Below, in pieces: positions 1 to 64,000 of a DNA stretch of 64,000 bases (the stretch's first letter is position 1; each line of letters starts with the position of its first letter). Where the stretch lies: positions 17,987 through 81,986 of the forward strand of contig CADAPM010000013.1 in assembly GCA_902789795.1 (NCBI GenBank), written 5' to 3'. The position numbers were made by a program, and so were the translations under genes. The DNA is from an uncultured Eubacteriales bacterium (GTDB lineage: Bacteria; Bacillota; Clostridia; Christensenellales; Aristaeellaceae). The notes below the pieces were generated by a model. That model ran no database searches. It was not told the DNA's origin and saw only the letters and a program-made list of their open reading frames with translations.

Positions 1-266
1 GCGATGAACAGGATATCCTTTTCCTTCAGGATGGGCTCCCAGATCTCCAGATAGGCTTCGGTGGGGAGCAGGGAGGTATTGGGCGCCGAGCCGGCCCGCA
101 TCTTCTGGAAGAAGGCGTGGGGGTCGTTGGTGCGGCCGTTATCGTCCATATACTCCTTGCCGTCGATGGCGTAGGGCATCTGGATGACCTGGATGCCGCG
201 GGCGTCGGCGATATCAAAAGGCAGATCGCTGTCGCTGTCTGTCATGAATACATAATTCTGAGGCAT
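1..266 (-). CDS. DegV family protein, N-terminal part (runs off the window)
   Basis: The first 88 codons of a gene read leftward out of the window. The start MPQNYVFMTDSDSDLPFDIA carries the DSDSD motif of DegV proteins, followed by a GIQVIQMPYAIDGKEY segment and an FFQKMRAGSAPNTSLLPT segment that match the family's fatty-acid-binding fold. DegV proteins (FakB-like) bind a fatty acid in the cytoplasm; in FakA/FakB systems the bound acyl chain is phosphorylated for phospholipid synthesis. The ATG at 264-266 is preceded by AGAAAGGAAG at a good distance and by a sigma-A type promoter. The C-terminal two thirds and the downstream gene are not visible, so specificity cannot be judged. Confidence 0.85.
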   Translation of the reverse strand, partial: MPQNYVFMTDSDSDLPFDIADARGIQVIQMPYAIDGKEYMDDNGRTNDPHAFFQKMRAGSAPNTSLLPTEAYLEIWEPILKEKDILFI

Positions 267-336
267 GTGGCACTTCCTTTCTGGATTTTTTCCGGTGCCG
301 CGGGAGCGCCGGAGGGAAATGTGTCAACATGTGTTC

Positions 337-365
337 ATTATATGCTTAAAGCGCGGAAAAATCAA
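337..365 (-). promoter_or_regulatory. sigma-A promoter for the degV gene
   Basis: On the minus strand TTGATT (365-360), a 17-nt spacer and TATAAT (342-337). The leader to the DegV start is about 65 nt and no operator is evident. Confidence 0.65.
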
Positions 366-408
366 GACGCAGAAAGTGTCAGGTGCGAATAAAGAAAGAT
401 TATGCTGC

Positions 409-945
409 TCATTCCTTGCGCAGCGCCCGGCGCACGCGGCGGCCCACCAGCAGGGCCAGGGCCAGTTTGATCAGGTCCGGGATGATGAAAGGCCAGACGC
501 ACAGGGAGAGGGCGCGCGCCAGGGTGATATCCCCGGTGTAGACCCGGATGAACCAGGCGGTGCCGAAAGCGTAGCACAGCACGAGGCCCAGCGCCATGCA
601 GGCGGCCTGCACGGGCAGGCGCTCGCGGCCGAAGCGCTCATACAGCCAGTCGCACAGGCCGGTGAGCAGGAAGCCCAAGATATAGCCGCCGGTGGGCCCG
701 AACAGGGCCGCGGGGCCGCCCTTCGCGCCGGAGAACACCGGCAGGCCGACGAGCCCCAGCAGGATATACAATAGGATGGCCAGGGTACCCTTTTTCCAGC
801 CGAGGATGGCCAGGATCACGAACACGCCAAAGGTCTGCAGCGTGAACGGTACAGCCGCGGGAATGGAGATCAGGGAGCAGATCACCAGCAGCGCCGCGCC
901 GAGGGCGACCTCGGTCAGCGTGCGGGCAGACCAGAATTTTTTCAT
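409..945 (-). CDS. bioY: biotin ECF transporter substrate-binding subunit BioY
   Basis: Integral membrane protein of 178 residues, the usual BioY length, with about six hydrophobic helices. BioY is the S component that captures biotin and works with the shared energy-coupling module EcfA/EcfA'/EcfT, which is not in this window. The LTEVALGAALLVICSLISIP start and the FGPTGGYILGF loop are characteristic of BioY. The start ATG at 943-945 (MKKFWSA) follows AGAGGTC; an earlier in-frame start would put a non-hydrophobic extension across the BirA operator and is rejected. The operator upstream fits biotin repression. No biotin synthesis genes are visible, so this cell may depend on uptake. Confidence 0.9.
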   Translation of the reverse strand: MKKFWSARTLTEVALGAALLVICSLISIPAAVPFTLQTFGVFVILAILGWKKGTLAILLYILLGLVGLPVFSGAKGGPAALFGPTGGYILGFLLTGLCDWLYERFGRERLPVQAACMALGLVLCYAFGTAWFIRVYTGDITLARALSLCVWPFIIPDLIKLALALLVGRRVRRALRKE

Positions 946-1019
946 GGGATGGAGACCTCTTTCAATGATGTTTGGCGTCAAAGCCGCCGCCGATGCAAAA
1001 GTGTAGCACAAAAAAGAGG

Positions 1020-1056
1020 AATTGTAAACCACAATACCACGAATTGGTTTACAATT
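1020..1056 (-). promoter_or_regulatory. BirA (biotin repressor) operator upstream of bioY
   Basis: A perfect 11-bp inverted repeat, AATTGTAAACC and GGTTTACAATT, with a 15-bp spacer (arms 1020-1030 and 1046-1056). This matches the published BirA signal (TTGTWAAC, 14-16 bp, GTTWACAA) in position and spacing. The TACAAT within the distal arm could be the -10 box of the bioY promoter, so biotinyl-AMP-bound BirA would block RNA polymerase. Confidence 0.88.
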
Positions 1057-1170
1057 CCCGTGAGAATTAAGAAGGGGCTGCCGTGTGTCACGCGCCTACT
1101 ATGATGTAACTTCTATATTTTTATTAGCAGATAGACATGTTTAAACTTGATGCGAGCATCAGCAATAGAC

Positions 1171-1236
1171 CGAATCCCGGCGCTATGCGTCGGGATTCGC
1201 ACCTGAACTTATCACTTATCTCTTATCACTTAACAC
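1171..1236. repeat. hairpin plus TTATCAC-type heptad repeat after the esterase gene
   Basis: A 9-bp stem CGAATCCCG/CGGGATTCG (1171-1179, 1191-1199) is followed by CACCTGAACTTATCAC and tandem TTATC(A/T)C heptads up to about 1233. The element lies about 20 bp beyond the stop of the leftward esterase gene. Hairpin + CCTGAACTTATCAC + heptads recurs at 11.3, 18.6, 19.4 and, more loosely, 49.2 kb. The rest of 1057-1252 shows no gene. Confidence 0.7.
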
Positions 1237-1252
1237 TGATATAAACATTGAT

Positions 1253-2293
1253 TCAGAAAGGACAATTCCCCAACTCCTCCGCGGGCTCTATGCCGCGAAA
1301 AACCTTGTCGCAGTAATCGAGCAGGACGCGCCAGTCCTCGCGGTCAAATCTGTGCCCGCCGGCATGGTAATGGATCAGATTTTCGCCGCCCAGCTTGTCG
1401 AAGGCCGGCTGCGCGGCCCGCCAGGTCAGCGCGGAGCCCCGGGGGTTCGACCAGGCGTCGTCCGTCCCCTCGATGGAGAACAGGCGCCTAGGCGCGACGA
1501 GGGCCTTCAGGGTGTGGGAGTCGAAGGGAAACTCCTGCTCGAGACCCATCTGCGTGGGATCCGGAGTGGGCCACCAGTGGGCGAAGTCCTTGGTCCACCA
1601 ATAGGGGAACTTGGAGCCGATCCGCCCCAGGGATTCCACCTTTTTGACATCCTGGCAGAAGCCGTCCCGGTCCCCCAGGTAACGGAAGCACCCGCAGCCG
1701 CCCGCGCCGGAGCACACCGGGGCGCAGACGCTGTACCTTTCGTCAAAGATCCCGCAGGCCAGGGCCGCCTTCCCGCCCCGGGAAAAGCCGGTGCAGACCA
1801 GCTTGTCCCGGTCCACGTCCTCCCGGGTCAAAAGGTAGTCCGCCAGCAGGGACTGCGCCCAGGCCCAGACCCGCACCGCGCCCCAGTCAAACCCCGGGTA
1901 GGCCTCCTGGGCGGGGCTGCGGCCGCCGGCCTTGTCCTGCATCACCTGCTCGCGGTCGAAGCCGGCCAGGATGTACCCCCGCCGCACGGCCTCCTTATAG
2001 GGGCATTTCCGCCAGTCGCGCCGGGAAAACTGGTTCCAGGTGACCGCCGGATAGACGCCCGGGGCGACAGGCGCATAGATCACCGCGTCGAACGCGCCTG
2101 CGCCGTAGTCGATGCGCACGACCTCCCGCAGGACCTGCCCGTTCCACAGGACCTTCGACTGGAGGACCTTGCCCTCGCCCCGCACGCCCTCCGGCGCGCG
2201 GCCGTACAGGCAGTCCTCCGCCAGGCGCAGCCATTCCTCCCTCTGGGTGCCCCAATCCTGCTCCAGCTTCAGCTCCGGCAGCCTATAGTCCAT
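1253..2293 (-). CDS. CE15-like (glucuronoyl esterase family) alpha/beta hydrolase
   Basis: A 346-residue hydrolase with no signal peptide, so probably cytoplasmic. The nucleophile elbow CTGFSRGGKAA places the catalytic Ser at residue 171; the G-x-S-R-x-G-K-x-A pattern is diagnostic of carbohydrate esterase family 15. Further CE15-like blocks are GAGGCGCFR (about 196-204), FDSHTLKALVAPRRL, WSNPRGSALTWRAAQP and the catalytic His in AGGHRF (His314). Family members cleave 4-O-methyl-glucuronate ester links between lignin and xylan or related acyl sugars. An intracellular form may act on imported oligosaccharides; that is inference. ATG at 2291-2293 follows GGGGAGGACG. It stands alone, divergent from the secreted hydrolase on its right. 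Confidence 0.75.
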   Translation of the reverse strand: MDYRLPELKLEQDWGTQREEWLRLAEDCLYGRAPEGVRGEGKVLQSKVLWNGQVLREVVRIDYGAGAFDAVIYAPVAPGVYPAVTWNQFSRRDWRKCPYKEAVRRGYILAGFDREQVMQDKAGGRSPAQEAYPGFDWGAVRVWAWAQSLLADYLLTREDVDRDKLVCTGFSRGGKAALACGIFDERYSVCAPVCSGAGGCGCFRYLGDRDGFCQDVKKVESLGRIGSKFPYWWTKDFAHWWPTPDPTQMGLEQEFPFDSHTLKALVAPRRLFSIEGTDDAWSNPRGSALTWRAAQPAFDKLGGENLIHYHAGGHRFDREDWRVLLDYCDKVFRGIEPAEELGNCPF

Positions 2294-2484
2294 GATGCGT
2301 CCTCCCCTGTGCCCGCCGGGCGCGCCCGGCGCTGTTTTTTGCTATTTTGAAACTGTCCCGTGTTTTATTTTATCCGGGATCGTCCGGGCGGTCAACCCGT
2401 ATTTAATCGGACGCTGTTCCTTCCACAAAGCCTTTCATCATAATGTATTTATTTTGTATTTTCGTTTCTTGCTTCCGCAAACAG

Positions 2485-2513
2485 TTGACAAAGTTGTTTT
2501 ATTTGGCTATAAT
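2485..2513 (+). promoter_or_regulatory. consensus sigma-A promoter for the secreted hydrolase
   Basis: TTGACA (2485-2490), exactly 17 nt, TATAAT (2508-2513): a perfect sigma-A promoter about 40 nt upstream of the start codon, with ribosome site GAAAGGAGAG. Confidence 0.88.
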
Positions 2514-2554
2514 TAAGTCAAATCCAACATCATATCGAAAGGAGAGCCATCTGT

Positions 2555-3883
2555 ATGAAAACCCTGATCGCACTGCTACTTTCCCTGATGATGCTCTTTG
2601 CTGTGGTCTCGGCCTCTGCCGACCAGCTCGTGTACGAAGACGGTATGCCGAAGGGCAGCGTCATCGGCGACGCTGTGGCCGGCAGCCCCGAACTGGCGCC
2701 GCGCGGCGATTACGCCATCGGTGTCCGCACTCTCCAGCTCGTCCACAAGGACGTGGTCGACCTCAAATCCATTACCGAAGAGAACCCCCGCCCCCTGTAC
2801 GACCGCCCGCTGACCGTGGAAGTCTGGTATCCCGCAGTGGTCGCCCGGGGCCAGAAGCAGGCCTCGACCTACAGGGACTACATCGGCGAAGTGGACGAAG
2901 ACTATATGGAAGCCTTCGACTACGCCGGCCGCGCCATCCGCGACGCGGAAGCCTTCAAGGATGACGGCCCCTATCCCGTGCTGATCATCACCCACGGCTA
3001 TCCCGGCAGCCGCTACCTGCTGAGCAACCTGGGCGAGAACCTCTCCACCAAGGGCTACATCGTATTCTCCATCGCCCACACCGACAATACCTACATCGAC
3101 TTTGATCCGTCCATCTCCCTGATGAGCGCCGTGATCAACCGCACCCAGGACCAGCGCTTCATGGTCTCCGCCCTCGAAGACCTGAACGCGGAAGGTTTCC
3201 TGGCCGGCGCCATGGATACCGAAAAGGTCGGCATGATCGGCTACAGCTTCGGCGGCTTCGGCCTGCTGCGCACCCTGGGCGTCAAATTCAACGACGGGAT
3301 GCTGGGCTACTATTCCGCCTACGCGGACCTGATGACCGAGGAAGAGGGCTATGTGGGCGACAAGCGCGTCAAGGCTGCGGCCCTGTTTGCCCCCTATGGC
3401 GCCGCCTGGTTCGATCAGTCCACCCTCGCCAACATCTCCGTGCCCACCTTCTGGCTGCAGGGCACCGTGGATACGACCGTGCCCTTTGACGGCGTCCACG
3501 GCATGTGGGAGCAGGCGGTCAACAGCGAGTCCTGGTTCCTGACCTATGAGCTGATGCACCACAAGGTCGCGCCCAATCCCTCCCCCATCGAATCCCAGAA
3601 GTACGACTTCGCCGACGGCGCGCGCCGCTGGGATGACTGGGTATGGAACCAGTGGCACGTGAACGGCATCAACTTCCACTTCCTGACCGCCTTCTTCGAT
3701 GCGCAGCTGAAGGGCGAGACCGAGAAGCTCAACTACCTGACCGTGAAGGAAGAAAACGGCACCAACTGCGTGTACAAGTACAACAGCGACGGCACTCCCG
3801 CCGAGGAAAACACCGTATGGCCCGGCTTCCACAAGAGCAACACCACCGTGGGCCTGAGGCTGGAGTACCACGCGGCGGAGTAA
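2555..3883 (+). CDS. secreted alpha/beta hydrolase (PAF-acetylhydrolase/dienelactone-hydrolase-like)
   Basis: A 442-residue exported protein. The signal peptide (about 1-22, MKTLIALLLS...SASA) is followed by a hydrolase domain with PVLIITHGYPGS (oxyanion region, about 141-152) and the nucleophile elbow MIGYSFGGFG, Ser231. A likely acid follows in WLQGTVDTTVPFDG and a His in the C-terminal third. Length and layout resemble bacterial platelet-activating-factor acetylhydrolase-like proteins, which hydrolyse short acyl esters; the true substrate is unknown. No lipobox is present, so it is probably released or wall-associated. It is monocistronic: strong promoter upstream, and a heptad repeat plus GC-rich hairpin downstream. 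The stop codon TAA lies within the heptad repeat. Confidence 0.75.
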   Translation: MKTLIALLLSLMMLFAVVSASADQLVYEDGMPKGSVIGDAVAGSPELAPRGDYAIGVRTLQLVHKDVVDLKSITEENPRPLYDRPLTVEVWYPAVVARGQKQASTYRDYIGEVDEDYMEAFDYAGRAIRDAEAFKDDGPYPVLIITHGYPGSRYLLSNLGENLSTKGYIVFSIAHTDNTYIDFDPSISLMSAVINRTQDQRFMVSALEDLNAEGFLAGAMDTEKVGMIGYSFGGFGLLRTLGVKFNDGMLGYYSAYADLMTEEEGYVGDKRVKAAALFAPYGAAWFDQSTLANISVPTFWLQGTVDTTVPFDGVHGMWEQAVNSESWFLTYELMHHKVAPNPSPIESQKYDFADGARRWDDWVWNQWHVNGINFHFLTAFFDAQLKGETEKLNYLTVKEENGTNCVYKYNSDGTPAEENTVWPGFHKSNTTVGLRLEYHAAE

Positions 3884-3918
3884 TTAGGAATGAGGAATGA
3901 GGAATGAAGAATTAGAGA
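3881..3918. repeat. AATTAGG/AATGAGG heptad tandem repeat overlapping a stop codon
   Basis: Five to six imperfect 7-nt units (TAATTAGG, AATGAGG, AATGAGG, AATGAAG, AATTAG) begin at the stop codon of the secreted hydrolase. The same type occurs in opposite orientation at the carB stop codon (7186-7229). Confidence 0.75.
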
Positions 3919-3952
3919 TAGTTCCTCACATATGACCCAAGCATACGATATG

Positions 3953-3977
3953 GCGGGCGGCCCGATGGGCTGCCCGC
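3953..3977 (+). terminator. GC-rich terminator-like hairpin after the hydrolase gene
   Basis: An 11-bp stem GCGGGCGGCCC/GGGCTGCCCGC with loop GAT, one G-T pair, followed by TTTGCTGTT. The stem is the reverse complement of the carB terminator at 7154-7180, so the two genes end in the same heptad-plus-hairpin module. Confidence 0.65.
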
Positions 3978-4124
3978 TTTGCTGTTCGTCCCTCGCGGCG
4001 AACCATGCATCCACGTTACCTCATCCACCGCCTGAAAGCAGGAAAAAACAAAAATCTTTTGAAATGTATCTTGTAGATTGGTGCCTGAACTCGTCTAAAT
4101 AGGTGAAAGGAGGTGCAAGCGGAC

Positions 4125-4646
4125 ATGCAAACGGTCAAGGGCCCTGACCGTACACCGGAGGAAGAGATCACCCGTATGGTGAATGAACACCAGCTCGCTT
4201 TGCTTCGTCTTTGCTTCACCTATTTGCATGACAAAGATCTTGCGAAGGACGCGGTTCAGGAAACCTTCTTAAAGGCATATCGCAGTTTGCGGACCTTTCG
4301 GCACGACGCCAATGAGAAAACCTGGCTTTCCCGAATCGCGATCAACTGCTGCCGGGATTTGAGCAGGAGCAGCTGGTTCAGACATACGGACCGTACTGTT
4401 ACGCTCGATATGCTTCCCGAGCCTGCAGGACAGCCATCCTATGAGGACAACACATTGACGGTTGAAATCATGAAACTGCCCAAAAGGCTGAGAGAAGTGA
4501 TCCTGCTGTATTACTTTGAGGACATGACGACACCAGAAATTGCGGAGACCTTGCAAATCTCGCAGCAGGCCGTCAGCGACCGGCTGGTTCGCGCAAGAGC
4601 AAAGCTCCGCAAAGCGCTGGGAAAAGAGATGGAAGGGGATGAATGA
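4125..4646 (+). CDS. ECF-type RNA polymerase sigma factor
   Basis: A sigma-70 family factor of about 173 residues. Region 2 contains LCFTYLHDKDLAKDAVQETFLKAYR, with the DAVQETF core that binds core polymerase and -10 DNA. Region 4 contains LPKRLREVILLYYFEDMTTPEIAETL...QAVSDRLVRARAKLRKAL, the -35 helix-turn-helix. No region 3 lies between them, as in extracytoplasmic-function sigmas. I prefer ATG 4125: the GTG at 4113 overlaps the AAAGGAGGTG ribosome site that serves the ATG. The 3' end overlaps the next gene by ATGA, so it is translationally coupled to its likely anti-sigma. A CGTC motif at about 4092-4095 could be part of an autoregulated ECF promoter, but the -35 match is weak. Confidence 0.9.
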   Translation: MQTVKGPDRTPEEEITRMVNEHQLALLRLCFTYLHDKDLAKDAVQETFLKAYRSLRTFRHDANEKTWLSRIAINCCRDLSRSSWFRHTDRTVTLDMLPEPAGQPSYEDNTLTVEIMKLPKRLREVILLYYFEDMTTPEIAETLQISQQAVSDRLVRARAKLRKALGKEMEGDE

Positions 4647-5608
4647 GAATGCGAAAAGAAGAAGCACGGGAAGCTTTGAACCGCTCTCTTTCCGGTTTGC
4701 AGGAGGACCCCTGGCTTGCCCAGCGCATCATTGCGTCAGAAAAAGGAGAGGTCAAAGTGAAAAAAATTTCACGTACAATAATGATTATCGCTGCTGTGAT
4801 CGTGCTTGGAACGGCGACGGCTTTGGCGGCCGGTCTGGGCGGACGAGTAAACTGGCTTGGTGAAACCAGGACTGATGCCGAGCTTGAACCAGCCGCAACC
4901 CCTATTCCGATTGTTGAACCCGAGAAAGCTGAAAAAACCGGCGAAATCGATCCCCATTTCTATGATCTGCTGGACTACGCGAAAGACAGGGAACAAATCA
5001 TCCTCAGCACAGAGAACGGAGGCGCTTCTTCTGCGCGGATGCAAACCATCCATAGTGCTGACGAGTTTGAAGCTCTGGTCAAAACGGGATCTGATCTTCC
5101 TCTTCCCCAAAAAATCCCTAATGGTTATGTGTTCGAAAAAGGCTTTGTCGAGTTAGGCTGTCTCCCCGAAGGACAATATGTGCTCACTTCAGAAACGATC
5201 CATCCCGAGGGATTTACGGAAACGCATTATACCGTTGATCCATCTATGGATTTTGTAAGAGCATATACCCTGATCTTCAGAAAAGAAAGCGACAACACCG
5301 ATCATGCGGATCACGTTCAGGTGAATGTCCATATGGTAGCCTATACCGATCCCCATAGCTTCACCTACGGAATTTCCGAGACTGAGACCGCTCAGGTTGT
5401 GCAGGTTGAAGGCATGGATAATGCACTGCTTATTACATCGCCCGAGGATGGGATGTTAGTCATGCGTAAAACGATGGCCGCTCCCCGGGAAGATCTTGTT
5501 CTGTTGCCCGATAACGAACTGATTACTAACACCTACAGCGAATATCGCATCGAGGTTGCGGGAAGGCATTTGACGGATGCTGAACTGATCGGAGTGTTCA
5601 CAAAATAA
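4643..5608 (+). CDS. single-pass membrane anti-sigma-like protein
   Basis: 321 residues: a short cytoplasmic N-terminus (1-42), one membrane helix (about 43-63, TIMIIAAVIVLGTATALAAG) and a large extracytoplasmic domain. The ATG overlaps the sigma-factor stop by 4 nt, the usual arrangement for an ECF sigma and its membrane anti-sigma. The N-terminus EEAREALNRSLSGLQEDPWLAQRII is amphipathic and could hold the sigma factor, but no zinc-binding anti-sigma motif is seen. The extracellular part has no domain I recognise. Function is inferred mainly from coupling and topology. Confidence 0.7.
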   Translation: MRMRKEEAREALNRSLSGLQEDPWLAQRIIASEKGEVKVKKISRTIMIIAAVIVLGTATALAAGLGGRVNWLGETRTDAELEPAATPIPIVEPEKAEKTGEIDPHFYDLLDYAKDREQIILSTENGGASSARMQTIHSADEFEALVKTGSDLPLPQKIPNGYVFEKGFVELGCLPEGQYVLTSETIHPEGFTETHYTVDPSMDFVRAYTLIFRKESDNTDHADHVQVNVHMVAYTDPHSFTYGISETETAQVVQVEGMDNALLITSPEDGMLVMRKTMAAPREDLVLLPDNELITNTYSEYRIEVAGRHLTDAELIGVFTK

Positions 5609-5676
5609 CCAACTGTTCTTTTCGGGCGTCGCTCAGCAATGGGCGGCGCTTTCCTTTTGCCATGAGGTGATCCCCC

Positions 5677-5826
5677 ATGATCTGCGTCACTCGTGCTGAC
5701 TGCACTGGCTTCTCCACCAACGGCAACCTGGCTCCGCTGTCGGCGGAGGTTATGGAAACGCTGAACGGCGAATATGAATTGCCCCGGGTGCATCCCATGC
5801 AGCATACAGGAAAGCATACAAGTTAG
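5677..5826 (+). pseudogene. relic of a phage tail endopeptidase/minor structural protein gene
   Basis: A 49-codon open frame beginning MICVTRADCTGFSTNG and continuing VMETLNGEYELPRVHP before a stop. The pattern I-x-V-T...GFSTNG...V-x-E-x-LNG-x-YEL-x-x-x-HP is the N-terminus of prophage tail endopeptidase/minor structural proteins, which are normally several hundred residues long. GAGGTGA lies just upstream. I read it as a truncated remnant. The remainder of 5609-6073, about 300 bp beyond it, has no gene I can support. Confidence 0.55.
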
Positions 5827-6073
5827 CATACAGGATATTGCATGACCAGCAGCCGGAACCAGGCATATCTCAGAACTTGATGACCGACCAAGAATAAGAT
5901 GTGCACACGCCCATCATCCAAACGAATCACTATGACCCGACGCCGTATTATTTCCAATGCCAAAGCCGGGCGCAAGTGCCATCAGCTGGACCGGGATGGT
6001 GACGAGGGCGGTCATACAACTCAACCGGCGATCCCCGCAAAGTCTTTTATAAATGAAATAATGTCGCATATAC

Positions 6074-6102
6074 TTGACACGGCGTCCCCTTTATGATACT
6101 AT
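6074..6102 (+). promoter_or_regulatory. sigma-A promoter for the Xre-type regulator operon
   Basis: TTGACA (6074-6079), 17 nt, TACTAT (6097-6102). The expected transcription start falls at about 6108-6110, on the ATG that best begins the downstream gene. Confidence 0.8.
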
Positions 6103-6107
6103 CCATC

Positions 6108-6353
6108 ATGAAGGGGGTGTTTCCTATCGCGCGGAATATCAGGATCAAGGTTGCGAGAGCCGAAAAGGACATGACTCAAAAAGCCCTCGCTGAAGCTGTT
6201 GGCATCTCCCGGCAAACGATGAATGCCATTGAACAGGGTGAATTCAATCCGACGATCCGTCTCTGCAGGGCAATTTGCCGGGTACTTGGAAAGAGTTTGG
6301 ATGATTTGTTTGGAGAGGAGGATACGCACGATGAAGAGAAGCCTCAAGAATAA
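6108..6353 (+). CDS. small Xre/Cro-CI family transcriptional regulator
   Basis: About 81 residues, essentially one helix-turn-helix domain: NIRIKVARAEKDMTQKALAE, ...VGISRQTMNAIEQGEFNPT and LCRAICRVLGKSLDDLF. It belongs to the short HTH proteins that often precede a membrane protein, and the next gene is one. The start is uncertain: an upstream ATG (6093) lies inside the promoter spacer; ATG 6108 coincides with the predicted transcript start (leaderless); AAGGGGGTG at 6110-6118 could serve a rare start further on. The gene overlaps the next by 23 nt. Confidence 0.85.
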   Translation: MKGVFPIARNIRIKVARAEKDMTQKALAEAVGISRQTMNAIEQGEFNPTIRLCRAICRVLGKSLDDLFGEEDTHDEEKPQE

Positions 6354-6801
6354 TCTCGATGAAATGCTGGATCAGAAGCTATTAAAATTGGAGGAGTATG
6401 GTTTCTGGATCGTGTTTTGGGCGCTGGTTTGTGCGATCGTCATACAGCTTATCATAGGCGGCTCGATCAAAGAAGTGCTGGGCGAGATCATCGTCCTGCT
6501 GATTGGCAGTATTTACATCGCTGTGACCACCTTGAAGAACGGTCTTTGGACAAGAACATCAACACCCACCAGAAAAGGAAACGCTCTTGCCAGCATCATT
6601 CCCGCTGTTGTCCTCTGTGCGATTCATATTGTCAAAATGATTCAGAATGATCGTATGGGGACAAAGCCGCTGCTGATCACTGCCGCCATCGCCGTGGCTG
6701 TTTATGCAGGCTGTTTTGTCATTCTCGAAGCATTCAGGCTCGCCTATAATAAAAGGCGTGCAGCTTTAGACGATATAGACGAAAAGGAAAGTGAGGAATA
6801 G
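6331..6801 (+). CDS. multi-pass membrane protein paired with the HTH regulator (DUF6773-like)
   Basis: 156 residues with four hydrophobic segments (about 24-42, 47-65, 88-103, 112-135) and charged ends. ATG 6331 follows GGAGAGGAGG, which lies inside the upstream regulator gene, so translation is probably coupled. The pairing of a small Xre regulator with a four-helix membrane protein is widespread in Firmicutes, but the role is unknown to me; the family assignment is from memory of sequence style. A zinc-ribbon gene follows after 2 nt. Confidence 0.65.
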   Translation: MKRSLKNNLDEMLDQKLLKLEEYGFWIVFWALVCAIVIQLIIGGSIKEVLGEIIVLLIGSIYIAVTTLKNGLWTRTSTPTRKGNALASIIPAVVLCAIHIVKMIQNDRMGTKPLLITAAIAVAVYAGCFVILEAFRLAYNKRRAALDDIDEKESEE

Positions 6802-6803
6802 TC

Positions 6804-7121
6804 ATGTACTGCCCAAACTGCCAGATCACTTTTTCTGAAGCGGTCCGCTGCCCTGTTTGTGGAAATAAAAAAGTCCGTGGATCCTTACCGGAAGACATTT
6901 GCTTTCTGACAGAAGTGACCCCGGTTTTCGGAGGAATGCTCAAGGATGTGCTGGAGCAAAACGAGATCCCGGTCCTCAGCAAAAGCAGCATTGGAGCAGG
7001 GATGGCGATGAGAGCCGGATCAATGTTTGAACGCATAAAGCTGTATGTTCGGTATGATGATCTCCAGAGAGCAACCGAGATAGTCAACGAGCTTCTTAAT
7101 GTTCCGCCAACAGATTCGTAA
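6804..7121 (+). CDS. zinc-ribbon protein with DUF2007-like C-terminal domain
   Basis: 105 residues. A rubredoxin-like zinc ribbon (MYCPNCQITFSEAVRCPVCG, two C-P-x-C knuckles) precedes a domain with LTEVTPVFGGMLKDVLEQNE and KLYVRYDDLQRATEIVNELL, like the small signal-transducing DUF2007 fold (a ferredoxin-like domain of unknown role). It is the last gene of the operon begun at 6074, 2 nt after the membrane protein. Confidence 0.65.
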   Translation: MYCPNCQITFSEAVRCPVCGNKKVRGSLPEDICFLTEVTPVFGGMLKDVLEQNEIPVLSKSSIGAGMAMRAGSMFERIKLYVRYDDLQRATEIVNELLNVPPTDS

Positions 7122-7153
7122 ATGTAGTTTCGTAAAAACCCAAAAAGCAGCAA

Positions 7154-7180
7154 GGCGGGCAGCCCATCGGGCCGCCCGCC
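7154..7180 (-). terminator. carB terminator hairpin
   Basis: A 12-bp GC-rich stem (7154-7165 with 7169-7180, loop ATC). Read on the minus strand it is followed by TTGCTGCTTTTTGGGTTTTT. It may also serve the rightward zinc-ribbon gene ending at 7121. Confidence 0.8.
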
Positions 7181-7185
7181 TTCAT

Positions 7186-7224
7186 TTAATTCCTAATTCC
7201 TCATTCTTAATTCCTAATTCCTAA

Positions 7225-7229
<5 letters not shown>
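7186..7229. repeat. ATTCCTA-type heptad repeat containing the carB stop codon
   Basis: Tandem ATTCCTA/ATTCCTC/ATTCTTA units. On the minus strand the carB stop TAA opens the array (TAATTAGGAATTAGG), so the repeat lies between stop codon and terminator, as at 3881-3977. Confidence 0.75.
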
Positions 7230-11256
<4,027 letters not shown>

Positions 11257-11299
11257 GGTATGCTCCCCTGTTTTCGTTCAAAATGCTTTTGCTCTGCGA

Positions 11300-11441
11300 G
11301 TGATAAGTGATGAGAGATAAGTGATAAGTTGTGGTTGAAACTGCGCTTTGCGCAGTTTCTTATATTTGATCGACCGATCTCTGAGCGTACAGCGAAGAGA
11401 TCGCTCCTGAACTTATCACTCATCTCTTATCTCTTATCACT
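11300..11441. repeat. GTGATAAG/TTATCAC heptad inverted repeat between carA and carB
   Basis: Left arm of GATAAGT-type heptads (11300-11329), hairpin GAAACTGCG/CGCAGTTTC (11337-11358) and right arm TTATCAC heptads (11408-11441). The right arm runs into carA: the last codons of CarA (NSDKR, stop) are themselves repeat units. It separates the two subunit genes by about 170 bp. Confidence 0.75.
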
Positions 11442-12500
11442 ATTTTTCATCATTTCCATAAACCGATCAAACAAAAACACCGTATCCTTCGGTCCGGAGC
11501 AGGCTTCGGGGTGGAACTGGACGGTCATGCAGTTGAGGCCCGGATAGCGCATGCCCTCGCAGGAGCCGTCGTTGGCGTTCACGAAGGATTCCTCGCCGAT
11601 GCCCCTCAGGCTGTCGGCCAGGACGGCGTAGCCGTGGTTCTGGCTGGTGATCCAGGTGCGGCCGGTGCCGAGCTCGCACACGGGTTGGTTGCCGCCGCGG
11701 TGGCCGTATTTGAGCTTGGTGGTGTCCCCGCCCAGGGCCAGGGCCGTCAGCTGGTGGCCCAGGCAGATGCCGAAGACCGGCTTCTTCCCGATGAGCTTTC
11801 TGAGCTCCGCGATGGCGGCCACGTTCTCCTTCGGGTCGCCGGGGCCGTTGGACAGCATGATCCCGTCCGGATCGCCGGCCAGGATGGCTTCGGCGGAGGT
11901 GCTTGCCGGCACCACCCGCACCTCGCAGCCCCGGCGCTGCAGGCTGCGCACGATATTGCGCTTGAGGCCGTAGTCGATCAGGGTCACGCGGCGCTTCGTC
12001 TCCCCCTCCGCGGGGTACGTCTCCGGCGAAGCACAGGTCACGCTCTTCACCGCGTCCTTCACGGTATAGTTCCGGATGGCGCTCAGGTCTCCGGGCACCT
12101 GCCCGCAGATCATGGCGTTCATGACGCCTTCCTCGCGGGTGATGCGCACGATCTGCCGCGTGTCCACGCCCACGATGCCCGGGATGCCCTGGCGGCACAG
12201 GTATTCATCCACGGTATACTGGCTGCGGAAGTTGGAGGGCGTGTCCGACACCTCCCGGCACACATAACCGAAAAGGGCGCTCCGGCCCTCGAAATCCTCC
12301 TCGATGATCCCGTAGTTCCCGATCAGCGGGAAGGACTGGGTCACGATCTGCCCGTAATAGCTGGGGTCGGTCAGGGTCTCGATATACCCCTCCATGCCGG
12401 TGGTGAACACCAGCTCCCCGATGCGGTCCGCGTCCGCGCCGATCCTGCGGCCCTCGAACACCGTGCCGTTGCTCAAAACAAGATAAGCGGTCTTTGACAT
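11427..12500 (-). CDS. carA: carbamoyl-phosphate synthase small (glutaminase) subunit
   Basis: 357 residues. It hydrolyses glutamine and channels ammonia to CarB. The N-terminal CarA domain is followed by a class I glutamine amidotransferase domain with VFGICLGHQLTALALGG (nucleophile Cys246) and the His-Glu pair in VQFHPEACSG. The start ATG at 12498-12500 (MSKTAYLVL) has GAGGAAAAAG upstream; an in-frame extension would run through the upstream hairpin and is rejected. Only the repeat at 11300-11441 lies between carA and carB, so the two are probably co-transcribed. The C-terminus was rewritten by the repeat (KNSDKR). Confidence 0.95.
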   Translation of the reverse strand: MSKTAYLVLSNGTVFEGRRIGADADRIGELVFTTGMEGYIETLTDPSYYGQIVTQSFPLIGNYGIIEEDFEGRSALFGYVCREVSDTPSNFRSQYTVDEYLCRQGIPGIVGVDTRQIVRITREEGVMNAMICGQVPGDLSAIRNYTVKDAVKSVTCASPETYPAEGETKRRVTLIDYGLKRNIVRSLQRRGCEVRVVPASTSAEAILAGDPDGIMLSNGPGDPKENVAAIAELRKLIGKKPVFGICLGHQLTALALGGDTTKLKYGHRGGNQPVCELGTGRTWITSQNHGYAVLADSLRGIGEESFVNANDGSCEGMRYPGLNCMTVQFHPEACSGPKDTVFLFDRFMEMMKNSDKR

Positions 12501-12522
12501 CTTTTTCCTCTTTCCAGGCGTC

Positions 12523-12574
12523 AAACAAAAAGAAGCGCACACGGAAAGCGCTGTATACACTCCCGCGTGCGCTT
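12523..12574 (-). terminator. intrinsic terminator-like hairpin just upstream of carA
   Basis: A 12-bp stem (12563-12574 with 12533-12544, AAGCGCAC core, one mismatch), then CTTTTTGTTTGA on the minus strand. It sits between the toxin-antitoxin operon and carA, only 23 nt before the carA start. It may end the toxin operon or act as a leader attenuator of carAB. Confidence 0.65.
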
Positions 12575-12603
12575 ATTTTACATGAAATAGATCCGTTTGG
12601 CAA
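12575..12603 (-). promoter_or_regulatory. carA: candidate carA promoter overlapping the hairpin
   Basis: TTGCCA (12603-12598), 17 nt, TAAAAT (12580-12575) on the minus strand. Initiation would fall at about 12568, inside the first arm of the hairpin, so transcripts from here could not form its full stem. Confidence 0.55.
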
Positions 12604-12636
12604 TTGAAGAACGAGAAAAAGGCAAGTGTTTCCGCG

Positions 12637-12951
12637 TCAAAGCATGCGCCGGAAGTAATCCAGCTTCTCATGGAAAAAGGCCTGGATGAACACCTTCTTC
12701 TCCGCGCTGTCCGTCAGATAAAAAATCAAATAATGCTTGTGGACCAGATACCGGTAGCCCTGCGCCTTCAGGATATGATCCTTCGGGTTTGCTCCCCTTT
12801 CCGGAAACTCCTCCAGCATAGAGCACTTTTCCCGCAGCTCCAGGACGAAACGCGCCGCGGTCTCGGCATCTCCGGCTTCCTGATAGATCGAAAACGCGAT
12901 CTCCCGCAAATCGTTCTTCGCGGTATCGGTCATGATGACCCGCCAGCTCAT
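12637..12951 (-). CDS. ParE/RelE family toxin
   Basis: 104 residues with the RelE/ParE superfamily pattern: ITMT-like N-terminal strand (WRVIMTDTAKNDLREIAFSIYQ), a middle helix with LREKCSMLEEFPERG, then GYRYLVHKHYLIFYLTD and VFIQAFFHEKLDYFRRML. Members either inhibit gyrase (ParE) or cleave mRNA at the ribosome (RelE); sequence alone does not decide, though the C-terminal FFHEKLDY looks more ParE-like. It overlaps the antitoxin gene by 4 nt and is followed by a terminator. Confidence 0.85.
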   Translation of the reverse strand: MSWRVIMTDTAKNDLREIAFSIYQEAGDAETAARFVLELREKCSMLEEFPERGANPKDHILKAQGYRYLVHKHYLIFYLTDSAEKKVFIQAFFHEKLDYFRRML

Positions 12952-13244
12952 GGCTCCTCCGCCCTCAATTCTTCCAGGATCTCGTCAAAGGCGCTCTGGG
13001 CCGTCTGGACGCGGCCCAGCCGGATATCATCCGCGGACTGGGCCAGGTGCTGGTACACCGCCAGCCTGTTTTCCAGCTCCTCGATGGTCTGCTGCTGGCG
13101 CATGAACTGCTCATGGCTGAGGATGACCGTGTCTTCCCTGCCGTTCACGGTGATCGCCACCGGGTTTTCCCGCGTTTGAGAAGAGATCTGGGCATAATGC
13201 GTGCGCAGATCCTTGGAAGGCCTGATCGAAAGTCGGTTCGTCAT
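12948..13244 (-). CDS. Phd/YefM family antitoxin
   Basis: 98 residues. The N-terminal DNA-binding part (SIRPSKDLRTHYAQISSQTRENPVAITVNGREDTVILSHEQF) matches the Phd/YefM fold, including the PVAIT-NG and VILS strands; a helical C-terminus (TIEELENRLAVYQHLAQ) would wrap the toxin. The start is preceded by GGAGGTG. The promoter directly upstream carries a palindrome, consistent with autorepression by the antitoxin-toxin complex. Confidence 0.87.
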   Translation of the reverse strand: MTNRLSIRPSKDLRTHYAQISSQTRENPVAITVNGREDTVILSHEQFMRQQQTIEELENRLAVYQHLAQSADDIRLGRVQTAQSAFDEILEELRAEEP

Positions 13245-13259
13245 TTTTGCTGCACCTCC

Positions 13260-13296
13260 GTAGTCATATAGTAATATGATATGACTACTTTGTCAA
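13260..13296 (-). promoter_or_regulatory. toxin-antitoxin promoter with overlapping palindromic operator
   Basis: TTGACA (13296-13291), 17 nt, TACTAT (13273-13268) on the minus strand. A perfect 10-bp inverted repeat GTAGTCATAT/ATATGACTAC (13260-13269, 13279-13288) spans the -10 box and spacer, as expected of an autoregulated antitoxin operator. The promoter overlaps the 3' end of the upstream phage-tail gene. Confidence 0.82.
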
Positions 13297-14798
13297 GGCC
13301 CGACATATCCGACCCTGCACACCGCCTTCGCGTACAGCCCGCCGTCCCAGCACAAGGACTGTCCGGCGATGAAAGAAAACAGCTCCCGGCCGTCCTGGTC
13401 GGTGAGGCGGATCGCGCTGCCCGCCTGCAGCTGGGGGTCACCGCGCCAGGTCAGGCGCAGGGCCTGCCAATTCGCGCCGGCGAAGGCCGCTTTCAGACCG
13501 GCAAGCAGGCCGCGGGTCTGGGCGTTGTCACCGGTCAGCAGCGCGTTGTTCCGAATGGTCAGCGTATCCTGGGGCCGGGCGGGCAAAGCAGGATCGACCG
13601 CCTCGGTGACGGCGGCCGCCGGGTCCGTCACGCCCCGGGGCCAGGCGGTCACGCGGTTGAAGGCGAAGCCCCGCTCGTCGAGCCGCAGGCGCATGTAATG
13701 GGCGGGCGTCAGGCGGAGCGCCTCGCCGTAGTCCGGGTACGCGGGCACGATGCCCAGCAGGCCCGACCGCGTGACGCGCGCGAAGGAGCCGCCCGCGGCG
13801 CAGACCTGCATCAGCGCGGAGCGCAGGGTGCAGTTTTCGCCCCAATCCGGCTTCCGGCTGATGACCCGGTCGCGGTTGCAGGCGAGCACGCCCTCCACGC
13901 CGATCCCGGCAGCGGCGGTGATATTCGCCAGGATGTCCGAGAGCAGGGCGGGATAGGCCGTGGTATCCGTCCAGACCGCCTCCAGGGCGTTGGCCATCGT
14001 GTCAAAGCCCCTGAGCTCCAGCCAGGCGTCCTGCTCGTCCCCGCGCATCTCGTCGATCACGAAGCTCCCCAGGGGCACCTGCACCGGGCCGATGTCCGTC
14101 TGCACCCGCATCCGGAGCGCCAGGATCGCGCCGAGCAGCGCCCGGTCTCCCCGCAGGCTGCCGCCGGGGTACCACTCATGAGCCGCGTTGGCCAGCCTCA
14201 GGGAGAGCACCGCCGCCGGGGCCTGACCCAGCAGCGGGCCGTCCTCGCAGCCCTCGTCCAGCCGGAAGGAGAGGATCTCCCCCGGTCCCAGCGCCTGCTC
14301 CGCGCCGTCGGGGAAACGGAGGGCCGCGAAGGGCCGCAGGTCCCGGCTGGGCGCGGAGGCCGCCCGCCAGACCGCCGCCTTAGTGTCCTCAGCGGCGCTG
14401 TCCCCGGGCTCGTAGGTGACGGTGATGACCGCGCTGCGCACCTGGGTGACGGACACGTGGCTCCCCGCGCCGCCCTGGCCGCCGTTGGCGCGGAAGGCAA
14501 AGGCCAGCGTCAGGTCGGGATAATTCCCCGCGCTGTCGGATACGATCAGGTCGGTGACGTCCCGCGCCATCCCCTCCGCGCCGTTGATCGTCAGGCTGCC
14601 GCCCGTGTAGCCCAGGTAGGCGGTGACCCGAAGGATCGCCTGGCGCACCACTGCGCCCCGGGGCAGCTGGCTCACGGAAAAGGACACATACTCCCGGGCG
14701 AGGGACGGCGTCGTATAGCGCACCGCGCCGCCCGATTCCGTGCCCGTCCAGGTGGATCTCAAGCTGAATTCCCGGGCGCTCAGGATCATGACTGCCAT
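13293..14798 (-). CDS. phage-tail-like (hub/minor structural) protein
   Basis: 501 residues without signal or membrane segments. The N-terminal region (about 1-130) is beta-rich; the middle contains PLGSFVIDEMRGDEQDAWLELRGFDTMANALE and CTLRSALMQVCAAGGSFARVTRSGLLGIVPAY, which resemble the tail-hub/receptor-base proteins of Siphoviridae-like phages in Firmicutes. It is last of three close-packed leftward genes. There is no holin, lysin, tape-measure or capsid gene nearby, so this is a fragment of a prophage or a kept tail module. I recognise the style, not an exact family. Confidence 0.55.
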   Translation of the reverse strand: MAVMILSAREFSLRSTWTGTESGGAVRYTTPSLAREYVSFSVSQLPRGAVVRQAILRVTAYLGYTGGSLTINGAEGMARDVTDLIVSDSAGNYPDLTLAFAFRANGGQGGAGSHVSVTQVRSAVITVTYEPGDSAAEDTKAAVWRAASAPSRDLRPFAALRFPDGAEQALGPGEILSFRLDEGCEDGPLLGQAPAAVLSLRLANAAHEWYPGGSLRGDRALLGAILALRMRVQTDIGPVQVPLGSFVIDEMRGDEQDAWLELRGFDTMANALEAVWTDTTAYPALLSDILANITAAAGIGVEGVLACNRDRVISRKPDWGENCTLRSALMQVCAAGGSFARVTRSGLLGIVPAYPDYGEALRLTPAHYMRLRLDERGFAFNRVTAWPRGVTDPAAAVTEAVDPALPARPQDTLTIRNNALLTGDNAQTRGLLAGLKAAFAGANWQALRLTWRGDPQLQAGSAIRLTDQDGRELFSFIAGQSLCWDGGLYAKAVCRVGYVGP

Positions 14799-14802
14799 CT
14801 GC

Positions 14803-15156
14803 TCACCTCTCCTTCAGCACGGCGGTGATCTCCCGGCAGACCCCGGGCCGGCCGTCTCCGCCCGCGGTCAGCAGGCCCACGTTCAGGCTCTGCACGGCCA
14901 TCACCAGTTCGGCAGGCGCGCCGGTGAGCGGGTCCGGCAGCGTCACGGCCAGGAACACGCCCCGGGTCAGCGCCGTCAGGATCTCGGACGCCTCCGCCGC
15001 CTTCAGCCCCTGCCAGACGACCTTCACCGTGCGCTTTAACGCCAGCCGATCCGCCGCCAGGGAGCCGTCCGCCGTGACCTCGGACCGTCCCACGCTCTCA
15101 TAGCCGACTTCCAGCGCCGCCGGAGCGGCCAGCGCGAGCCCGTCAATCGTCAGCAT
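14803..15156 (-). CDS. small phage-like protein of the tail cluster
   Basis: 117 residues (MLTIDGLALAAPAALEVGYE...), with a conserved-looking core LKRTVKVVWQGLKAAEASEILTAL. It resembles short phage tail/baseplate proteins encoded just before the hub protein. It ends 4 nt before the 501-residue gene and begins inside the preceding small gene. No catalytic motif is visible. Confidence 0.55.
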   Translation of the reverse strand: MLTIDGLALAAPAALEVGYESVGRSEVTADGSLAADRLALKRTVKVVWQGLKAAEASEILTALTRGVFLAVTLPDPLTGAPAELVMAVQSLNVGLLTAGGDGRPGVCREITAVLKER

Positions 15157-15301
15157 GGCCCCGCACCTCCCTTCCGTACTGCCGGCGCAGGCTCTCCTGC
15201 GCCTCGCTGTTGGTCAGCGCCCGCTCGTGCCGGTCGAAGGGCAAACGACTCTCGGATTCAGCCCCCTGTTGACGGACCCTCTCTGTTTCTGTTTGCGACA
15301 T
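15143..15301 (-). CDS. 52-residue protein at the head of the phage-tail cluster
   Basis: A short gene starting MSQTETERVRQQGAESESRL and ending RREYG-like charged residues (RRQYGREVRGHADD). AAGGGGGTATTTTT precedes the ATG at 15299-15301, and the stop overlaps the next gene's start by 14 nt, so the three genes look translationally coupled. Highly charged, probably helical; no known domain. Confidence 0.5.
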   Translation of the reverse strand: MSQTETERVRQQGAESESRLPFDRHERALTNSEAQESLRRQYGREVRGHADD

Positions 15302-15321
15302 AAAAATACCCCCTTATATCA

Positions 15322-15355
15322 AGTAGGAATTAGGAGTTAGGAATTAGGAGTTAAA
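15322..15355. repeat. AATTAGG/AGTTAGG heptad repeat
   Basis: Four to five 7-nt units (AGTAGGAATTAGGAGTTAGG type) left of the large palindromic element at 15369. Confidence 0.65.
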
Positions 15356-15368
15356 GAATGTTCGTGCG

Positions 15369-15661
15369 CCCTCATCCGTCAGGCTGCGCCTGACACCTTC
15401 CCCCATAGATGGGGGAAGGCCTCCGGCTTGGCTGTACAGTCGATAGTGTCACTGTATGAGCGCTTGGGAGTGTTTCTTCGGCTTGCGGAAACACTCTGTG
15501 AAGCCTTCCCCGAGATCGGGGGAAGGCCTCCAGCTAGGCTGTACAGTCGAGAGTGTCACTGTATGAGCGCTTAGGAGTGTTTCTTCGGTTCGCGGAAACA
15601 CTCCGTGAAGCCTTCCCCCATCTATGGGGGAAGGTGTCAGGCGCAGCCTGACGGATGAGGG
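15369..15661. repeat. 293-bp palindromic repeat element with internal tandem copies
   Basis: The outer 51-bp inverted repeats (15369-15419 and 15611-15661, ends CCCTCATCCGTC / GACGGATGAGGG) are almost identical and each contains a nested hairpin CCTTCCCCC...GGGGGAAGG. Between them lie two direct copies of a 107-bp unit (15419-15525, 15526-15631), each with its own stem AGTGTTTC...GAAACACT. No coding frame. It looks like a MITE-like or bulk repeat element; similar CCGTCAGGCTGCGCCTGAC sequences are common in gut Clostridia. Confidence 0.8.
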
Positions 15662-15693
15662 AATTCCGCATTCCGAACTCCGAATTCCGCATT
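15661..15693. repeat. ATTCCGC/ATTCCGA heptad repeat
   Basis: Tandem ATTCCGC, ATTCCGA, ACTCCGA, ATTCCGC units abut the right end of the palindromic element and precede the terminator at 15694. The same ATTCCGC type occurs at the argF stop (22430-22452). Confidence 0.65.
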
Positions 15694-15730
15694 AAAAAAA
15701 GCGCCCGGCTCATAGCCGCTGCGCTTTTTT
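15694..15730 (-). terminator. bidirectional intrinsic terminator after the CNNM/CBS operon
   Basis: A-tract, GCGC...GGC/GCC...GCGC stem and T-tract (AAAAAAAGCGC at 15694, GCGCTTTTTT ending at 15730), about 100 nt beyond the stop at 15830. Confidence 0.85.
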
Positions 15731-15829
15731 CCCGCTCCTCGCGGGCAGTATGATCGTATCACGCCTGATCGGGGCTTGTAAAGATTCAAAACAGGTGCAA
15801 AACGCTATCAAAACACGTGCATTTTACTA

Positions 15830-17110
15830 TCAATCCTTTGTCGGCTCCTCCGGCACGTCGATCTTTTTGACCAGCACCTTGGTCACCCGGCGGTCGTCGA
15901 CCTCGCGGATGATGATCTCGTAGCCGTCGTACTCGAAGTGGTCGCCCTGCTTCGGGAATTTTTCCAGGTACTCGATGCAGAAGCCGCCCACCGTGTCGGA
16001 CTCATAGTCGAAGTCCTCCGCGTTGATGCCGGTCAGCTCCAGGAAATCGTCGATGATCATGTCCCCGTCCAGCTCGTAGGAGGACTCATTGACCTTCACG
16101 ATCTCGGGCTCGACCTGGTCGGTCTCGTCCCAGATGTCGCCGACGATCTGCTCCAGCACGTCCTCCATGGAGATGACGCCCAGCGTGCCCGAATACTCGT
16201 CGGTCACGATGGCCAGGTGCTGCTTCGCGGTCTTCAGGGTGTTCAGCACCTTGGGCAGCTTCATGGTCTTATAGACGAAGCACGGCGGCATCAGCAGCGC
16301 CCGCAGGTCCACGGGGCCCTCGTCCGTCATGGCGCGCAGCAGGTGGTTCAGGTGGATGGTGCCGATCACGTTGTCGATGCTGTCCTCGTAGACCGGGAAC
16401 CGCGAATAGGGGGAATCCTGGATCTGCTCCATGATCTCCTGCACGGAGTCCTCCACGTTGATCGCGTCGATGTCCACGCGCGCGGTCATGACCTCGAAGG
16501 CGGAGATATCGTTGAAGTCGATGGCCGCCTGCACGATCTCCGTGCGGTCGGGGTCGAGCACGCCTTCGTCCTCGGCGGTGTCGATGATGGAGTGCAGCTC
16601 CTCCACGGATTCGTCGTCGTCAGAGCCGGACTTGACCTCTTTCATGGGCTTCGTGATCAGGTTGACCAGGCTGACCACCAGCCAGATGAGGGGCTTGAGC
16701 ACCGTCATCAGGGCATAGATGAAGCCGGAGTTCCGCATGGCGGTAGTGTTCGCGTTCTTTTTCGCGGAGATCTTCGGGATGGTCTCGCCGAAGATGATGA
16801 CCAGCACCGTCACCACGATGGTGCCGATGAAGGTCCACCGGTCGGTGCCCATCAGCAGCAGCATGAACACGGAGGTCAGAGACGACGCAGCGATGTTCAC
16901 CAGGTTATTGCCGATCAGGATGGCGCTGAGCGCGTTTTCGGCCTTTTCGAGGATCTTCAGCACGAGGCTGGCCTTCTTGTTGCCGTCCTTCGCCTCGTTC
17001 TCCATGCGCACCTCGTTGCAGGAGTTATAGGCGATCTCAGACGCCGAGAAGGTGCCGGACAGCCAGACGCACAGCAGGATGCCCAGGCCGGTCAGAACGA
17101 TGCCGATCAT
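15830..17110 (-). CDS. CNNM/CorC-HlyC family transporter (CBS pair), second gene
   Basis: 426 residues: CNNM membrane domain (about 1-150, with helices near 4-20, 55-85 and 90-145; SGTFSASEIAYNS is the first-helix motif), a CBS pair (about 200-320; FPVYEDSIDNVIGTIHL and LAIVTDEYSGTLGVISMEDVLEQIVG) and a C-terminal CorC_HlyC domain (about 335-420). These proteins export or regulate Mg2+ and related cations, with ATP-Mg binding the CBS pair. It overlaps the upstream paralogue by 4 nt, so the two are coupled and may form a heterodimer; that last point is inference. Confidence 0.88.
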   Translation of the reverse strand: MIGIVLTGLGILLCVWLSGTFSASEIAYNSCNEVRMENEAKDGNKKASLVLKILEKAENALSAILIGNNLVNIAASSLTSVFMLLLMGTDRWTFIGTIVVTVLVIIFGETIPKISAKKNANTTAMRNSGFIYALMTVLKPLIWLVVSLVNLITKPMKEVKSGSDDDESVEELHSIIDTAEDEGVLDPDRTEIVQAAIDFNDISAFEVMTARVDIDAINVEDSVQEIMEQIQDSPYSRFPVYEDSIDNVIGTIHLNHLLRAMTDEGPVDLRALLMPPCFVYKTMKLPKVLNTLKTAKQHLAIVTDEYSGTLGVISMEDVLEQIVGDIWDETDQVEPEIVKVNESSYELDGDMIIDDFLELTGINAEDFDYESDTVGGFCIEYLEKFPKQGDHFEYDGYEIIIREVDDRRVTKVLVKKIDVPEEPTKD

Positions 17111-18507
17111 TGCGCGTCACCGCCTTCCTGGGCGGGCGAAGCCGCGTCGGCGGGCGCTTCAGCGGCGTCCTCCGCCTGGTCCTCGCGCTCGCTTTCGTCC
17201 TCGTCTAGGACCTCCACGCGCACCTTCAGGATGCGGTTGTGGTCCATCTCCGTGACCGTCACGCGCAAGTGATGGTAGACGAAGGTGTCCTGCTCCTCCG
17301 GCACCGCCTGGAAGTTGGACATGACCCACTCGCTGATGGGCATGTTCACGAAGTCCGCGTTCTCCTCGGGGTCCTCGTATTCCATGAACTCGAACAGGGA
17401 TTCCACCGTCTCCCCGGCGTCGGCCTCATAGACGCGGTCCGCCAGCTTCACGATGGACTCCTCGATCACGTCGTCCTCGTCCCAGATCTCGCCGACGATG
17501 ACCTCCAGGATGTCCTCCACGGTCACGATGCCCATGGTGCCGCCGTAGTTATCCACGATGACGGCCATGTTCAGCTTGTTCCTGGACATTTCGGGCAGCA
17601 GCTCGTCGATGTTCGCCGCCGCGGTCGTGAAATAGACCTCATCCAGCAGCGGCCTGAGGGCCGGGATCTTCTTCTCCTGCAGGTACTGCTTGAGGAATTT
17701 GCGCGTCTGGAGCACGCCCACCACGTTGTCGATGGTGTTCTCATACACCAAAATACGGCTGTGGTTGGTATTCTTGATGACGTCCAGCACCTTTTCGGGC
17801 TGCTCGTCGACGTTCAGCGCCACCAGGTCCACGCGCGGGGTCAGGATGGCCTCGACCGTCACGTCGGAGAAGGACAGGGCGGAGGCGATCAGGTCACTCT
17901 GGGACTCGTCGATGGAGCCCTCCTCCTCCATGTCCTCGATGATGTCGTACAGCTCGTCCTCCGTCACGGAGACCTCGGGCTCGGATTTCGCGTACCGGGA
18001 AGCGACCTCGCTGATCTTCGCCAGCACGAAGGAGAAGGGCGTCAGCAGCTTCATCAGCACGCGAAGAAATCCTGCGTTCTGCAGGATGTACTTTTCGCTG
18101 TTCTTTTTTGCGATGCTCTTCGGGAGCATTTCTCCCGCGAAGAAGACCACGATCGTCGTGATGATCGTGCTTATGGACACGGCGCTCAGGCCCCAGGTGC
18201 GCGTGACCACGCGCGTGACGAGAGCCGCCGCCGCTATATGGACGATATTGGTGCAGATCAGCAGGGTGGTGATCGCCTGGTCGAAATGCTCGATGGCGTA
18301 TAATGCATTTTTCGCTCTGGAGTCACCACGCTCCGAGAGGACTTTGATACGATTTTTCGACACAGAGGTCAGCGCGGTCTCGATCAGGGCAAAGACCGCA
18401 GCGGCAAGCACCAGAATGCCCGCCATGATCCAGTAAGGTCGACTGTCCCCATCCATAAGAGGATCGATAACTTCCTTTCGTGTTACAAATTCGGCCGGAA
18501 GGCGCAA
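17107..18507 (-). CDS. CNNM/CorC-HlyC family transporter (CBS pair), first gene
   Basis: About 466 residues with the same CNNM + CBS pair + CorC_HlyC layout (FALIETALTSVSKNRIK first helix; LNMAVIVDNYGGTMGIVTVEDILEVIVGEIWDED in CBS2), plus an acidic tail EDESEREDQAEDAAEAPADA. I choose the TTG at 18505-18507: AGGAGG lies 8 nt before it, whereas the upstream ATG at 18546 is inside the promoter spacer and has no ribosome site. The two genes form one operon ended by the terminator at 15694. Mg2+/Co2+ transport is the family role; the ion is not proven here. Confidence 0.85.
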   Translation of the reverse strand: MRLPAEFVTRKEVIDPLMDGDSRPYWIMAGILVLAAAVFALIETALTSVSKNRIKVLSERGDSRAKNALYAIEHFDQAITTLLICTNIVHIAAAALVTRVVTRTWGLSAVSISTIITTIVVFFAGEMLPKSIAKKNSEKYILQNAGFLRVLMKLLTPFSFVLAKISEVASRYAKSEPEVSVTEDELYDIIEDMEEEGSIDESQSDLIASALSFSDVTVEAILTPRVDLVALNVDEQPEKVLDVIKNTNHSRILVYENTIDNVVGVLQTRKFLKQYLQEKKIPALRPLLDEVYFTTAAANIDELLPEMSRNKLNMAVIVDNYGGTMGIVTVEDILEVIVGEIWDEDDVIEESIVKLADRVYEADAGETVESLFEFMEYEDPEENADFVNMPISEWVMSNFQAVPEEQDTFVYHHLRVTVTEMDHNRILKVRVEVLDEDESEREDQAEDAAEAPADAASPAQEGGDAQ

Positions 18508-18536
18508 TGAATATTCCTCCTGCCGTAACGCAGATA

Positions 18537-18565
18537 AATCTATCATATTCTACCGGCAATGTCAA
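18537..18565 (-). promoter_or_regulatory. promoter of the CNNM/CBS operon
   Basis: TTGACA (18565-18560), 17 nt, TAGATT (18542-18537) on the minus strand, about 30 nt before the TTG start codon. Confidence 0.65.
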
Positions 18566-18608
18566 GGCAGACGAACAATAGAGTGAAGGGTGGAGAGTGG
18601 AGTTAAAA

Positions 18609-18697
18609 GGAGGAAGTAGGAGGTAGGAAGGAGGAAGTGATAAGAGATAAGAGATGAGTGATAAGTTCAGGTGGAAACCGCGCACAGGCGCGGTTTC
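18609..18697. repeat. composite heptad repeat (TAGGAGG then GATAAGA units) with hairpin
   Basis: AGGAAGT-type heptads (18609-18636), then GATAAGA/GATGAGT heptads (18637-18668), TTCAGGTG and a 9-bp stem GAAACCGCG/CGCGGTTTC (18674-18682, 18689-18697). The hairpin sequence recurs at 19401-19424. Confidence 0.7.
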
Positions 18698-18769
18698 TTT
18701 GATTTATCAATCGTCGCTTTCCAGCCGTCATCAAAGGAAGGAACAATTGGGATACCGTTGTCCACCTTG

Positions 18770-19086
18770 TTGCACGTAAATTCAATACAGACAGTGAATG
18801 CAATTCTGCTTCCTTCATAAACGTCTTTACGCCAACTGGACGGGCGGATCGGGTGATCCGCCCCTACTTGTTGTTCCCCTTGTTATTTGAACACTTTGCG
18901 TTTATTCTTACGCTAAAACCCAACAAACAAAAAAAGAGGCCATGCGGGTATCCTTGTAGGGGCGGATCACCTGATCCGCCCGTCCAGTTGGCGTAAAGAC
19001 CGTTTATGAAGGAAGCAGAATTGCATTCACTATCCGGATTGAATTTACGCGTAACAGGACGGGCGGATCGGGTGATCCGCCCCTAC
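18770..19086. repeat. long inverted repeat with GGGCGGATC...GATCCGCCC termini, plus a third unit
   Basis: Arms of about 98 bp (18770-18867 and 18956-19054), roughly 90% identical, surround an 88-bp loop without a gene. Each inner end is GGACGGGCGGATC-GGGT-GATCCGCCCCTAC or its complement, itself a hairpin. A further copy of that 30-bp unit stands at 19057-19086. It could be a non-autonomous mobile element. Confidence 0.8.
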
Positions 19087-19195
19087 GATGTGATCCAACA
19101 CGGCTTTACGCTTGCTTGTCGGCTTTTGATGTAAATTGAGCAACAACACATAACAAAATAAGGAAGTACCATCCCCCGCTGTCATTCTGAGCATG

Positions 19196-19339
19196 TCGTG
19201 CGCGGTGCGTGAGGTGCTTGCACCCGCGGTGCGCGCGCGATTCAACCGCCCTCTCCCCGTTTAGAGGGCAAGCGAAGAATCGTTCATCTCGTGCGCGGTG
19301 CGCGAGGCGCTGGCGCCTGCGGTGCGTGCGCGATACAAC
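19196..19339. repeat. two 51-bp GC-rich direct repeats
   Basis: Copies at 19196-19246 and 19289-19339 start TCGTGCGCGGTGCG and end GCGCGAT(T/A)CAAC; they differ at a few positions, and each holds the stem-forming GGTGCTTGCACC or GGCGCTGGCGCC. The sequence between includes GAGGGCAAGCGAAGAATC. No gene is evident between 18508 and 19515. Confidence 0.7.
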
Positions 19340-19400
19340 TGCTGCATCTCTCCGCCAATACGGGCAGAGTAAAACAAAAAACGTATAGCCCCGAATGGAA

Positions 19401-19514
19401 GAAACCGCGCTTCCGCGCGGTTTCAACCTGAACTTATCACTTATCTCTTATCACTTATCTCATTCCTAACTCCTAATTCCTACTTCCTACTTCCTAACTC
19501 CACTCTTCACTCTT
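19401..19514. repeat. hairpin plus TTATCAC and TTCCTAC heptads at the codA 3' end
   Basis: Stem GAAACCGCG/CGCGGTTTC (19401-19409, 19416-19424), AACCTGAACTTATCAC, TTATCAC/TTATCTC heptads (to about 19460), then ATTCCTA, ACTTCCT and ACTCTTC units running to the codA stop codon at 19516. Confidence 0.75.
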
Positions 19515-19515
19515 C

Positions 19516-20751
19516 TCAGAACAGCACTCTCGTCTCCGTCGGCTTGCTCTCCGCGATCGTATTGCCCGCGCGGACGGAGCGCAGCACGGCGCTGTTGCGG
19601 TTCAATGCGTCGTAGTAGTTTTCCGCATCCAGCACGATAAAATTAGCCGGACGCCCTTCGGCGATGCCGTAGCGTTCTCCCAGGTGCAAAGTGCGGGCGG
19701 CATTGGTCGTAATGAAGCGGTAGCTGTTCATGATCTCCTCATAGCCCATCATTTGGCAGACGTGAAGGCCCATGAATACCACGTCGCGCAGGCTGCCGTT
19801 GCCCATGGGATACCAGGGATCGAAGATGTCATCATGGCCGAAGGACACATTGATGCCTTCCGCGGTCAGTTCTTTGACGCGGGTGATGCCGCGGCGCTTC
19901 GGATAGGTGTCGACACGGCCCTGCAGATGCGTGTTGACCAGGGGATTCGCCACGAAATTGATCCTGCTCATCTTCAGCAGGCGCATCAGGCGCAGCACGT
20001 AGGCGTTGTTGTAGCTGTGCATGGCCGTGGTGTGGCTGGCGGTCACTTTGTCAAAGAGCCCCAGCTCCAGCGCGCGGGCGGCTACGGTCTCCAGGCCGCG
20101 GCTGGCCTCGTCGTCGATCTCGTCACAGTGCACATCCACCAGTTTATCGTTTTCCGCCGCCAGGTTCAGGGCAAAGTTCAGGGACTCGACGCTGTATTCG
20201 CGGGTGAACTCGAAATGCGGGATCGCGCCGACGCAGTCCGCCCCCATCGCTACGGCCTCTTCCATGAGCTTTTTGCCGTTCGGATAGCTCAGGATGCCCT
20301 CCTGCGGGAACGCGACGATCTGGATCTCCACCTGGTCCTTCAGTTCTTCCCGCAGCTCGATCAGCGCCTGCATGGCCGTCAGCTTCGGGTCTGTCACATC
20401 CACATGGGTACGGATGAACTGAATGCCGTTGGCGGCATAGAGGCGCACACAGCGCTGAACGCGCTCGCGGATGTCTGCCCGGGAGAGTTTATCTTTACGC
20501 TTGCTCCAGCACTCGATGCCTTCAAACAGCGTGCCGGACATATTCCATACGGGATCGCCCGCCGTCAGGCAGGTGTCCAGGTGTACGTGGGATTCGATGA
20601 AGGGCGGCAGCACCAGCTTCCTGCCCAGATCGACGATCTCTTCTCCGCCTTTGGGGGCCAGATTTGGCGCGATGGCACTGAACGATCCGTTTTCCACGCG
20701 GATGTCGACAGGCGCCTGGGCATTCTCGATCAAAGCGTTGCGAAACAGCAT
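19516..20751 (-). CDS. codA: cytosine deaminase
   Basis: 411-residue amidohydrolase that converts cytosine to uracil and ammonia in the cytoplasm for pyrimidine salvage. Metal and catalytic motifs are in order: ESHVHLDTCLTAG (HxH, about 54-66), the VDVHCDEIDDEA segment (metal His plus the catalytic Glu), ASHTTAMHSYN and the late FGHDDIFDPWYPMGNG with the metal Asp. Length and motifs fit CodA rather than a guanine or adenine deaminase. It follows codB by 18 nt and shares its PyrR-controlled leader. The stop codon abuts a heptad repeat. Confidence 0.92.
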   Translation of the reverse strand: MLFRNALIENAQAPVDIRVENGSFSAIAPNLAPKGGEEIVDLGRKLVLPPFIESHVHLDTCLTAGDPVWNMSGTLFEGIECWSKRKDKLSRADIRERVQRCVRLYAANGIQFIRTHVDVTDPKLTAMQALIELREELKDQVEIQIVAFPQEGILSYPNGKKLMEEAVAMGADCVGAIPHFEFTREYSVESLNFALNLAAENDKLVDVHCDEIDDEASRGLETVAARALELGLFDKVTASHTTAMHSYNNAYVLRLMRLLKMSRINFVANPLVNTHLQGRVDTYPKRRGITRVKELTAEGINVSFGHDDIFDPWYPMGNGSLRDVVFMGLHVCQMMGYEEIMNSYRFITTNAARTLHLGERYGIAEGRPANFIVLDAENYYDALNRNSAVLRSVRAGNTIAESKPTETRVLF

Positions 20752-20769
20752 GTAGAGCCTCCTGTTTCC

Positions 20770-21999
20770 TTATTTCCTGATGATCTTGTTGTAAACCAGA
20801 TAGCAGACCGCAGCCGTTGCCATGGCATTCAGGCTGGCAATGCCCCAGGGCACAAAGTTGCCCACGAGCGCGCCCAGGACGACGCCGAGGACCGCGCCGG
20901 GATTGACCTTTTCGATCACGGGCTTGTCGGTCTCATAATTTTTCCTGTTCATGAAGTAGTCCAGGACCAGGATCAGGCCGATCGGGGGGAGCGTCGCGTT
21001 CAGGAAGTTGAGCCAGCCAACGAAGTTGTAGTACAGCCACATGGCGGTCGCGGTGCCGATGATGCCGGCCACGATCACGAGGGGGCGCTTGCGGACCTTG
21101 GTGATGTTGGAGAGGCCCAGAGCGCCGGTGTACAGGGCGTTGTCATTGGTGGTCCAGATGTTCGCGCCCAGCACGATCAGGGCGGGGACCGTCAGCCCCT
21201 GAGCGATCATGACATAGAAGATGTCGTCCATCCCGGTGAACGCGCCGCCCACAGCGCCGAAGGCAAACATCAGCGTGTTGCCGATGAAGAAGGCGATCAC
21301 GGTGGTGATCACAGCCACCTTGGTCGACTTCGCGAAGCGCGTGAAGTTGGGCGTAGCCGTGCCGCCGCTGACGAAGGAACCGATGACCAGGCCGATGCCG
21401 CTGAAGAGGGTGATGCTGCCGGAGCTCTTGGCGAAGATGGCGCTCAGGCCGCCGCCTTCCACGGTGGCGGTCACCATGGAGTAGATGCCCAGGATGGCGA
21501 TCAGGGGAACGCTGACATAACTGACAATCTCCATACCGCGGATGCCGAAGTAGGCTGAGGCGGTCATGCAGATGCCGGCCAAGACGATGAGGATCCAGGG
21601 GCTGATGTGAAGCACTTCCGCAGCGGGGATCGCGAACATGGCGACACCGACGCCGAACCAGCCGATCTGGGTCAGGCCGATCATGGCGGAAGGCAGGTAG
21701 CTGCCGATGCTGCCGAAGCTGCGCTGGGCAAGAAGGTCAAAAGAAAGGCCGGTCTTGCTGCCGACATAACCGAGCACGCCGGTATAGCATGCCAGGATCA
21801 GTCCGCCCAGTAAGACCGACCAGATGAATCCGCTCAGGTCCAGGCCGTTGCCAAGCTTCGCGCCTACGCTCATGCTGGCGCTGAAGAAGGTGAAGCCCAG
21901 CATGATGAAGAACATGGGCCAGAACTTCTTTCTGGCATGACTGGGTACGCTCTCAAACGTGTAGTCGTTGTCTACGTGGGCTGTCTGTTTGCTGCTCAT
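20770..21999 (-). CDS. codB: cytosine permease, NCS1 family
   Basis: 409 residues, about 12 membrane helices. It imports cytosine by cation symport. FWPMFFIMLGFTFFSAS, the glycine-rich GLTQIGWFGVGVAMFAIP and a conserved IWTTNDNALYTGALGLSNI block are typical of NCS1 cytosine/purine permeases. The start has GGAGGAAAGACAA upstream. First gene of the codB-codA operon, behind a PyrR attenuator, so expression should fall when UMP/UTP is plentiful. Confidence 0.92.
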   Translation of the reverse strand: MSSKQTAHVDNDYTFESVPSHARKKFWPMFFIMLGFTFFSASMSVGAKLGNGLDLSGFIWSVLLGGLILACYTGVLGYVGSKTGLSFDLLAQRSFGSIGSYLPSAMIGLTQIGWFGVGVAMFAIPAAEVLHISPWILIVLAGICMTASAYFGIRGMEIVSYVSVPLIAILGIYSMVTATVEGGGLSAIFAKSSGSITLFSGIGLVIGSFVSGGTATPNFTRFAKSTKVAVITTVIAFFIGNTLMFAFGAVGGAFTGMDDIFYVMIAQGLTVPALIVLGANIWTTNDNALYTGALGLSNITKVRKRPLVIVAGIIGTATAMWLYYNFVGWLNFLNATLPPIGLILVLDYFMNRKNYETDKPVIEKVNPGAVLGVVLGALVGNFVPWGIASLNAMATAAVCYLVYNKIIRK

Positions 22000-22040
22000 T
22001 TGTCTTTCCTCCTTTTTCTTTGGTATCTTTCGGAGAACCG

Positions 22041-22150
22041 AAAAACGCGGCTCTCCGTCAAGGAAAGCCGCGTGAAATACGCATACTGATACCGCATGCT
22101 ACCGCAGTACCGCTGTCCTTGGCGGCCTCACAGGACCGACCTTAAAGTAC
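22041..22150 (-). promoter_or_regulatory. PyrR-binding RNA attenuator upstream of codBA
   Basis: On the minus strand the leader contains GGTCCTGTGAGGCC (22137-22124) between TTTAAGGTC and GCCAAGGACA, matching the PyrR anti-antiterminator consensus (ARUCCNGNGAGGYU in a bulged stem-loop). It is followed by an intrinsic terminator ACGCGGCT...AGCCGCGTTTTT (22073-22041) about 40 nt before codB. UMP-bound PyrR would favour termination. Confidence 0.87.
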
Positions 22151-22158
22151 CGAGGTGT

Positions 22159-22187
22159 ATTGTAAAGGGCAAAAGGGGATTTGTCAA
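22159..22187 (-). promoter_or_regulatory. consensus promoter of the codBA operon
   Basis: TTGACA (22187-22182), exactly 17 nt, TACAAT (22164-22159) on the minus strand, directly before the PyrR leader. Confidence 0.88.
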
Positions 22188-22231
22188 CAGGGAACTTTAG
22201 ATGTTTGAACCAACAAAAGAGTGTGAAGCGA

Positions 22232-22452
22232 AAAGTAGGAAGTAGGAGGTAGGAAGTAGGAAGTAAAGATAGTTTTGAGAGTAAAGAGCGGGGGGGAAAG
22301 TAGGAAGTAGGAGTTAGAAAGTAGGAAGTAATGAATGTTCTGCAGTGGCGCTTTATACGCCGCCTGAACCAGTAGAATTACTTCCTACTTTCTACCTCCT
22401 ACCTCCTGCTTACTACTTCCTAATTCCGCATTCCGCATTCCGAATTCCGAAT
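22232..22452. repeat. TAGGAAG-family inverted repeat with 54-bp core at the argF 3' end
   Basis: Left arm of AGGAAGT heptads (22232-22330), core 22328-22381 (GTAATGAATGTTC...GTAGAATTAC, with GGCG/CGCC inside), right arm ACTTCCT/ACCTCCT heptads, then ATTCCGC units reaching the argF stop. The stop TAA is the first base triplet of the last heptad. Left of this, 22188-22231 shows nothing else. Confidence 0.75.
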
Positions 22453-23444
22453 TAGTCCGCCGTGGTTGCCACAATCACGGCCTTAATGGTGTGCATCCTG
22501 TTTTCAGCCTCGTCAAACACAATGGACTGGGGGCCTTCGAAGACCTCGTCGGTCACCTCCATGGCGGTGAGGCCGTATTTGTCGTGGATCTCGCGGCCGA
22601 TCTCGGTGTTCAGGTCGTGGAAGGCGGGCAGGCAGTGCATGAAGCGGCACTGGGGTCCGGCCAGCGCCATCAGCGCGGCGTCCACCTGGTAGGGGCGGAG
22701 GGCGGAAATGCGCTCCTGCCAGACCGCGTCCGGCTCGCCCATGGACACCCACACATCCGTGTACAGCACGTCCGCGCCGCGCACGGCCTCCGCCGGATCC
22801 TCGGAGAAGCTGAGCTCCGCGCCGGTCTTTTGCGCGACGGCGGCGCACTCCTCGCGCAGCGCTTCTTGGGGCCAGTAGGCCTTCGGCGCGCAGGCGGTGA
22901 AGCGCAGGCCCATCTTGGCGCAGCCGATCATCAGGCTGTTGCCCATGTTGTAGCGCGCGTCGCCGAGATATACGAGCTTCCGGCCCTTCAGGCTGCCGAA
23001 GTGCTCCCTTATGGTCAGCAGGTCCGCCAGCACCTGGGTGGGATGGTACTCGTTGGTCAGGCCGTTCAGCACGGGCACGCCGGCGTATTGCGCCAGGGCC
23101 TCCACAATCTCCTGCCCGAAGCCGCGGTACTCGATGGCGTCATACATGCGCCCCAGCACCCGCGCCGTGTCCGCGATGGACTCCTTCTTGCCCATCTGGC
23201 TGCTCTTGGGGTCCAGGTAGGTGCTGTGCATGCCCAGGTCCGCCGCCGCCACCTCGAAGGCGCAGCGGGTGCGGGTGGACGTCTTTTCAAACACGAGGGC
23301 GATGTGCTTGCCCTCGCACAGCCTGTGCGGGATGCCCGCCTTCTTCTGCGCCTTGAGCTCCGCCGCCAGATCAATGAGCGCCCCGATCTCCTCCGGCGTA
23401 TAATCCTTGAGCGTCAGGAAGCTGCGGCCCTTGAACTGTTCCAT
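22452..23444 (-). CDS. argF: ornithine carbamoyltransferase
   Basis: 330 residues. It transfers the carbamoyl group of carbamoyl phosphate to ornithine to give citrulline. The carbamoyl-phosphate loop KTSTRTR is at 54-60, [18 protein letters not shown] carries the HPTQ motif, and MHCLPAFHD the ornithine-site HCLP. There is no arginine deiminase or carbamate kinase nearby, so the anabolic argF role is favoured over catabolic arcB. Carbamoyl phosphate would come from the CarAB encoded 11 kb away. The start follows GGGGAGGGAATTTC. Confidence 0.93.
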
Positions 23445-23476
23445 GAAATTCCCTCCCCGTCCAGTTTTTCCCTGCT

Positions 23477-23505
23477 ATTGTACCATGTAAAGACGCCCCG
23501 GACAA
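23477..23505 (-). promoter_or_regulatory. argF: promoter of argF
   Basis: TTGTCC (23505-23500), 17 nt, TACAAT (23482-23477) on the minus strand. I see no clear ARG box. Confidence 0.65.
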
Positions 23506-23520
23506 GCGACAGGCACAGAA

Positions 23521-23570
23521 GAAAAACAAGAAGCCCCGCCAGGGGCCGGTGATGCGCCGCCTGACGGGGC
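23521..23570 (-). terminator. terminator of the fructan operon
   Basis: GCCCCGTCAGG (23570-23560) pairs with CCTGGCGGGGC (23543-23533), followed on the minus strand by TTCTTGTTTTTC. It lies 12 nt after the last gene of the operon. Confidence 0.85.
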
Positions 23571-23582
23571 AATTTTGCTGAA

Positions 23583-24287
23583 TTACAGCGCGGGGTTGTA
23601 GGTGTTCTGCACGCGCTGCCACGGGATCTCGACCATCTCGGTGGAGTTGCCGTCTTTCACGGTGTCGGAGTAGGTCTTGTAGTCCGGGATCTCGTTATAC
23701 AGGGTGACCACGTTGTCAAAGAAGGCAACGGCCCAGGAGCCGGGGCTCTCTTCGTCCCACAGTTCCAGGTACAGCTCTTCGCCGATGTAGTCGCGCAGGT
23801 CGATGATGAAGGTGGCCATGTCCGCCCAGGAGCCGCCCACGCCCTTCTTGATGCTGGGGAAGCCGGAATCCTTGAAGTGACGGTTGCGGAAGAGGCCTAC
23901 CTGGGTGCCGTCCGCCTTGAAGACCTTGACCGCAGCGGTGCGGCCGCCCATGCGCACGGTGATGTAGCCCACGCCGCCCAGCTTGAAGTGGGAGGAAGTG
24001 ATGTGCCAGGATTCGGGCTCGGGGATGGTGGTGGCCCAGCCGTCCAGGTGGAAGTTGCCTTCCTGGTTGAAGGGCATTTGCTCGTTCCAGTAGGTGGTGT
24101 CAGAGCTCAGGCCCAGGGGCTTGCCGCTCTCGTCCGTAGGCCAGCCTTCGGGCAGGGTCCAGCCGGTGAAATCGCCGGTCTCGAAGCCGCCGTTTTCCAG
24201 CTCATAGGGGACTTCGCTCTCCGCGAACGCGGAAACGAGGGTGCAGACCATGACGGCCGCCAGCAGGAGGGAGATGAGTTTTTTCAT
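23583..24287 (-). CDS. secreted carbohydrate-binding-module-like protein
   Basis: 234 residues with a signal peptide (1-22, ending AFAES). The mature part begins YELENGGFETGDFTGWTLPEGW, the classic opening of jelly-roll carbohydrate-binding domains, and continues with SSHFKLGGVGYITVRMGG and ELWDEESPGSWAVAFFDNV. Domains of this sort are also found inside large clostridial levanases. As the last gene behind two GH32 enzymes it probably helps bind or present fructan at the surface. It has no catalytic motif and no anchor. This substrate role is inferred from the neighbourhood. Confidence 0.65.
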   Translation of the reverse strand: MKKLISLLLAAVMVCTLVSAFAESEVPYELENGGFETGDFTGWTLPEGWPTDESGKPLGLSSDTTYWNEQMPFNQEGNFHLDGWATTIPEPESWHITSSHFKLGGVGYITVRMGGRTAAVKVFKADGTQVGLFRNRHFKDSGFPSIKKGVGGSWADMATFIIDLRDYIGEELYLELWDEESPGSWAVAFFDNVVTLYNEIPDYKTYSDTVKDGNSTEMVEIPWQRVQNTYNPAL

Positions 24288-24333
24288 GACAGGTGCTCCT
24301 TTCGATATATAGATTTGCCATGGGGGATCGTGG

Positions 24334-26676
24334 TTAGTAAATGCTCGAGACGGTGTACACTTTCAGCTCTTCGACCTTCAGCGCGCCGTCGGCGAAGATC
24401 TTGATCTCCTGGGCCGATGGATCGGCATAGGAGCGGACGCTGATGGCCTTGTCCGCGTTGAAGAAGCCCTCCACCAGGGAGCGGTCGATGAAGATCTCCA
24501 TGGTGAGCTTGCCGTCCTTCAGGGGCACAGTGCCTTCCACCACGCTGGCCTTGGCGTCCTTGGCGCGGTTGCTGGTGAAGCCGTCCATGGTGCCCTTGGC
24601 CGTGTAATAGGTGAAGGAGGTGTAGTTCCTGCGGCCCTGGGACTTGCAGGTGAGGCCGAAGTTCTGCTCATCCTGCGGCGCGAGCACCGCCTTGATGTAC
24701 AGCAGGTCGCCGGAAACGGCCTTCAGCGCCTCGTTAGCCTCGTCCACGGTCACGTTTTCAAGGGAGAGCAGCTCCTGATCCAGCAGGCTGTACACGCGCT
24801 CGTCCGGCACGATGCACACGCCGGTGCCGTCGTCGTTCAGGTAAATGTTCCTGGTCAGGCCCGCGGCATGGGCCCAGCCCGCCGCCGCCTGCTCAGGCCC
24901 GGGGCGCTGGTCCTGCATGATGGAGAAGACGCAATATTTTCCGGTCACCGGGTCCTGCATCACGCTGGGGCCGGTGAACACGTTGCCGCCGTAGTCCAGC
25001 AGCTTGGGCAGGGCAAAGTCCGCATCCGGGGTGAAGCGGCCGGTCTCCTTATCGAAATCGCCGAGGAAGTACCAGACCTTGTTGTCCGCGATGCTGGCGG
25101 GCGCGGGAGAGATGAGGAAAGCGTAGCGGGTGATGGTGCCGGCTTGATTCGTGAGCGGCAGCAGGATGGGCAGCTCCCAGCTGGTGCCGTAGACGATGGA
25201 CTGGTTCTCCATCTCGTAGATGGGGCCCTTGTACTGCCAGTCCATATCAATGGTGCCGTCGGCCAGCACCTCCAGCCGGTCGGTGACGTACAGGAGCGCG
25301 GTGCCACCGCCCTGCTCCGTGCCGGAGCAGACGAGCATGTACCAGTCGTCGCCCTCTTTCCAGATGTGGGAGTCGCGGAACTCGCCCGCCTTGCCCTGGC
25401 CGGGCTGCTGGGCGATGGCCAGCTCGTCGCAGATGACCCACTCCTTCAGCTCGGGGTCTGTGAGGTCCGCCGGGTACGCCGCGCCGATGTTCTGGTTGGA
25501 TATGAGCCCGGCGCTGCGGAAGCTGTCGTTGCCCGCGGTGAAGAACAGGATCGGCACGCCGTTCTTGTCATAGGCCGCGCCGCCGGACCATACGCCGTCG
25601 GGCACCACGCTGTTTTCGGTGGGCACCAGGGCGTCCTCGATCTGCCGCCAGTGCACCGTGTCCTCGCTGACCAGGTGCCCCCAGCAGATGTTGCGCCAGT
25701 AGGTGCCGATGGAATTGCTCTGGAAGAACAGGTGGTACATGCCGTTGTAGTACAGCGGCGCGTGGGGCTCGTTCATCCAGTGCTGGTAGGGGCCGCCGTG
25801 GTACTGGGTCTTGTAGATGTCGCCGGTCAGGATGTTTTCGAGGCCGATCTTTTCATAGGGGATGTCCCCCGGGGCCTTGTCCGCCAGGGCGGCGATCTCC
25901 TCTTCGGACAGGGCCGCGCCGTACACGGCCAGCTCGTCCATGAGGCCCGCGAACATCTGGTAATTGCCGGCGGCGATCTGCTCGCCGTAGGCATTCTTGC
26001 CGATCAAAAGCATTTCCCGGAGCGCGGGCTCGATCACGGAATCGGTGAAGATGGGCTCGGCCGCGGCCTTCTCCCCGTTCAGGTACAGGGTCATGACGCC
26101 CTTGTTCCCGTCGAACACCGCCGCCACGTGGTTCCACTGGTTGCGGCTCAGGCGCTCATCGTCCGTCCACAGGGTGAACCAGTCGTCGCCGGTGCCCACC
26201 TCAAAGCAGAGGCGGCCGAAGCGCTGGTAGCCCAGCAGCACGCCCCGGTATTCCGGCTCGTAATACTGGCCCAGGATCGTGGTCACATGGGCGTTCCCGT
26301 TGGCCGCGGCGTTGGGGTCGTCCCATTCGAAGGCCCGGGGCGCCACCCATACGCTGATGGTCAGCTCGCTGCCAGACAGGCAGATCTCCTCGGGGCTGTA
26401 GGCCACAAAGGTGGACGCGCCGTCGAACAGCAGGGAGCCGCCCTCCGCGCCGATATCGCGCCACTGGGGCTCCATGGGCTGCGTATAGGCCGGAGCAATG
26501 TACTGGTACTGGATGTTCGCATCCTTCAGGTGCCCGCTCTCGTCCCGGACCGTGATGCCCTGCCCCTCGTCAAAGGACAGGTGCAGCAGGGCCGGCTCCT
26601 CGGGCGCCGTCTCCGCGCAGGCGATGGAGATGGACAGCGCCAGGACCAGCAGTACGGGCAGCAATCGTTTCAACAT
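24334..26676 (-). CDS. secreted GH32-type fructan hydrolase with N-terminal LamG domain
   Basis: 780 residues. Signal peptide about 1-21 (the final SIAC could be a weak lipobox), LamG/concanavalin-like domain about 30-255 (LHLSFDEGQG, ELTISVWVAPR, NQWNHVAAVFDG, GLMDELAVYGAALSEEEI), then a GH32 five-blade propeller and C-terminal beta-sandwich. The family's three acids are visible, with changes around them: HWMNEPHAP (Glu303 where the nucleophile is normally Asp of WMNDPNG), GEFRDSH (Asp435 of the RDP motif) and SWELPILLPL (Glu501, acid/base). It would cut extracellular levan, inulin or sucrose, if the Glu303 variant is active. Encoded 20 nt from the intracellular GH32. Confidence 0.82.
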   Translation of the reverse strand: MLKRLLPVLLVLALSISIACAETAPEEPALLHLSFDEGQGITVRDESGHLKDANIQYQYIAPAYTQPMEPQWRDIGAEGGSLLFDGASTFVAYSPEEICLSGSELTISVWVAPRAFEWDDPNAAANGNAHVTTILGQYYEPEYRGVLLGYQRFGRLCFEVGTGDDWFTLWTDDERLSRNQWNHVAAVFDGNKGVMTLYLNGEKAAAEPIFTDSVIEPALREMLLIGKNAYGEQIAAGNYQMFAGLMDELAVYGAALSEEEIAALADKAPGDIPYEKIGLENILTGDIYKTQYHGGPYQHWMNEPHAPLYYNGMYHLFFQSNSIGTYWRNICWGHLVSEDTVHWRQIEDALVPTENSVVPDGVWSGGAAYDKNGVPILFFTAGNDSFRSAGLISNQNIGAAYPADLTDPELKEWVICDELAIAQQPGQGKAGEFRDSHIWKEGDDWYMLVCSGTEQGGGTALLYVTDRLEVLADGTIDMDWQYKGPIYEMENQSIVYGTSWELPILLPLTNQAGTITRYAFLISPAPASIADNKVWYFLGDFDKETGRFTPDADFALPKLLDYGGNVFTGPSVMQDPVTGKYCVFSIMQDQRPGPEQAAAGWAHAAGLTRNIYLNDDGTGVCIVPDERVYSLLDQELLSLENVTVDEANEALKAVSGDLLYIKAVLAPQDEQNFGLTCKSQGRRNYTSFTYYTAKGTMDGFTSNRAKDAKASVVEGTVPLKDGKLTMEIFIDRSLVEGFFNADKAISVRSYADPSAQEIKIFADGALKVEELKVYTVSSIY

Positions 26677-26695
26677 CGGTGTTCCTCCCTGTCGT

Positions 26696-28165
26696 TTACT
26701 TCAGATGGTGCGCCTCCACCGTCACAGTGAGCGGCGCATCGGCGGCAAAGGTGATGCCCTCGGACGCCAGCGGCGTGGGGATCAGGGACGTGACCACGCG
26801 CTCGCCGCCGTTGATGAACAGCTCCACGCTCTCCTTGTCCATCAGCAGGCGCAGGGTGAGCTCTCCGTCATGGACCTCGGCCTTCACATGGCGCGTATGC
26901 GCGATGTCGCGGTGGGAGCCGCCGTGGCTGCGGTCAAAGACCAGCTCGCCCCGGGCCAGGTCGCACCGGATCTGCACATAGTGGCTGTCGTCCTTCGCCA
27001 CGTGCAGGGTGAAGCGGCGGCAGGCGCTGCCCTCCGAATGCAGGGTCACGCTCAGGTCCATGAGCCGGCCATGCACGCCCGGCAGGCGCGTTTCCTCAGA
27101 GATCGTAACCTTTTCATAGCGCACGTCGTCCTGCCAGAGGCCCTTGATCTCGCGCACGGGCAGCTGCATCAGGCGGCCGTCCTTCATGAACACCTCGCGG
27201 GGCACGCTCATCTGCGCGTACCAGGGATGGCGGCGCGGGGCCTCCTTGCAGGTCTCCCAGTTGTCCATCCAGCCGATCATGATCCGCCGGCCATCGGGCG
27301 CCAGCGTCGTCTGCGGCGCGTAGAAGGTCAGGCCGTGATCCACGGGCTGGACGCTCTCGCGCACGAAGCGGTGCTCTTTCCCGTCATAGGAGCCGATCAG
27401 CGCCACGGTGCCGTAGCCGGCGTGGAACTCCTCCCGGGCGTGCATCTCCTGGGGGCTGACCATCAGCACCTGCCTGCCGCCCAACTCGAAGAAGTCCGGG
27501 CACTCCCACATGCGGCCGTATTCCGAGCAGCTGGCGTCGAGCTCGGTGACGAAGCGCCAGTTGAGCCCGTCGGCGCTCTCCATCAGCAGGATCGCGCCCT
27601 GCTTTTCCGCGTGCCGGTTGGCCACCACCATCCGGTATACGCCGTCCTCCCGCCAGATCTTGGGATCCCGGAAGTCGAACTCGCTGTAGCCCTCGGGCAG
27701 GTGTGCGTGCCGGATCACCGGGTTCAGGAGGGATTTTTCAAAGTCCGTGCCGTCCCCGAAGGCGACGCACTGGGCCTGGGTCTCCCGGCGGAAGGTGCCG
27801 GCGGGCTGTACGCCGGTGTAGGCCAGCATCAGCCGGCCGTCCGGCATCTCCACCGCGCTGCCGGAAAAGCAGCCGCCCGCGTCCGCCGCGGTATCCGGCG
27901 CCAGGGCGCAAGGCATGTAGGTCCAGTGCAGCAGGTCCTGGCTGACAGCGTGACCCCAGTGCATGGGCCCCCACTGCCGGGAGAAGGGATGGTACTGGTA
28001 GAACAGGTGATACTGCCCTTTGTACCAGCAGAATCCGTTGGGGTCGTTCATCCAGCCGACCAGCGGCGTCAGGTGGAACAATGGACGCTCGTCCGCCGAA
28101 AGCTTCATGGCCTGTTCGCGCTCAAAGTCTCTCACCCTGTCCAGGGGCGTAGGATTTTTGCTCAT
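26696..28165 (-). CDS. scrB: intracellular GH32 beta-fructofuranosidase (sucrose/fructo-oligosaccharide hydrolase)
   Basis: 489 residues with no signal peptide. Canonical GH32: GWMNDPNGF (nucleophile Asp41), FDFRDPKIW (Asp167) and MWECPDFF (acid/base Glu221), with the YKGQYHLFYQYHP and MHWGHAVSQDLLHW blocks. It releases fructose from imported sucrose or fructo-oligosaccharides; sucrose-6-phosphate is less likely because import here is by ABC transporter, not PTS. Fructose would go to the fructokinase encoded at 33195. In the middle of the permease-binding protein-GH32 operon. Confidence 0.9.
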   Translation of the reverse strand: MSKNPTPLDRVRDFEREQAMKLSADERPLFHLTPLVGWMNDPNGFCWYKGQYHLFYQYHPFSRQWGPMHWGHAVSQDLLHWTYMPCALAPDTAADAGGCFSGSAVEMPDGRLMLAYTGVQPAGTFRRETQAQCVAFGDGTDFEKSLLNPVIRHAHLPEGYSEFDFRDPKIWREDGVYRMVVANRHAEKQGAILLMESADGLNWRFVTELDASCSEYGRMWECPDFFELGGRQVLMVSPQEMHAREEFHAGYGTVALIGSYDGKEHRFVRESVQPVDHGLTFYAPQTTLAPDGRRIMIGWMDNWETCKEAPRRHPWYAQMSVPREVFMKDGRLMQLPVREIKGLWQDDVRYEKVTISEETRLPGVHGRLMDLSVTLHSEGSACRRFTLHVAKDDSHYVQIRCDLARGELVFDRSHGGSHRDIAHTRHVKAEVHDGELTLRLLMDKESVELFINGGERVVTSLIPTPLASEGITFAADAPLTVTVEAHHLK

Positions 28166-28248
28166 CGATTCCTCCAGCGGTCAGTCATCGTATTTGGAAA
28201 GCCGGAGACCGGTCTGACCGGTCTCCGGCACGGGTTCATGGGTTCTGA

Positions 28249-29868
28249 TTATTTGGCAGCCACGTAGCGGTCATAGACTTCCTGGTAGATGGCCAGCAGG
28301 TCGCTCATGCCGCAGCGGTCGAGGAAGCTCTTGTAGCTTTCCCACTCAGCGTCGGTGGGGCCGCCTTCTTTGATCCACTTGGCTTCCTGCTCGGAGACGG
28401 CGCGCTCGAAATCAGCACGGTAGAAGTCGATGTCATCCAGCTCAGTCTCGGTGAACACGCAGTCCTGCGGATAGAAGGTGAAGTCGGTCACATAGTTGAA
28501 CCAGTAGTCATAGGTGTCGGCCAGGCGCTGCATGGCGCGGTCTTCCATGTAGAAGTACTCGTTGTAGTATTCGGAGAGGATCAGCTTGGGGCCGGCCACT
28601 TCGTACTGGCCCTTCAGCTCGCCCGCGGACTTGCCGAACTTGGCCTGGGCTTCGTCGTTGGTGATGGACTTCCACATGCCCTTTTCGTCCTGCTCGGTGA
28701 AGTACACGCCGATGGGGCCGTACTGCAGCTGCATCACGACGTCGCCCTGGTACCACTTGTCATAGAAGGAAAGCAGCTTGGCGGGGTCCTTGCAGCGGTT
28801 GGTGATGGACAGCTGGCCGGAGTTGGTGGCGCCGCCGGTGCGCAGGGTCACGTTATGGGTGCCGTCGGGGCCGTCCAGGATGGGCAGGTACACATAGTCC
28901 TTGGCATACTCGCCGGTGATCTCGGGGATCTCCCACCAGGTGGTGACGCCCACGCGGCCGTCAGAGCACTTGGCGATCAGCTGGTTGGTGTCCTGGGAGA
29001 ACATTTCGATGTCCATCAGGCCCTCGGCGAACCAGTTGTGGAAATAGGTCACGGCAGCGCGGTAGTTGTCGTCGTCAGACACGAAGTTGACCTTGCCGCT
29101 GGCGTCCACCATCAGGTCGGCGCACACGTCGTTGGGCCAGTTGGTGAAGCCGAAGCCGGCATAGAACACGTTCTGGCCCCAGCACCACTGGTCGAAACCG
29201 GTGCTCATGGGGATGGTGGAGCCGGCGGCCTTGCCATAGTACTTGGCGGCCATGTCGTTGTCCTTGAAGGCCTTCAGCACGTCATGCAGCTGATCCAGGG
29301 TGGTGGGCATTTCCAGTTTCAGGTCGTCCAGCCAGGCCTTGTTGATCATGGCGAACTGGGGCACGGAGAAGATGGAGTAATCCTTTTCGCGGCCGATACC
29401 GGCGGTACCCATCTGCTCACCGGCGGGCAGACCGTAGATCTTGCCGTCGCTCATGGTGATGGCGGCCTTGATTTCCGGGTGCTTTTCGAGGATCGCGGCC
29501 AGGTTGGGCATCACTTCGGGGGTGATGTAGGGGGTCAGGTCGATGAAGGTGCCGGCGGAGCCGTAGCGCATCAGGTCGAAGTTGCTGAAGCCGATGCCCT
29601 GGAAGGCGTCGTAGGGGTTGGAGCTGGTGGCATTGCCGCTCAGGCGGGTGCCGACCACTTCGCCCAGGCTGTCAGACCAGGTTTCCCATTCGATCTTGAC
29701 GCCGGCCTGCTCCTGCAGGGCGTTGAGGACTTCCTTGTTCTGATAGTCATCAGACAGGGCGGAGCGTGCGCTCAGCACCTTGAAGGTGGGCTGGTCGTCC
29801 GCGGACGCGAAGGAGACCAGGGACAGCACCATCATGATGGCCAGTAAGAGAGATACAAGCTTCTTCAT
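28249..29868 (-). CDS. extracellular sugar-binding protein of the fructan ABC importer
   Basis: 539 residues. Signal peptide 1-22 (MKKLVSLLLAIMMVLSLVSFASA) without a lipobox Cys, then a large solute-binding protein of the LplA/YtcQ type (about 500 residues). ATG 29868 has AGGAGGATCCCC upstream, better than the in-frame ATG 39 nt earlier. Adjacent LplB- and LplC-type permeases and two GH32 enzymes suggest fructo-oligosaccharides as ligand. The ATPase is not encoded here; MsmX-like shared ATPases are known for such systems. A repeat of about 130 bp separates it from the permease genes. Confidence 0.87.
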   Translation of the reverse strand: MKKLVSLLLAIMMVLSLVSFASADDQPTFKVLSARSALSDDYQNKEVLNALQEQAGVKIEWETWSDSLGEVVGTRLSGNATSSNPYDAFQGIGFSNFDLMRYGSAGTFIDLTPYITPEVMPNLAAILEKHPEIKAAITMSDGKIYGLPAGEQMGTAGIGREKDYSIFSVPQFAMINKAWLDDLKLEMPTTLDQLHDVLKAFKDNDMAAKYYGKAAGSTIPMSTGFDQWCWGQNVFYAGFGFTNWPNDVCADLMVDASGKVNFVSDDDNYRAAVTYFHNWFAEGLMDIEMFSQDTNQLIAKCSDGRVGVTTWWEIPEITGEYAKDYVYLPILDGPDGTHNVTLRTGGATNSGQLSITNRCKDPAKLLSFYDKWYQGDVVMQLQYGPIGVYFTEQDEKGMWKSITNDEAQAKFGKSAGELKGQYEVAGPKLILSEYYNEYFYMEDRAMQRLADTYDYWFNYVTDFTFYPQDCVFTETELDDIDFYRADFERAVSEQEAKWIKEGGPTDAEWESYKSFLDRCGMSDLLAIYQEVYDRYVAAK

Positions 29869-29940
29869 GGGGATCCTCCTTGTTTTGTTGGTTTGTATTT
29901 TGTGCATCAGTTATTGTGATGCCATGGAGCAATAATTTGG

Positions 29941-30071
29941 AGTTAGAGGGTACAAGTTAGGAAGTAGGAGTTAGGAAGTAGGAAGTAATTAGTGTTTTTG
30001 CATTAGCATTTGGTACGCCGCGAGCAGAAGTAGAATTGCTTCCTACTTTATCCTTCCTACTTCCTACTTGT
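29941..30071. repeat. TAGGAAG-family inverted repeat between permease and binding-protein genes
   Basis: AGGAGTT/AGGAAGT heptads, core 29985-30039 (GTAATTAGTG...GTAGAATTGC) and TTCCTAC heptads on the right, ending about 8 bp from the permease stop at 30079. It lies inside an operon, so it cannot be a complete terminator if the operon is one transcript. Confidence 0.75.
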
Positions 30072-30078
30072 TCTCGTC

Positions 30079-30990
30079 TTAGCCCTTCACCGCTCCCGCC
30101 ATCAGTCCCTTCTCGAAGTACTTCTGGACGAAGGGGTAGATGATCAGCATGGGGGCGGCAGCGACGATGATGGAGGAGAACTTGATCATTTCGGTCATCT
30201 TGTTCAGTTCCGCGTAGCCGCCGGAGATCATGCTGGCCTGGGAGGCGGAGGCGGAGGACTTGATCAGAATGTTGCGCAGCACCAGGGGCAGGGGGGCCTG
30301 CTCGTTGGTCATGTAGATCAGGGCGGTGAACCAGTCGTTCCAGTAGGCCACCATGGAGAAGACCACCATGACGGACAGAATCGGCATGGACAGCGGGATG
30401 ATCATGGAGAAGAAGATGCGGAAGTGGCTGGCGCCGTCGATGCTGGCAGCCTCTTTCAGCGCGCCGGGGATGCTGTTTTCAAAGTAGTTGCGGGCGATGA
30501 TGGCGTTGCTGACCGCGACGCCGCCGGGCAGGAACATGGCCCAGATGGTCTGCATGATGCCCGTCTTCTGCACGATCAGGTAGGTGGGGATCAGGCCGCC
30601 GCCGAAGTACATGGTGATGATGAAGAAGATGCTGATGGCCTTCTTGAAGGGCAGGTCCGGCACGGACAGCGGATAGGCCACCAGGTAGATCAGCGCCACG
30701 GAGTAGATGGTTCCGACCACGGTGTACAAGATCGAGTTGCCGTAGCCGCGAACGATGTTCGGCTCAGCGAACACAGCCTTGTAGCCGTCCAGCGTCGCCT
30801 TGCTGGGGAGCAGGAAGGTCTTGCCGGCGTAAACGTCATAGGGATCCGAGAAGGACGCGACCAGGATGTAGTAGAGCGGGTAGGCCACGATCAGGAGGAT
30901 CAGAACGGAAATGACCACGAGGATGATATCGCTGGTGCGGTCGCTCAGGCCGCCCAGTTCACCCTGCTTTCTCTTGCTTAACACAGACAT
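30079..30990 (-). CDS. ABC sugar permease, LplC/YtcP type
   Basis: 303 residues, six predicted membrane helices, with the ATPase-contact EAA motif in GALKEAASIDGASHFRIFFSMIIPLSMPIL. The C-terminus YPFVQKYFEKGLMAGAVKG is characteristic of the LplC/YtcP group. The start MSVLSKRKQG (ATG 30988-30990) has GGAGGAAACAGC; the longer upstream reading overlaps the preceding permease gene and is rejected. Partner of the LplB-like permease, 19 nt upstream. Confidence 0.9.
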   Translation of the reverse strand: MSVLSKRKQGELGGLSDRTSDIILVVISVLILLIVAYPLYYILVASFSDPYDVYAGKTFLLPSKATLDGYKAVFAEPNIVRGYGNSILYTVVGTIYSVALIYLVAYPLSVPDLPFKKAISIFFIITMYFGGGLIPTYLIVQKTGIMQTIWAMFLPGGVAVSNAIIARNYFENSIPGALKEAASIDGASHFRIFFSMIIPLSMPILSVMVVFSMVAYWNDWFTALIYMTNEQAPLPLVLRNILIKSSASASQASMISGGYAELNKMTEMIKFSSIIVAAAPMLIIYPFVQKYFEKGLMAGAVKG

Positions 30991-31009
30991 GCTGTTTCCT
31001 CCTCCCTTC

Positions 31010-31939
31010 TTACACGAAATTGACGTCGCCGTATTTCTTGGCGATGCGGTTGACGATGACCAGCAGCACGATGTTGATCGCCGTATTGAACAGGCCCACG
31101 GCGGTACCCAGCTCATACTTGGCGCTGACGATGCCCTGCTCGTACACGTAGATGGCGATGATATCGCTGGTGGCGCGGTTCAGGTCCGTCTGGAGCAGGT
31201 AGGCTTTTTCGAAGCCGACGCTCATCAGGCCGGAGGCGCTCATGATCAACTGCAGGATGATCATGGGCAGCAGGCAGGGGATGTCGATGTGCAGGATGCG
31301 CTGGAAGACGCTGGCGCCGTCCACCTTGGCCGCTTCATACAGGGAAGCGTCCACGCTGGACAGGGTGGCCAGGTAGATGATGGTGCCCCAGCCCGCTTCC
31401 TGCCAGATGCCGCTGGCCACATAGATCGTGCGGAACGCGCTGGCTTCGGTCAGGAAGTCGGTGTGCGTGCCCGCGATCAGGTTGATCAGGCCGCCGGAGG
31501 GAGAAAGGAAGATGCGCAGCATACCGCAGATGACCATGGTGGAGATGAAGTGCGGCGCGTAGATGACGGTCTGCACCGTGCGCTTGAGCTTCTGGAAGCG
31601 CAGCTGGTTCAGCGTCAGGGAAAGGATGATCGGCACCGGGAAACCCCACAGCAGGCTGAACAGGCTCAGCTTGACCGTGTTCCACAGCATGCGGTCGAAG
31701 GTTGGGGCGCGGAAGAAGCGCTGGAACCACTTCCAGCCGACCCAGGGGCTGGCCGTGATGCCCAGGCCCGGATTGTAATTCCGGAAGGCGATCTGGATGC
31801 CGTACATGGGTCCGTACTTGTAGATGATGGTGATGATCACCGGGATCAACAGCAGCACATAGGGCTGCCAGTTGTCCGCGATGCGTCTGCCGAGGCTCTT
31901 GCGTGAGATTGCCCGGGTAGAGACGGAAGCCGACTTCAT
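31010..31939 (-). CDS. ABC sugar permease, LplB type
   Basis: 309 residues, six membrane helices. N-terminal YVLLLIPVIITIIYKYGPMYGIQIAF and the EAA loop SLYEAAKVDGASVFQRILHIDIPCL mark the LplB-type subunit. The ATG at 31939 is preferred over that at 31945, because AGGAGG lies 7 nt before the former and only 1 nt before the latter. First gene of the leftward fructan operon, controlled by the divergent promoter-operator region. Confidence 0.9.
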   Translation of the reverse strand: MKSASVSTRAISRKSLGRRIADNWQPYVLLLIPVIITIIYKYGPMYGIQIAFRNYNPGLGITASPWVGWKWFQRFFRAPTFDRMLWNTVKLSLFSLLWGFPVPIILSLTLNQLRFQKLKRTVQTVIYAPHFISTMVICGMLRIFLSPSGGLINLIAGTHTDFLTEASAFRTIYVASGIWQEAGWGTIIYLATLSSVDASLYEAAKVDGASVFQRILHIDIPCLLPMIILQLIMSASGLMSVGFEKAYLLQTDLNRATSDIIAIYVYEQGIVSAKYELGTAVGLFNTAINIVLLVIVNRIAKKYGDVNFV

Positions 31940-32005
31940 AGGCATTCCTCCTGTTCGAAAGGCATTGGGTTTGTGAACATGAAACGTTTCATGGAATACG
32001 CTAAT

Positions 32006-32034
32006 AAAATATCATATGAAATCATGAATGTCAA
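32006..32034 (-). promoter_or_regulatory. promoter of the fructan uptake/hydrolysis operon
   Basis: TTGACA (32034-32029), 17 nt, TATTTT (32011-32006) on the minus strand; the ATGAAACGTTTCAT operator lies just downstream at the expected initiation region. Confidence 0.7.
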
Positions 32035-32123
32035 CTGCAAATTTGAAAAAATGGGCAAAAAAACGTCAAAATGTTTAAGGTGTATTAAGGGCATAAATTC
32101 TTTTACTCACGCAAAACTAATGC

Positions 32124-32152
32124 TTGACATATTTTCATGAAAATGATACTAT
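32124..32152 (+). promoter_or_regulatory. promoter of the LacI-family regulator and fructokinase
   Basis: TTGACA (32124-32129), 17 nt, TACTAT (32147-32152), with one palindromic operator filling the spacer and another starting at the -10 box: a layout suited to autorepression. Confidence 0.85.
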
Positions 32153-32184
32153 ATTCATGAAATAAATGAAGAGAGGTGTGCACA

Positions 32185-33174
32185 TTGACGAAAGCACACA
32201 ACGGCCCGACCATGGCGGACGTCGCCCGGGAGGCGGGCGTCGCCCTGGGCACAGTCTCCCGCGTGATCAACGGGGAGCAGGTCGGAGAAGCATACAAAAC
32301 AAAGGTAGAGGAAGCGATCCAGAAGCTGGGCTACCGCTACAACGTGAGCGGCCGCGCCCTCCGGACGGACCGCACCAACACCATCGCGGTCATCATTCCC
32401 AACACCATCAACCCCTATTTCGCGGCGCTGGTGCATCACCTGAACGTGGCGCTGGAAAAGCGGGATAAAAAGATGATGCTCTGCTTCACGGAATATGACC
32501 GCGGCCGCGAGATCGAATTCATCCACATGGCGCAGCAGAACCGGGTGGACGGCATCATCGCCCTGACCTACAACCCGAAGCTGACGATCCCGGAGGACAT
32601 CCCCTTCGTGACCATCGACCGCTTCTTTTCTTCCTCCGTGCCCTGCATCGCGGCGGACAACTTCGGCGGCGGTATGATCGCCGCCCGGAAGCTGAAGGAG
32701 CTGGGCTGCACCTCCGCTCTGTTCATGCGCATCGGCTCCACGCTGGTCAACGAGCCCAGCAAGCGCAAGGACGGCTTCGTGAGCGGCTGCGTGGAGGTCG
32801 GCCTCCCCTTCGAGACCATGATCCTGGAGGACGGCCAGCCTCTGGACGCCTTTGACCGCTTCCTGGAGAGCCGGATGAAGGACGGGAAGCTGCCCTTCGA
32901 CGGCCTGTTCATGGGCACCGATTACCAGGCCTGGCACATCATCAAGACCCTGCGCCGCCTGGGCATCCGCGTACCGGAGGACGTGCAGGTGATCGGCTTT
33001 GACGGCATCCGCATGTTCGGGGATCAGGAGCTGATCGTTTCCACCATCGTGCAGCCGGTGCAGGAGATCGCCGAGACCTGCGTGAGCACCGTGCTGTCCA
33101 AGCATCTGTCCAACGTGCCTTCACTGATCTGCCTGCCGGTCAGGTATGCCGCCGGCGGCACGACCAAGGAATAG
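32185..33174 (+). CDS. LacI family transcriptional regulator of the fructan locus
   Basis: About 329 residues. N-terminal HTH (GPTMADVAREAGVALGTVSRVIN, recognition helix VALGTVSRVIN) and hinge, then a periplasmic-binding-like effector domain (TNTIAVIIPNTINPYFAAL..., VDGIIALTYNP, VPEDVQVIGFDGIRMF). The TTG at 32185 is chosen because GAGAGGTG (32171-32178) lies 6 nt before it, and the GTG at 32176 is part of that ribosome site. It probably represses both divergent units until fructose or a fructo-oligosaccharide binds. The fructokinase gene follows after 20 nt. Confidence 0.9.
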   Translation: MTKAHNGPTMADVAREAGVALGTVSRVINGEQVGEAYKTKVEEAIQKLGYRYNVSGRALRTDRTNTIAVIIPNTINPYFAALVHHLNVALEKRDKKMMLCFTEYDRGREIEFIHMAQQNRVDGIIALTYNPKLTIPEDIPFVTIDRFFSSSVPCIAADNFGGGMIAARKLKELGCTSALFMRIGSTLVNEPSKRKDGFVSGCVEVGLPFETMILEDGQPLDAFDRFLESRMKDGKLPFDGLFMGTDYQAWHIIKTLRRLGIRVPEDVQVIGFDGIRMFGDQELIVSTIVQPVQEIAETCVSTVLSKHLSNVPSLICLPVRYAAGGTTKE

Positions 33175-33194
33175 ATTCAAAGGAGATCGTACCC

Positions 33195-34145
33195 ATGATT
33201 GATGTTGTCGCTTTAGGAGAGCTGCTGATCGATTTCGCGCCCCAATCCGTCAACGAGGCGGGCTATCCCGTCCTTTCCGCCAATCCAGGCGGCGCGCCGG
33301 GCAATTTCCTGGCCGCGCTGAACAAGTACGGCTGCTCCACCGCCATGATCGGCAAGGTGGGCGACGACATGTTCGGCCGCCTGCTGGTCGATACCCTGCG
33401 CAAGGCCGGCATCGGCACCCAGGGCGTCGTGACGGACCCGGGCGTATTCACCACCCTGGCCTTCGTATCCCTGGACAAGAGCGGCAACCGGGACTTCAGC
33501 TTCGCCCGCAAGCCCGGCGCCGACACCTGCCTGACCCCCGGCGAGGTCAACGAAGACCTGCTGGCCGAAGCCCGGATCTTCCACTTCGGCACCCTTTCCC
33601 TGACGGACGAACCCGCCGCCTCCGCCACCCGCGCGGCCATCGCCGCCGCCAAGGCCCACGGCGCGCTGATCAGCCTGGATCCCAACCTGCGCAAGCCCCT
33701 TTGGAAGCGCGAGGAGGACGCGAAGGCCGCCATAGAGTGGAGCCTCCGCCAGGCGGACATCGTGAAGATCAGCGACGAGGAGATCGAATGGCTCTGGGGC
33801 CTGAGCCCCGAAGCCGGCGCGCAGAAGATCCTGACGGAATACGGCGCGTCCCTTGTCTACGCGACCCTGGGCCCCAAGGGCTGCCACGCCGCCACCAAGG
33901 CCTGCGCCGTGACGGTAGCGAGCCCCTCCGGTATCCACGTGGTGGACACCACCGGCGCCGGGGACATCTTCGGCGGCAGCGCCATGAGCCGCTTCCTGAA
34001 GACGAACAAAGCCCCCGCGGAACTGACCGCGGAGGAGCTCACCAACATCGTGCGCTTCGCCTGCACCGCCGCCAGCCTCTCCACCCAGAAGCACGGCGGC
34101 ATCGGCAGCGTGCCGGAAGAAAACGAGGTCAGGGAGAAACTCTGA
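33195..34145 (+). CDS. scrK: fructokinase, PfkB/ribokinase family
   Basis: 316 residues. It phosphorylates fructose with ATP, the expected fate of fructose released by the GH32 enzymes. ALGELLIDF at the start, NPGGAPGNFLAAL (PfkB signature 1) and VVDTTGAGDIFGGSAMSRF (signature 2, with the catalytic Asp in GAGD) are present. The length is standard. AAAGGAG lies upstream. It is co-transcribed with the LacI regulator and followed by a strong terminator. A different sugar kinase is possible on sequence alone, but the locus strongly favours fructose. Confidence 0.9.
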   Translation: MIDVVALGELLIDFAPQSVNEAGYPVLSANPGGAPGNFLAALNKYGCSTAMIGKVGDDMFGRLLVDTLRKAGIGTQGVVTDPGVFTTLAFVSLDKSGNRDFSFARKPGADTCLTPGEVNEDLLAEARIFHFGTLSLTDEPAASATRAAIAAAKAHGALISLDPNLRKPLWKREEDAKAAIEWSLRQADIVKISDEEIEWLWGLSPEAGAQKILTEYGASLVYATLGPKGCHAATKACAVTVASPSGIHVVDTTGAGDIFGGSAMSRFLKTNKAPAELTAEELTNIVRFACTAASLSTQKHGGIGSVPEENEVREKL

Positions 34146-34158
34146 GCAGTATAATAGG

Positions 34159-34188
34159 AAAAAGCAGCCGCGTGCCGGCTGCTTTTTT
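34159..34188 (+). terminator. intrinsic terminator after the fructokinase
   Basis: AAAAAGCAGCC, loop, GGCTGCTTTTTT (34159-34188): a 7-bp stem extended by an A/T tract. Confidence 0.9.
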
Positions 34189-34231
34189 CAATGATGAGCT
34201 TGGTATAAAGAAACTGAGAGCAGAAAGTACA

Positions 34232-34368
34232 AAGTAGGAAGTAGGAAGTAGAAAGTAGGAAGTAATTCTACTTTTCAGGTGGCGTTTCAACCGCCGCTTC
34301 ATCAACATTAATTACTTCCTACTTCCTAACTCCTACTTCCTACCTACTGATTTATACTTCCTACTTCG
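34232..34368. repeat. TAGGAAG-family inverted repeat after the fructokinase terminator
   Basis: AGGAAGT heptads on the left, core 34262-34315 (GTAATTCTAC, GGTGGCG...CCGCC, AACATTAATTAC), then TTCCTAC/TCCTAAC heptads on the right. The rest of 34369-34546 shows no gene. Confidence 0.75.
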
Positions 34369-34546
34369 TGCTTTCTATTATCTTTTTGCGCATCATGCTC
34401 GCGCTGTGTTCTCAATATTGGTTCTCGTTCTTCTTGAGATTGCAGAAGGCTTTGTGTTTTTCCTGTATTCACTAAAGTTTTCGCCGTTTTCGGAAGCCGA
34501 ACGCTTGCTCAACAGTTGACATTGTTTGCATATTTATAAACCATAT

Positions 34547-34575
34547 TTGACATTTTACATCATTTATGATACAAT
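34547..34575 (+). promoter_or_regulatory. consensus promoter with a long leader for the second sugar importer
   Basis: TTGACA (34547-34552), exactly 17 nt, TACAAT (34570-34575). The leader to the start codon at 34817 is about 235 nt, and I recognise no riboswitch in it. AAGGAGGAAAAACC precedes the start. Confidence 0.85.
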
Positions 34576-34816
34576 ACTTCTCAAATCTACGAAAATCCAA
34601 CGAAAACCATTGCAAATGAAGAACTTTCAGATGTACTTCCCTGCATACGGTCTCGTTTTCCTGTGCATTGCATGATCAGATTCAAAGCAAATATTGAGAA
34701 GGTTTTCCCCATTTTTCCATTGTTGAACTTCCGGGGTCTTGGCATAATGTGAACAGCTGAGCGCGATTGCTCAAAATATTCATTTACTTTTCAATTCTTT
34801 TAAGGAGGAAAAACCG

Positions 34817-36453
34817 ATGAAGAAACTGTTGGCTGTTATCATGGCTCTGGCGATGATCATCTCCATCGTGCCCGCCGTCATGGCTGATGCCGCACCGGAA
34901 GTCATCACCTTCACCGTGTTCCGCGGCGATCCCGGCGATCAGCCCACGGACGACAACAAGATCTACAAACTGATCGAGGAAAAGCTGGGCGTCAAATTCG
35001 AGTTTGAATTCCTCGCCGGCAACCTGGATGAGACCCTCGGCCTCAAACTGGCGGACGACGTCTATCCGGACCTGTTCGACGGCGGCAACAGCGCTGAGAC
35101 GCTGGAGGCTGCGGGCGTCTTGATCGACCTGCTGCCCTACATCAGCGAAGAAAAGACCCCGAACCTCTACAAGCACATCTACACCAACAACCGCATCAAG
35201 CAGCTCCTGACCGACGACGGCAAGCTGTACATCATCCCCAACTACGGCATCAACTACAACGATCAGATCCAGAACGAGTGCAACGGCCCCGCCTTCTTCA
35301 TCCAGAAGCAGGTCATCGCCTGGAACAACTACGAAGTGCCCACCACCCTGAATGAGTACTTCGACCTGATCGAACGCTTCATCGCTGCCAACCCCACCAC
35401 CGCCAACGGCACACCCTACACCGGCTTCGCGATCCTGTGCGAAGGCTGGCGCCACTTCTGCCTGATCAACCCCGTGCAGCACCTGATGGGCCGCCCGAAC
35501 GACGGCGAAGTGACGATCCGGGCTTCCATACCGAGACCTTCATCGACAAGCCCTATGCCAAGGCCTATTACAAGAAACTGAACGAAGAATACCAGAAGGG
35601 CCTCATCAACAAGGATACCTTCGTCATGAACTATGACCAGTACATCGCGGCCCTTTCCAACGGCACCGTGCTGGGCATGTTTGACCAGACCTGGGACTTC
35701 GGCACCGCTACCGACTCCCTGAAAGCCAGCCAGATGTATGAGAACACCTACCTGGCCCTGCCCCTGGTCTATGACCCCGAATACGTGGACGGCAAGGTCA
35801 TTGAAGAGCATTACCTGAACGGTACCGTCATGAACAAGGACCGCGGCTTCGGCATCTCCACCACCTGCAAGTATCCCGAGCGCGCCATCCAGCTGTTCGA
35901 GACCCTGCTCTCCGACGAATGGCAGACCATCCTCCAGTGGGGCATCGAGGGCGAAGACTACTATGTGGAGAACGGCCGCTACCTGATGACCAAGGAACAG
36001 TATGACCAGCGCGCCGACGCGCAGTGGAAGCGCGCCAACCGCGCCCTGGCCGTCTGGGAGTCCTGCCCGAAGAAGCAGGGCACCATGGACAACGGCAACG
36101 CCTGGGATCCCGCGCAGCAGCCCGAGATCTACTTCGGCCAGATGAACGACTATGACAAGGCCTTCCTGACCGCCGCCGGCAAGAAGACCCCCGCTGAGTT
36201 CTTCAATCCGCCCATCGAGCTGGCGCCCTACGGCGAAGCCTGGCAGATCGACAAGGGACCCATCGACATCGACTACAACAACGGCTTCCTGCCCATCCAG
36301 GACCGCTGGCTGCCCATCATCATCACCTGCGATCCGGCAGAGATCGACGCCAACTGGGATGCTTTCGTCGCCGAGATCACCCCGTCCGCTCAGGTCTACA
36401 CCGATTTCATGCAGGCTGAGGTGCTGAAGCTGGTCGAGCAGGCTCTCAACTAA
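34817..36453 (+). pseudogene. sugar-binding protein of a second ABC importer, frameshifted as sequenced
   Basis: An LplA-like solute-binding protein of about 545 residues interrupted by one frameshift. The first part (34817 to about 35512) has signal peptide MKKLLAVIMALAMIISIVPAVMA and reads through NDGEVTI. The second (about 35512-36453) resumes with PGFHTETFIDKPYAKAYY in the frame one base earlier. The junction reads GTGACGATCCGGGC; GTGACGATCGATCCGGGC would restore the frame, so loss of one GATC (4 bp) or any 1-bp deletion explains it. Both halves are otherwise intact and the permease genes follow. It may be a recent mutation, phase-type variation or an assembly error. Confidence 0.8.
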
Positions 36454-36467
36454 TCAGATTCTTTGCC

Positions 36468-36495
36468 AGAGGGGAGAGAGTTGTCTCTCCCCTCT
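36468..36495 (+). terminator. strong hairpin between binding-protein and permease genes
   Basis: A perfect 12-bp stem AGAGGGGAGAGA/TCTCTCCCCTCT with loop GTTG, 15 nt after the binding-protein stop and without a real T-tract (TCCCGTTTAC). It is better read as a partial terminator or mRNA-stabilising structure that keeps binding protein in excess of permease. Confidence 0.7.
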
Positions 36496-36528
36496 TCCCG
36501 TTTACTTTATACTATGGGGGAAGACAGT

Positions 36529-37497
36529 ATGATCAGAATCGGAAAGACCGCCAAAGCAGAGGCGGCTGCAGTTCCGCGGCAAAAGCGCGGATTTTTCCGC
36601 ACGCTGGGCGGACAGTGGCAGCTGATGATCATGTCCGTGCCGATGCTTTTGTACGTGCTGCTGTTCAATTACGGCCCGCTGTGGGGCTGGCTGACAGCGT
36701 TCCAGGATTACCAGCCCAGGGATGGCCTGGCGGGCAGCAAGTGGGTCGGCTGGGGAAACTTCACGTTCCTGTTCGGCCGGGAGGATTTCCTGCTGTCCAT
36801 CCGGAATACGCTGGCCATGAGCCTGATCAACCTGGTGTTCGGCACGGTTTCCGCCATTGTGCTGGCGGTGCTGCTGAATGAAGTGCGCAACAGGTCGTTC
36901 AAGCGCACGGTGCAGACCGTTACCTATCTTCCCCACTTCCTGAGCATGGTCATCGTCGTGGGCATGGCGCAGAACATTTTTTCCAGCAACGGTGCGGTCA
37001 ACCAGCTTCTGCTGTCACTCCGCCTCGTAGACCAGCCCGTTTTCTTCCTGGGCAAGGGCGAATACTTCTGGTGGCTGGTCGGCGTGATCAACGTCTGGAA
37101 GGAGGTCGGCTGGAACACCATCATCTACATCGCCGCCATGACCTCCATCGATCCCAGCTTGTATGAAGCCGCCGCCATTGACGGCGCGGGCCGTTTCCAG
37201 CGCATCCTGAACGTGACCCTGCCCGGCATCCGCTCCACCTTCATGGTGCTTTTGATCATGAACATCGGCCACCTGATGGAGGCCGGCTTTGAGATCCAGT
37301 ATCTGATGCGCTCAGGCCTGACCATGAAATACTCCGACACCATAGACGTTTTCGCGCTGCTGTACAGCTTCGGCAGTACCCGTCCCCACTATTCCTACGG
37401 CGTTGCCGCCGGCATGTTCAAGAGCGTGGTAGGCATCATCCTGCTGATCATCGCCAACATGACGGCCAAGGCGCTGGATGAGAACACGCTGATCTGA
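36529..37497 (+). CDS. ABC sugar permease, LplB type (second importer)
   Basis: 322 residues with six membrane helices. MSVPMLLYVLLFNYGPLWGWLTAF in the first helix and the EAA motif in SLYEAAAIDGAGRFQRILNVTLPGI identify the LplB-type subunit. The ATG at 36529 follows GGGGGAAGACAG; the in-frame ATG further up starts within the intergenic hairpin. Partner of the LplC-type permease 16 nt downstream. The substrate is unknown; the AraC regulator encoded at 38822 may control it. Confidence 0.88.
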   Translation: MIRIGKTAKAEAAAVPRQKRGFFRTLGGQWQLMIMSVPMLLYVLLFNYGPLWGWLTAFQDYQPRDGLAGSKWVGWGNFTFLFGREDFLLSIRNTLAMSLINLVFGTVSAIVLAVLLNEVRNRSFKRTVQTVTYLPHFLSMVIVVGMAQNIFSSNGAVNQLLLSLRLVDQPVFFLGKGEYFWWLVGVINVWKEVGWNTIIYIAAMTSIDPSLYEAAAIDGAGRFQRILNVTLPGIRSTFMVLLIMNIGHLMEAGFEIQYLMRSGLTMKYSDTIDVFALLYSFGSTRPHYSYGVAAGMFKSVVGIILLIIANMTAKALDENTLI

Positions 37498-37513
37498 GGA
37501 AGGAGGGATAACC

Positions 37514-38425
37514 GTGACTGCCATCAATAAGCCTGTTTCCCGCAAGCAGCGGGACGTCGTATTCCCTGTGGTCAATACCATCGTCCTCTGCATCCTGATG
37601 TTCATTACCCTGTACCCCGTACTGAACACGGTCGCCTATTCCTTCAGCGACGGCATGGACGCCGTCAAGGGCGGCATCGGCATCTGGCCCCGCGTGTTCA
37701 GCACCAAGGCGTACAACGAATTGCTGAATGACACCGCCGTTTACAAGGCGTTCCTGATTTCGCTTTCTAAGACCGTGATCACCACGCTGACCAACCTGTT
37801 TTTCACTTCCATGCTGGCCTATGCGCTGAGCAGGAAGGAATACGTGCTGCGCACTTTCATCACCACGCTCATGGTGCTGACCATGTACGTAAACGCGGGC
37901 CTGATCCCCAACTACCTGCTGATCTCGCGGACGCTGGGCCTCAAGAACAGCTTCTGGGTCTACATTATCCCCACCATGTTCTCCTGCTTCAACATGATCG
38001 TGATCCGCACCTACATCCTGGGCCTGCCGGAAGCGCTGATCGAATCCGCGCGCATCGATGGCGCGGGCGACCTGCGCACTTTCTTCCAGATCATCCTGCC
38101 TCTGTGCCTGCCCGTCATGGCCACCGTGGCCCTGTTCGTGGCCGTCGGCGCGTGGAACAGCTGGTTCGACACCTACCTGTACAACGGCAGCAAGAAGGAC
38201 CTGTATACCCTGCAGTATCTGCTCAAGATGAAGCTGGCGACCACACAGAACAGCTCCAACGCCGCGAACACGACAGCGGACGCGCTTTCAAACGCCTCCA
38301 AGGTCGCGCCGATCACGGTCCGCAGCGCTATTTCCGTGGTCTCTGCGGTCCCCATCCTGATCGTCTATCCCTTCCTGCAGAAGTACTTCGTCACCGGCAT
38401 GGCGCTGGGAAGCGTGAAGGGGTAA
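37514..38425 (+). CDS. ABC sugar permease, LplC type (second importer)
   Basis: 303 residues, six helices, EAA motif ALIESARIDGAGDLRTFFQIILPLCLPVM, C-terminus YPFLQKYFVTGMALGSVKG as in LplC/YtcP. The start is GTG at 37514 with AGGAGGG 7 nt before. The stop codon TAA begins an AATTAGG/AATGAGG heptad repeat. No ATPase is encoded, so a shared ATPase is expected. Confidence 0.88.
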   Translation: MTAINKPVSRKQRDVVFPVVNTIVLCILMFITLYPVLNTVAYSFSDGMDAVKGGIGIWPRVFSTKAYNELLNDTAVYKAFLISLSKTVITTLTNLFFTSMLAYALSRKEYVLRTFITTLMVLTMYVNAGLIPNYLLISRTLGLKNSFWVYIIPTMFSCFNMIVIRTYILGLPEALIESARIDGAGDLRTFFQIILPLCLPVMATVALFVAVGAWNSWFDTYLYNGSKKDLYTLQYLLKMKLATTQNSSNAANTTADALSNASKVAPITVRSAISVVSAVPILIVYPFLQKYFVTGMALGSVKG

Positions 38426-38762
38426 TTACGAATTAGGAATGAGGAATGAGGAGTTAAAGCGTGAAGGAGGAAGTAGGAGGTAGGAAGTAGGAAGTAATTC
38501 TACTTCGGTTCCTGACGCTGCTAACGCCACCTCATGAACATTTATTACTTCCTACTTTCTTCTTCCTACTTCCTACCTTGTTCCCCCTCCTGCCTTGTTC
38601 ATACTTCTTTTCCCTTCCTATGGAGGAAGAGACTAAAAGTAGGAAGTAAGAGGTAGGAAGTAGAAAGTAATTCTACCTCCGCTCCCGGCGCTGCTAACGC
38701 CACCTCATAAACATTTATTACTTCCTACTTTCTCCTTCCTACTTCCTACTTCTTGCTTCCAT
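38424..38762. repeat. two tandem TAGGAAG-family inverted repeats with an AATTAGG array
   Basis: AATTAGG/AATGAGG units begin at the permease stop; then two complete elements follow with cores 38494-38548 and 38667-38721. The cores are about 85% identical to each other (GTAATTCTAC...GCTGCTAACGCCACCTCAT(G/A)AACATTTATTAC), each flanked by AGGAAGT and TTCCTAC heptads. Nothing else is seen between 38426 and 38821. Confidence 0.8.
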
Positions 38763-38821
38763 CCAACTACTTACTTTATTCTTACTTTTTCTCTCTCCGT
38801 TTTTTTGATTCCGAGGTTATT

Positions 38822-39760
38822 ATGGCTAACGAAACGACGGATAACAGCCGGTTTCCGGACGGGTTCCGGATCCTGCACGGCAAGCAGGAATATGTCACCT
38901 ATAAGGAGCACTCCTCCATCCGGATCTGGCCCTCCAGCGTGCCCGGGCATTACGACAACCATGCCCATTCCGCCATCGAGGTGCTGATCGTGCAGCGCGG
39001 CACGGCGGTGTATCAGCTGCCGGACCAGACCTACCGCGTCGGGCCGGGCCAGGTGCTGTTCGTCCCCTCGGGCTGCCCCCACGTGCTGACGGAGACCTCC
39101 GACATCCTGCGCTTTCTGATCCTGTTCGAGCCCAGCCCGCTGTACACGCTGCAGGATATGCCCCAGGTCAGCATGATGACCCAGCACCCCATCTTCCTGC
39201 AGAACCCGGGCGAGCTCAGGGAACAGGTGACCCACCTGCTCATGAGCGCCGTGGACTGCTATATGCAGAAGCAGGATATGTGGAATACCCAGTGCTACGC
39301 CTACCTGCTGCAGGTCTACGCCCTGCTGGGCCGGGAGTACCTGAACACCGCCGCGCCGCGGGTGCCCGTCCGGCACTCGCGCATCGACCCCGAGATCATG
39401 AACAGCGTCATCACCTACATCTCCGAGCATTACATGGACGATCTGAACCTGGAGGACGCCGCCGCCTTCGCCGGCTTCTCCAAGTATTATTTCTCCCGCA
39501 TTTTCAAGGATTTCTCCGGCATCTCCTTCTCGGATTACCTGCTGGTCAAGCGCCTGAACGCCGCGTCCAACCTGCTCATCCGCACCAACCAGCCCATCCG
39601 CGAGGTGGCGCGCAACTCCGGCTTCGGCAGCGTGGCCACCTTCAACCGCATCTTCCGCGAGGAGAAAAAGTGCACCCCGACCCAGTTCCGCGCGATCTAC
39701 GGCTCCACCGTGACCGCCGACATCAACTCGCCGATCTTCCATTCGGCCAGCGGGGAATAA
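38822..39760 (+). CDS. AraC family transcriptional regulator with cupin sensor domain
   Basis: 312 residues. N-terminal cupin-type arm (HYDNHAHSAIEVLIVQRGTAVYQLPDQTYRVGPGQVLFVPSGCPH, about 38-85) and a C-terminal pair of helix-turn-helices (NLEDAAAFAGFSKYYFSRIFKDFSG and PIREVARNSGFGSVATFNRIFREEKKCTPTQFR). The start at 38822 follows CGAGGTT; an earlier in-frame ATG lies in the repeat region. Sugar-responsive activators of this kind usually act on the next ABC importer, here the one to the left. That link is positional only. Confidence 0.87.
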   Translation: MANETTDNSRFPDGFRILHGKQEYVTYKEHSSIRIWPSSVPGHYDNHAHSAIEVLIVQRGTAVYQLPDQTYRVGPGQVLFVPSGCPHVLTETSDILRFLILFEPSPLYTLQDMPQVSMMTQHPIFLQNPGELREQVTHLLMSAVDCYMQKQDMWNTQCYAYLLQVYALLGREYLNTAAPRVPVRHSRIDPEIMNSVITYISEHYMDDLNLEDAAAFAGFSKYYFSRIFKDFSGISFSDYLLVKRLNAASNLLIRTNQPIREVARNSGFGSVATFNRIFREEKKCTPTQFRAIYGSTVTADINSPIFHSASGE

Positions 39761-39778
39761 ACAGCATATAACAGCAGC

Positions 39779-39816
39779 GGCCCCCTGTCTTTCGCGGACA
39801 GGGGGCCGGGTTTTTA
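39779..39816 (+). terminator. intrinsic terminator after the AraC gene
   Basis: An 11-bp stem GGCCCCCTGTC/GACAGGGGGCC (39779-39789, 39797-39807) followed by GGGTTTTTATT. Confidence 0.92.
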
Positions 39817-39823
39817 TTATTGA

Positions 39824-42800
39824 TTAGATGAGGAACGCTTTCTGCAGCAACGGGAAGTAGACGATGAAGAAGACGATGACGATGGCCAGCAGGATCACGC
39901 CGAGGATGATGTTCTTGATCGTGCGGGCTTTCTTGGTGCGCTCACGGCTGTCCGCGAACTCCGCTTCCGTCATGCGCCCATACTGGATCATCTTGATGAT
40001 GCTGTAGATCAGGTAGATGGCCAGCAGGCCCATCAGGATCCACAGCGCGATCCTGTAGATCGGGGTACCGACCTCAAACTTCACGTCCTCGCCGCCCAGT
40101 CCGTTGACTGCCAGGCTGTTGGCCTGCTGGTACAGCACGCGGTGCATGGCATTGCGCAAATAGGCGCGGCACCAGTTCTGCTTGACGTCGGAGAGCTTCA
40201 TCTCACTGGTGGAAAGGATCAGGTCGCCACCGGCGGCCAGGTACTTGTCGATCATCCGCACATCCATGCTGCCGATGTAGTCAGTGATGAAGATTCCGTC
40301 GAAGCCCCATTCGCCACGTGTCACGTTGGTAATCAGGTTATAGTGATCTCCGGACCATGTGGTGCCGATGCGGTTCATGGACATCATGATACCATGGGCG
40401 TCGCCGTTCTCCACGCCCATCTGGAAGGGCTTCAGGCAGATCTCGCGGATGGCCTGCTCCTGGGCGAAGACGGCCACCTGACCATAGACGCCGCGGTTGG
40501 TCTCCTGGTCGTTCAGGGCAAAGTGCTTCATGTACACATAGCAGCCCTTGGCCTGCACTTCTCGGATAATGGCCGCGGTGATGAGGCCCGACTGGACGGG
40601 ATCCTCGGAGAAGTACTCAAAGTTGCGGCCGGAGAAGGGGGTGCGGTGGATGTTGGTGGCCGGCGCATACCAGCCCGAGGTTTTGGTCAGGATGGCATCC
40701 TCACCGATGAGCTTGCCGAATTCCTTCGCCAGTTCCTGGTTCCAGGTCGCCGCCAGTGTGATGGTCCGATTGTAGCCGAAACCGGACTTGCCGGTGATGA
40801 AGTTGGAGATGCCCGCCGGGCCGTCGTATTCGAAGGTCTTGGGCTTCTGGATGGCTTCGATGGCCTTGGTGCCGTAGCCGGAGTTGTTGAACAGTAGGTG
40901 CTGCTCGGAAAGTTTGGTCTGGTTGATCAGCTCGTCCCACTGGGGATCGTCGAAGGCTTTGCCCTTCATGGATACCAGGGTGAGCGGGGTTTCCGGCGTC
41001 GCGCCGTAGACGTAATCGTCCTTGGAGGGGAAGTCCTGCGCAGCGAGCGCCTGAAGATCCACACTGTGCAGACCGCATTGCGCAAAAGCGGCGGCGAGAG
41101 CATCGGTGATGACCACCGTACCGGCGGTGCCCACAGCGTCCGTATTCTTGCTCAGGCCGGGCATATCGTTTGTGGAATACCGGATCCCGTTGTTCTCCAT
41201 GGCCGCCCAGTTGCTGCGGGAGAGATAAGCCGCGTCCTCCAGGGCGTCGCCATCAAACTGATTGGTGACCTTGGCGCCGGTGACGGCGGTGTCCAGCAGC
41301 CGGAGTTCCGCCAGATCGAATTTGCCGGTCATGGCCGCGCTGCCCGGGGCCTGATAACCCTTGGCGGCCAGCACATTGTTCACGGCGTCGTGGGCGTCCC
41401 GGCCGGCGGTCACATAATATGTACCGGCGTCGAGGATCCAGGTCTTGTTGACCGTGAAGTCGTAGGAGGCAATGTCCTTCAGGCGGAAGGTGACAGTGAC
41501 TTTCTCGCTCTCGCCGGGCTGCAGCTCTTTCGTCTTGGCATAATTTGCCAGCACCACGGCGGATTTCTCCACGCCGCCGGGGATGTAAGGCGCCTGGGCG
41601 TAGATCTCGACGACGTCCTTGCCGGCCGCGCTGCCCGTGTTCTTCACGGTGACCGCGGCGGTGACGGTGTCGCCGTCCAGCTTCACGCTGAAGTCAGACC
41701 AGTCAAAGCTGGTGTAGCTCAGGCCGTAGCCGAAGGGATACTGCACAACGGCGGCATAGTCGAAGTCCCCCGCGTTGGCGGTACCCATCACCACGTCCTC
41801 ATAACGTGTCTCATAGTAACGGTAGCCCACATAGATGCCCTCACCGTAATTCATATAGGAATAGCCGGTTTCGGTGCCGTCGGCGTTCAGGAAACGGAAG
41901 TCGCCGAAGTTCTGCATGGCCGGGGCGGAGAGGTTATCGTAAGCCCAGGTGTCCACCAGGCGGCCGGAGGGGCTGACCTTGCCCGCGAAGATGTCTGCCA
42001 CGGAGGAGATACCGTCGGTGCCGGTGCTGGCATACCACAGGCAGGCCTTGACGCCGTACTCGTCCTTTTCGATCTGGCCCAGCTCCATGGGGTTGGCAGC
42101 GTTGATGACCAGGATGGTGCCCGCAAATGCACCGCTGGCTTTGATGCCCTTCAGCAGGTCCTCTTCCTCATCGGAGAGCTCCAGGTAGTGCTTATCCGGG
42201 TTGTTGCCAAAGCGGCCCATTTCCCGGGGCAGGTCGCTGCCTTCGCCGTTCTGGCGGTTCAGCACCACGATGGCCGCGTCGCCGTACTGCGCAAAGGTGG
42301 CCTTCACCTCGTCGGTATACTCGCTCCACGGGATATCGTCGATCTTCCATTCGCCCATGGCGTCGCCGCCGCCGGGGCCTGCGCCGGTGCCGTGCTTATG
42401 GCTGGTGGAACCCGTGAATTTGGTCAGCTCGGCGTTGATGCCGAAGCCCGCCTTCTGCAGCGCGCCCGCCAGGGTATCCGACTTGATCTCGATATCGCCG
42501 GAGCCGGAACCGCTTGTCACGCCCGATGCAGAGGCCAGACCAAAGACGCTCAGCTGCGCGCCGGCCTTCAGGGGCAGGAAGCTGTCCTCATTGCGGAGCA
42601 ATACGACGCCCTCGGCCACGACCCGGCGGGTGTGGTCCAGCTGGGCCTGGTACAGGGCGTCCTCGCTGGCGTATTCGCTCACGAAGTCCCCCTGCTGGGC
42701 AGTGGTCTGCGTGCCGCCCACGGTGCCGAAAAAGTCGGTGAGCACGCTGTCCCACTTGGCCGTCAGCACATTGGCCAGGATACACACGACCAGCAGCACC

Positions 42801-42862
42801 GCCAGCACGCCCGCGTGCAGGGCAAAATACCTTTTCTTGCTGTAGTTCTTTTCCTTTTTCAT
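39824..42862 (-). CDS. membrane-anchored GH3 glycosidase with permuted domain order
   Basis: 1012 residues. An N-terminal helix (about 13-33) anchors the protein. The GH3 C-terminal alpha/beta domain comes first (VAEGVVLLRNEDSFLPL about 85-100, ...NPMELGQIEKDEYGVKACLW), then a fibronectin-III-like domain (VTVKNTGSAAGKDVVEIYAQAPY), and the TIM-barrel-type GH3_N domain last, with RTPFSGRNFEYFSEDP and the nucleophile in GIFITDYIGS (Asp861). Two more helices follow (about 935-955 and 985-1008). Domain-swapped GH3 enzymes are known in ruminal clostridia. Probable activity is exo-beta-glucosidase or xylosidase at the outer membrane face. GGAGGGAAC lies before the start. Convergent with the AraC gene. 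Confidence 0.85.
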   Translation of the reverse strand: MKKEKNYSKKRYFALHAGVLAVLLVVCILANVLTAKWDSVLTDFFGTVGGTQTTAQQGDFVSEYASEDALYQAQLDHTRRVVAEGVVLLRNEDSFLPLKAGAQLSVFGLASASGVTSGSGSGDIEIKSDTLAGALQKAGFGINAELTKFTGSTSHKHGTGAGPGGGDAMGEWKIDDIPWSEYTDEVKATFAQYGDAAIVVLNRQNGEGSDLPREMGRFGNNPDKHYLELSDEEEDLLKGIKASGAFAGTILVINAANPMELGQIEKDEYGVKACLWYASTGTDGISSVADIFAGKVSPSGRLVDTWAYDNLSAPAMQNFGDFRFLNADGTETGYSYMNYGEGIYVGYRYYETRYEDVVMGTANAGDFDYAAVVQYPFGYGLSYTSFDWSDFSVKLDGDTVTAAVTVKNTGSAAGKDVVEIYAQAPYIPGGVEKSAVVLANYAKTKELQPGESEKVTVTFRLKDIASYDFTVNKTWILDAGTYYVTAGRDAHDAVNNVLAAKGYQAPGSAAMTGKFDLAELRLLDTAVTGAKVTNQFDGDALEDAAYLSRSNWAAMENNGIRYSTNDMPGLSKNTDAVGTAGTVVITDALAAAFAQCGLHSVDLQALAAQDFPSKDDYVYGATPETPLTLVSMKGKAFDDPQWDELINQTKLSEQHLLFNNSGYGTKAIEAIQKPKTFEYDGPAGISNFITGKSGFGYNRTITLAATWNQELAKEFGKLIGEDAILTKTSGWYAPATNIHRTPFSGRNFEYFSEDPVQSGLITAAIIREVQAKGCYVYMKHFALNDQETNRGVYGQVAVFAQEQAIREICLKPFQMGVENGDAHGIMMSMNRIGTTWSGDHYNLITNVTRGEWGFDGIFITDYIGSMDVRMIDKYLAAGGDLILSTSEMKLSDVKQNWCRAYLRNAMHRVLYQQANSLAVNGLGGEDVKFEVGTPIYRIALWILMGLLAIYLIYSIIKMIQYGRMTEAEFADSRERTKKARTIKNIILGVILLAIVIVFFIVYFPLLQKAFLI

Positions 42863-42906
42863 GTTCCCTCCGCACGGCGCGACGGCCGCGGTCTTTCCTT
42901 AATGTC

Positions 42907-42946
42907 AAAACCGGGAGGGTCGGAGGTCAGTCCGCGCCCTCCCGGT
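42907..42946 (-). terminator. hairpin between the secreted protein and GH3 genes
   Basis: ACCGGGAGGG/CCCTCCCGGT (42946-42937 with 42919-42910) followed by TTTGAC on the minus strand. The T-tract is short, so it may terminate only partly and let GH3 be read from the upstream gene. Confidence 0.6.
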
Positions 42947-42967
42947 CAGGGGATGTCAGTATAGGGA

Positions 42968-43543
42968 TCAGTCGTCGTCAGAGGAGGCCGCTACGTTGTA
43001 GGTGTAGGAGCCGTCAGCGTTCACCGTGATGGAGACCGGCGTGTCATGGCCGTCGAACTTGTACAGGGGGTGGGAGAAGCAGTCCAGGGGATCGAAGCTC
43101 TGGGTCTCATCATAGTTGCTGACCCGATCACCGTTGGAAGCGCTTCCCTCGCAGTTGTGCATATAACCCAGAGGCACCAGCGGACCCCAGTCCTCAGAGA
43201 AGACGCACTCTTCCGCGACATTCAGGGTGACCTGGTCGCCGTCCTTGGTGTAGGTGCCGGTGAAGACATAGCGGATCACATAGGAACCGCCTTCGGGCTC
43301 TAAAATGGTGCCTTCAGCATCCACAGTACCGATCAGCTTGGTGTACTCATAGGTGCCATCGTCCTTGAGTACGACGGCGTTGTACTCGCTCAGGCCGCAA
43401 CCGGTGATAAAGCCGTTAAAGTCGGTCTCACCGGCCAGTTCTTCGGTGGTGTAGAAACGGGAATACACGGCGTCCTCTGCCAGGACAGAGACGCATGCCA
43501 AGGTCAGAACCAGAGCCAGAATCATAGCAGCAAACTTTTTCAT
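42968..43543 (-). CDS. small secreted protein of unknown function
   Basis: 191 residues. Signal peptide 1-22 (MKKFAAMILALVLTLACVSVLA), then a beta-rich domain: an FTGTYTKDGDQVTLNVAEE strand pair and a C-terminal VSITVNADGSYTYNVAASSDDD. The pattern of small beta-strands with G-x-Y-x-x-x-G-D-x-V-T-L resembles lipocalin-like export domains seen in this group. The ATG at 43543 has GGAGGAACACCCC upstream, so the in-frame ATG 18 nt earlier is rejected. The AEECVFSED and MHNCEGS cysteines could pair. It is separated from the GH3 gene by a weak hairpin. No family recognised. Confidence 0.65.
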   Translation of the reverse strand: MKKFAAMILALVLTLACVSVLAEDAVYSRFYTTEELAGETDFNGFITGCGLSEYNAVVLKDDGTYEYTKLIGTVDAEGTILEPEGGSYVIRYVFTGTYTKDGDQVTLNVAEECVFSEDWGPLVPLGYMHNCEGSASNGDRVSNYDETQSFDPLDCFSHPLYKFDGHDTPVSITVNADGSYTYNVAASSDDD

Positions 43544-43602
43544 GGGGTGTTCCTCCTTCATAGTCGGTACGTTGTCCGTACCTGATGTGCGGAGGATAGC
43601 AC

Positions 43603-43627
43603 AAAAAAAGCCGCATCGCGCGGCTTT
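43603..43627 (-). terminator. intrinsic terminator after the histidine kinase
   Basis: AAAGCCGC/GCGGCTTT stem (43627-43620, 43614-43607) with a seven-T tract on the minus strand, right after the kinase stop. Confidence 0.9.
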
Positions 43628-43630
43628 GTC

Positions 43631-44980
43631 CTAAGTGGTCGTTTTTTCGTCCTGACTGGTATCCGGAGGCTGGAAAATGATGCGCAGCACATACATGCCG
43701 CCGCTGGGGTCGATCCGCATCACACCGCCGTATTCCGCTGCCGTGGCCGCGATGGACCGGGTGCCGAAGCCGTGGCTGGTCTTGTCCTCCTTCACTGTGA
43801 CGGGCAGGCCGTCCTTCATTTCCACGGTGCCAACATAGGGATTCTCGCACTGAAGAATCACCAGTCCGCGCTTCTCGTGCACCGAGAGGTGGATGGCGCG
43901 CCTTTCCTCCTCAGATATATGCAGGCAGGCCTCGATGGCATTGTCCAGGATGTTGGAGAGCATGGTGAAGAGATCCACGGACTTGATGAAGCGCAGCAGG
44001 CTCCCGTCCGCCACCACGGACAGCTCGATGTGCTGCTGGGAGCAGAGCAGCGCCTTCTGCATCAGCACGGTGTCCAGCGCCCGACTGCCGGTCTGGAAGG
44101 TGCTGTCGTAGATCTGCACCGCCTGCTCGATCCCGCGGATCGCCTCCGCCTGTTCCTCCGGCGTGCCTACGGTCCGCAGAGCTTCTACCTGCCGGCGCAG
44201 GTCATGGCTTTTGCGGTTGATGATGGCGATGTTTTCCTTGCTCATCTCATACTGGGCGCGGCGCAGGGACTCTATTCGCTCACGCTCCTGGATCTCCCCC
44301 TGCAGCCACAGCTGCTGGTCCTTCCGGTATTCACTGGCCATAATGAAGGAGCAGCAGATCAGCGCATAGATGCTGTGCAGCCACTCCAGCTCCATGCTCA
44401 TGGTCACAATGCTCACGATATAGACCAGCAGAAAGGTGACGGCGATCAGCCCCAGGGACCGGCCGGCGCTGCTGGGATAACGGCCGTTCCGGCAGGTCTT
44501 CCGGGCGAAGAAACACCAGATACCGCCGTATACCAGCAGCCCCAGGACTGCGGACATGGGCCAGGAGGACCACCAGACGGCCCCGGACAGCGCGGCGCTC
44601 CCCAGCGTCTTCACACAGTAGACGACATGCTCGCTGATATAGGCGAAAATCACACAGTACCATGCCTCATGCCAGTCCGCGCCGCACATCCACCGGAGGG
44701 AAGCCGCATAGCTGCCGCATACCAGCAGGTAGTGGAGCGCGAAGAAGAGGGCGGAGAGGCTGATCACCAAAGGGCTCGTTCCCTCCTGTGCCGCCGGGCC
44801 GATCACCCGCGGCCAGAGCAGCGCCCCCAGGCCGATGCTCGCTCCCAGCATCCCCGCCAGGGCGGGAATAAACAGATACCAGCGGTGTTTCTTCCGCATG
44901 GGCAGGAAAAAGACGAGCACAGCCGGCAGCATCTGCAGTGGAAAGCCGGAGAGATAATAGAACAGCTGAGATGCTTCCAT
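43631..44980 (-). CDS. sensor histidine kinase of the GHKL (AgrC/CitA-like) type
   Basis: 449 residues: N-terminal membrane domain of about six helices (1-200), a coiled linker (QLWLQGEIQERERIESLRRAQYEM), a dimerisation segment with NRKSHDLRRQVEALRT, whose His is the likely phospho-acceptor, and a GHKL ATPase domain with LFTMLSNILDNAIEACLH (N box) and SHGFGTRSIAATAAEYGG (G box). It pairs with the LytTR regulator whose stop overlaps its start (TGATG). Kinases of this sort sense peptides or small signals. No signal-peptide gene of the AgrD kind is seen nearby. Confidence 0.88.
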   Translation of the reverse strand: MEASQLFYYLSGFPLQMLPAVLVFFLPMRKKHRWYLFIPALAGMLGASIGLGALLWPRVIGPAAQEGTSPLVISLSALFFALHYLLVCGSYAASLRWMCGADWHEAWYCVIFAYISEHVVYCVKTLGSAALSGAVWWSSWPMSAVLGLLVYGGIWCFFARKTCRNGRYPSSAGRSLGLIAVTFLLVYIVSIVTMSMELEWLHSIYALICCSFIMASEYRKDQQLWLQGEIQERERIESLRRAQYEMSKENIAIINRKSHDLRRQVEALRTVGTPEEQAEAIRGIEQAVQIYDSTFQTGSRALDTVLMQKALLCSQQHIELSVVADGSLLRFIKSVDLFTMLSNILDNAIEACLHISEEERRAIHLSVHEKRGLVILQCENPYVGTVEMKDGLPVTVKEDKTSHGFGTRSIAATAAEYGGVMRIDPSGGMYVLRIIFQPPDTSQDEKTTT

Positions 44981-45690
44981 CAGAACCCCGCCTCCAGATA
45001 GTCGCTGAACGCCTCCAGGAATTCCTTTTTCCGGTTCCGGCTGATGGGCAGCTCATGGCCGCCTATGATCACGGTATCCTTGCTGATGCGGTCGACTCGC
45101 TTCAGATTCACGAGATAAGAGAGGCTGCAGCGCGAAAACTGCAGACCGCTGAGTTCCTCTTCCGCCTCGCCGATGGTGGCACGCTTTTCAAACGTCCCTT
45201 CCGCGGTCACATAGCGCAGCGTATGCCCGCTGACCTCAATGTAGAGCAGGTCGTCCGTGGAGACCTTGACCACATCGCTGTATTTTTTCAGGTACACGTA
45301 GCGGTGGGCCTTTTTCTTATCCACCTCACGGACGGCCTTGTTCATCCGCAGCTCGAACTTCGGGTATTCCAGCGGCTTCAGGATATAATCGAAGGCGTCC
45401 ACCTCGTAGCCGTTGATGGCGTACTGGGCCATGGTGGTCACGAAGATGATGATCACGTCACCGTCCGCCTCCCGGATGCGCCGGGCGGTATCCAGCCCGT
45501 TCAGGTGCTTCATCTGGATGTCCAGGAAGATGATATCCCACCTGGCCCGGAAGTCATCCGTGATGTCCAGGCCGTCCTCAAAGCAGGTGACCGCCGTTTC
45601 CAGGCCGCGCTCCTCCGAATACCGGCGGATAAAGCCGCTCAGCCGCTCGCTGAAGACCTTTTCATCATCTACGACCGCAATGGAGATCAT
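44980..45690 (-). CDS. LytTR-family response regulator
   Basis: 236 residues. Receiver domain 1-120 with VVDDE (acidic pocket) and phospho-acceptor Asp57 in IIFLDIQMKHLNG; LytTR DNA-binding domain about 140-233 (LLYIEVSGHTLRYVTAEGTF, FSRCSLSYLVNLKRVDRIS, GHELPISRNRKKEFLEAF). It is cotranscribed with and overlaps the kinase gene. Targets are unknown; the secreted protein and GH3 genes just downstream are candidates. The start ATG at 45690 has GAGGCGGGAAAGACGA upstream. Confidence 0.92.
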   Translation of the reverse strand: MISIAVVDDEKVFSERLSGFIRRYSEERGLETAVTCFEDGLDITDDFRARWDIIFLDIQMKHLNGLDTARRIREADGDVIIIFVTTMAQYAINGYEVDAFDYILKPLEYPKFELRMNKAVREVDKKKAHRYVYLKKYSDVVKVSTDDLLYIEVSGHTLRYVTAEGTFEKRATIGEAEEELSGLQFSRCSLSYLVNLKRVDRISKDTVIIGGHELPISRNRKKEFLEAFSDYLEAGF

Positions 45691-45747
45691 TCGTCTTTCC
45701 CGCCTCGTTTGCTTTTTGTCGACTTGCCGCGCAATATCGATACATAC

Positions 45748-45776
45748 AGTATAGCACTTTTGGTCACCTGTGGAAA
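45748..45776 (-). promoter_or_regulatory. promoter of the two-component operon
   Basis: TTTCCA (45776-45771), 17 nt, TATACT (45753-45748) on the minus strand, between the upstream terminator and the regulator start. Confidence 0.6.
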
Positions 45777-45779
45777 GAC

Positions 45780-45806
45780 AAAAAAGGAAGCGCATGCGCG
45801 CTTCCT
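45780..45806 (-). terminator. intrinsic terminator after the phage-type regulator pair
   Basis: AGGAAGCGC/GCGCTTCCT (45806-45798, 45793-45785) then TTTTT on the minus strand. Confidence 0.9.
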
Positions 45807-45814
45807 GACTGCTG

Positions 45815-46330
45815 TCACACCGCTGCTTGTTCCCCGCCCTCCGCTGTCCCGCACAGCGTGCCGAGGGTCCGCTGGGCCCTGCGGCGCAGGGTCTGTTCGG
45901 TGTAGTCCACGTGGAACTGCTTCTCGTACTCCCGGGCCAGGACCGGCCAGCGCGTGTGCTCCACATAGCGGCGGGTCAGCAGGAAGCGGCCTTCCTCCGG
46001 CAGAGAGGCCAGCAGGCACTCCGTGAGGGCGTTCCGGGCCTCCAGCAAGGCGCACTCGCGCCTGAGATGGCCGAGCCGGTCCCGGTACGCCCGCATATCC
46101 TCGGTCAGCGCGTACTCCGCCGCCTTCATGCCCAGCAGGGCCGTCGGGTCGCCCGGTCCCGCGCCGGGCACCTGATCCAATGGCCGGCCCCGGCCCAGGG
46201 CCAGCAAGGCCTCCTCCTTCATTTCCTCCAGCCGCTTCTGCATCAGCGGGATGTAGCGCCGCAGGTATTCCGCCCGGGCCTGATCGGAGCGCAGGCTCCA
46301 CAGCCTCTGCTCCAGCGTTTCCTTATCCAT
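45815..46330 (-). CDS. phage-type (ArpU/sigma-like) helical regulator
   Basis: 171 residues, mostly helical: MDKETLEQRLWSLRSDQARAEY, a long central coiled region (RAYRDRLGHLRRECALLEARNALTECLL), then LPEEGRFLLTRRYVEHTRWPVLAREYEKQF...TEQTLRRRAQRTL, which resembles a sigma region 4-like helix-turn-helix as in late-gene regulators of Firmicutes phages. It overlaps the upstream gene by 8 nt and has GGAAGGAGGAAGAC before the start. Annotated by resemblance only. Confidence 0.5.
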   Translation of the reverse strand: MDKETLEQRLWSLRSDQARAEYLRRYIPLMQKRLEEMKEEALLALGRGRPLDQVPGAGPGDPTALLGMKAAEYALTEDMRAYRDRLGHLRRECALLEARNALTECLLASLPEEGRFLLTRRYVEHTRWPVLAREYEKQFHVDYTEQTLRRRAQRTLGTLCGTAEGGEQAAV

Positions 46331-46772
46331 GTCTTCCTCCTTCCGCGCATGCCTCCTGCGCCGCCCGGGAGATCCGGCAGAACTCCCCCAGCGGCAGCGT
46401 TTCCGGCGCTTTCAGCCGCCTGCGGAGGGTGCGCTCCGAATATCCCGCCCGCTCGGCCAGGATCTCCAGGGTCACCCCGCGCTGCCGGGCCTCTGTGAGC
46501 AGCTCCCTCAAGAGCGCCTCCGCCGCGGCCTCCTGGGCTGCCGCGCTCCCGGGCCCGGCCGCCTCCGGCCGTCTCCGGGTCCGCCGCTTCGGGACCAGGC
46601 GCAGGGGATCGTCCGATCCCTTCCGCGCCGGGGGCACATGCCGGGCCTTCCTCCTTCCATGCAGGCGAAACCTGTCCGGGCACAGCGCCATCGCTGATGC
46701 CACGTGGGTGCGCAGCGATTCGCAGCTGCGGGCCTGCTCCAGATCGTCCGGCGGCGGCACAGCCAGGTACAT
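46323..46772 (-). CDS. HTH-containing protein, probable phage-derived regulator
   Basis: 149 residues. The basic middle (RFRLHGRRKARHVPPARKGS, PKRRTRRRPEA) is followed by an HTH near the C-terminus: GVTLEILAERAGYSERTLRRRLKAPETLPLGEFCRIS. The start ATG at 46770-46772 has AAAGGAAG 8 nt before; the upstream in-frame ATGs lack a site. It forms a two-gene unit with the next gene, ended by a terminator. The pair looks like the left-over control genes of a prophage; no other phage gene is adjacent. Confidence 0.5.
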   Translation of the reverse strand: MYLAVPPPDDLEQARSCESLRTHVASAMALCPDRFRLHGRRKARHVPPARKGSDDPLRLVPKRRTRRRPEAAGPGSAAAQEAAAEALLRELLTEARQRGVTLEILAERAGYSERTLRRRLKAPETLPLGEFCRISRAAQEACAEGGRHG

Positions 46773-46818
46773 CGCGGTCACTTCCTTTCCAATCCCCATT
46801 TTCTGGGTTTGCGTGACC

Positions 46819-46848
46819 ATTATATCCCCGGCGCTTTCCCGGTGGCAA
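46819..46848 (-). promoter_or_regulatory. promoter of the phage-type regulator pair
   Basis: TTGCCA (46848-46843), 18 nt, TATAAT (46824-46819) on the minus strand. Apart from the two divergent promoters, 46773-47076 shows nothing else. Confidence 0.6.
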
Positions 46849-47014
46849 GGCCGATTATGGGCGGCGTTTTTGACCGAATAAGATGGATATTTCTATGTAT
46901 TATCAGATGTTTTTATCATTGATGCATTCTATTCTCGCATGCCGGACAAGATGAAACATTTGATGAACCGAACTTCATAAGTTGGTAACAAATGTAACTT
47001 TCCTTCTGCCGCCT

Positions 47015-47042
47015 TTGCAATTTCGCCTGTTTGTGCTATGAT
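47015..47042 (+). promoter_or_regulatory. promoter of the leucine-rich-repeat protein gene
   Basis: TTGCAA (47015-47020), 16 nt, TATGAT (47037-47042). Confidence 0.6.
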
Positions 47043-47076
47043 AAGCGCAGCATGATGCTCCCCTGGAGGTCTGACG

Positions 47077-49194
47077 ATGAAAAAACGATTCTGCCTGCTG
47101 CTGTTGATCCTCTGCCTGCCGGTCCTTTTCTGCGCCTGCGCGGAGGAGGAGGAAGACGGCCTCTGGCAGGGCGTGTGGCTGGATTGGTATATCCACGAAA
47201 GCGCCATGGACTACAACACCCTGCACGTGCCGCCGCGCACCAGCTTTCCGGTGTACAGCGCGCCCTTTGACAGCGCCTGGCGCGCCGAGGATGGCAAAGC
47301 CGCCCTCAGCGCGTCGCGACCCTTCTCGGTCTTCACCACCATGCAGAACGGCGAGTGGTCCTGGGTGGAATATGAGACCTACGGCGGCGCCCGGCGCATG
47401 GGCTGGGCTAAGCTGCCCCTGAAAATAAGCGAGATCGATGACCTCCGTGTGGAAGAGCACAGCCCCGTCATCCTGGAACAGGACGCGGACCTGACGGATG
47501 ATCCCCGGGGTCTGGGCCAGCCCATCGCCCACCTGAAGAAGGGCGACCGGGTGATCGGGCTGGGCAATATCGACGGCGGCAACGGCGCCCGCTGGATCAT
47601 GGTGGAGACGCAGATCGACGGCCAGCCTGCCTGGGGCTTCCTGCCCGGGGATACGCCCCTGACGGAGATCCCCCTCTATCACCGCGAGGGTGACACCCTC
47701 TATATCCACGAAGGCGTGACCATTGTCGGGGACCGGACGCTGGACTTCAGCCTGGACATGGAGGACGGCCCCGAAATCACGCATAACCGGGAGACCGCGG
47801 AGCTGCTGCCCGGGGACTGGGGCATAGGGCAGCTTGATTTCAGCGGGTTCTTTGATGAATCCCTCGGCGGCGTCCGGCGGATCGTGTTCCCCTCCACCCT
47901 GCGCTGCCTCGGTATAGAAGCCCTGCTGCGCGGCAACTTTGACGAGCTCCGCCTTCCCGGCTCCCTGAAGGACGTCTCCGATATCGCGCTGTATTTCATG
48001 GATATCGGGGTCCTGACCTATGCGGCGGATTACACGGGCCCTGTACTGGACACCAGTGACTCAACGGTCAACGAATACAGGGTGGAGGAAGGCAGCCCGC
48101 TGTACCGCGCCATCGACGGCGTCCTGTTCAGCGCGGACAAAAAGACGCTGATCAGCTACCCCACGGGGAGGACCGCCGCGCACTATGACGTGCCCCGGGG
48201 GACGGAGCATATCGGGCGCTCCGCTTTCCGCTCCGACAGTCTGAAAACCATTTCCCTGCCCATCGGCCTTAGGACCATCGGCGAGTATGCCTTCAGCGGC
48301 TGCGGGCGGCTGGTCAGCCTGACGGTGCCGCTGACCGTGACCGACATCGGCGAAAACGCCTTTGCCGCCTGCGTGAGCCTGGAGCGCCTGTCGCTCCCGC
48401 CGGGGCTGACCCTAAACAACGACTATGATTGGGCGGAATATCCTGATCTCACCTATTATAACGGCGATAACGGCGGGACAAACGGCACGGCGCCTGACAG
48501 CGAGGACAAGGGCTGGATCTCGGATTACGTCTTCCTCGACACGCCGGACGGCCGGGGAGAGATCCCGGTATACGCGAATGATTCCACTGAAAAACCCCTG
48601 GGCACGCTGCGCCCCGGGGCCCTGATGTACGCCAACCGGCGGCTGAATGGCCGCATCTGCCTGGACGACGTCATCCTGGAAGGCGTGGACGGCCCCATCG
48701 AAGCCTGGGTCGACGCCACCGCCGTCCAGTACGAGTACCGGCTGTTCTCCGTGGACGCGGCGGTCCCGCGCCCCGGCGCAGTGCTGCTGACCGACGGCAC
48801 CCCCGCCGATCCCGCCTGGCTGCGCCTGTACGATATCGACATTGCTGAGTTGTCCTGCTGGCTGCAGCCCGCCGTCGGCCTGACCTCCGAACAAATAGCG
48901 CTGCTGCCGCTGGAAGAAGAAGATTTCGGCATTTCCACCCTGATCGTGCCCCTGAGCGACGTGACCCTGTACCGTGACGCCGCGGACAGCTACGAATACG
49001 CCTTCCTGATCGCTCCCGACCCCGGGGAGCCCATCCCGCTCTACGACACCCCTGACGGCGCCCCCGTCGCCCACGCCTGGTCCGGCCAGCAAGCCCGCCT
49101 CGGCGAGACCCGCGACGGATGGACCGAGGTCGTCACGCCGATGTGGAGAAGGTGGTGTGAGAGCGAGTTCGTTTATAGGGTAATGAATAGATAG
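47077..49194 (+). CDS. secreted BspA-type leucine-rich-repeat protein
   Basis: 705 residues. Signal peptide about 1-20 with an imperfect lipobox (LFCAC). The N-terminal region (about 40-200) has SH3-like stretches (RTSFPVYSAPFDSAW, ARRMGWAKLPL, GARWIMVETQIDGQPAWGFLPG). The centre (about 280-460) is a BspA/LRR_5 repeat domain: HIGRSAFRSDSLKTISLPIG, TIGEYAFSGCGRLVSLTVP, DIGENAFAACVSLERLSLP. The C-terminal third again has SH3-like pieces (GEIPVYANDSTEKPLGTL, EPIPLYDTPDG). Such proteins bind host or surface ligands. Heptads follow the stop directly. Confidence 0.75.
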   Translation: MKKRFCLLLLILCLPVLFCACAEEEEDGLWQGVWLDWYIHESAMDYNTLHVPPRTSFPVYSAPFDSAWRAEDGKAALSASRPFSVFTTMQNGEWSWVEYETYGGARRMGWAKLPLKISEIDDLRVEEHSPVILEQDADLTDDPRGLGQPIAHLKKGDRVIGLGNIDGGNGARWIMVETQIDGQPAWGFLPGDTPLTEIPLYHREGDTLYIHEGVTIVGDRTLDFSLDMEDGPEITHNRETAELLPGDWGIGQLDFSGFFDESLGGVRRIVFPSTLRCLGIEALLRGNFDELRLPGSLKDVSDIALYFMDIGVLTYAADYTGPVLDTSDSTVNEYRVEEGSPLYRAIDGVLFSADKKTLISYPTGRTAAHYDVPRGTEHIGRSAFRSDSLKTISLPIGLRTIGEYAFSGCGRLVSLTVPLTVTDIGENAFAACVSLERLSLPPGLTLNNDYDWAEYPDLTYYNGDNGGTNGTAPDSEDKGWISDYVFLDTPDGRGEIPVYANDSTEKPLGTLRPGALMYANRRLNGRICLDDVILEGVDGPIEAWVDATAVQYEYRLFSVDAAVPRPGAVLLTDGTPADPAWLRLYDIDIAELSCWLQPAVGLTSEQIALLPLEEEDFGISTLIVPLSDVTLYRDAADSYEYAFLIAPDPGEPIPLYDTPDGAPVAHAWSGQQARLGETRDGWTEVVTPMWRRWCESEFVYRVMNR

Positions 49195-49198
49195 TTTT

Positions 49199-49366
49199 AG
49201 TGATAAGTGATAAGAGATAAGTGATAAGTTTTGGTACAAACTCCTCCACTACGTTACGGAGTTTGATTGATCATTGTGACCTGCCTGCGGCAGGTGATAA
49301 TGAAAGAAACTGCGCTCCGCGCAGTTTCATCCAAAACTCATCACTTATCTCTTATCACTTATCACT
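49199..49366. repeat. near-perfect 36-bp inverted repeat of GATAAGT heptads between convergent genes
   Basis: Left arm 49199-49234 and right arm 49331-49366 match at 35 of 36 positions as inverted copies. Each arm is (AGTGATA)(AGTGATA)(AGAGATA)(AGTGATA)AG plus TTTTGG. The loop holds hairpins (ACTCC...GGAGT, GAAACTGCG...CGCAGTTTC). The right arm encodes the last residues (KSDK, stop) of the acyltransferase. Confidence 0.85.
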
Positions 49367-50554
49367 CTTTTTGATCTTCCAATTCTCTCTAAGCCACCTC
49401 TGTATTGGCCTCTCAAACCCATACGTCAGCACCACGGCGACGATCAGGGGGAGGAGGAAGCAGGCGAGGGTGTAGGGCCACTGCCAGGCGGCCTCGCCGT
49501 CGTACCAAGGCGCGTCGGAGACGGAGGGGATCAAGCGCCATTCCTTCAGGTGCACGGCCAGGGTCTGGTGCCAGATGTAGAATTCGTAGGAGAGGACCGA
49601 GAGCCAGCGCATCAGCCGGTTGCCCAGCAGGAAGCGCACGGCCGGCAGCGAAAAGCAGGCGCTGACCGAGAAAATGGACAGGCAGACCCCCAGCATGAAG
49701 CGCCGGTTCATCTGCCCCAGGCGGATGTGCTCGATGCCGTTTTCCGCCGCCTGGCCCTGCATGAGTGTGAGATAGCCCCACGCGGCCAGGATGAGCGCGA
49801 CGGTGAAGAACACCTTTTCCCCGTTTTTTTCGCCCTGCAGCCGCTCCCGCAGGGCCGCGATGGCCCCGGCGGAGATGAAGCCCAGCAGGTAGATGTCCAG
49901 GAAGGCCGGCAGCTGGTTGATGAGCAGGGACGTATCCTCGAACCCCGCCACATAGTACCGGTAGCCGAAGGCGATAGCCAGCAGGGCCGCGCCGGTCAGG
50001 GCGGGCCGCTTCTGGTAGGCGCGGCACAGCCAGGGGAAGAGCAGGTAGGCCTGCATCTCCACCGCCAGCGTCCACAGCACGCCGTTGATGGGCGAGCCGG
50101 TGTAGGAGAAGGGGAACAGGTTGTGGGTGAAGGTGAAGTGGGCCAGCAGGTCCCTAACCGCCTCCCAGGCCGTGGAATACCGCCCGGAGGGCAGCGCCTC
50201 CACAAAGAAGGATACCAGCACCGCCAGGAAATAGGCCGGCGCGATGCGCAGCAGGCGGCGGCGGTAGTATTCGAGGGGCTTCGGCGACCGCTTCGTGCCC
50301 GCATAGGGCAGGAACATCAGCAGCCCGCTCAGGAAAATGAGCCCGTCCACCGCGGAGTACCCGCTGCGGGGGATGTAATCGATATTCACATAGAAGGGCC
50401 CCACCATGCCGATGGGCATGAGCCAGCTCTGCTGCCAGATGTGGTACCACCCGACAATAAAACTAAGAAGCACCCGGACGCCGTCCAGGACGTCCAGGTG
50501 TTTCTCGTCGATATCCCGCTGATACGGGGCGAAAGCGCTCTTCAGCGTTTGCAT
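49355..50554 (-). CDS. membrane acyltransferase (acyltransferase family 3)
   Basis: 399 residues with about ten membrane helices. The N-terminal LDVLDGVRVLLSFIVGWYHIW is the family-3 opening (catalytic H in WYH), followed by YYRRRLLRIAPAYFLAVLVSFF and TGSPINGVLWTLAVEMQAYLLFPWL, the typical acyltransferase-3 blocks. These enzymes O-acetylate or acylate cell-wall polysaccharides, peptidoglycan or glycolipids at the membrane; the target is unknown. The C-terminus SDK-stop is provided by the heptad repeat. It ends 3 nt after the large TPR-like gene, suggesting one transcription unit. Confidence 0.85.
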   Translation of the reverse strand: MQTLKSAFAPYQRDIDEKHLDVLDGVRVLLSFIVGWYHIWQQSWLMPIGMVGPFYVNIDYIPRSGYSAVDGLIFLSGLLMFLPYAGTKRSPKPLEYYRRRLLRIAPAYFLAVLVSFFVEALPSGRYSTAWEAVRDLLAHFTFTHNLFPFSYTGSPINGVLWTLAVEMQAYLLFPWLCRAYQKRPALTGAALLAIAFGYRYYVAGFEDTSLLINQLPAFLDIYLLGFISAGAIAALRERLQGEKNGEKVFFTVALILAAWGYLTLMQGQAAENGIEHIRLGQMNRRFMLGVCLSIFSVSACFSLPAVRFLLGNRLMRWLSVLSYEFYIWHQTLAVHLKEWRLIPSVSDAPWYDGEAAWQWPYTLACFLLPLIVAVVLTYGFERPIQRWLRENWKIKKSDK

Positions 50555-50557
50555 TGC

Positions 50558-53398
50558 TTATTCTTCTCCGGCTTCTTCCGTCACGCGCGAGAGGGCGTAG
50601 GTCTTGCCCGTATTGCTCCCCTTGGTCATCCGGATCGACATCCGGTTCGCGCTGTTATTGATGGAGATGATCCTGTAGATCGTGTCCAGGTCGTTGGCGG
50701 CCGTACCGGTGCGCAGGGTCCAGTTTTTCACGGTGTAATACAGCTTTTTGCCCTCGATCACGCAGGTGCCGTCGCTGTTGAATTCAAACTTCTCGCCCTT
50801 GCCAGACTCCCAGCTGCCGATCACCTGATAGGCGCGGCGGGTCAGCTTTTTCGTGGCCACGTCGCGGTAATCCTCGAGCTGGATGTAATAGGCGTAGGCG
50901 TCGTAGGGCCTGTCCTTGGCGTACAGGTCTTCGGCGTACTGGTAGGCCGCTTCCTGCCACAGCTCCTTGACGTCCGCGTACTTGGTGCTGGCGGTGTTCA
51001 GGTCCAGCCCGTCCAGGGCTTTCACCACCTGCTCCCAGTTTTTCTCGGCGTAGGCCGCTTTCGCCGCCTCGTAGGCGTCCTTGTAATAATCGTCGTAGCT
51101 GGATTCCGCCTGCTCAGCCGCGTCCCGGTACTCGCCCAGGGTGTTGAAGATGTCCGCCGCGCCGCTCAGGTCGCCGGCCTCGCGCCGGGCGGAGGCGATG
51201 CGGTAGGCCAGCTCGCTGTAGATATCCTCCGCGTCCTTGTAGTCGCGGATGCCGCTCAGCAGCTCGAAGGCCTTCTCGTCCTCGCTGTTGTTCAGGGCGG
51301 CCATGGCCTCCTGGTACGAGCACTCCTTCAGACTGTCCGCAGTGTAGGCGTAGCCGGGGATCTGGTCCAGGAGAGCGTGGGCGTCGGCCCAGCGCTCCTC
51401 GGCCATAGCGGCCTGGGCCTGGGCGTAGATCGCCTGCTGGCGGAAGGTCTCGCTGTCCTCATAGCCTTCGAGCAGGCTAAAAAGCTCCGCCGCCTGCACC
51501 GGCTTGTCCTGGTCCAGCAGCTGCTTCGCGTACTGGTACCGCGCCTCGTTCAGCTTGGCCTGGCTGTCCTGATACTCCGGCATGTCCGTGAGCAGGTTCA
51601 CGGCCAGCTCGTAATCCTGGGCCTCCAGGGCTTCCGTGGCCAGGTGGTAGCTGATCTCCGACAGGCGCTCATCCACGTCCTTGTAGCCTGCGATGCTCAA
51701 AAACTGGACGCGGGCTTCCTCATACTCGCCGGCCTCCAGGAGCGCCAGGGCGGGCTGGTAAACGCTTTCCTTCCGGGCATCTTCCACGCCCTCGATGTCT
51801 CCGGCCTTGGTCAGCAGGTCTTCGACCTCGTCGAACTTGCCTTCCTCGATCTTCTGCCAGGCGGCGTTCAGGTAGCACAGCTTCATCAGCTGCTCAGAAT
51901 CCTCGAAGGTGATGATCTTCTCGAACATCTCCGCCGCTTCCAGGTTCCGGCCCTCTTCCATGGCCTCCACGGCGGGCTGGTACAGGCAGCGGGTAGCCAG
52001 GCGGTAGGCGTCCATATAGTCGTCGGCCAGCAGGAAGTATTCCGCGGCCTCCTCATAGCGCCCTTCGTCGAAGAGCTGGTTGCCCACGCCGTAGTAGGCT
52101 TCCTTCAGGCGGATGGGGCTGTTGCGGTAGTTGCCCAGGGTCATCAGGGGCTCGATGGCGTCCTCGGGGCGGCCGTTGGCGATGGCCTCCAGGGCGGGCA
52201 GGTACAGGCACTCGTTGGCCTGGGTCACCGCGTCCTCATAATTGCCCAGGGTCAGGAAGTCCTCCCGCGCCAGGGCATAATCACCGTTGTCCATATGGCG
52301 CTTGGCGCGCAGGTACACGCACTGGCGCTGCTTTTCGTCGCTGTCCTTATAGCCCGCGGTCTCGCCGAACAGGGCGTAGGCCGCGTCGTACTCGCCCACG
52401 TTCATGCGCTTCTGGGCCTGCTTGTAGCGGGCTTCCTTGGCCAGGTCCGCGCTGTCCTTGTAGTCGCCCAGGGCGTCAAAGCTGTCCTGCGCGGCGCGGA
52501 GGGAGGTGTAGGTATCGCCCGCCAGCGCGGCCTGGGCCTCGCGGTAATCGCACTCCTTGACCATTTCCGCGGCGTCGGAGTAGTCGCCCAGCTCCTGGAA
52601 GGACTGGCGCGCGGACGCGTAATTCAGGTTGTTCAGCTCGCGCTCCGCCATCGTGTAGCGGTACCAGGGCAGGGCGTAGAAGTAACCGCCGGCCGCGAGG
52701 GCCGCGATGAGCAGCAGGCTCAGCACGGTGATCAGCACGCGCTTGTGGCGGCGGTGCTTCTCCTGGGCGGCCTTCTTTTCCTCAGTCTCCTTCTGCTGGC
52801 GCTCCGCCTGGGCGGCGCGCTGTTCTTCTTCCTCGGCGGCCTCGCGCTCGGAATAGATCTTCTCGATCACAGACTCGTTATAGGCGGTAAAGACCCCATG
52901 CTTGGAGCGCAGGCAGCGGGAGCAGATCTCCATGCCCGCGGGATTCGGCCTGCCGCAGACGCAGGTCCACACCTGGCCCTGGTCCGAGGGGTACACGGAC
53001 GCGTCCGCGCCCGCCAGCTCCCGGAGGATCGCCAGGCGCTTCGCGTCCGGCGGCGCGGGCAGGGCGTATTCCGTCATGTGGGTGGTGCCCCGGCGCCAGA
53101 CCGTGCCGTCTTCGAACCAGACCTTCTCCACCAGCAGCTCCATACCGCTGGCGTCGATGCCCTCCTCGACCTTGACGGACATCTCGAACGCGCAGCGGGT
53201 AGGCGCCTCCAGGCCCTGCACCCTTTCCACGTGGCGGGCGGTCTGCTCGCCGTCCTGGTCATAGCACAGGTAGCACGCCTGGATACTGACGACCGTCTTA
53301 TCGGACAAATTATATAATTGTACCGTGCAGAACGGCGATTCAGCCGTCGGCATCCTGAAATGCCACAGCTCAACCGGACAGGTCAGGTCAATTCTCAT
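50558..53398 (-). CDS. large membrane protein with zinc ribbon and tandem TPR-like repeats
   Basis: 946 residues. N-terminal beta domain (1-120), zinc ribbon (Cys146, Cys148, Cys159, Cys162 in WTCVCGR...EICSRC), acidic/basic coiled coil (about 180-218), one membrane helix (about 221-241), then roughly 16 TPR-like repeats of about 36-38 residues (250-830) with the recurring pattern L-G-x-Y-x-D-(S/A)...C-x-Y-x-x-A, and a C-terminal beta domain (845-946, GEKFEFNSDGTCVIEGKKLYY). The start MRIDLTCPVEL has GGAGGTTGTAAC upstream. The cytoplasmic zinc ribbon and outward repeats suggest a scaffold or envelope sensor. No enzymatic motif. Same operon as the acyltransferase. Confidence 0.75.
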   Translation of the reverse strand: MRIDLTCPVELWHFRMPTAESPFCTVQLYNLSDKTVVSIQACYLCYDQDGEQTARHVERVQGLEAPTRCAFEMSVKVEEGIDASGMELLVEKVWFEDGTVWRRGTTHMTEYALPAPPDAKRLAILRELAGADASVYPSDQGQVWTCVCGRPNPAGMEICSRCLRSKHGVFTAYNESVIEKIYSEREAAEEEEQRAAQAERQQKETEEKKAAQEKHRRHKRVLITVLSLLLIAALAAGGYFYALPWYRYTMAERELNNLNYASARQSFQELGDYSDAAEMVKECDYREAQAALAGDTYTSLRAAQDSFDALGDYKDSADLAKEARYKQAQKRMNVGEYDAAYALFGETAGYKDSDEKQRQCVYLRAKRHMDNGDYALAREDFLTLGNYEDAVTQANECLYLPALEAIANGRPEDAIEPLMTLGNYRNSPIRLKEAYYGVGNQLFDEGRYEEAAEYFLLADDYMDAYRLATRCLYQPAVEAMEEGRNLEAAEMFEKIITFEDSEQLMKLCYLNAAWQKIEEGKFDEVEDLLTKAGDIEGVEDARKESVYQPALALLEAGEYEEARVQFLSIAGYKDVDERLSEISYHLATEALEAQDYELAVNLLTDMPEYQDSQAKLNEARYQYAKQLLDQDKPVQAAELFSLLEGYEDSETFRQQAIYAQAQAAMAEERWADAHALLDQIPGYAYTADSLKECSYQEAMAALNNSEDEKAFELLSGIRDYKDAEDIYSELAYRIASARREAGDLSGAADIFNTLGEYRDAAEQAESSYDDYYKDAYEAAKAAYAEKNWEQVVKALDGLDLNTASTKYADVKELWQEAAYQYAEDLYAKDRPYDAYAYYIQLEDYRDVATKKLTRRAYQVIGSWESGKGEKFEFNSDGTCVIEGKKLYYTVKNWTLRTGTAANDLDTIYRIISINNSANRMSIRMTKGSNTGKTYALSRVTEEAGEE

Positions 53399-53452
53399 GT
53401 TACAACCTCCAAACTTTGAGGCAAATTTCTCCGACTTTGGAGAGAAGAAAAG

Positions 53453-53557
53453 GTAGGAAGTAGGAAGGATGAAGTAGGAAGTAATTAATGTTCTTCTGCT
53501 CTGTTCTTGCAAGAAGTAGAATTACTTCCTACTTCCTACTTTCTAACTCCTACTTTC
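53453..53557. repeat. TAGGAAG-family inverted repeat (shortened core)
   Basis: GTAGGAA heptads, core 53481-53525 (GTAATTAATGTTC...GTAGAATTAC, 45 bp rather than 54-55) and ACTTCCT/TTTCTAA heptads ending at the stop of the leftward secreted-protein gene. Confidence 0.75.
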
Positions 53558-53560
53558 GAA

Positions 53561-54730
53561 TTATTCTTTCTGCAATGTAATGGTCCTCAGCGCGCCTTCC
53601 TGGACGTCCAGGATCATTTCTACCCGCTGGCCTTCGGCGGTCAGCACGTAGTGGACCTCGGCCTGGCCGGGATAGGGGGAATCCATGACGCCGTACTCGC
53701 CGCTGTCGGCAGTGCCGTACAGCCAGGTGTGGATGCCGTCAGGATCGGTGACCTCGTAGCGGAAGCGGTTCAGCACCACGTCCAGCGTATCGCCGACGGT
53801 CAGGTCCCGGGGCCCGGTCAGCAGGTCCTCGTTCATGGACAGGTTATCGATGCCGATCAGCTGCTCCTGGGCGTCATAGGTGAACACGGCGGTCAGGGCG
53901 TGCCATTCCATCACGCGGATGCGCTTGTCGCCGTCCTCGGCCCACTCCTCGGCGTACTCATCGCCCAGCAGCGCGGTCAGGTCGTCGGGGGTCACCGTCA
54001 TGAAGTCGATGCCGGAAAAGCTCAGGTCGTCCAGGTTGAAGACCTCCGCTTCCATGCTCTCGCCGTTGGACAGGAAGGCGGAGAACTCGGTGGCCGCCTG
54101 CACGTCGAGGATCGCCGCCAGCTCATCCTGGGCGTCCGCCAGCGTCAGCATCTCGCCGTCAAAGCTGATCTCGATGGTATCGATGAAGCCGCCGGTCAGC
54201 GTGTAGGTGACCTTGCTCAGGCTCACGCCGTTGGTGGTCATCTGGTACAGGCTGTACACCACGGACTCGGCCCGCTGGCCGTTGCGCTTGAGCACGCCGG
54301 AGGAGGCCTGTCCGGGCAGGCTGCCCGTCTGGTACAGCACCGCTTCCTCGCGGGTGCCGGCCAGGCTCTCGTTCTCATTGGGCCAGGCGGCCAGCAGCTC
54401 TTCCACCGGGTCGCCGGGGCGCAGGCCGCGGATATCGGCGGGGGTCACGGCGTCCTCTTCCGGCACCAGGTCGTAGGTCACGCCCAGGATCCGGGTCGCG
54501 CTGGACAGGCGCTGGGTGTCCGCCTTCAGGGTATACCAGTCAAAGGCCAGGTTGTACTGCCCCGCGCCGGCGTCCTCTGCCGTATAGCGGCCGTCTTCCA
54601 GGCTGTCCTTCAAGAGCTGCTCCCGCCAGGCGTTCATCTCGTTGCGGGTCAGGGGCTCGGCGTCCGCAGAGGCCATCAGGCAGCTGAGCGCCAGGACCGC
54701 CGTGATCAATATGGAAAGAATCCTTTTCAT
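53561..54730 (-). CDS. secreted protein of unknown function
   Basis: 389 residues. Signal peptide about 1-24 (MKRILSILITAVLALSCLMASADA), a repeated pattern of beta strands with TPADIRGLRPGDPVEELLAAWPNEN and TVGDTLDVVLNRFRYEV, reminiscent of the SmpA/OmlA-like 'L-x-x-G-x-x-x-x-x-V' turn found in envelope-assembly and beta-lactamase-inhibitor-like domains. The ATG at 54730 has AGGAGA 8 nt before; the upstream in-frame ATG is too close to the site. It stands 30 nt after pdp but probably has a distinct role. Annotation is weak. Confidence 0.6.
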   Translation of the reverse strand: MKRILSILITAVLALSCLMASADAEPLTRNEMNAWREQLLKDSLEDGRYTAEDAGAGQYNLAFDWYTLKADTQRLSSATRILGVTYDLVPEEDAVTPADIRGLRPGDPVEELLAAWPNENESLAGTREEAVLYQTGSLPGQASSGVLKRNGQRAESVVYSLYQMTTNGVSLSKVTYTLTGGFIDTIEISFDGEMLTLADAQDELAAILDVQAATEFSAFLSNGESMEAEVFNLDDLSFSGIDFMTVTPDDLTALLGDEYAEEWAEDGDKRIRVMEWHALTAVFTYDAQEQLIGIDNLSMNEDLLTGPRDLTVGDTLDVVLNRFRYEVTDPDGIHTWLYGTADSGEYGVMDSPYPGQAEVHYVLTAEGQRVEMILDVQEGALRTITLQKE

Positions 54731-54760
54731 TCTGTTCATCTCCTGTCCATGCTTTTGCTT

Positions 54761-56086
54761 TTATGCAAGCAGTCTCGTGCCCTCCCGGGTCACCACCGCG
54801 TAGATCAGCGGGTGCGGGGCGGGCTCGTCGTCCGTGATCTGCACGGCCTCGGTGATCGCCTGCGCGGCCGCCATGTAATCATCGTCGTTCTTCGCGTAGA
54901 TCTCCGCCAGCGGATCCGCGGGACGCACCCGGTCGCCCAGGCGCACCTTCATGATAAAGCCCACGCTGGGGTCGATCACGTCTTCCTTCGTCTTGCGGCC
55001 CGCGCCGAGTCCCTGGGCGATGTAGCCCAGGCGCATGGTGTCCATGCTGGTCACGATGCCCGCCTTGCGCACGATGGCGAGACGGCGTACCGGCGCCTGG
55101 GGCAGGAGGGAAAGGTCCTCGGTCACCCGCGGGTCGCCGCCCTGGGCCTCGATCATCTGCGCCAGCTTTTCGAGGCCGCGGCCGCTGTCCAGCGCCTTTT
55201 CGAGCCTGCTCTCCGCGTCCTCCATGGTCTTAGTGACGCCGGAGGCGCACAGCATGTGCGCGCCCAGGAACAGGGACACCTTTTTCAGGTCCCCGCCCGC
55301 GCGTCCGGCCAGGATATCCACGGCCTCCTTGACCTCCAGGGCGTTGCCCACGTGGGTGCCCAGGGGCTCGTCCATGCCGGAGAGCACGGCGGTCACGCTG
55401 CGGCCCGCATGGGTGCCGATATCCACCATGGTCATCGCCAGCTCCAGGGATTTTTCCAGGCTGTCCATGATCGCGCCGGTGCCGTACTTCACGTCCAGCA
55501 CCAGGGCCTTCGCCCCGGCGGCGAACTTCTTGGACAGGATGGACGCGGCGATCAGGGGGATGGAATCCACCGTGGAGGTCACGTCCCGAAGCGCGTACAG
55601 CCGCTTGTCGGCCGGCGCGAGCTCGGCGCTCTGGCCGATCACCGCGCAGCCGATGCGGCGCACGATATCCACAAACTCTTCCTTGGGCAGGCTGGTCTGC
55701 ATGCCCGGGATCGATTCAAGCTTATCCACCGTGCCGCCCGTGTGCCCCAGGCCGCGGCCGCTCATTTTGAGCACCTTGCCGCCGCAGCTGGCCACCAGGG
55801 GCGCCAGCACCAGGGTGGTGGTGTCGCCGACGCCGCCGGTGGAATGTTTATCCACAGGTACGCCGTCCACATCCGGATCCAGCATGTCTCCGGACCGGGC
55901 CATGGCCATGGTCAGGTCCGCGGTCTCCCGGGCGTCCATGCCGTTCAGACGGATTGCCATCAGCATTGCCGCCAGCTGGTAGTCAGGCACCAAACCTTCT
56001 GCCGCCGCACGCGAAAAATCCTCGATCTGCTGCAGTGTCAGAGACTTTCCGAGCTTTTTCGCAGTGATAGACGAAAGAAAATCCAA
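54761..56086 (-). CDS. pdp: pyrimidine-nucleoside phosphorylase
   Basis: 441 residues. It cleaves uridine/thymidine/deoxyuridine with phosphate to base and (deoxy)ribose-1-phosphate. DKHSTGGVGDTTTLVLAPLVAS is the family signature; KMSGRGLGHTGGTVDKLESIPG and the C-terminal KVRLGDRVRPADPLAEIYA domain are typical. The length fits Pdp/DeoA. TTG at 56084-56086 is the start: GGGGGTGG lies 6 nt before it, and the nearby ATG is out of frame. Supplies uracil alongside codBA salvage. It has its own promoter. Confidence 0.92.
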   Translation of the reverse strand: MDFLSSITAKKLGKSLTLQQIEDFSRAAAEGLVPDYQLAAMLMAIRLNGMDARETADLTMAMARSGDMLDPDVDGVPVDKHSTGGVGDTTTLVLAPLVASCGGKVLKMSGRGLGHTGGTVDKLESIPGMQTSLPKEEFVDIVRRIGCAVIGQSAELAPADKRLYALRDVTSTVDSIPLIAASILSKKFAAGAKALVLDVKYGTGAIMDSLEKSLELAMTMVDIGTHAGRSVTAVLSGMDEPLGTHVGNALEVKEAVDILAGRAGGDLKKVSLFLGAHMLCASGVTKTMEDAESRLEKALDSGRGLEKLAQMIEAQGGDPRVTEDLSLLPQAPVRRLAIVRKAGIVTSMDTMRLGYIAQGLGAGRKTKEDVIDPSVGFIMKVRLGDRVRPADPLAEIYAKNDDDYMAAAQAITEAVQITDDEPAPHPLIYAVVTREGTRLLA

Positions 56087-56115
56087 GCCATTCCACCCCC
56101 TTTTAATTCTTTGTC

Positions 56116-56144
56116 AGTATACCATACTGAATATTTAATAACAA
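56116..56144 (-). promoter_or_regulatory. pdp: promoter of pdp
   Basis: TTGTTA (56144-56139), 17 nt, TATACT (56121-56116) on the minus strand. Confidence 0.7.
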
Positions 56145-56233
56145 TATTCGTCTGTTACGAAAGCTTAATTGTTGCATTTCAAAACGATGAATTTTTCCTC
56201 CCGCCGAAAGAGGGCTTCTCTTATTCCCGTTAC

Positions 56234-56262
56234 TGTACATTTTTGTGAACAAGTGATATAAT
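56234..56262 (+). promoter_or_regulatory. promoter of the DUF308-like gene
   Basis: TGTACA (56234-56239), 17 nt, TATAAT (56257-56262); a small CCTTCGG/CCGAAGG hairpin follows in the leader. Confidence 0.6.
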
Positions 56263-56329
56263 AAAAAATGGCCCTTCGGGCCGAAGGACTCCCCCCGTTT
56301 TCATTGATATCACAAAGGAGGATCGTAAC

Positions 56330-56836
56330 ATGTTTGATTTAAACAAAAATGCCGCCGGTATCTCCCGCTGGGTGATCCTGGGCATTCTGGGCTTGTTTCT
56401 GTTATTCTTCCGGCAGTCGGCCAAGAGCATCGTCTACGCCGTCTTCGCCATCGGCCTGATGCTGGCGGGCGTCGCCAGCGTGGTAGGCTGGTGGCAGGAG
56501 CACAAGGTGGGCACGGACGACCTGTTCAGCCTGGGCGGCGGCGTCGCGCTGTTCATCTTCGGCATCTGGATCTTCAGGAACCCCGGCAGCTTTGACCGCA
56601 TCCTGAACATGATCGCCGGCGTCGTGCTGGTCATCTGCGGCATCAACTGGATGAACAGGAACGCGGGCGCGAACGGCTCCAAGGCCATGTCCATCCTGAG
56701 CATCGTCGCCATCGTGGCGGGCATCATCATCGCCTTCTCCCACGCGGCCACCAACTGGGTGATCTCCGCCTGCGGCATCGGCCTGATCTACACCGCCGTA
56801 ACCGGCTACATCAGCGAAAAAGCGCTCCGGAGCTGA
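56330..56836 (+). CDS. DUF308/HdeD-like membrane protein
   Basis: 168 residues with six short membrane helices (WVILGILGLFLLFF, IVYAVFAIGLMLAGVASVVGW, GGGVALFIFGIWIF, ILNMIAGVVLVICGINWM, SILSIVAIVAGIIIAF, WVISACGIGLIYTAVTGYI). The repeated G-x-x-x-x-x-G-I pattern is that of HdeD/DUF308 proteins, small membrane proteins of unknown biochemical role, acid resistance in E. coli. AAAGGAGG precedes the start. It is monocistronic and convergent with the barstar-like gene. Confidence 0.75.
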   Translation: MFDLNKNAAGISRWVILGILGLFLLFFRQSAKSIVYAVFAIGLMLAGVASVVGWWQEHKVGTDDLFSLGGGVALFIFGIWIFRNPGSFDRILNMIAGVVLVICGINWMNRNAGANGSKAMSILSIVAIVAGIIIAFSHAATNWVISACGIGLIYTAVTGYISEKALRS

Positions 56837-57094
56837 TCAGTCTACAAATTCTATACTCAGGAATTCCGACTGCGCGTCTTTGAGGACGCGCAGTATTTTT
56901 TCGCCGTAAGCGGCCAGGCTGCGGCGCATTTCCGCCGTATGGTACATTTTGATCCGGCCCGACATGACCGACAGGCAGTCGTACAGCGCATCCAGGTTCC
57001 GCCCGTAATAGGGCGGCAGGGCCAGCTGCTCCTGCAGGTGGTCATGGGCCTTCTCTTTCGTATTCATCATCGCCCCGTCCAGGATATACATCAT
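56837..57094 (-). CDS. barstar-like ribonuclease inhibitor
   Basis: 85 residues, the size of barstar. LPPYYGRNLDALYDCLSV is the conserved barstar block (YYGxNLDALxDCL), with the helix that plugs the barnase active site; the C-terminus ILRVLKDAQSEFLSIEFVD is typical. No barnase-like gene is in the window, so it may protect against a distant or imported RNase, or regulate another nuclease. ATG 57094 has GAGGAACAGACC upstream (a second ATG directly follows). It is 15 nt downstream of xth. Confidence 0.85.
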   Translation of the reverse strand: MMYILDGAMMNTKEKAHDHLQEQLALPPYYGRNLDALYDCLSVMSGRIKMYHTAEMRRSLAAYGEKILRVLKDAQSEFLSIEFVD

Positions 57095-57109
57095 GGTCTG
57101 TTCCTCCGA

Positions 57110-57868
57110 TTATGAGTCTTTCAAAATCAATTCCACCGGGCAGTGGTCAGAGCCGAAGATCTCCTGATGGATGGTCGCGCTCTCGATCCGGTCCTTGATC
57201 TCCTCCGACACGATAAAGTAGTCGATGCGCCATCCCGCGTTCCTCTCCCGGGCGCGGAAGCGGTAGCTCCACCAGGAATACTGTTCTTTATCATCCGGGT
57301 GCAGCAGGCGGAAGCTGTCCACATAGCCCGCCGCCAGCAGCGCGGAAAACTTGCCGCGCTCCTCATCGGTAAAGCCCGCGTTCTGGTGGTTCGCGGTCGG
57401 GTTTTTCAGGTCGATGGGCTGGTGCGCCACGTTCAGGTCCCCGCAGAAGACCACCGGCTTTTCCTTCCTCAGGCTGTCGATGTAATGCAGGAACGCGTCT
57501 TCCCACGTCATCCGGTAGTCGAGCCGCTTGAGCCCGTCCTGGGAATTGGGGGTATACACCGTCAAAAACCAGAGATCCCCCAGGTCCAGCGCGATGACGC
57601 GGCCCTCATGGTCGTGCTCCTCGATGCCAATGCCGTAGCGGACCTGCAAAGGCTCTTTTTTCGTAAAGATCGCGGTGCCGGAATAGCCCTTCTTCTCCGC
57701 GTAATTCCAGTAGGCGTGGTAGCCCTCCGGGGCAAAGTCCGTCTGGCCCTCCTGAAGCTTGGTCTCCTGCAGGCAGAACACGTCCGCGTTCAGCGTCCTG
57801 AATGCCTCCTCGAACCCTTTGGTCATGCACGCCCTCAGGCCGTTCACATTCCACGAGATCAGCTTCAT
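57110..57868 (-). CDS. xth: exodeoxyribonuclease III (AP endonuclease)
   Basis: 252 residues, cytoplasmic DNA repair enzyme of the ExoIII type: [13 protein letters not shown] (Mg2+-binding Asn), FCLQETKLQ (catalytic Glu), [12 protein letters not shown] (Asp/Asn), [11 protein letters not shown] and [12 protein letters not shown] (catalytic Asp-His). The AAAGGAGGTGGCGGC ribosome site is strong. The promoter upstream carries a 20-bp sequence duplicated at the far side of the Rhs island. Likely cotranscribed with the barstar-like gene. Confidence 0.95.
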
Positions 57869-57895
57869 GCCGCCACCTCCTTTTTCTCTGCCGGT

Positions 57896-57925
57896 ATTTT
57901 ACATGAGGAGCGATCAAAATGTCAA
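57896..57925 (-). promoter_or_regulatory. xth: xth promoter at the Rhs island boundary
   Basis: TTGACA (57925-57920), 18 nt, TAAAAT (57901-57896) on the minus strand. The -35 box lies within the 20-bp direct repeat. Confidence 0.75.
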
Positions 57926-57932
57926 TGATAAC
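57913..57932. repeat. 20-bp direct repeat, left copy, at the Rhs island boundary
   Basis: ATCAAAATGTCAATGATAAC, identical to 63809-63828. The sequences on either side differ, so the two copies mark an exact boundary 5.9 kb apart. Confidence 0.85.
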
Positions 57933-58032
57933 CGGTTTTATAGAATAACGACGCGCATTGTTCAGACCAATAAAGTGTATTTTCTTCTTGGTCCTTGCGT
58001 CAATTGTACTGGTATCATCTCTCTGTTATGGT

Positions 58033-58385
58033 TTAGCATTTCATGCTACCAACACCAATCGGCCTATAATCATAACCACTATCATCGAAGTAATTAATTG
58101 GATCATTACAGCAATATAAATAGTTATTATTCTCAAGCGGTTCTTGTTTATTGTTGATTAATTTATCAAAAGTTGTAAAACGACCAATCCCAGGCACATA
58201 GTACCTACTCCTGAGATAATACAACCCGGTCTCTACATCATAGACATACCCCCTGTAACGGAAGGGCTGAATCTTGCCAAGCGTTACTTTCAAATCGACA
58301 TCGCCAGTCACATCCAGCACTTGCCCCACACATCGTAAGTATAATCTATACCCACAGTATCATTGACGTCCTTGAGTTAGTTCGC
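58033..58385 (-). pseudogene. orphan Rhs C-terminal fragment, truncated tip
   Basis: An Rhs-core end fragment: DYTYDVWGK, then after a 1-nt deletion VLDVTGDVDLKVTLGKIQPF, RYRGYVYDVETGLYYLRSRYY and GIGRFTTFDKL, followed by a short tip (NNYLYCCNDPINYFDDSGYD) that ends at SMKC. The full gene for its N-terminus is absent. The same YTYD-WGK...YYLRSRYY block is present in two other places of this island, so this looks like a displaced alternative tip whose toxin domain has been lost. Frameshift at about 58340. 57933-58032 shows nothing else. Confidence 0.75.
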
Positions 58386-58494
58386 AGTTGAACCCTTGAA
58401 ACCGTACTATCCGGATCATAGCTGGTACGAATCTGAGTTTTACTTCTTATGATAAGTAATTATGCTTTAGATTCTACAAACTACTGGTTTTTAA

Positions 58495-59700
58495 TCAATC
58501 ATCATCAACATCGCCGACATCGTTTTCGGAGGGGACATAGGGACAGATTAGGCTGCCCCGCTCTGTGATATAGTACGTTTTTCCCGATCCGCGCAGACAC
58601 GCGATATACAGGCTGTTGTTCAAATCGGCGGCAAACACCGTATCAAACGGATGGCCGTCGTCCAAAAGGCTGTCGAAATGCGTATCAATGATATTAGGGA
58701 CGCCGTCTTTCTCAATCACCGCCCTACCGTTGGAAAAAGGAGCCGCGCCATCCTGTTCGACCGGCAGCATGATCTGCCCGTCCGTGTCGATAAATCCATA
58801 CAGCCGGCCAGTTCTGACCAGCGCAAAACCATCCGAAAACGGCAGCGCGTAGTCCCATACCGGTTCGATCACAACGCGTCCCTCCAAATCCAAGAAACCG
58901 TAATGCCCGTCGTTTTCAAAGCATAAACGGCCGTTAGACACCTGATCGCCCGGGCTGGTGATCTCGGGCGGCAGGAGCGTTATGTTCCCGTGCTGGTCAA
59001 GCAGGCCCAACCGGAAAAGCCCGTCCTCAGCTTCCGCTTCGATGACCGCCGTTCCCTCGTTCATCTCTGAAGCATACGCAAGAGGAACCCGGTTCACCGG
59101 CGTTCCATCAATGTACGTCAGGCTGTATCCTTCCTCGTCGCATGTCAGCAGATAATGATCAATCGACAGTGTTGCCTCGTCTGCCGTAAAAGACCGCACC
59201 ACCTGCCCTTCTGTGTCGATCACGTCCCATTGGCCGCCCGGTTTGCGAAGCAGCGCGTATCCGCCATAAAAGCCCCTCAGGCGTTCCGACGTCGGAACGG
59301 TGCGTATCGTTTTCCCGCTGCGCAGGTCAACGGCGGCTTCCTGACTGTCTGAATACAGAAGCACGATATTGTCGTGCCCGAAATCGGCGCTCGGATAAAC
59401 GGCAAACCATACAGGATCGACAGAAACCAGCCCGGACCGGCTTTCAATCCCGTAGCGTTCCTGTATGCTGATAATAAAATACGTTTCGTCCAGAGGATCT
59501 ACGGAGTCAAACACCGCTTCTTGCCTGAAACCCGTTTCACGGTCGACCCAGCCAACTTTGTCCCCTTCTTCAAAAAACGTGACCCCGTTCCATTCGTCAT
59601 ACCATTGCACAGCCAGATCAGCTGAAACGCCAGCGCTGCTATACAGCAGAATGCCAACTACGATAATTATGATGATGGAAAACCGGTTGCCTTTATTCAT
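58495..59700 (-). CDS. secreted WG-repeat protein, candidate immunity protein
   Basis: About 401 residues. Signal peptide 1-28 (MNKGNRFSIIIIIVVGILLY...SA), then WG/KWG beta-propeller-like repeats: GLVSVDPVWFAVYPSADFGHD, GHYGFLDLEGRVVIEPVW, RLYGFIDTDGQIMLPVEQDGAAPFSNGRAVIEKDG. The second of two close ATGs is chosen because GGAGG is 6 nt before it. The gene overlaps the end of the Rhs tip gene before it by 8 nt. A gene coupled to an Rhs tip is the usual place of its immunity gene, and an exported product would fit a peptidoglycan-acting toxin. WG-repeat proteins also exist elsewhere, so this stays inference. Confidence 0.7.
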   Translation of the reverse strand: MNKGNRFSIIIIIVVGILLYSSAGVSADLAVQWYDEWNGVTFFEEGDKVGWVDRETGFRQEAVFDSVDPLDETYFIISIQERYGIESRSGLVSVDPVWFAVYPSADFGHDNIVLLYSDSQEAAVDLRSGKTIRTVPTSERLRGFYGGYALLRKPGGQWDVIDTEGQVVRSFTADEATLSIDHYLLTCDEEGYSLTYIDGTPVNRVPLAYASEMNEGTAVIEAEAEDGLFRLGLLDQHGNITLLPPEITSPGDQVSNGRLCFENDGHYGFLDLEGRVVIEPVWDYALPFSDGFALVRTGRLYGFIDTDGQIMLPVEQDGAAPFSNGRAVIEKDGVPNIIDTHFDSLLDDGHPFDTVFAADLNNSLYIACLRGSGKTYYITERGSLICPYVPSENDVGDVDDD

Positions 59701-60525
59701 CTTCATCCTCCGTTACGCTCCAGTCTATTGAATCATCTAAGATATTCTTTATTTTTCGTAAAAGTCTTTCGCTTGCTATAACTCCTTTATGCCAACCACA
59801 TACATTCCAATTGCGATATTCGAATCTATCAGGATAAAACCCTGTTTTTTTAACAAATTCATGCCGTTTCGCAGAATGATAAACTGTGTCAATGTTATAA
59901 AAAACTCCTCCGTGATTATAAGGTTTTCCATCATTATCGTTTTCATCTAAAACTGCGACTATCATAGCTTCTATTATTCTACTTTTTCCTCCTATTTTTG
60001 ATATAGATAGTTCGGTGCCTTCCAAAATGTCATTTTTAAATATACTTGTCATTCCAGTATGACTCATTCCATATTCAAGGTTTTTTGCAATTGATTTAGC
60101 ACATGGACTTGAATTATAAGTGAATTTTCCAACAAATTGCCCACATCTTCTTAAAAACTCATCTGAATCAATACATTTCGGATTGTCTCTATTTGCAATA
60201 GAGTAGTCATAAATCGCCTGTAATGCATCTAAGTATTCCTGGGGATACTCTGTATAACATCCTGATGCATCTGTATTCACAATTGGATTGTTCCTGCAAT
60301 ATGCAAACATATTCGAAACTACAATACCATCCTCGTTTATAAACCTTTTCCAAAGTGAATTATAATATCTACTCCTAAGATAATACATTTCAGTCTTCTC
60401 ATCATAGACATACCCTCTATAGCGGAAGGCTGAACCTTGCCAAGCGTGTCTTCCAGGTTTGCATCACCTGTTACGTTCAGTACCTTGCCCCACGCATCAT
60501 AGGTGTATTCTACTACCACATTCCC
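59693..60525 (-). pseudogene. orphan Rhs C-terminal module with NlpC/P60-like tip (frameshifted)
   Basis: The fragment starts directly after the preceding gene's stop: VVEYTYDAWGKVLNVTGD, LGKVQP, then a 1-nt loss at about 60430 before RYRGYVYD and MYYLRSRYYNSLWKRF. The tip (about 175 residues) has SSPCAKSIAKN (candidate Cys nucleophile), KPYNHGGVFYN (candidate His) and RNWNVCGWHKGVIASE. The last motif is also at the end of the main Rhs tip (NNWQYYGWHEGILAD), so the two toxins are related. From 60388 leftward the frame is open (231 residues). It could be silent until recombined into the main gene. Confidence 0.75.
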
Positions 60526-60526
60526 G

Positions 60527-61471
60527 CTACATTTCTGGGTTCTTCAGTAGCGATAGCACATACCATGCATCATCCAATATATATTGTGATTGATGAAGAA
60601 AAAGAGGATAGATTCGATCGTTTTGTGCAGCATTTGTATCTTGCAAAAACGGTTCCTGAATGATGATTTCACGACACATTGACGAATATTTCTGACTGAT
60701 GGATAGGATGGATCCATCTGAATCGAACTCAACAGGGCAATAAAAGATGATATCTGGATTCAGAACAGATGCTTCCTGAAAACGTTCATCGTTCACCCAA
60801 TCCATTCCCTCATAAATATTGATCAGACCGCATATTTCTGAAAGCAGCGGAAAAGAGTCCTGAAAATGTTCATAATACATTGCCGTGACAGGTTGTTTCA
60901 GATCAAGTTCAGAGAATGCTTTACATATCTGGTCATATTCAGCCATAAACTCCACTGTCATCTTTTCTGCCTGTCCTTCAGCGTGAACCGCTTCACCTAA
61001 TTGCTGGAATAAATCGATTATGTCTTTTATACTTCCCGGGGTTTTGACATAAACCGTTCTCACCTGACCATTGACAATTTCCGGAATATCCCCATACTGG
61101 TGTTCATATGCCAACTGCAGATAGTCGTCGACAATGATAAGCGTGGGTTTTCGATCCAAAGTAAACAAATCATGCAGATCCATATTTGTATACAATCGTC
61201 CAGGTATATCCCTTGTTAGTTCCATCGTTGGATAGTATTCAGAAGCATTATCCCAATACTCATGTCCTACAAAGATCAGATCTGTAGGTTCAACCATCTG
61301 CAACAATATTTCTTCTGCATAAATCGGGAATACAACGATCATTTCATGCCTGAAATCATTTTGGTCCGTCACATCAGCATGACAAGGATATCCCACCAAC
61401 AAACAGATCAAAACCACCGAAATTAATAGAACAGCCAATCTTCTTCTTAACTTTATCAATCTTTTCATCAT
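60527..61471 (-). CDS. secreted substrate-binding-like protein, candidate immunity protein
   Basis: 314 residues. Hydrophobic N-terminus (RLAVLLISVVLICLLVGYPCHA, signal peptide about 1-32), then an FecB/BtuF-like fold: TDLIFVGHEYWDNASEYYPT, RKPTLIIVDDYLQ, TVYVKTPGSIKDIIDLFQQLGEAVHAEG and a WVNDERFQEASVLNPDIIFYCPVEF block. No ABC permease gene is nearby. It lies 46 nt downstream of the main Rhs tip, in the place of an immunity gene, and ends at the next Rhs fragment. GGAGAAGTTT is before the start. Either a recruited binding protein or a real immunity protein. Confidence 0.65.
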   Translation of the reverse strand: MMKRLIKLRRRLAVLLISVVLICLLVGYPCHADVTDQNDFRHEMIVVFPIYAEEILLQMVEPTDLIFVGHEYWDNASEYYPTMELTRDIPGRLYTNMDLHDLFTLDRKPTLIIVDDYLQLAYEHQYGDIPEIVNGQVRTVYVKTPGSIKDIIDLFQQLGEAVHAEGQAEKMTVEFMAEYDQICKAFSELDLKQPVTAMYYEHFQDSFPLLSEICGLINIYEGMDWVNDERFQEASVLNPDIIFYCPVEFDSDGSILSISQKYSSMCREIIIQEPFLQDTNAAQNDRIYPLFLHQSQYILDDAWYVLSLLKNPEM

Positions 61472-61517
61472 AAACTTCTCCGTTTACACAATCATACCAT
61501 TGTGAAATCGCCATGTG

Positions 61518-63717
61518 CTAGTCCGCCAAAATTCCCTCATGCCACCCATAATACTGCCAATTATTCCTTGTATATGGTGCCAGGTTGCCACAATTTGTTG
61601 TGGTATTGAAGGAATAAACAGCTGGCTCAAGACCATTGCCAAAGTCATAAAGCCCTGCATATACACCAACATGTTCAATATGATATTCACCATCATCCGA
61701 ATTGTCTTTCTTAGGTGTACCAAGGATCATACCAACTATCAGATTATTCGGCCCACCTATGTCACTTATCAAGCCGCTTGCAATCATGTTATTATTGAAC
61801 ATTGAAGAAGCACCACCGGCATAATAATTGTCTGAGTAGCCAGGTGCAATATCAAGTATGCCTGCTCGGATAAATGATGCACACCCAGTATCTTTGTTAA
61901 TATGAAAATTAGTTTTCTTCTGGATAAGTGTATCAAGGCGTGAAAACAGCTCTGATACAATAACATGCCTTTGATCCGACTGTGTCGATATTGAGTATGT
62001 CGATATAATTTCTGACAAGTTTTGTACACGTTCATTCATCAGTCTGGTTTGTTCTATTTGATATGCATATATTTCCGAAAATAAGATTACTTCTTCCTCT
62101 GTATAAGTCGATTCCTTTGTTCCGGTACTATCTGTCATATCGATGGGCTTGTTTTTGCAATAAGTGAATGAATTCTTGCTTATCATTCGATCTGCATTTA
62201 CAAACCTTCCTTGCATCGGATTGTAATATCTACTCCTAAGGTAATACAAACCCGTCTCCTCGTCATACACATACCCTCTGTATCTGAACGGATTGAGCAT
62301 ACCAAGAGAGCCGGATAATGTACCACTCATTACCAGCTTTTTGCCCCAGGCGTCATAAGTATATTTAACTACTTCCGTTCCTGTGCTGTCTATGATACCG
62401 ACTATATCCCCCTGCAGGTTATGAATGTAAGCATACTTGGTGCCGTTATATTCTACAATTGCTGGCTTATTGCTGGCATCATAGAAGAAATGCAATTGGT
62501 TATTGCCCTGGGTCATGTGCACGATGTTCTTTCCATGCAGGATGTAATCGGTAGTTGTTGTCGTTGTTCCAGAAGCAGTGGTTTCTGTGACAACCTTCTG
62601 GATCCTGAGGCCCTCAGAGTTGTAGCGGTACTCGATCTTCATATAGCCCGCTTGGCCGACCGTGCCCTTTGCCATCTCCTTCAGCTGCCGGCCGTTCTCC
62701 CAGGTATATCTCCATGTACCGTCATTCGTCGGATTCCCGATCGCATCATAAGCGATGTCAACTCCGTTATACGCAGTCAGTTTGTCTTTCCAGTTTTCAT
62801 CCCCGTAAGTATATGTAATTGTTTCCTGCGCTGTCCCAAGGGCTCCTGTGGTGTAGGCATAGCGCTTCTTGTTCAGGATGTTCCCGCCGCAGTCGTATTC
62901 GTAGGTCCAGGTCGTGCCGTCCGTTCCTGCTGTGGTGTCGCTCTGGTCGTTCATAGCCCGTTGTCTTCGCGTCTGCTCCCTGTCCGCGTGTGACAGATGT
63001 GATATTCCCCACATCGTCATAGGTGTAGGTGAAGTCCTCCCCGTTCTGCGTGATACTCTGAATCAGTCCGGTAGTCTTGCCGCTGGCATTTCCCGGTACA
63101 AAGCCGAAGGCAGTGGAATAGGTATGACCGTTCACTGTCACGCTCCTGCCGCTCACCCGGCCCAGCCCGTCATAGGTGACGTTGGTCCGGTTGTTCGTGC
63201 TGCCGTAGTTCAGCGTTGTGGGTCGGTTCTCCGCGTCATAACCAAAGGTGGTTTTGTACTCCGTCCTGCTTGCGCCTACCCGTTCGGTGAACGTGCTCAG
63301 GTGGCCATACAGCGCGTCATAGGTCACTTCGCCCGTGTACAGGTGCTGTCCGTTTTCGTGGGTCTTGATCCGCCGCGGGCGGTCGCTCAGGTCGTACTCT
63401 GTTTCCGTGATCCGGTCCAGCAGGCTGTCCTTCATCCACGCCGCCTGGCCCCGCGCATTGTAGCGGAACTCATAGCGCGGATCAGTCTCCGTGCCGTAAA
63501 CGATCCCCGTCACGCGGTTGAAATCGTCATACTCGTTGCGCACCGTGAACCCATTGCCGTAGGTCACGCGGCTATTCTTTTGCTCGTTCAAACCATTTGC
63601 ATCACCTGGCTTCCATGTTCTGTTGTTCAGTAGTAAAAGCATTGTGTGATACGCACTGCCGCTTAACATTGTACAGAAGACAAATAATACAGTGTCTCGT
63701 CTATTTCTTTGTTTCAT
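61518..63717 (-). pseudogene. main Rhs/YD-repeat polymorphic toxin with NlpC/P60-like tip (frameshifted)
   Basis: About 730 codons. The start MKQRNRRDTVLFVFCTMLSG after AGGGGGTG gives a signal-peptide-like helix. YD repeats follow (VRNEYDDFNRVTGIVYG, YGYDAENRPTTLNYG, FTYTYDDVGNITSVTRG), broken at about 62945-62990 by a deletion that changes frame. The second part continues TWTYEYDCGGNILNKK... to the core end KYTYDAWGKKL, PFRYRGYVYDEETGLYYLRSRYYNP. The tip (about 200 residues) has DTGCASFIRAG (candidate Cys), HIEHVGVYAGLY (His) and YGWHEGILAD, like NlpC/P60 cysteine peptidases that cut peptidoglycan peptides. It is shorter than usual Rhs proteins, so the gene may be 5'-truncated. Confidence 0.82.
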
Positions 63718-63741
63718 CAGTAATGGTATCACCCCCTCGAT

Positions 63742-63813
63742 ATCGTAAGTATATTCTACAACTACATTACCATTCGCGTCAACGATCTGCCAGGTATCAT
63801 CTTGTAAAATCAA
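63742..63813 (-). pseudogene. Rhs core fragment upstream of the main Rhs gene
   Basis: A 24-codon piece WQIVDANGNVVVEYTYD that stops being Rhs-like right at the YTYD junction. It marks another break at the same point where orphan tips begin. The right copy of the 20-bp repeat overlaps its start. Confidence 0.6.
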
Positions 63814-63828
63814 AATGTCAATGATAAC
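63809..63828. repeat. 20-bp direct repeat, right copy, at the Rhs island boundary
   Basis: Identical to 57913-57932. It lies 15 bp from the transposase stop. Confidence 0.85.
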
Positions 63829-63843
63829 AACTTTGTAGGTTTG

Positions 63844-64000
63844 TCAAACATTTTGGACAGTGAAGTTATGCAGGATATCCGTCGGAGAAAGCCAATGGAG
63901 TGGCCGCATCGGAAGGGAGTTGCTGTTTCTTTGGTGGGCAGCTAGCTGCCCACCAAAGTCGTCGAGAGAATAGAAAGAGTGCCTGTTATAGAAGCGTTTC
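63844..64000 (-). mobile_element. IS transposase (DDE integrase core type), C-terminal part, runs off the window
   Basis: The last 51 codons of a leftward gene: FYNRHSFYSLDDFGGQLAAH, then PMRPLHWLSPTDILHNFTVQNV and stop. The Y/F-N-R-x-R/H-x-H-S-L...P-L-x-W-x-S-P block is the C-terminal end of IS3/IS481-type integrase-core transposases. TGTCAAACATTTTGGACA spans the stop and is nearly palindromic, as insertion-sequence ends often are. The rest, including the DDE residues, is outside the window. Confidence 0.75.

Follow-up and report, generated by a model that had tools for sequence, protein, structure and literature searches.

Several described systems resemble the locus reported here. In Salmonella, a main rhs gene is accompanied by an orphan fragment and the immunity gene belonging to that fragment, and recombination takes place in the core; the switch described involves 522 bp at 95% identity (PMC3967940). 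The WapA locus of Streptococcus suis is a Firmicute case, with a full-length gene followed by duplicated, truncated wapA cores that carry other toxin/immunity pairs; two toxins of that locus were inhibitory to E. coli only after targeting to its periplasm (PMC12704120). Zhang et al. (2012) described toxin-immunity cassettes with some secreted or membrane immunity proteins. These include a Tox-NLPC/P60 class in Bacteroidetes and delta-proteobacteria, for which the accessible part of that paper gives no immunity family (PMC3482391). Listeria LrhA/LrhI is also a Firmicute Rhs toxin with its immunity protein. The globular part of LrhI is predicted to lie outside, and the target would therefore be in the envelope. 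LrhA is T7SS-linked, its toxin domain has no structural match, and the portion of the paper available describes no cassette row (PMC10327511).

The locus studied here is a 5.9 kb array at the end of the window, the whole 64,000-nucleotide stretch of DNA that was analysed. It is flanked by dnaN and xth, adjoins an IS1202-like element present in several copies, and has the following features:

57110–57868, minus strand: flanking chromosomal gene, reads as exonuclease III xth (named by eye)
57911–57930, minus strand: 20-nt repeat where the island meets the sequence upstream of xth (repeat comparison)
58033–58370, minus strand: core end copy 3 (69-nt part 58195–58263), frameshifted, with a 13-aa stub in place of a tip (alignment and TIGR03696)
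58495–59706, minus strand: immunity candidate 2 (Imm2), WG-repeat, export-like N-terminus (PF14903, E 1.8e-20; hydrophobic segment)
59693–60274, minus strand: tip 2, remotely related to tip 1 (246 aa aligned at 24% identity, E 1e-11)
60359–60523, minus strand: core end copy 2 (69-nt part 60359–60427), one base short (alignment and TIGR03696)
60527–61471, minus strand: immunity candidate 1, Peripla_BP_2 family, export-like N-terminus (PF01497, E 7.6e-10; hydrophobic segment)
61518–62147, minus strand: tip 1, NlpC/P60-like, with Cys, His and a terminal W..YGW motif (alignment and profile comparison)
62220–62288, minus strand: core end copy 1 (alignment and TIGR03696)
62379–63549, minus strand: remainder of the Rhs core, covering the last part of the YD-repeat shell; two frames, with a break near 62950 (match to a congener's Rhs)
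63600–63735, minus strand: fragment resembling the beginning of an exported protein, putatively fused to the downstream core (by eye)
63742–63800, minus strand: fourth core sliver, WQIVDANGNVVVEYTYD, ending at YTYD, without a tip (weak match, E 0.06)
63809–63833, minus strand: 25-nt target duplication of the IS (repeat comparison)
63834–64000, minus strand: end of the IS1202-like IS, with terminal inverted repeat (TIR, 63834–63859) and transposase C-terminus (TIR comparison)

In contrast to S. suis WapA, no full-length gene was found for the array, its cores are frame-broken, its organism is known from assembly alone, its tips appear NlpC/P60-like, and one partner is a WG-repeat protein of a kind not met in the available S. 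suis description (PMC12704120). An initial annotation of this DNA had set the array's Firmicute host against the known cases in Proteobacteria; Firmicute orphan arrays were already published for S. suis WapA (PMC12704120). Unlike Salmonella rhs, the array shows no main gene, and identical stretches between its core ends do not exceed 17 bp (PMC3967940).

The three Rhs core ends named in the initial annotation are real. Aligned at the DNA level, the check that it had proposed, they are 77–83% identical in pairs over 69 nt, and each exceeds the TIGR03696 (Rhs_assc_core) cut-off, which places the Rhs-associated core domain in all three. Alignments spanning 68–157 nt likewise give 77–83% identity, with exact runs no longer than 17 bp. 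A lack of DNA similarity was one of the two parts of the refuting condition set in that annotation, and this part does not hold. Every core copy has a frame break; copies 2 and 3, read from the alignment, each lack one base in the core end. Both later copies had been described as starting at the YTYD point and carrying other tips. Their starts do nearly coincide, but about nine codons ahead of YTYD (read from the alignment), and another tip follows copy 2, whereas copy 3 continues for only 13 aa after the core. One fixed start of orphan modules across species was ruled out: core fragments begin at many places.

A main gene with one tip, also part of that annotation, was not borne out, as no copy has an N-terminus. 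The longest copy begins mid-core at about 63549. Its core matches only residues 1382–1788 of the 1788-aa Rhs fragment from a congener, and the match is split over two frames (47% identity for residues 1382–1583 and 74% for residues 1592–1788). About 32 nt, counted by eye, are absent near 62950 relative to the congener, and this deletion breaks the frame. Neither an N-terminal delivery part nor a full YD-repeat shell in a single frame was found for the window array. Residues 1–1381 of the congener's Rhs were unmatched at E 0.001 throughout the assembly of the source genome, and no main Rhs gene was found elsewhere in it; as this assembly is 88% complete, a main gene may lie outside it. The frameshifts might be mistakes of metagenome assembly, but the deletion of about 32 nt is less easily put down to such a mistake.

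The frame of tip 1 is open from the core end through the stop (209 aa), and tip 2 is open across 193 aa. At E 0.001 each tip occurs in 2 of 300 family genomes, counting the source genome. The tip 2 relative (contig C72 of genome G284) is 39% identical and has a WG-repeat gene 6 nt downstream. The tip 1 relative, in G155, is flanked by a phage tail/minor-head-like protein on one side and a prophage holin (Phage_holin_1) on the other, and has no match in Pfam or PHROGs. Pfam, including PF00877, and PHROGs likewise gave no match for either window tip, and no tip relatives were found in the phage and viral-contig collections searched.

In tip alignments of four sequences each, one Cys, putatively catalytic, and one His are invariant and stand in the NlpC/P60 order. 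Comparing a six-member tip family with seven NlpC/P60 sequences of the genus, hhalign gave a probability of 94.2 (P 1.1e-7; reversed control 0.2), a value that falls to 82.0 with five tips and 52.8 with four. The reference set came from 15 matches, of which 10 were taken and 7 kept, the other 3 having no usable frame. Against an alignment of Rhs core ends the four-tip set reached a probability of 22, due to 16 residues of shared core. A profile built from the genus NlpC/P60 sequences only matched the tip of locus L077 and neither window tip in a normal search; run unfiltered on the set of six, it gave E 0.0017 for tip 1 and E 0.31 for tip 2. The L077 protein scored E 0.08 with PF00877, below the cut-off. 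Solved structures searched with the four-sequence tip profile yielded none of the NlpC/P60 fold and four weak kinase matches (E 0.29–0.7). Two AlphaFold2 models of tips had mean pLDDT of 39.4 and 34.8, too low for reading a fold. Profile comparison points to a resemblance between the tip family and NlpC/P60, weaker for tip 2 alone, and the tips are probably peptidoglycan peptidases of the endolysin kind.

In two of the three core copies, the tip is followed by a partner ORF with a hydrophobic N-terminal segment, and both tip/partner pairs are still intact as open frames. Judged by these segments, both partners look exported, in agreement with the exported components that had been proposed. GC content is 0.539 in Imm2 versus 0.333 in tip 2, so the two may differ in origin. 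Of 44 immunity candidates, 27 had their first hydrophobic segment in the initial 30 residues; among the 326 remaining ORFs of these loci the figure was 69 (P 1.1e-7). With a segment allowed anywhere, the counts were 29/44 and 130/326 (P 0.0018). This test used a simple hydrophobicity window and required a tip of at least 40 aa ending in a stop codon, and some of the ORFs in its control set are spurious. With a stricter cut-off and duplicates included (74 core ends), the partner was classed as soluble in 27, had a hydrophobic segment in 35 and was absent in 12.

A WG-repeat gene lies behind 4/5 tips scored NlpC-like and behind 0/65 other core ends, a post hoc comparison. The set comprised 79 core ends (L086, L089, L091 and L133 removed as duplicates and L135 entered manually); candidate ORFs were present at 70 of these. 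Within 1.5 kb of the core ends there were 162 ORFs, and the WG profile matched four. The Fisher value of 3.3e-6 was computed on all 79 core ends, for a pattern noticed before it was tested. Window tips 1 and 2, L135 and L077 were scored NlpC-like by a profile that was itself built with the first three; L123 was scored from a motif, and the ORF with this motif is separate from the core. Two of the four WG cases (L077 and L123) come from one metagenome bin. A further tip, at 9351–10145 of L087, shows a Cys/His pattern by eye, is unmatched by the profile or a Pfam model and has a leucine-rich-repeat protein as its partner; counting it makes the association 4/6. The WG partners in the window and L077 have an export-like start by the hydrophobicity test; that of L135 is soluble at the cut-off, with a signal peptide by eye only, and the L123 WG ORF has no export-like start. 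The portions of the literature searched describe no WG-repeat protein as immunity; they include one WG-repeat lipoprotein, unrelated to immunity.

Among related genomes, one per species, at least two core ends occur in 14 of 52 named loci. Some relatives combine one long Rhs frame with shorter modules: four in L087 and three in L099. Core ends are about 97% identical over 237–271 nt in one related array, and those of L099 share exact runs of 92–169 bp. In the window, core-end homology sufficient for recombination was not found (77–83% identity); as the longest identical run is 17 bp, tip switching is unlikely at present.

The window stops at the contig end, inside the IS. Positions 63847–63999 read by eye as the last 51 aa of the IS transposase, a piece with no Pfam match. 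The TIR is the same at 20 of 26 positions as the opposite IS end on contig C8. It occurs at five places in the source genome, and each such contig stops 97–167 nt from the IS edge. These ends (TGTAGG...CCTACA), the TIR and the 25-nt target-site duplication (TSD) agree with the IS1202 family, for which the accessible part of the description gives TGT...ACA ends, imperfect TIRs of 24–26 bp and, in one group, a TSD longer than 15 bp (PMC10132070). Part of the TSD, 20 nt, recurs at 57911–57930 and at the end of C8. We rejected this repeat as a genus-wide attachment site: a search allowing two mismatches did not find it in the 7 other genus genomes, and the IS duplication explains two of its three copies. 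The third copy, which adjoins xth, falls outside that explanation. Contig C8 carries the island's dnaN side, which there runs into the opposite end of an IS of this type, so that hardly anything apart from the IS itself would have to be absent. dnaN and xth are neighbours in two of seven congeners (G004 and G002; gene names by eye).

We consider it likely that the locus is a decayed (fossil) array of Rhs/WapA polymorphic-toxin cassettes, its tips silent and probably wall-acting and its immunity genes possibly still protective. In the past, successive cassettes of tip and immunity gene probably became attached to a full-length Rhs gene, or were pushed off it, by way of its conserved core end. 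All or part of the array now lies between dnaN and xth next to the IS, and its front part would have been lost. NlpC/P60-like tips would act on the wall of the target cell, and partners with export-like N-termini would protect the cell's own wall. From these comparisons we infer the toxicity and substrate of the tips, the immunity role of their neighbours, the silence of the toxins and the building of the array by homologous recombination.

A working locus, in which a main gene and two reserve tips recombine through the repeated core end, would fit the repetition of that core end with different tips, the open frames of tips and partners, and the better-preserved arrays of relatives, one with nearly identical core ends. 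It is highly improbable here: no main gene was found, each core has a break, and identical runs stop at 17 bp. On these points the functioning switch claimed initially, with orphan tip modules recombining into a main gene, finds no support; what is supported is a set of Rhs tips with partners, each such module opening with a remnant of the core end. The locus might instead be intact in the cell, with frameshifts and missing front arising as metagenome errors or contig breaks at repeats. The contig does end at a repeated IS, and several Rhs genes of the genus are cut off at contig ends. We nevertheless judge this quite unlikely, as the dnaN side meets the other IS end on C8, the deletion and the breaks in all three copies speak against it, and no N-terminus appears elsewhere in the assembly.

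An IS or integrase could also have moved the tip/partner pairs in, the core ends being hitch-hikers and not the substrate of recombination. The IS end and its duplication adjoin the array, the 20-nt repeat is found at both edges, and in G004 and G001 an integrase with an excisionase-like gene adjoins the Rhs N-terminus. Yet each window tip is attached to a core end at the expected place, arrays of relatives are headed by the same core ends, and in the source genome that integrase is best matched by a 48-aa piece on C19 (77% identity); this origin is unlikely. Selection may act on the exported immunity genes only, leaving the toxin parts as debris, which is compatible with a fossil array and is possible, though doubtful. 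Both immunity candidates are open while the cores and one tip are broken, and C36 of G004 carries several ORFs with export-like starts (by eye) among short core fragments; tips 1 and 2 are also open, which would be unexpected for old debris.

Taken as an array, the locus is one more degenerate case of a type of tip/immunity row already described; its two intact tip/partner pairs are more informative. The source genome is Clostridia-like, and its habitat is probably gut or rumen. A bolder reading, which we hold tentatively at somewhat below even chances, is that WG-repeat proteins with export signals form an immunity family, so far undescribed, against endolysin-like NlpC/P60 Rhs tips in gut/rumen Clostridia, that phage endolysins are one source of such tips, and that arrays like L099 and L087 are live-switching with many wall- or membrane-acting tips. 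The better-preserved arrays L099, L087 and L081 are places where tip exchange could be sought. If the tip/immunity reading is true, the pairs would define a testable class in uncultured Clostridia, in which a wall-peptidase tip is combined with an exported WG-repeat or periplasmic-binding-like partner.

The window array is a decayed representative of a known type of Rhs array, and its tip/immunity pairing is interesting and putative. TIGR03696, the Rhs-associated core, has exactly three matches in the organism's own genome, all above the cut-off and all in the window. Every array part lies on the minus strand. From right to left:

Window right end: IS end
63742-63800, minus strand: fourth sliver of core, terminating at YTYD
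Next, minus strand: exported-looking ORF fragment
62220-62288, minus strand: core end 1, in a core remnant followed by tip 1
Next, minus strand: Imm1, the immunity candidate of tip 1
60359-60427, minus strand: core end 2, followed by tip 2
Next, minus strand: Imm2, the immunity candidate of tip 2
58195-58263, minus strand: core end 3, followed by a 13-aa stub
Next: xth, a chromosomal flanking gene

The initial annotation had described one main gene with two orphan tip modules; its observation is confirmed in part, and its interpretation likewise gains partial support. The three core ends are there and alignable at the DNA level (77–83% identity over 69 nt), but no main gene was found. As read from the sequence, core ends 2 and 3 are each one base short. 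Rhs core matches occur in seven of the eight genus genomes, own genome counted. An open 1788-aa Rhs fragment in the congener G004 retains its N-terminus and carries CBM96, CBM_4_9, DUF6531 and RHS repeats, with no obvious signal peptide by eye. It matches our genome only at window 62950-63549 (residues 1382-1583) and 62379-62957 (residues 1592-1788), in different frames; a by-eye count puts the window ~32 nt short of G004 at the break. Since the completeness of the own-genome assembly is 88%, the failure to find a main gene elsewhere in it does not prove that there is none. The window ends exactly where contig C13 does (81986 bases).

Tip switching was the other part of that annotation. Pairs of window copies are 82.6% identical over 69 nt, 79.4% over 68 nt and 77.1% over 157 nt, and exact runs reach 17 bp at most. 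In contrast, a Salmonella main gene and orphan are described as having 522 bp in common at 95% (PMC3967940). Judged from these sequences, efficient homologous switching is unlikely in the window, whereas the array type itself holds up in the group. A scan with the Rhs core gave 52 named loci, mostly from metagenome-assembled Clostridia (one labelled Paludibacteraceae) and including three genus contigs (L086, L089, L091). At least two core ends on one strand were present at 14 of them, a few with two long frames. At locus L099, a 2150-aa Rhs ORF is accompanied by three short modules. Of the six core-end pairs there, five are 96.3–97.9% identical over 237–271 nt and one is 91.3% identical over 355 nt; exact runs span 92–169 bp. 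The first two tips start alike, the fourth is a 38-aa stub and the others differ. L087 combines one long frame with four modules (71–84% identity), L081 has five core ends, and two G004 contigs terminate within a common core stretch (96.7% identity over 152 aa). The array type is therefore real among relatives, and the window holds a decayed copy.

Such an array in a Firmicute is not new. Toxin/immunity cassettes and their exchange (PMC3482391) and a Firmicute Rhs toxin with outward-facing immunity (PMC10327511) are already published. The closest published system is in Streptococcus suis, whose wapA loci contain truncated duplications bearing toxin/immunity pairs; two of their toxins are reported to inhibit E. 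coli only when acting from its periplasm (PMC12704120).

Our genome has a second degenerate Rhs array at a contig end (L010 9264-11381, contig C30): in order, a candidate tip with a small immunity ORF, a core fragment and more small ORFs. By eye, one gene set seems present twice in the genome, at window 39824-45966 and L010 1-7197: genes for a sensor kinase and a LytTR-like regulator together with those for small exported proteins and a large GH3-like protein with a membrane anchor. By eye, the 984-aa ORF at window 50558-53512 combines a zinc-ribbon-like stretch with a single membrane segment and numerous short repeats. An ORF row in G004 (L035 1-5162, contig C36) resembles an immunity-only row: several starts are export-like by eye, short Rhs core fragments separate some of the ORFs, and no tip is clear.

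The dnaN side adjoins xth in two of the seven other genus genomes (G004, G002); this was not found in the remaining five. In our genome contig C8 ends with the dnaN side, and the xth side lies in the window (gene names by eye). The C8 end and the window's right end each carry one end of the same kind of IS (TGTAGG...CCTACA); 20 of their 26 inverted-repeat positions agree, and the target duplication at this site is 25 nt long. The window's TIR occurs at five places in the genome, each contig stopping 97–167 nt from the IS edge, which attributes the contig breaks to a multi-copy element. This IS1202-like element, at window 63834-64000 and at the ends of contigs C2, C4, C8, C13, C26 and C48, breaks the assembly. 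In its ends and in the length of its duplication it agrees with the IS1202 family as described in PMC10132070, which states for the long-duplication group that targets were not found. Should one IS bridge C8 and C13, the dnaN-xth island would consist of this IS and the 5.9-kb array alone. The xth junction (57911-57930) repeats 20 nt of the duplication, a third copy for which a single IS duplication does not account. Beside an Rhs N-terminus, the congeners G004 (L033 5912-8084, contig C45) and G001 (L041 6086-8276, contig C5) share one gene order, in which an HTH gene, an excisionase-like HTH_17 gene and a gene for a tyrosine integrase stand together; the Rhs locus may therefore be carried on an integrative element.

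The two window tips are relatives of each other (24% identity over 246 aa, E 1e-11) and have no match in Pfam or PHROGs. Tip alignments show one invariant Cys and one invariant His, in NlpC/P60 order. With relatives from family genomes G284 and G155 and loci L077 and L123 they form a six-member family, which we compared with seven genus NlpC/P60 sequences by hhalign. Probability rose from 52.8 with the first four members (control 0.9) to 82.0 with five (control 0.9) and 94.2 with all six (P 1.1e-7; reversed control 0.2). A profile of the genus NlpC/P60 sequences alone matched the L077 tip (E 2.6e-6) and neither window tip in a standard search; without filters, in a set of six, tip 1 scored E 0.0017 and tip 2 E 0.31. 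Tip 1 has a relative in G155 (39% over 94 aa), itself without a Pfam or PHROGs match, that sits between a phage minor-head/tail-family protein and a Phage_holin_1 gene, a position usually taken by an endolysin. Together, these observations make a good case for the NlpC/P60 assignment of the family, a fair one for tip 1 and an indirect one for tip 2.

Imm1 belongs to the Peripla_BP_2 family (E 7.6e-10) and Imm2 contains WG repeats (E 1.8e-20); the N-terminus of each is hydrophobic. In G284 a WG-repeat gene, whose start reads as a signal peptide by eye, lies 6 nt downstream of the tip 2 relative. Among 162 ORFs lying downstream of 70 core ends, the WG profile matched exactly four, all behind NlpC-like-scored tips, a pattern noticed before testing and with two of the four cases from one bin. 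Four of five such tips thus have a WG-repeat partner, the exception being tip 1; the scoring profile itself contained three of the five. At L087 9351-10145, a by-eye NlpC-like tip candidate has a leucine-rich-repeat partner instead. Our search of a limited literature set found no paper describing WG-repeat proteins as immunities. A hydrophobic segment starts within the first 30 aa in 27 of 44 immunity candidates versus 69 of 326 other ORFs at the same loci (P 1.1e-7). The WG partners and hydrophobic N-termini fit tips that would often act in the cell envelope.
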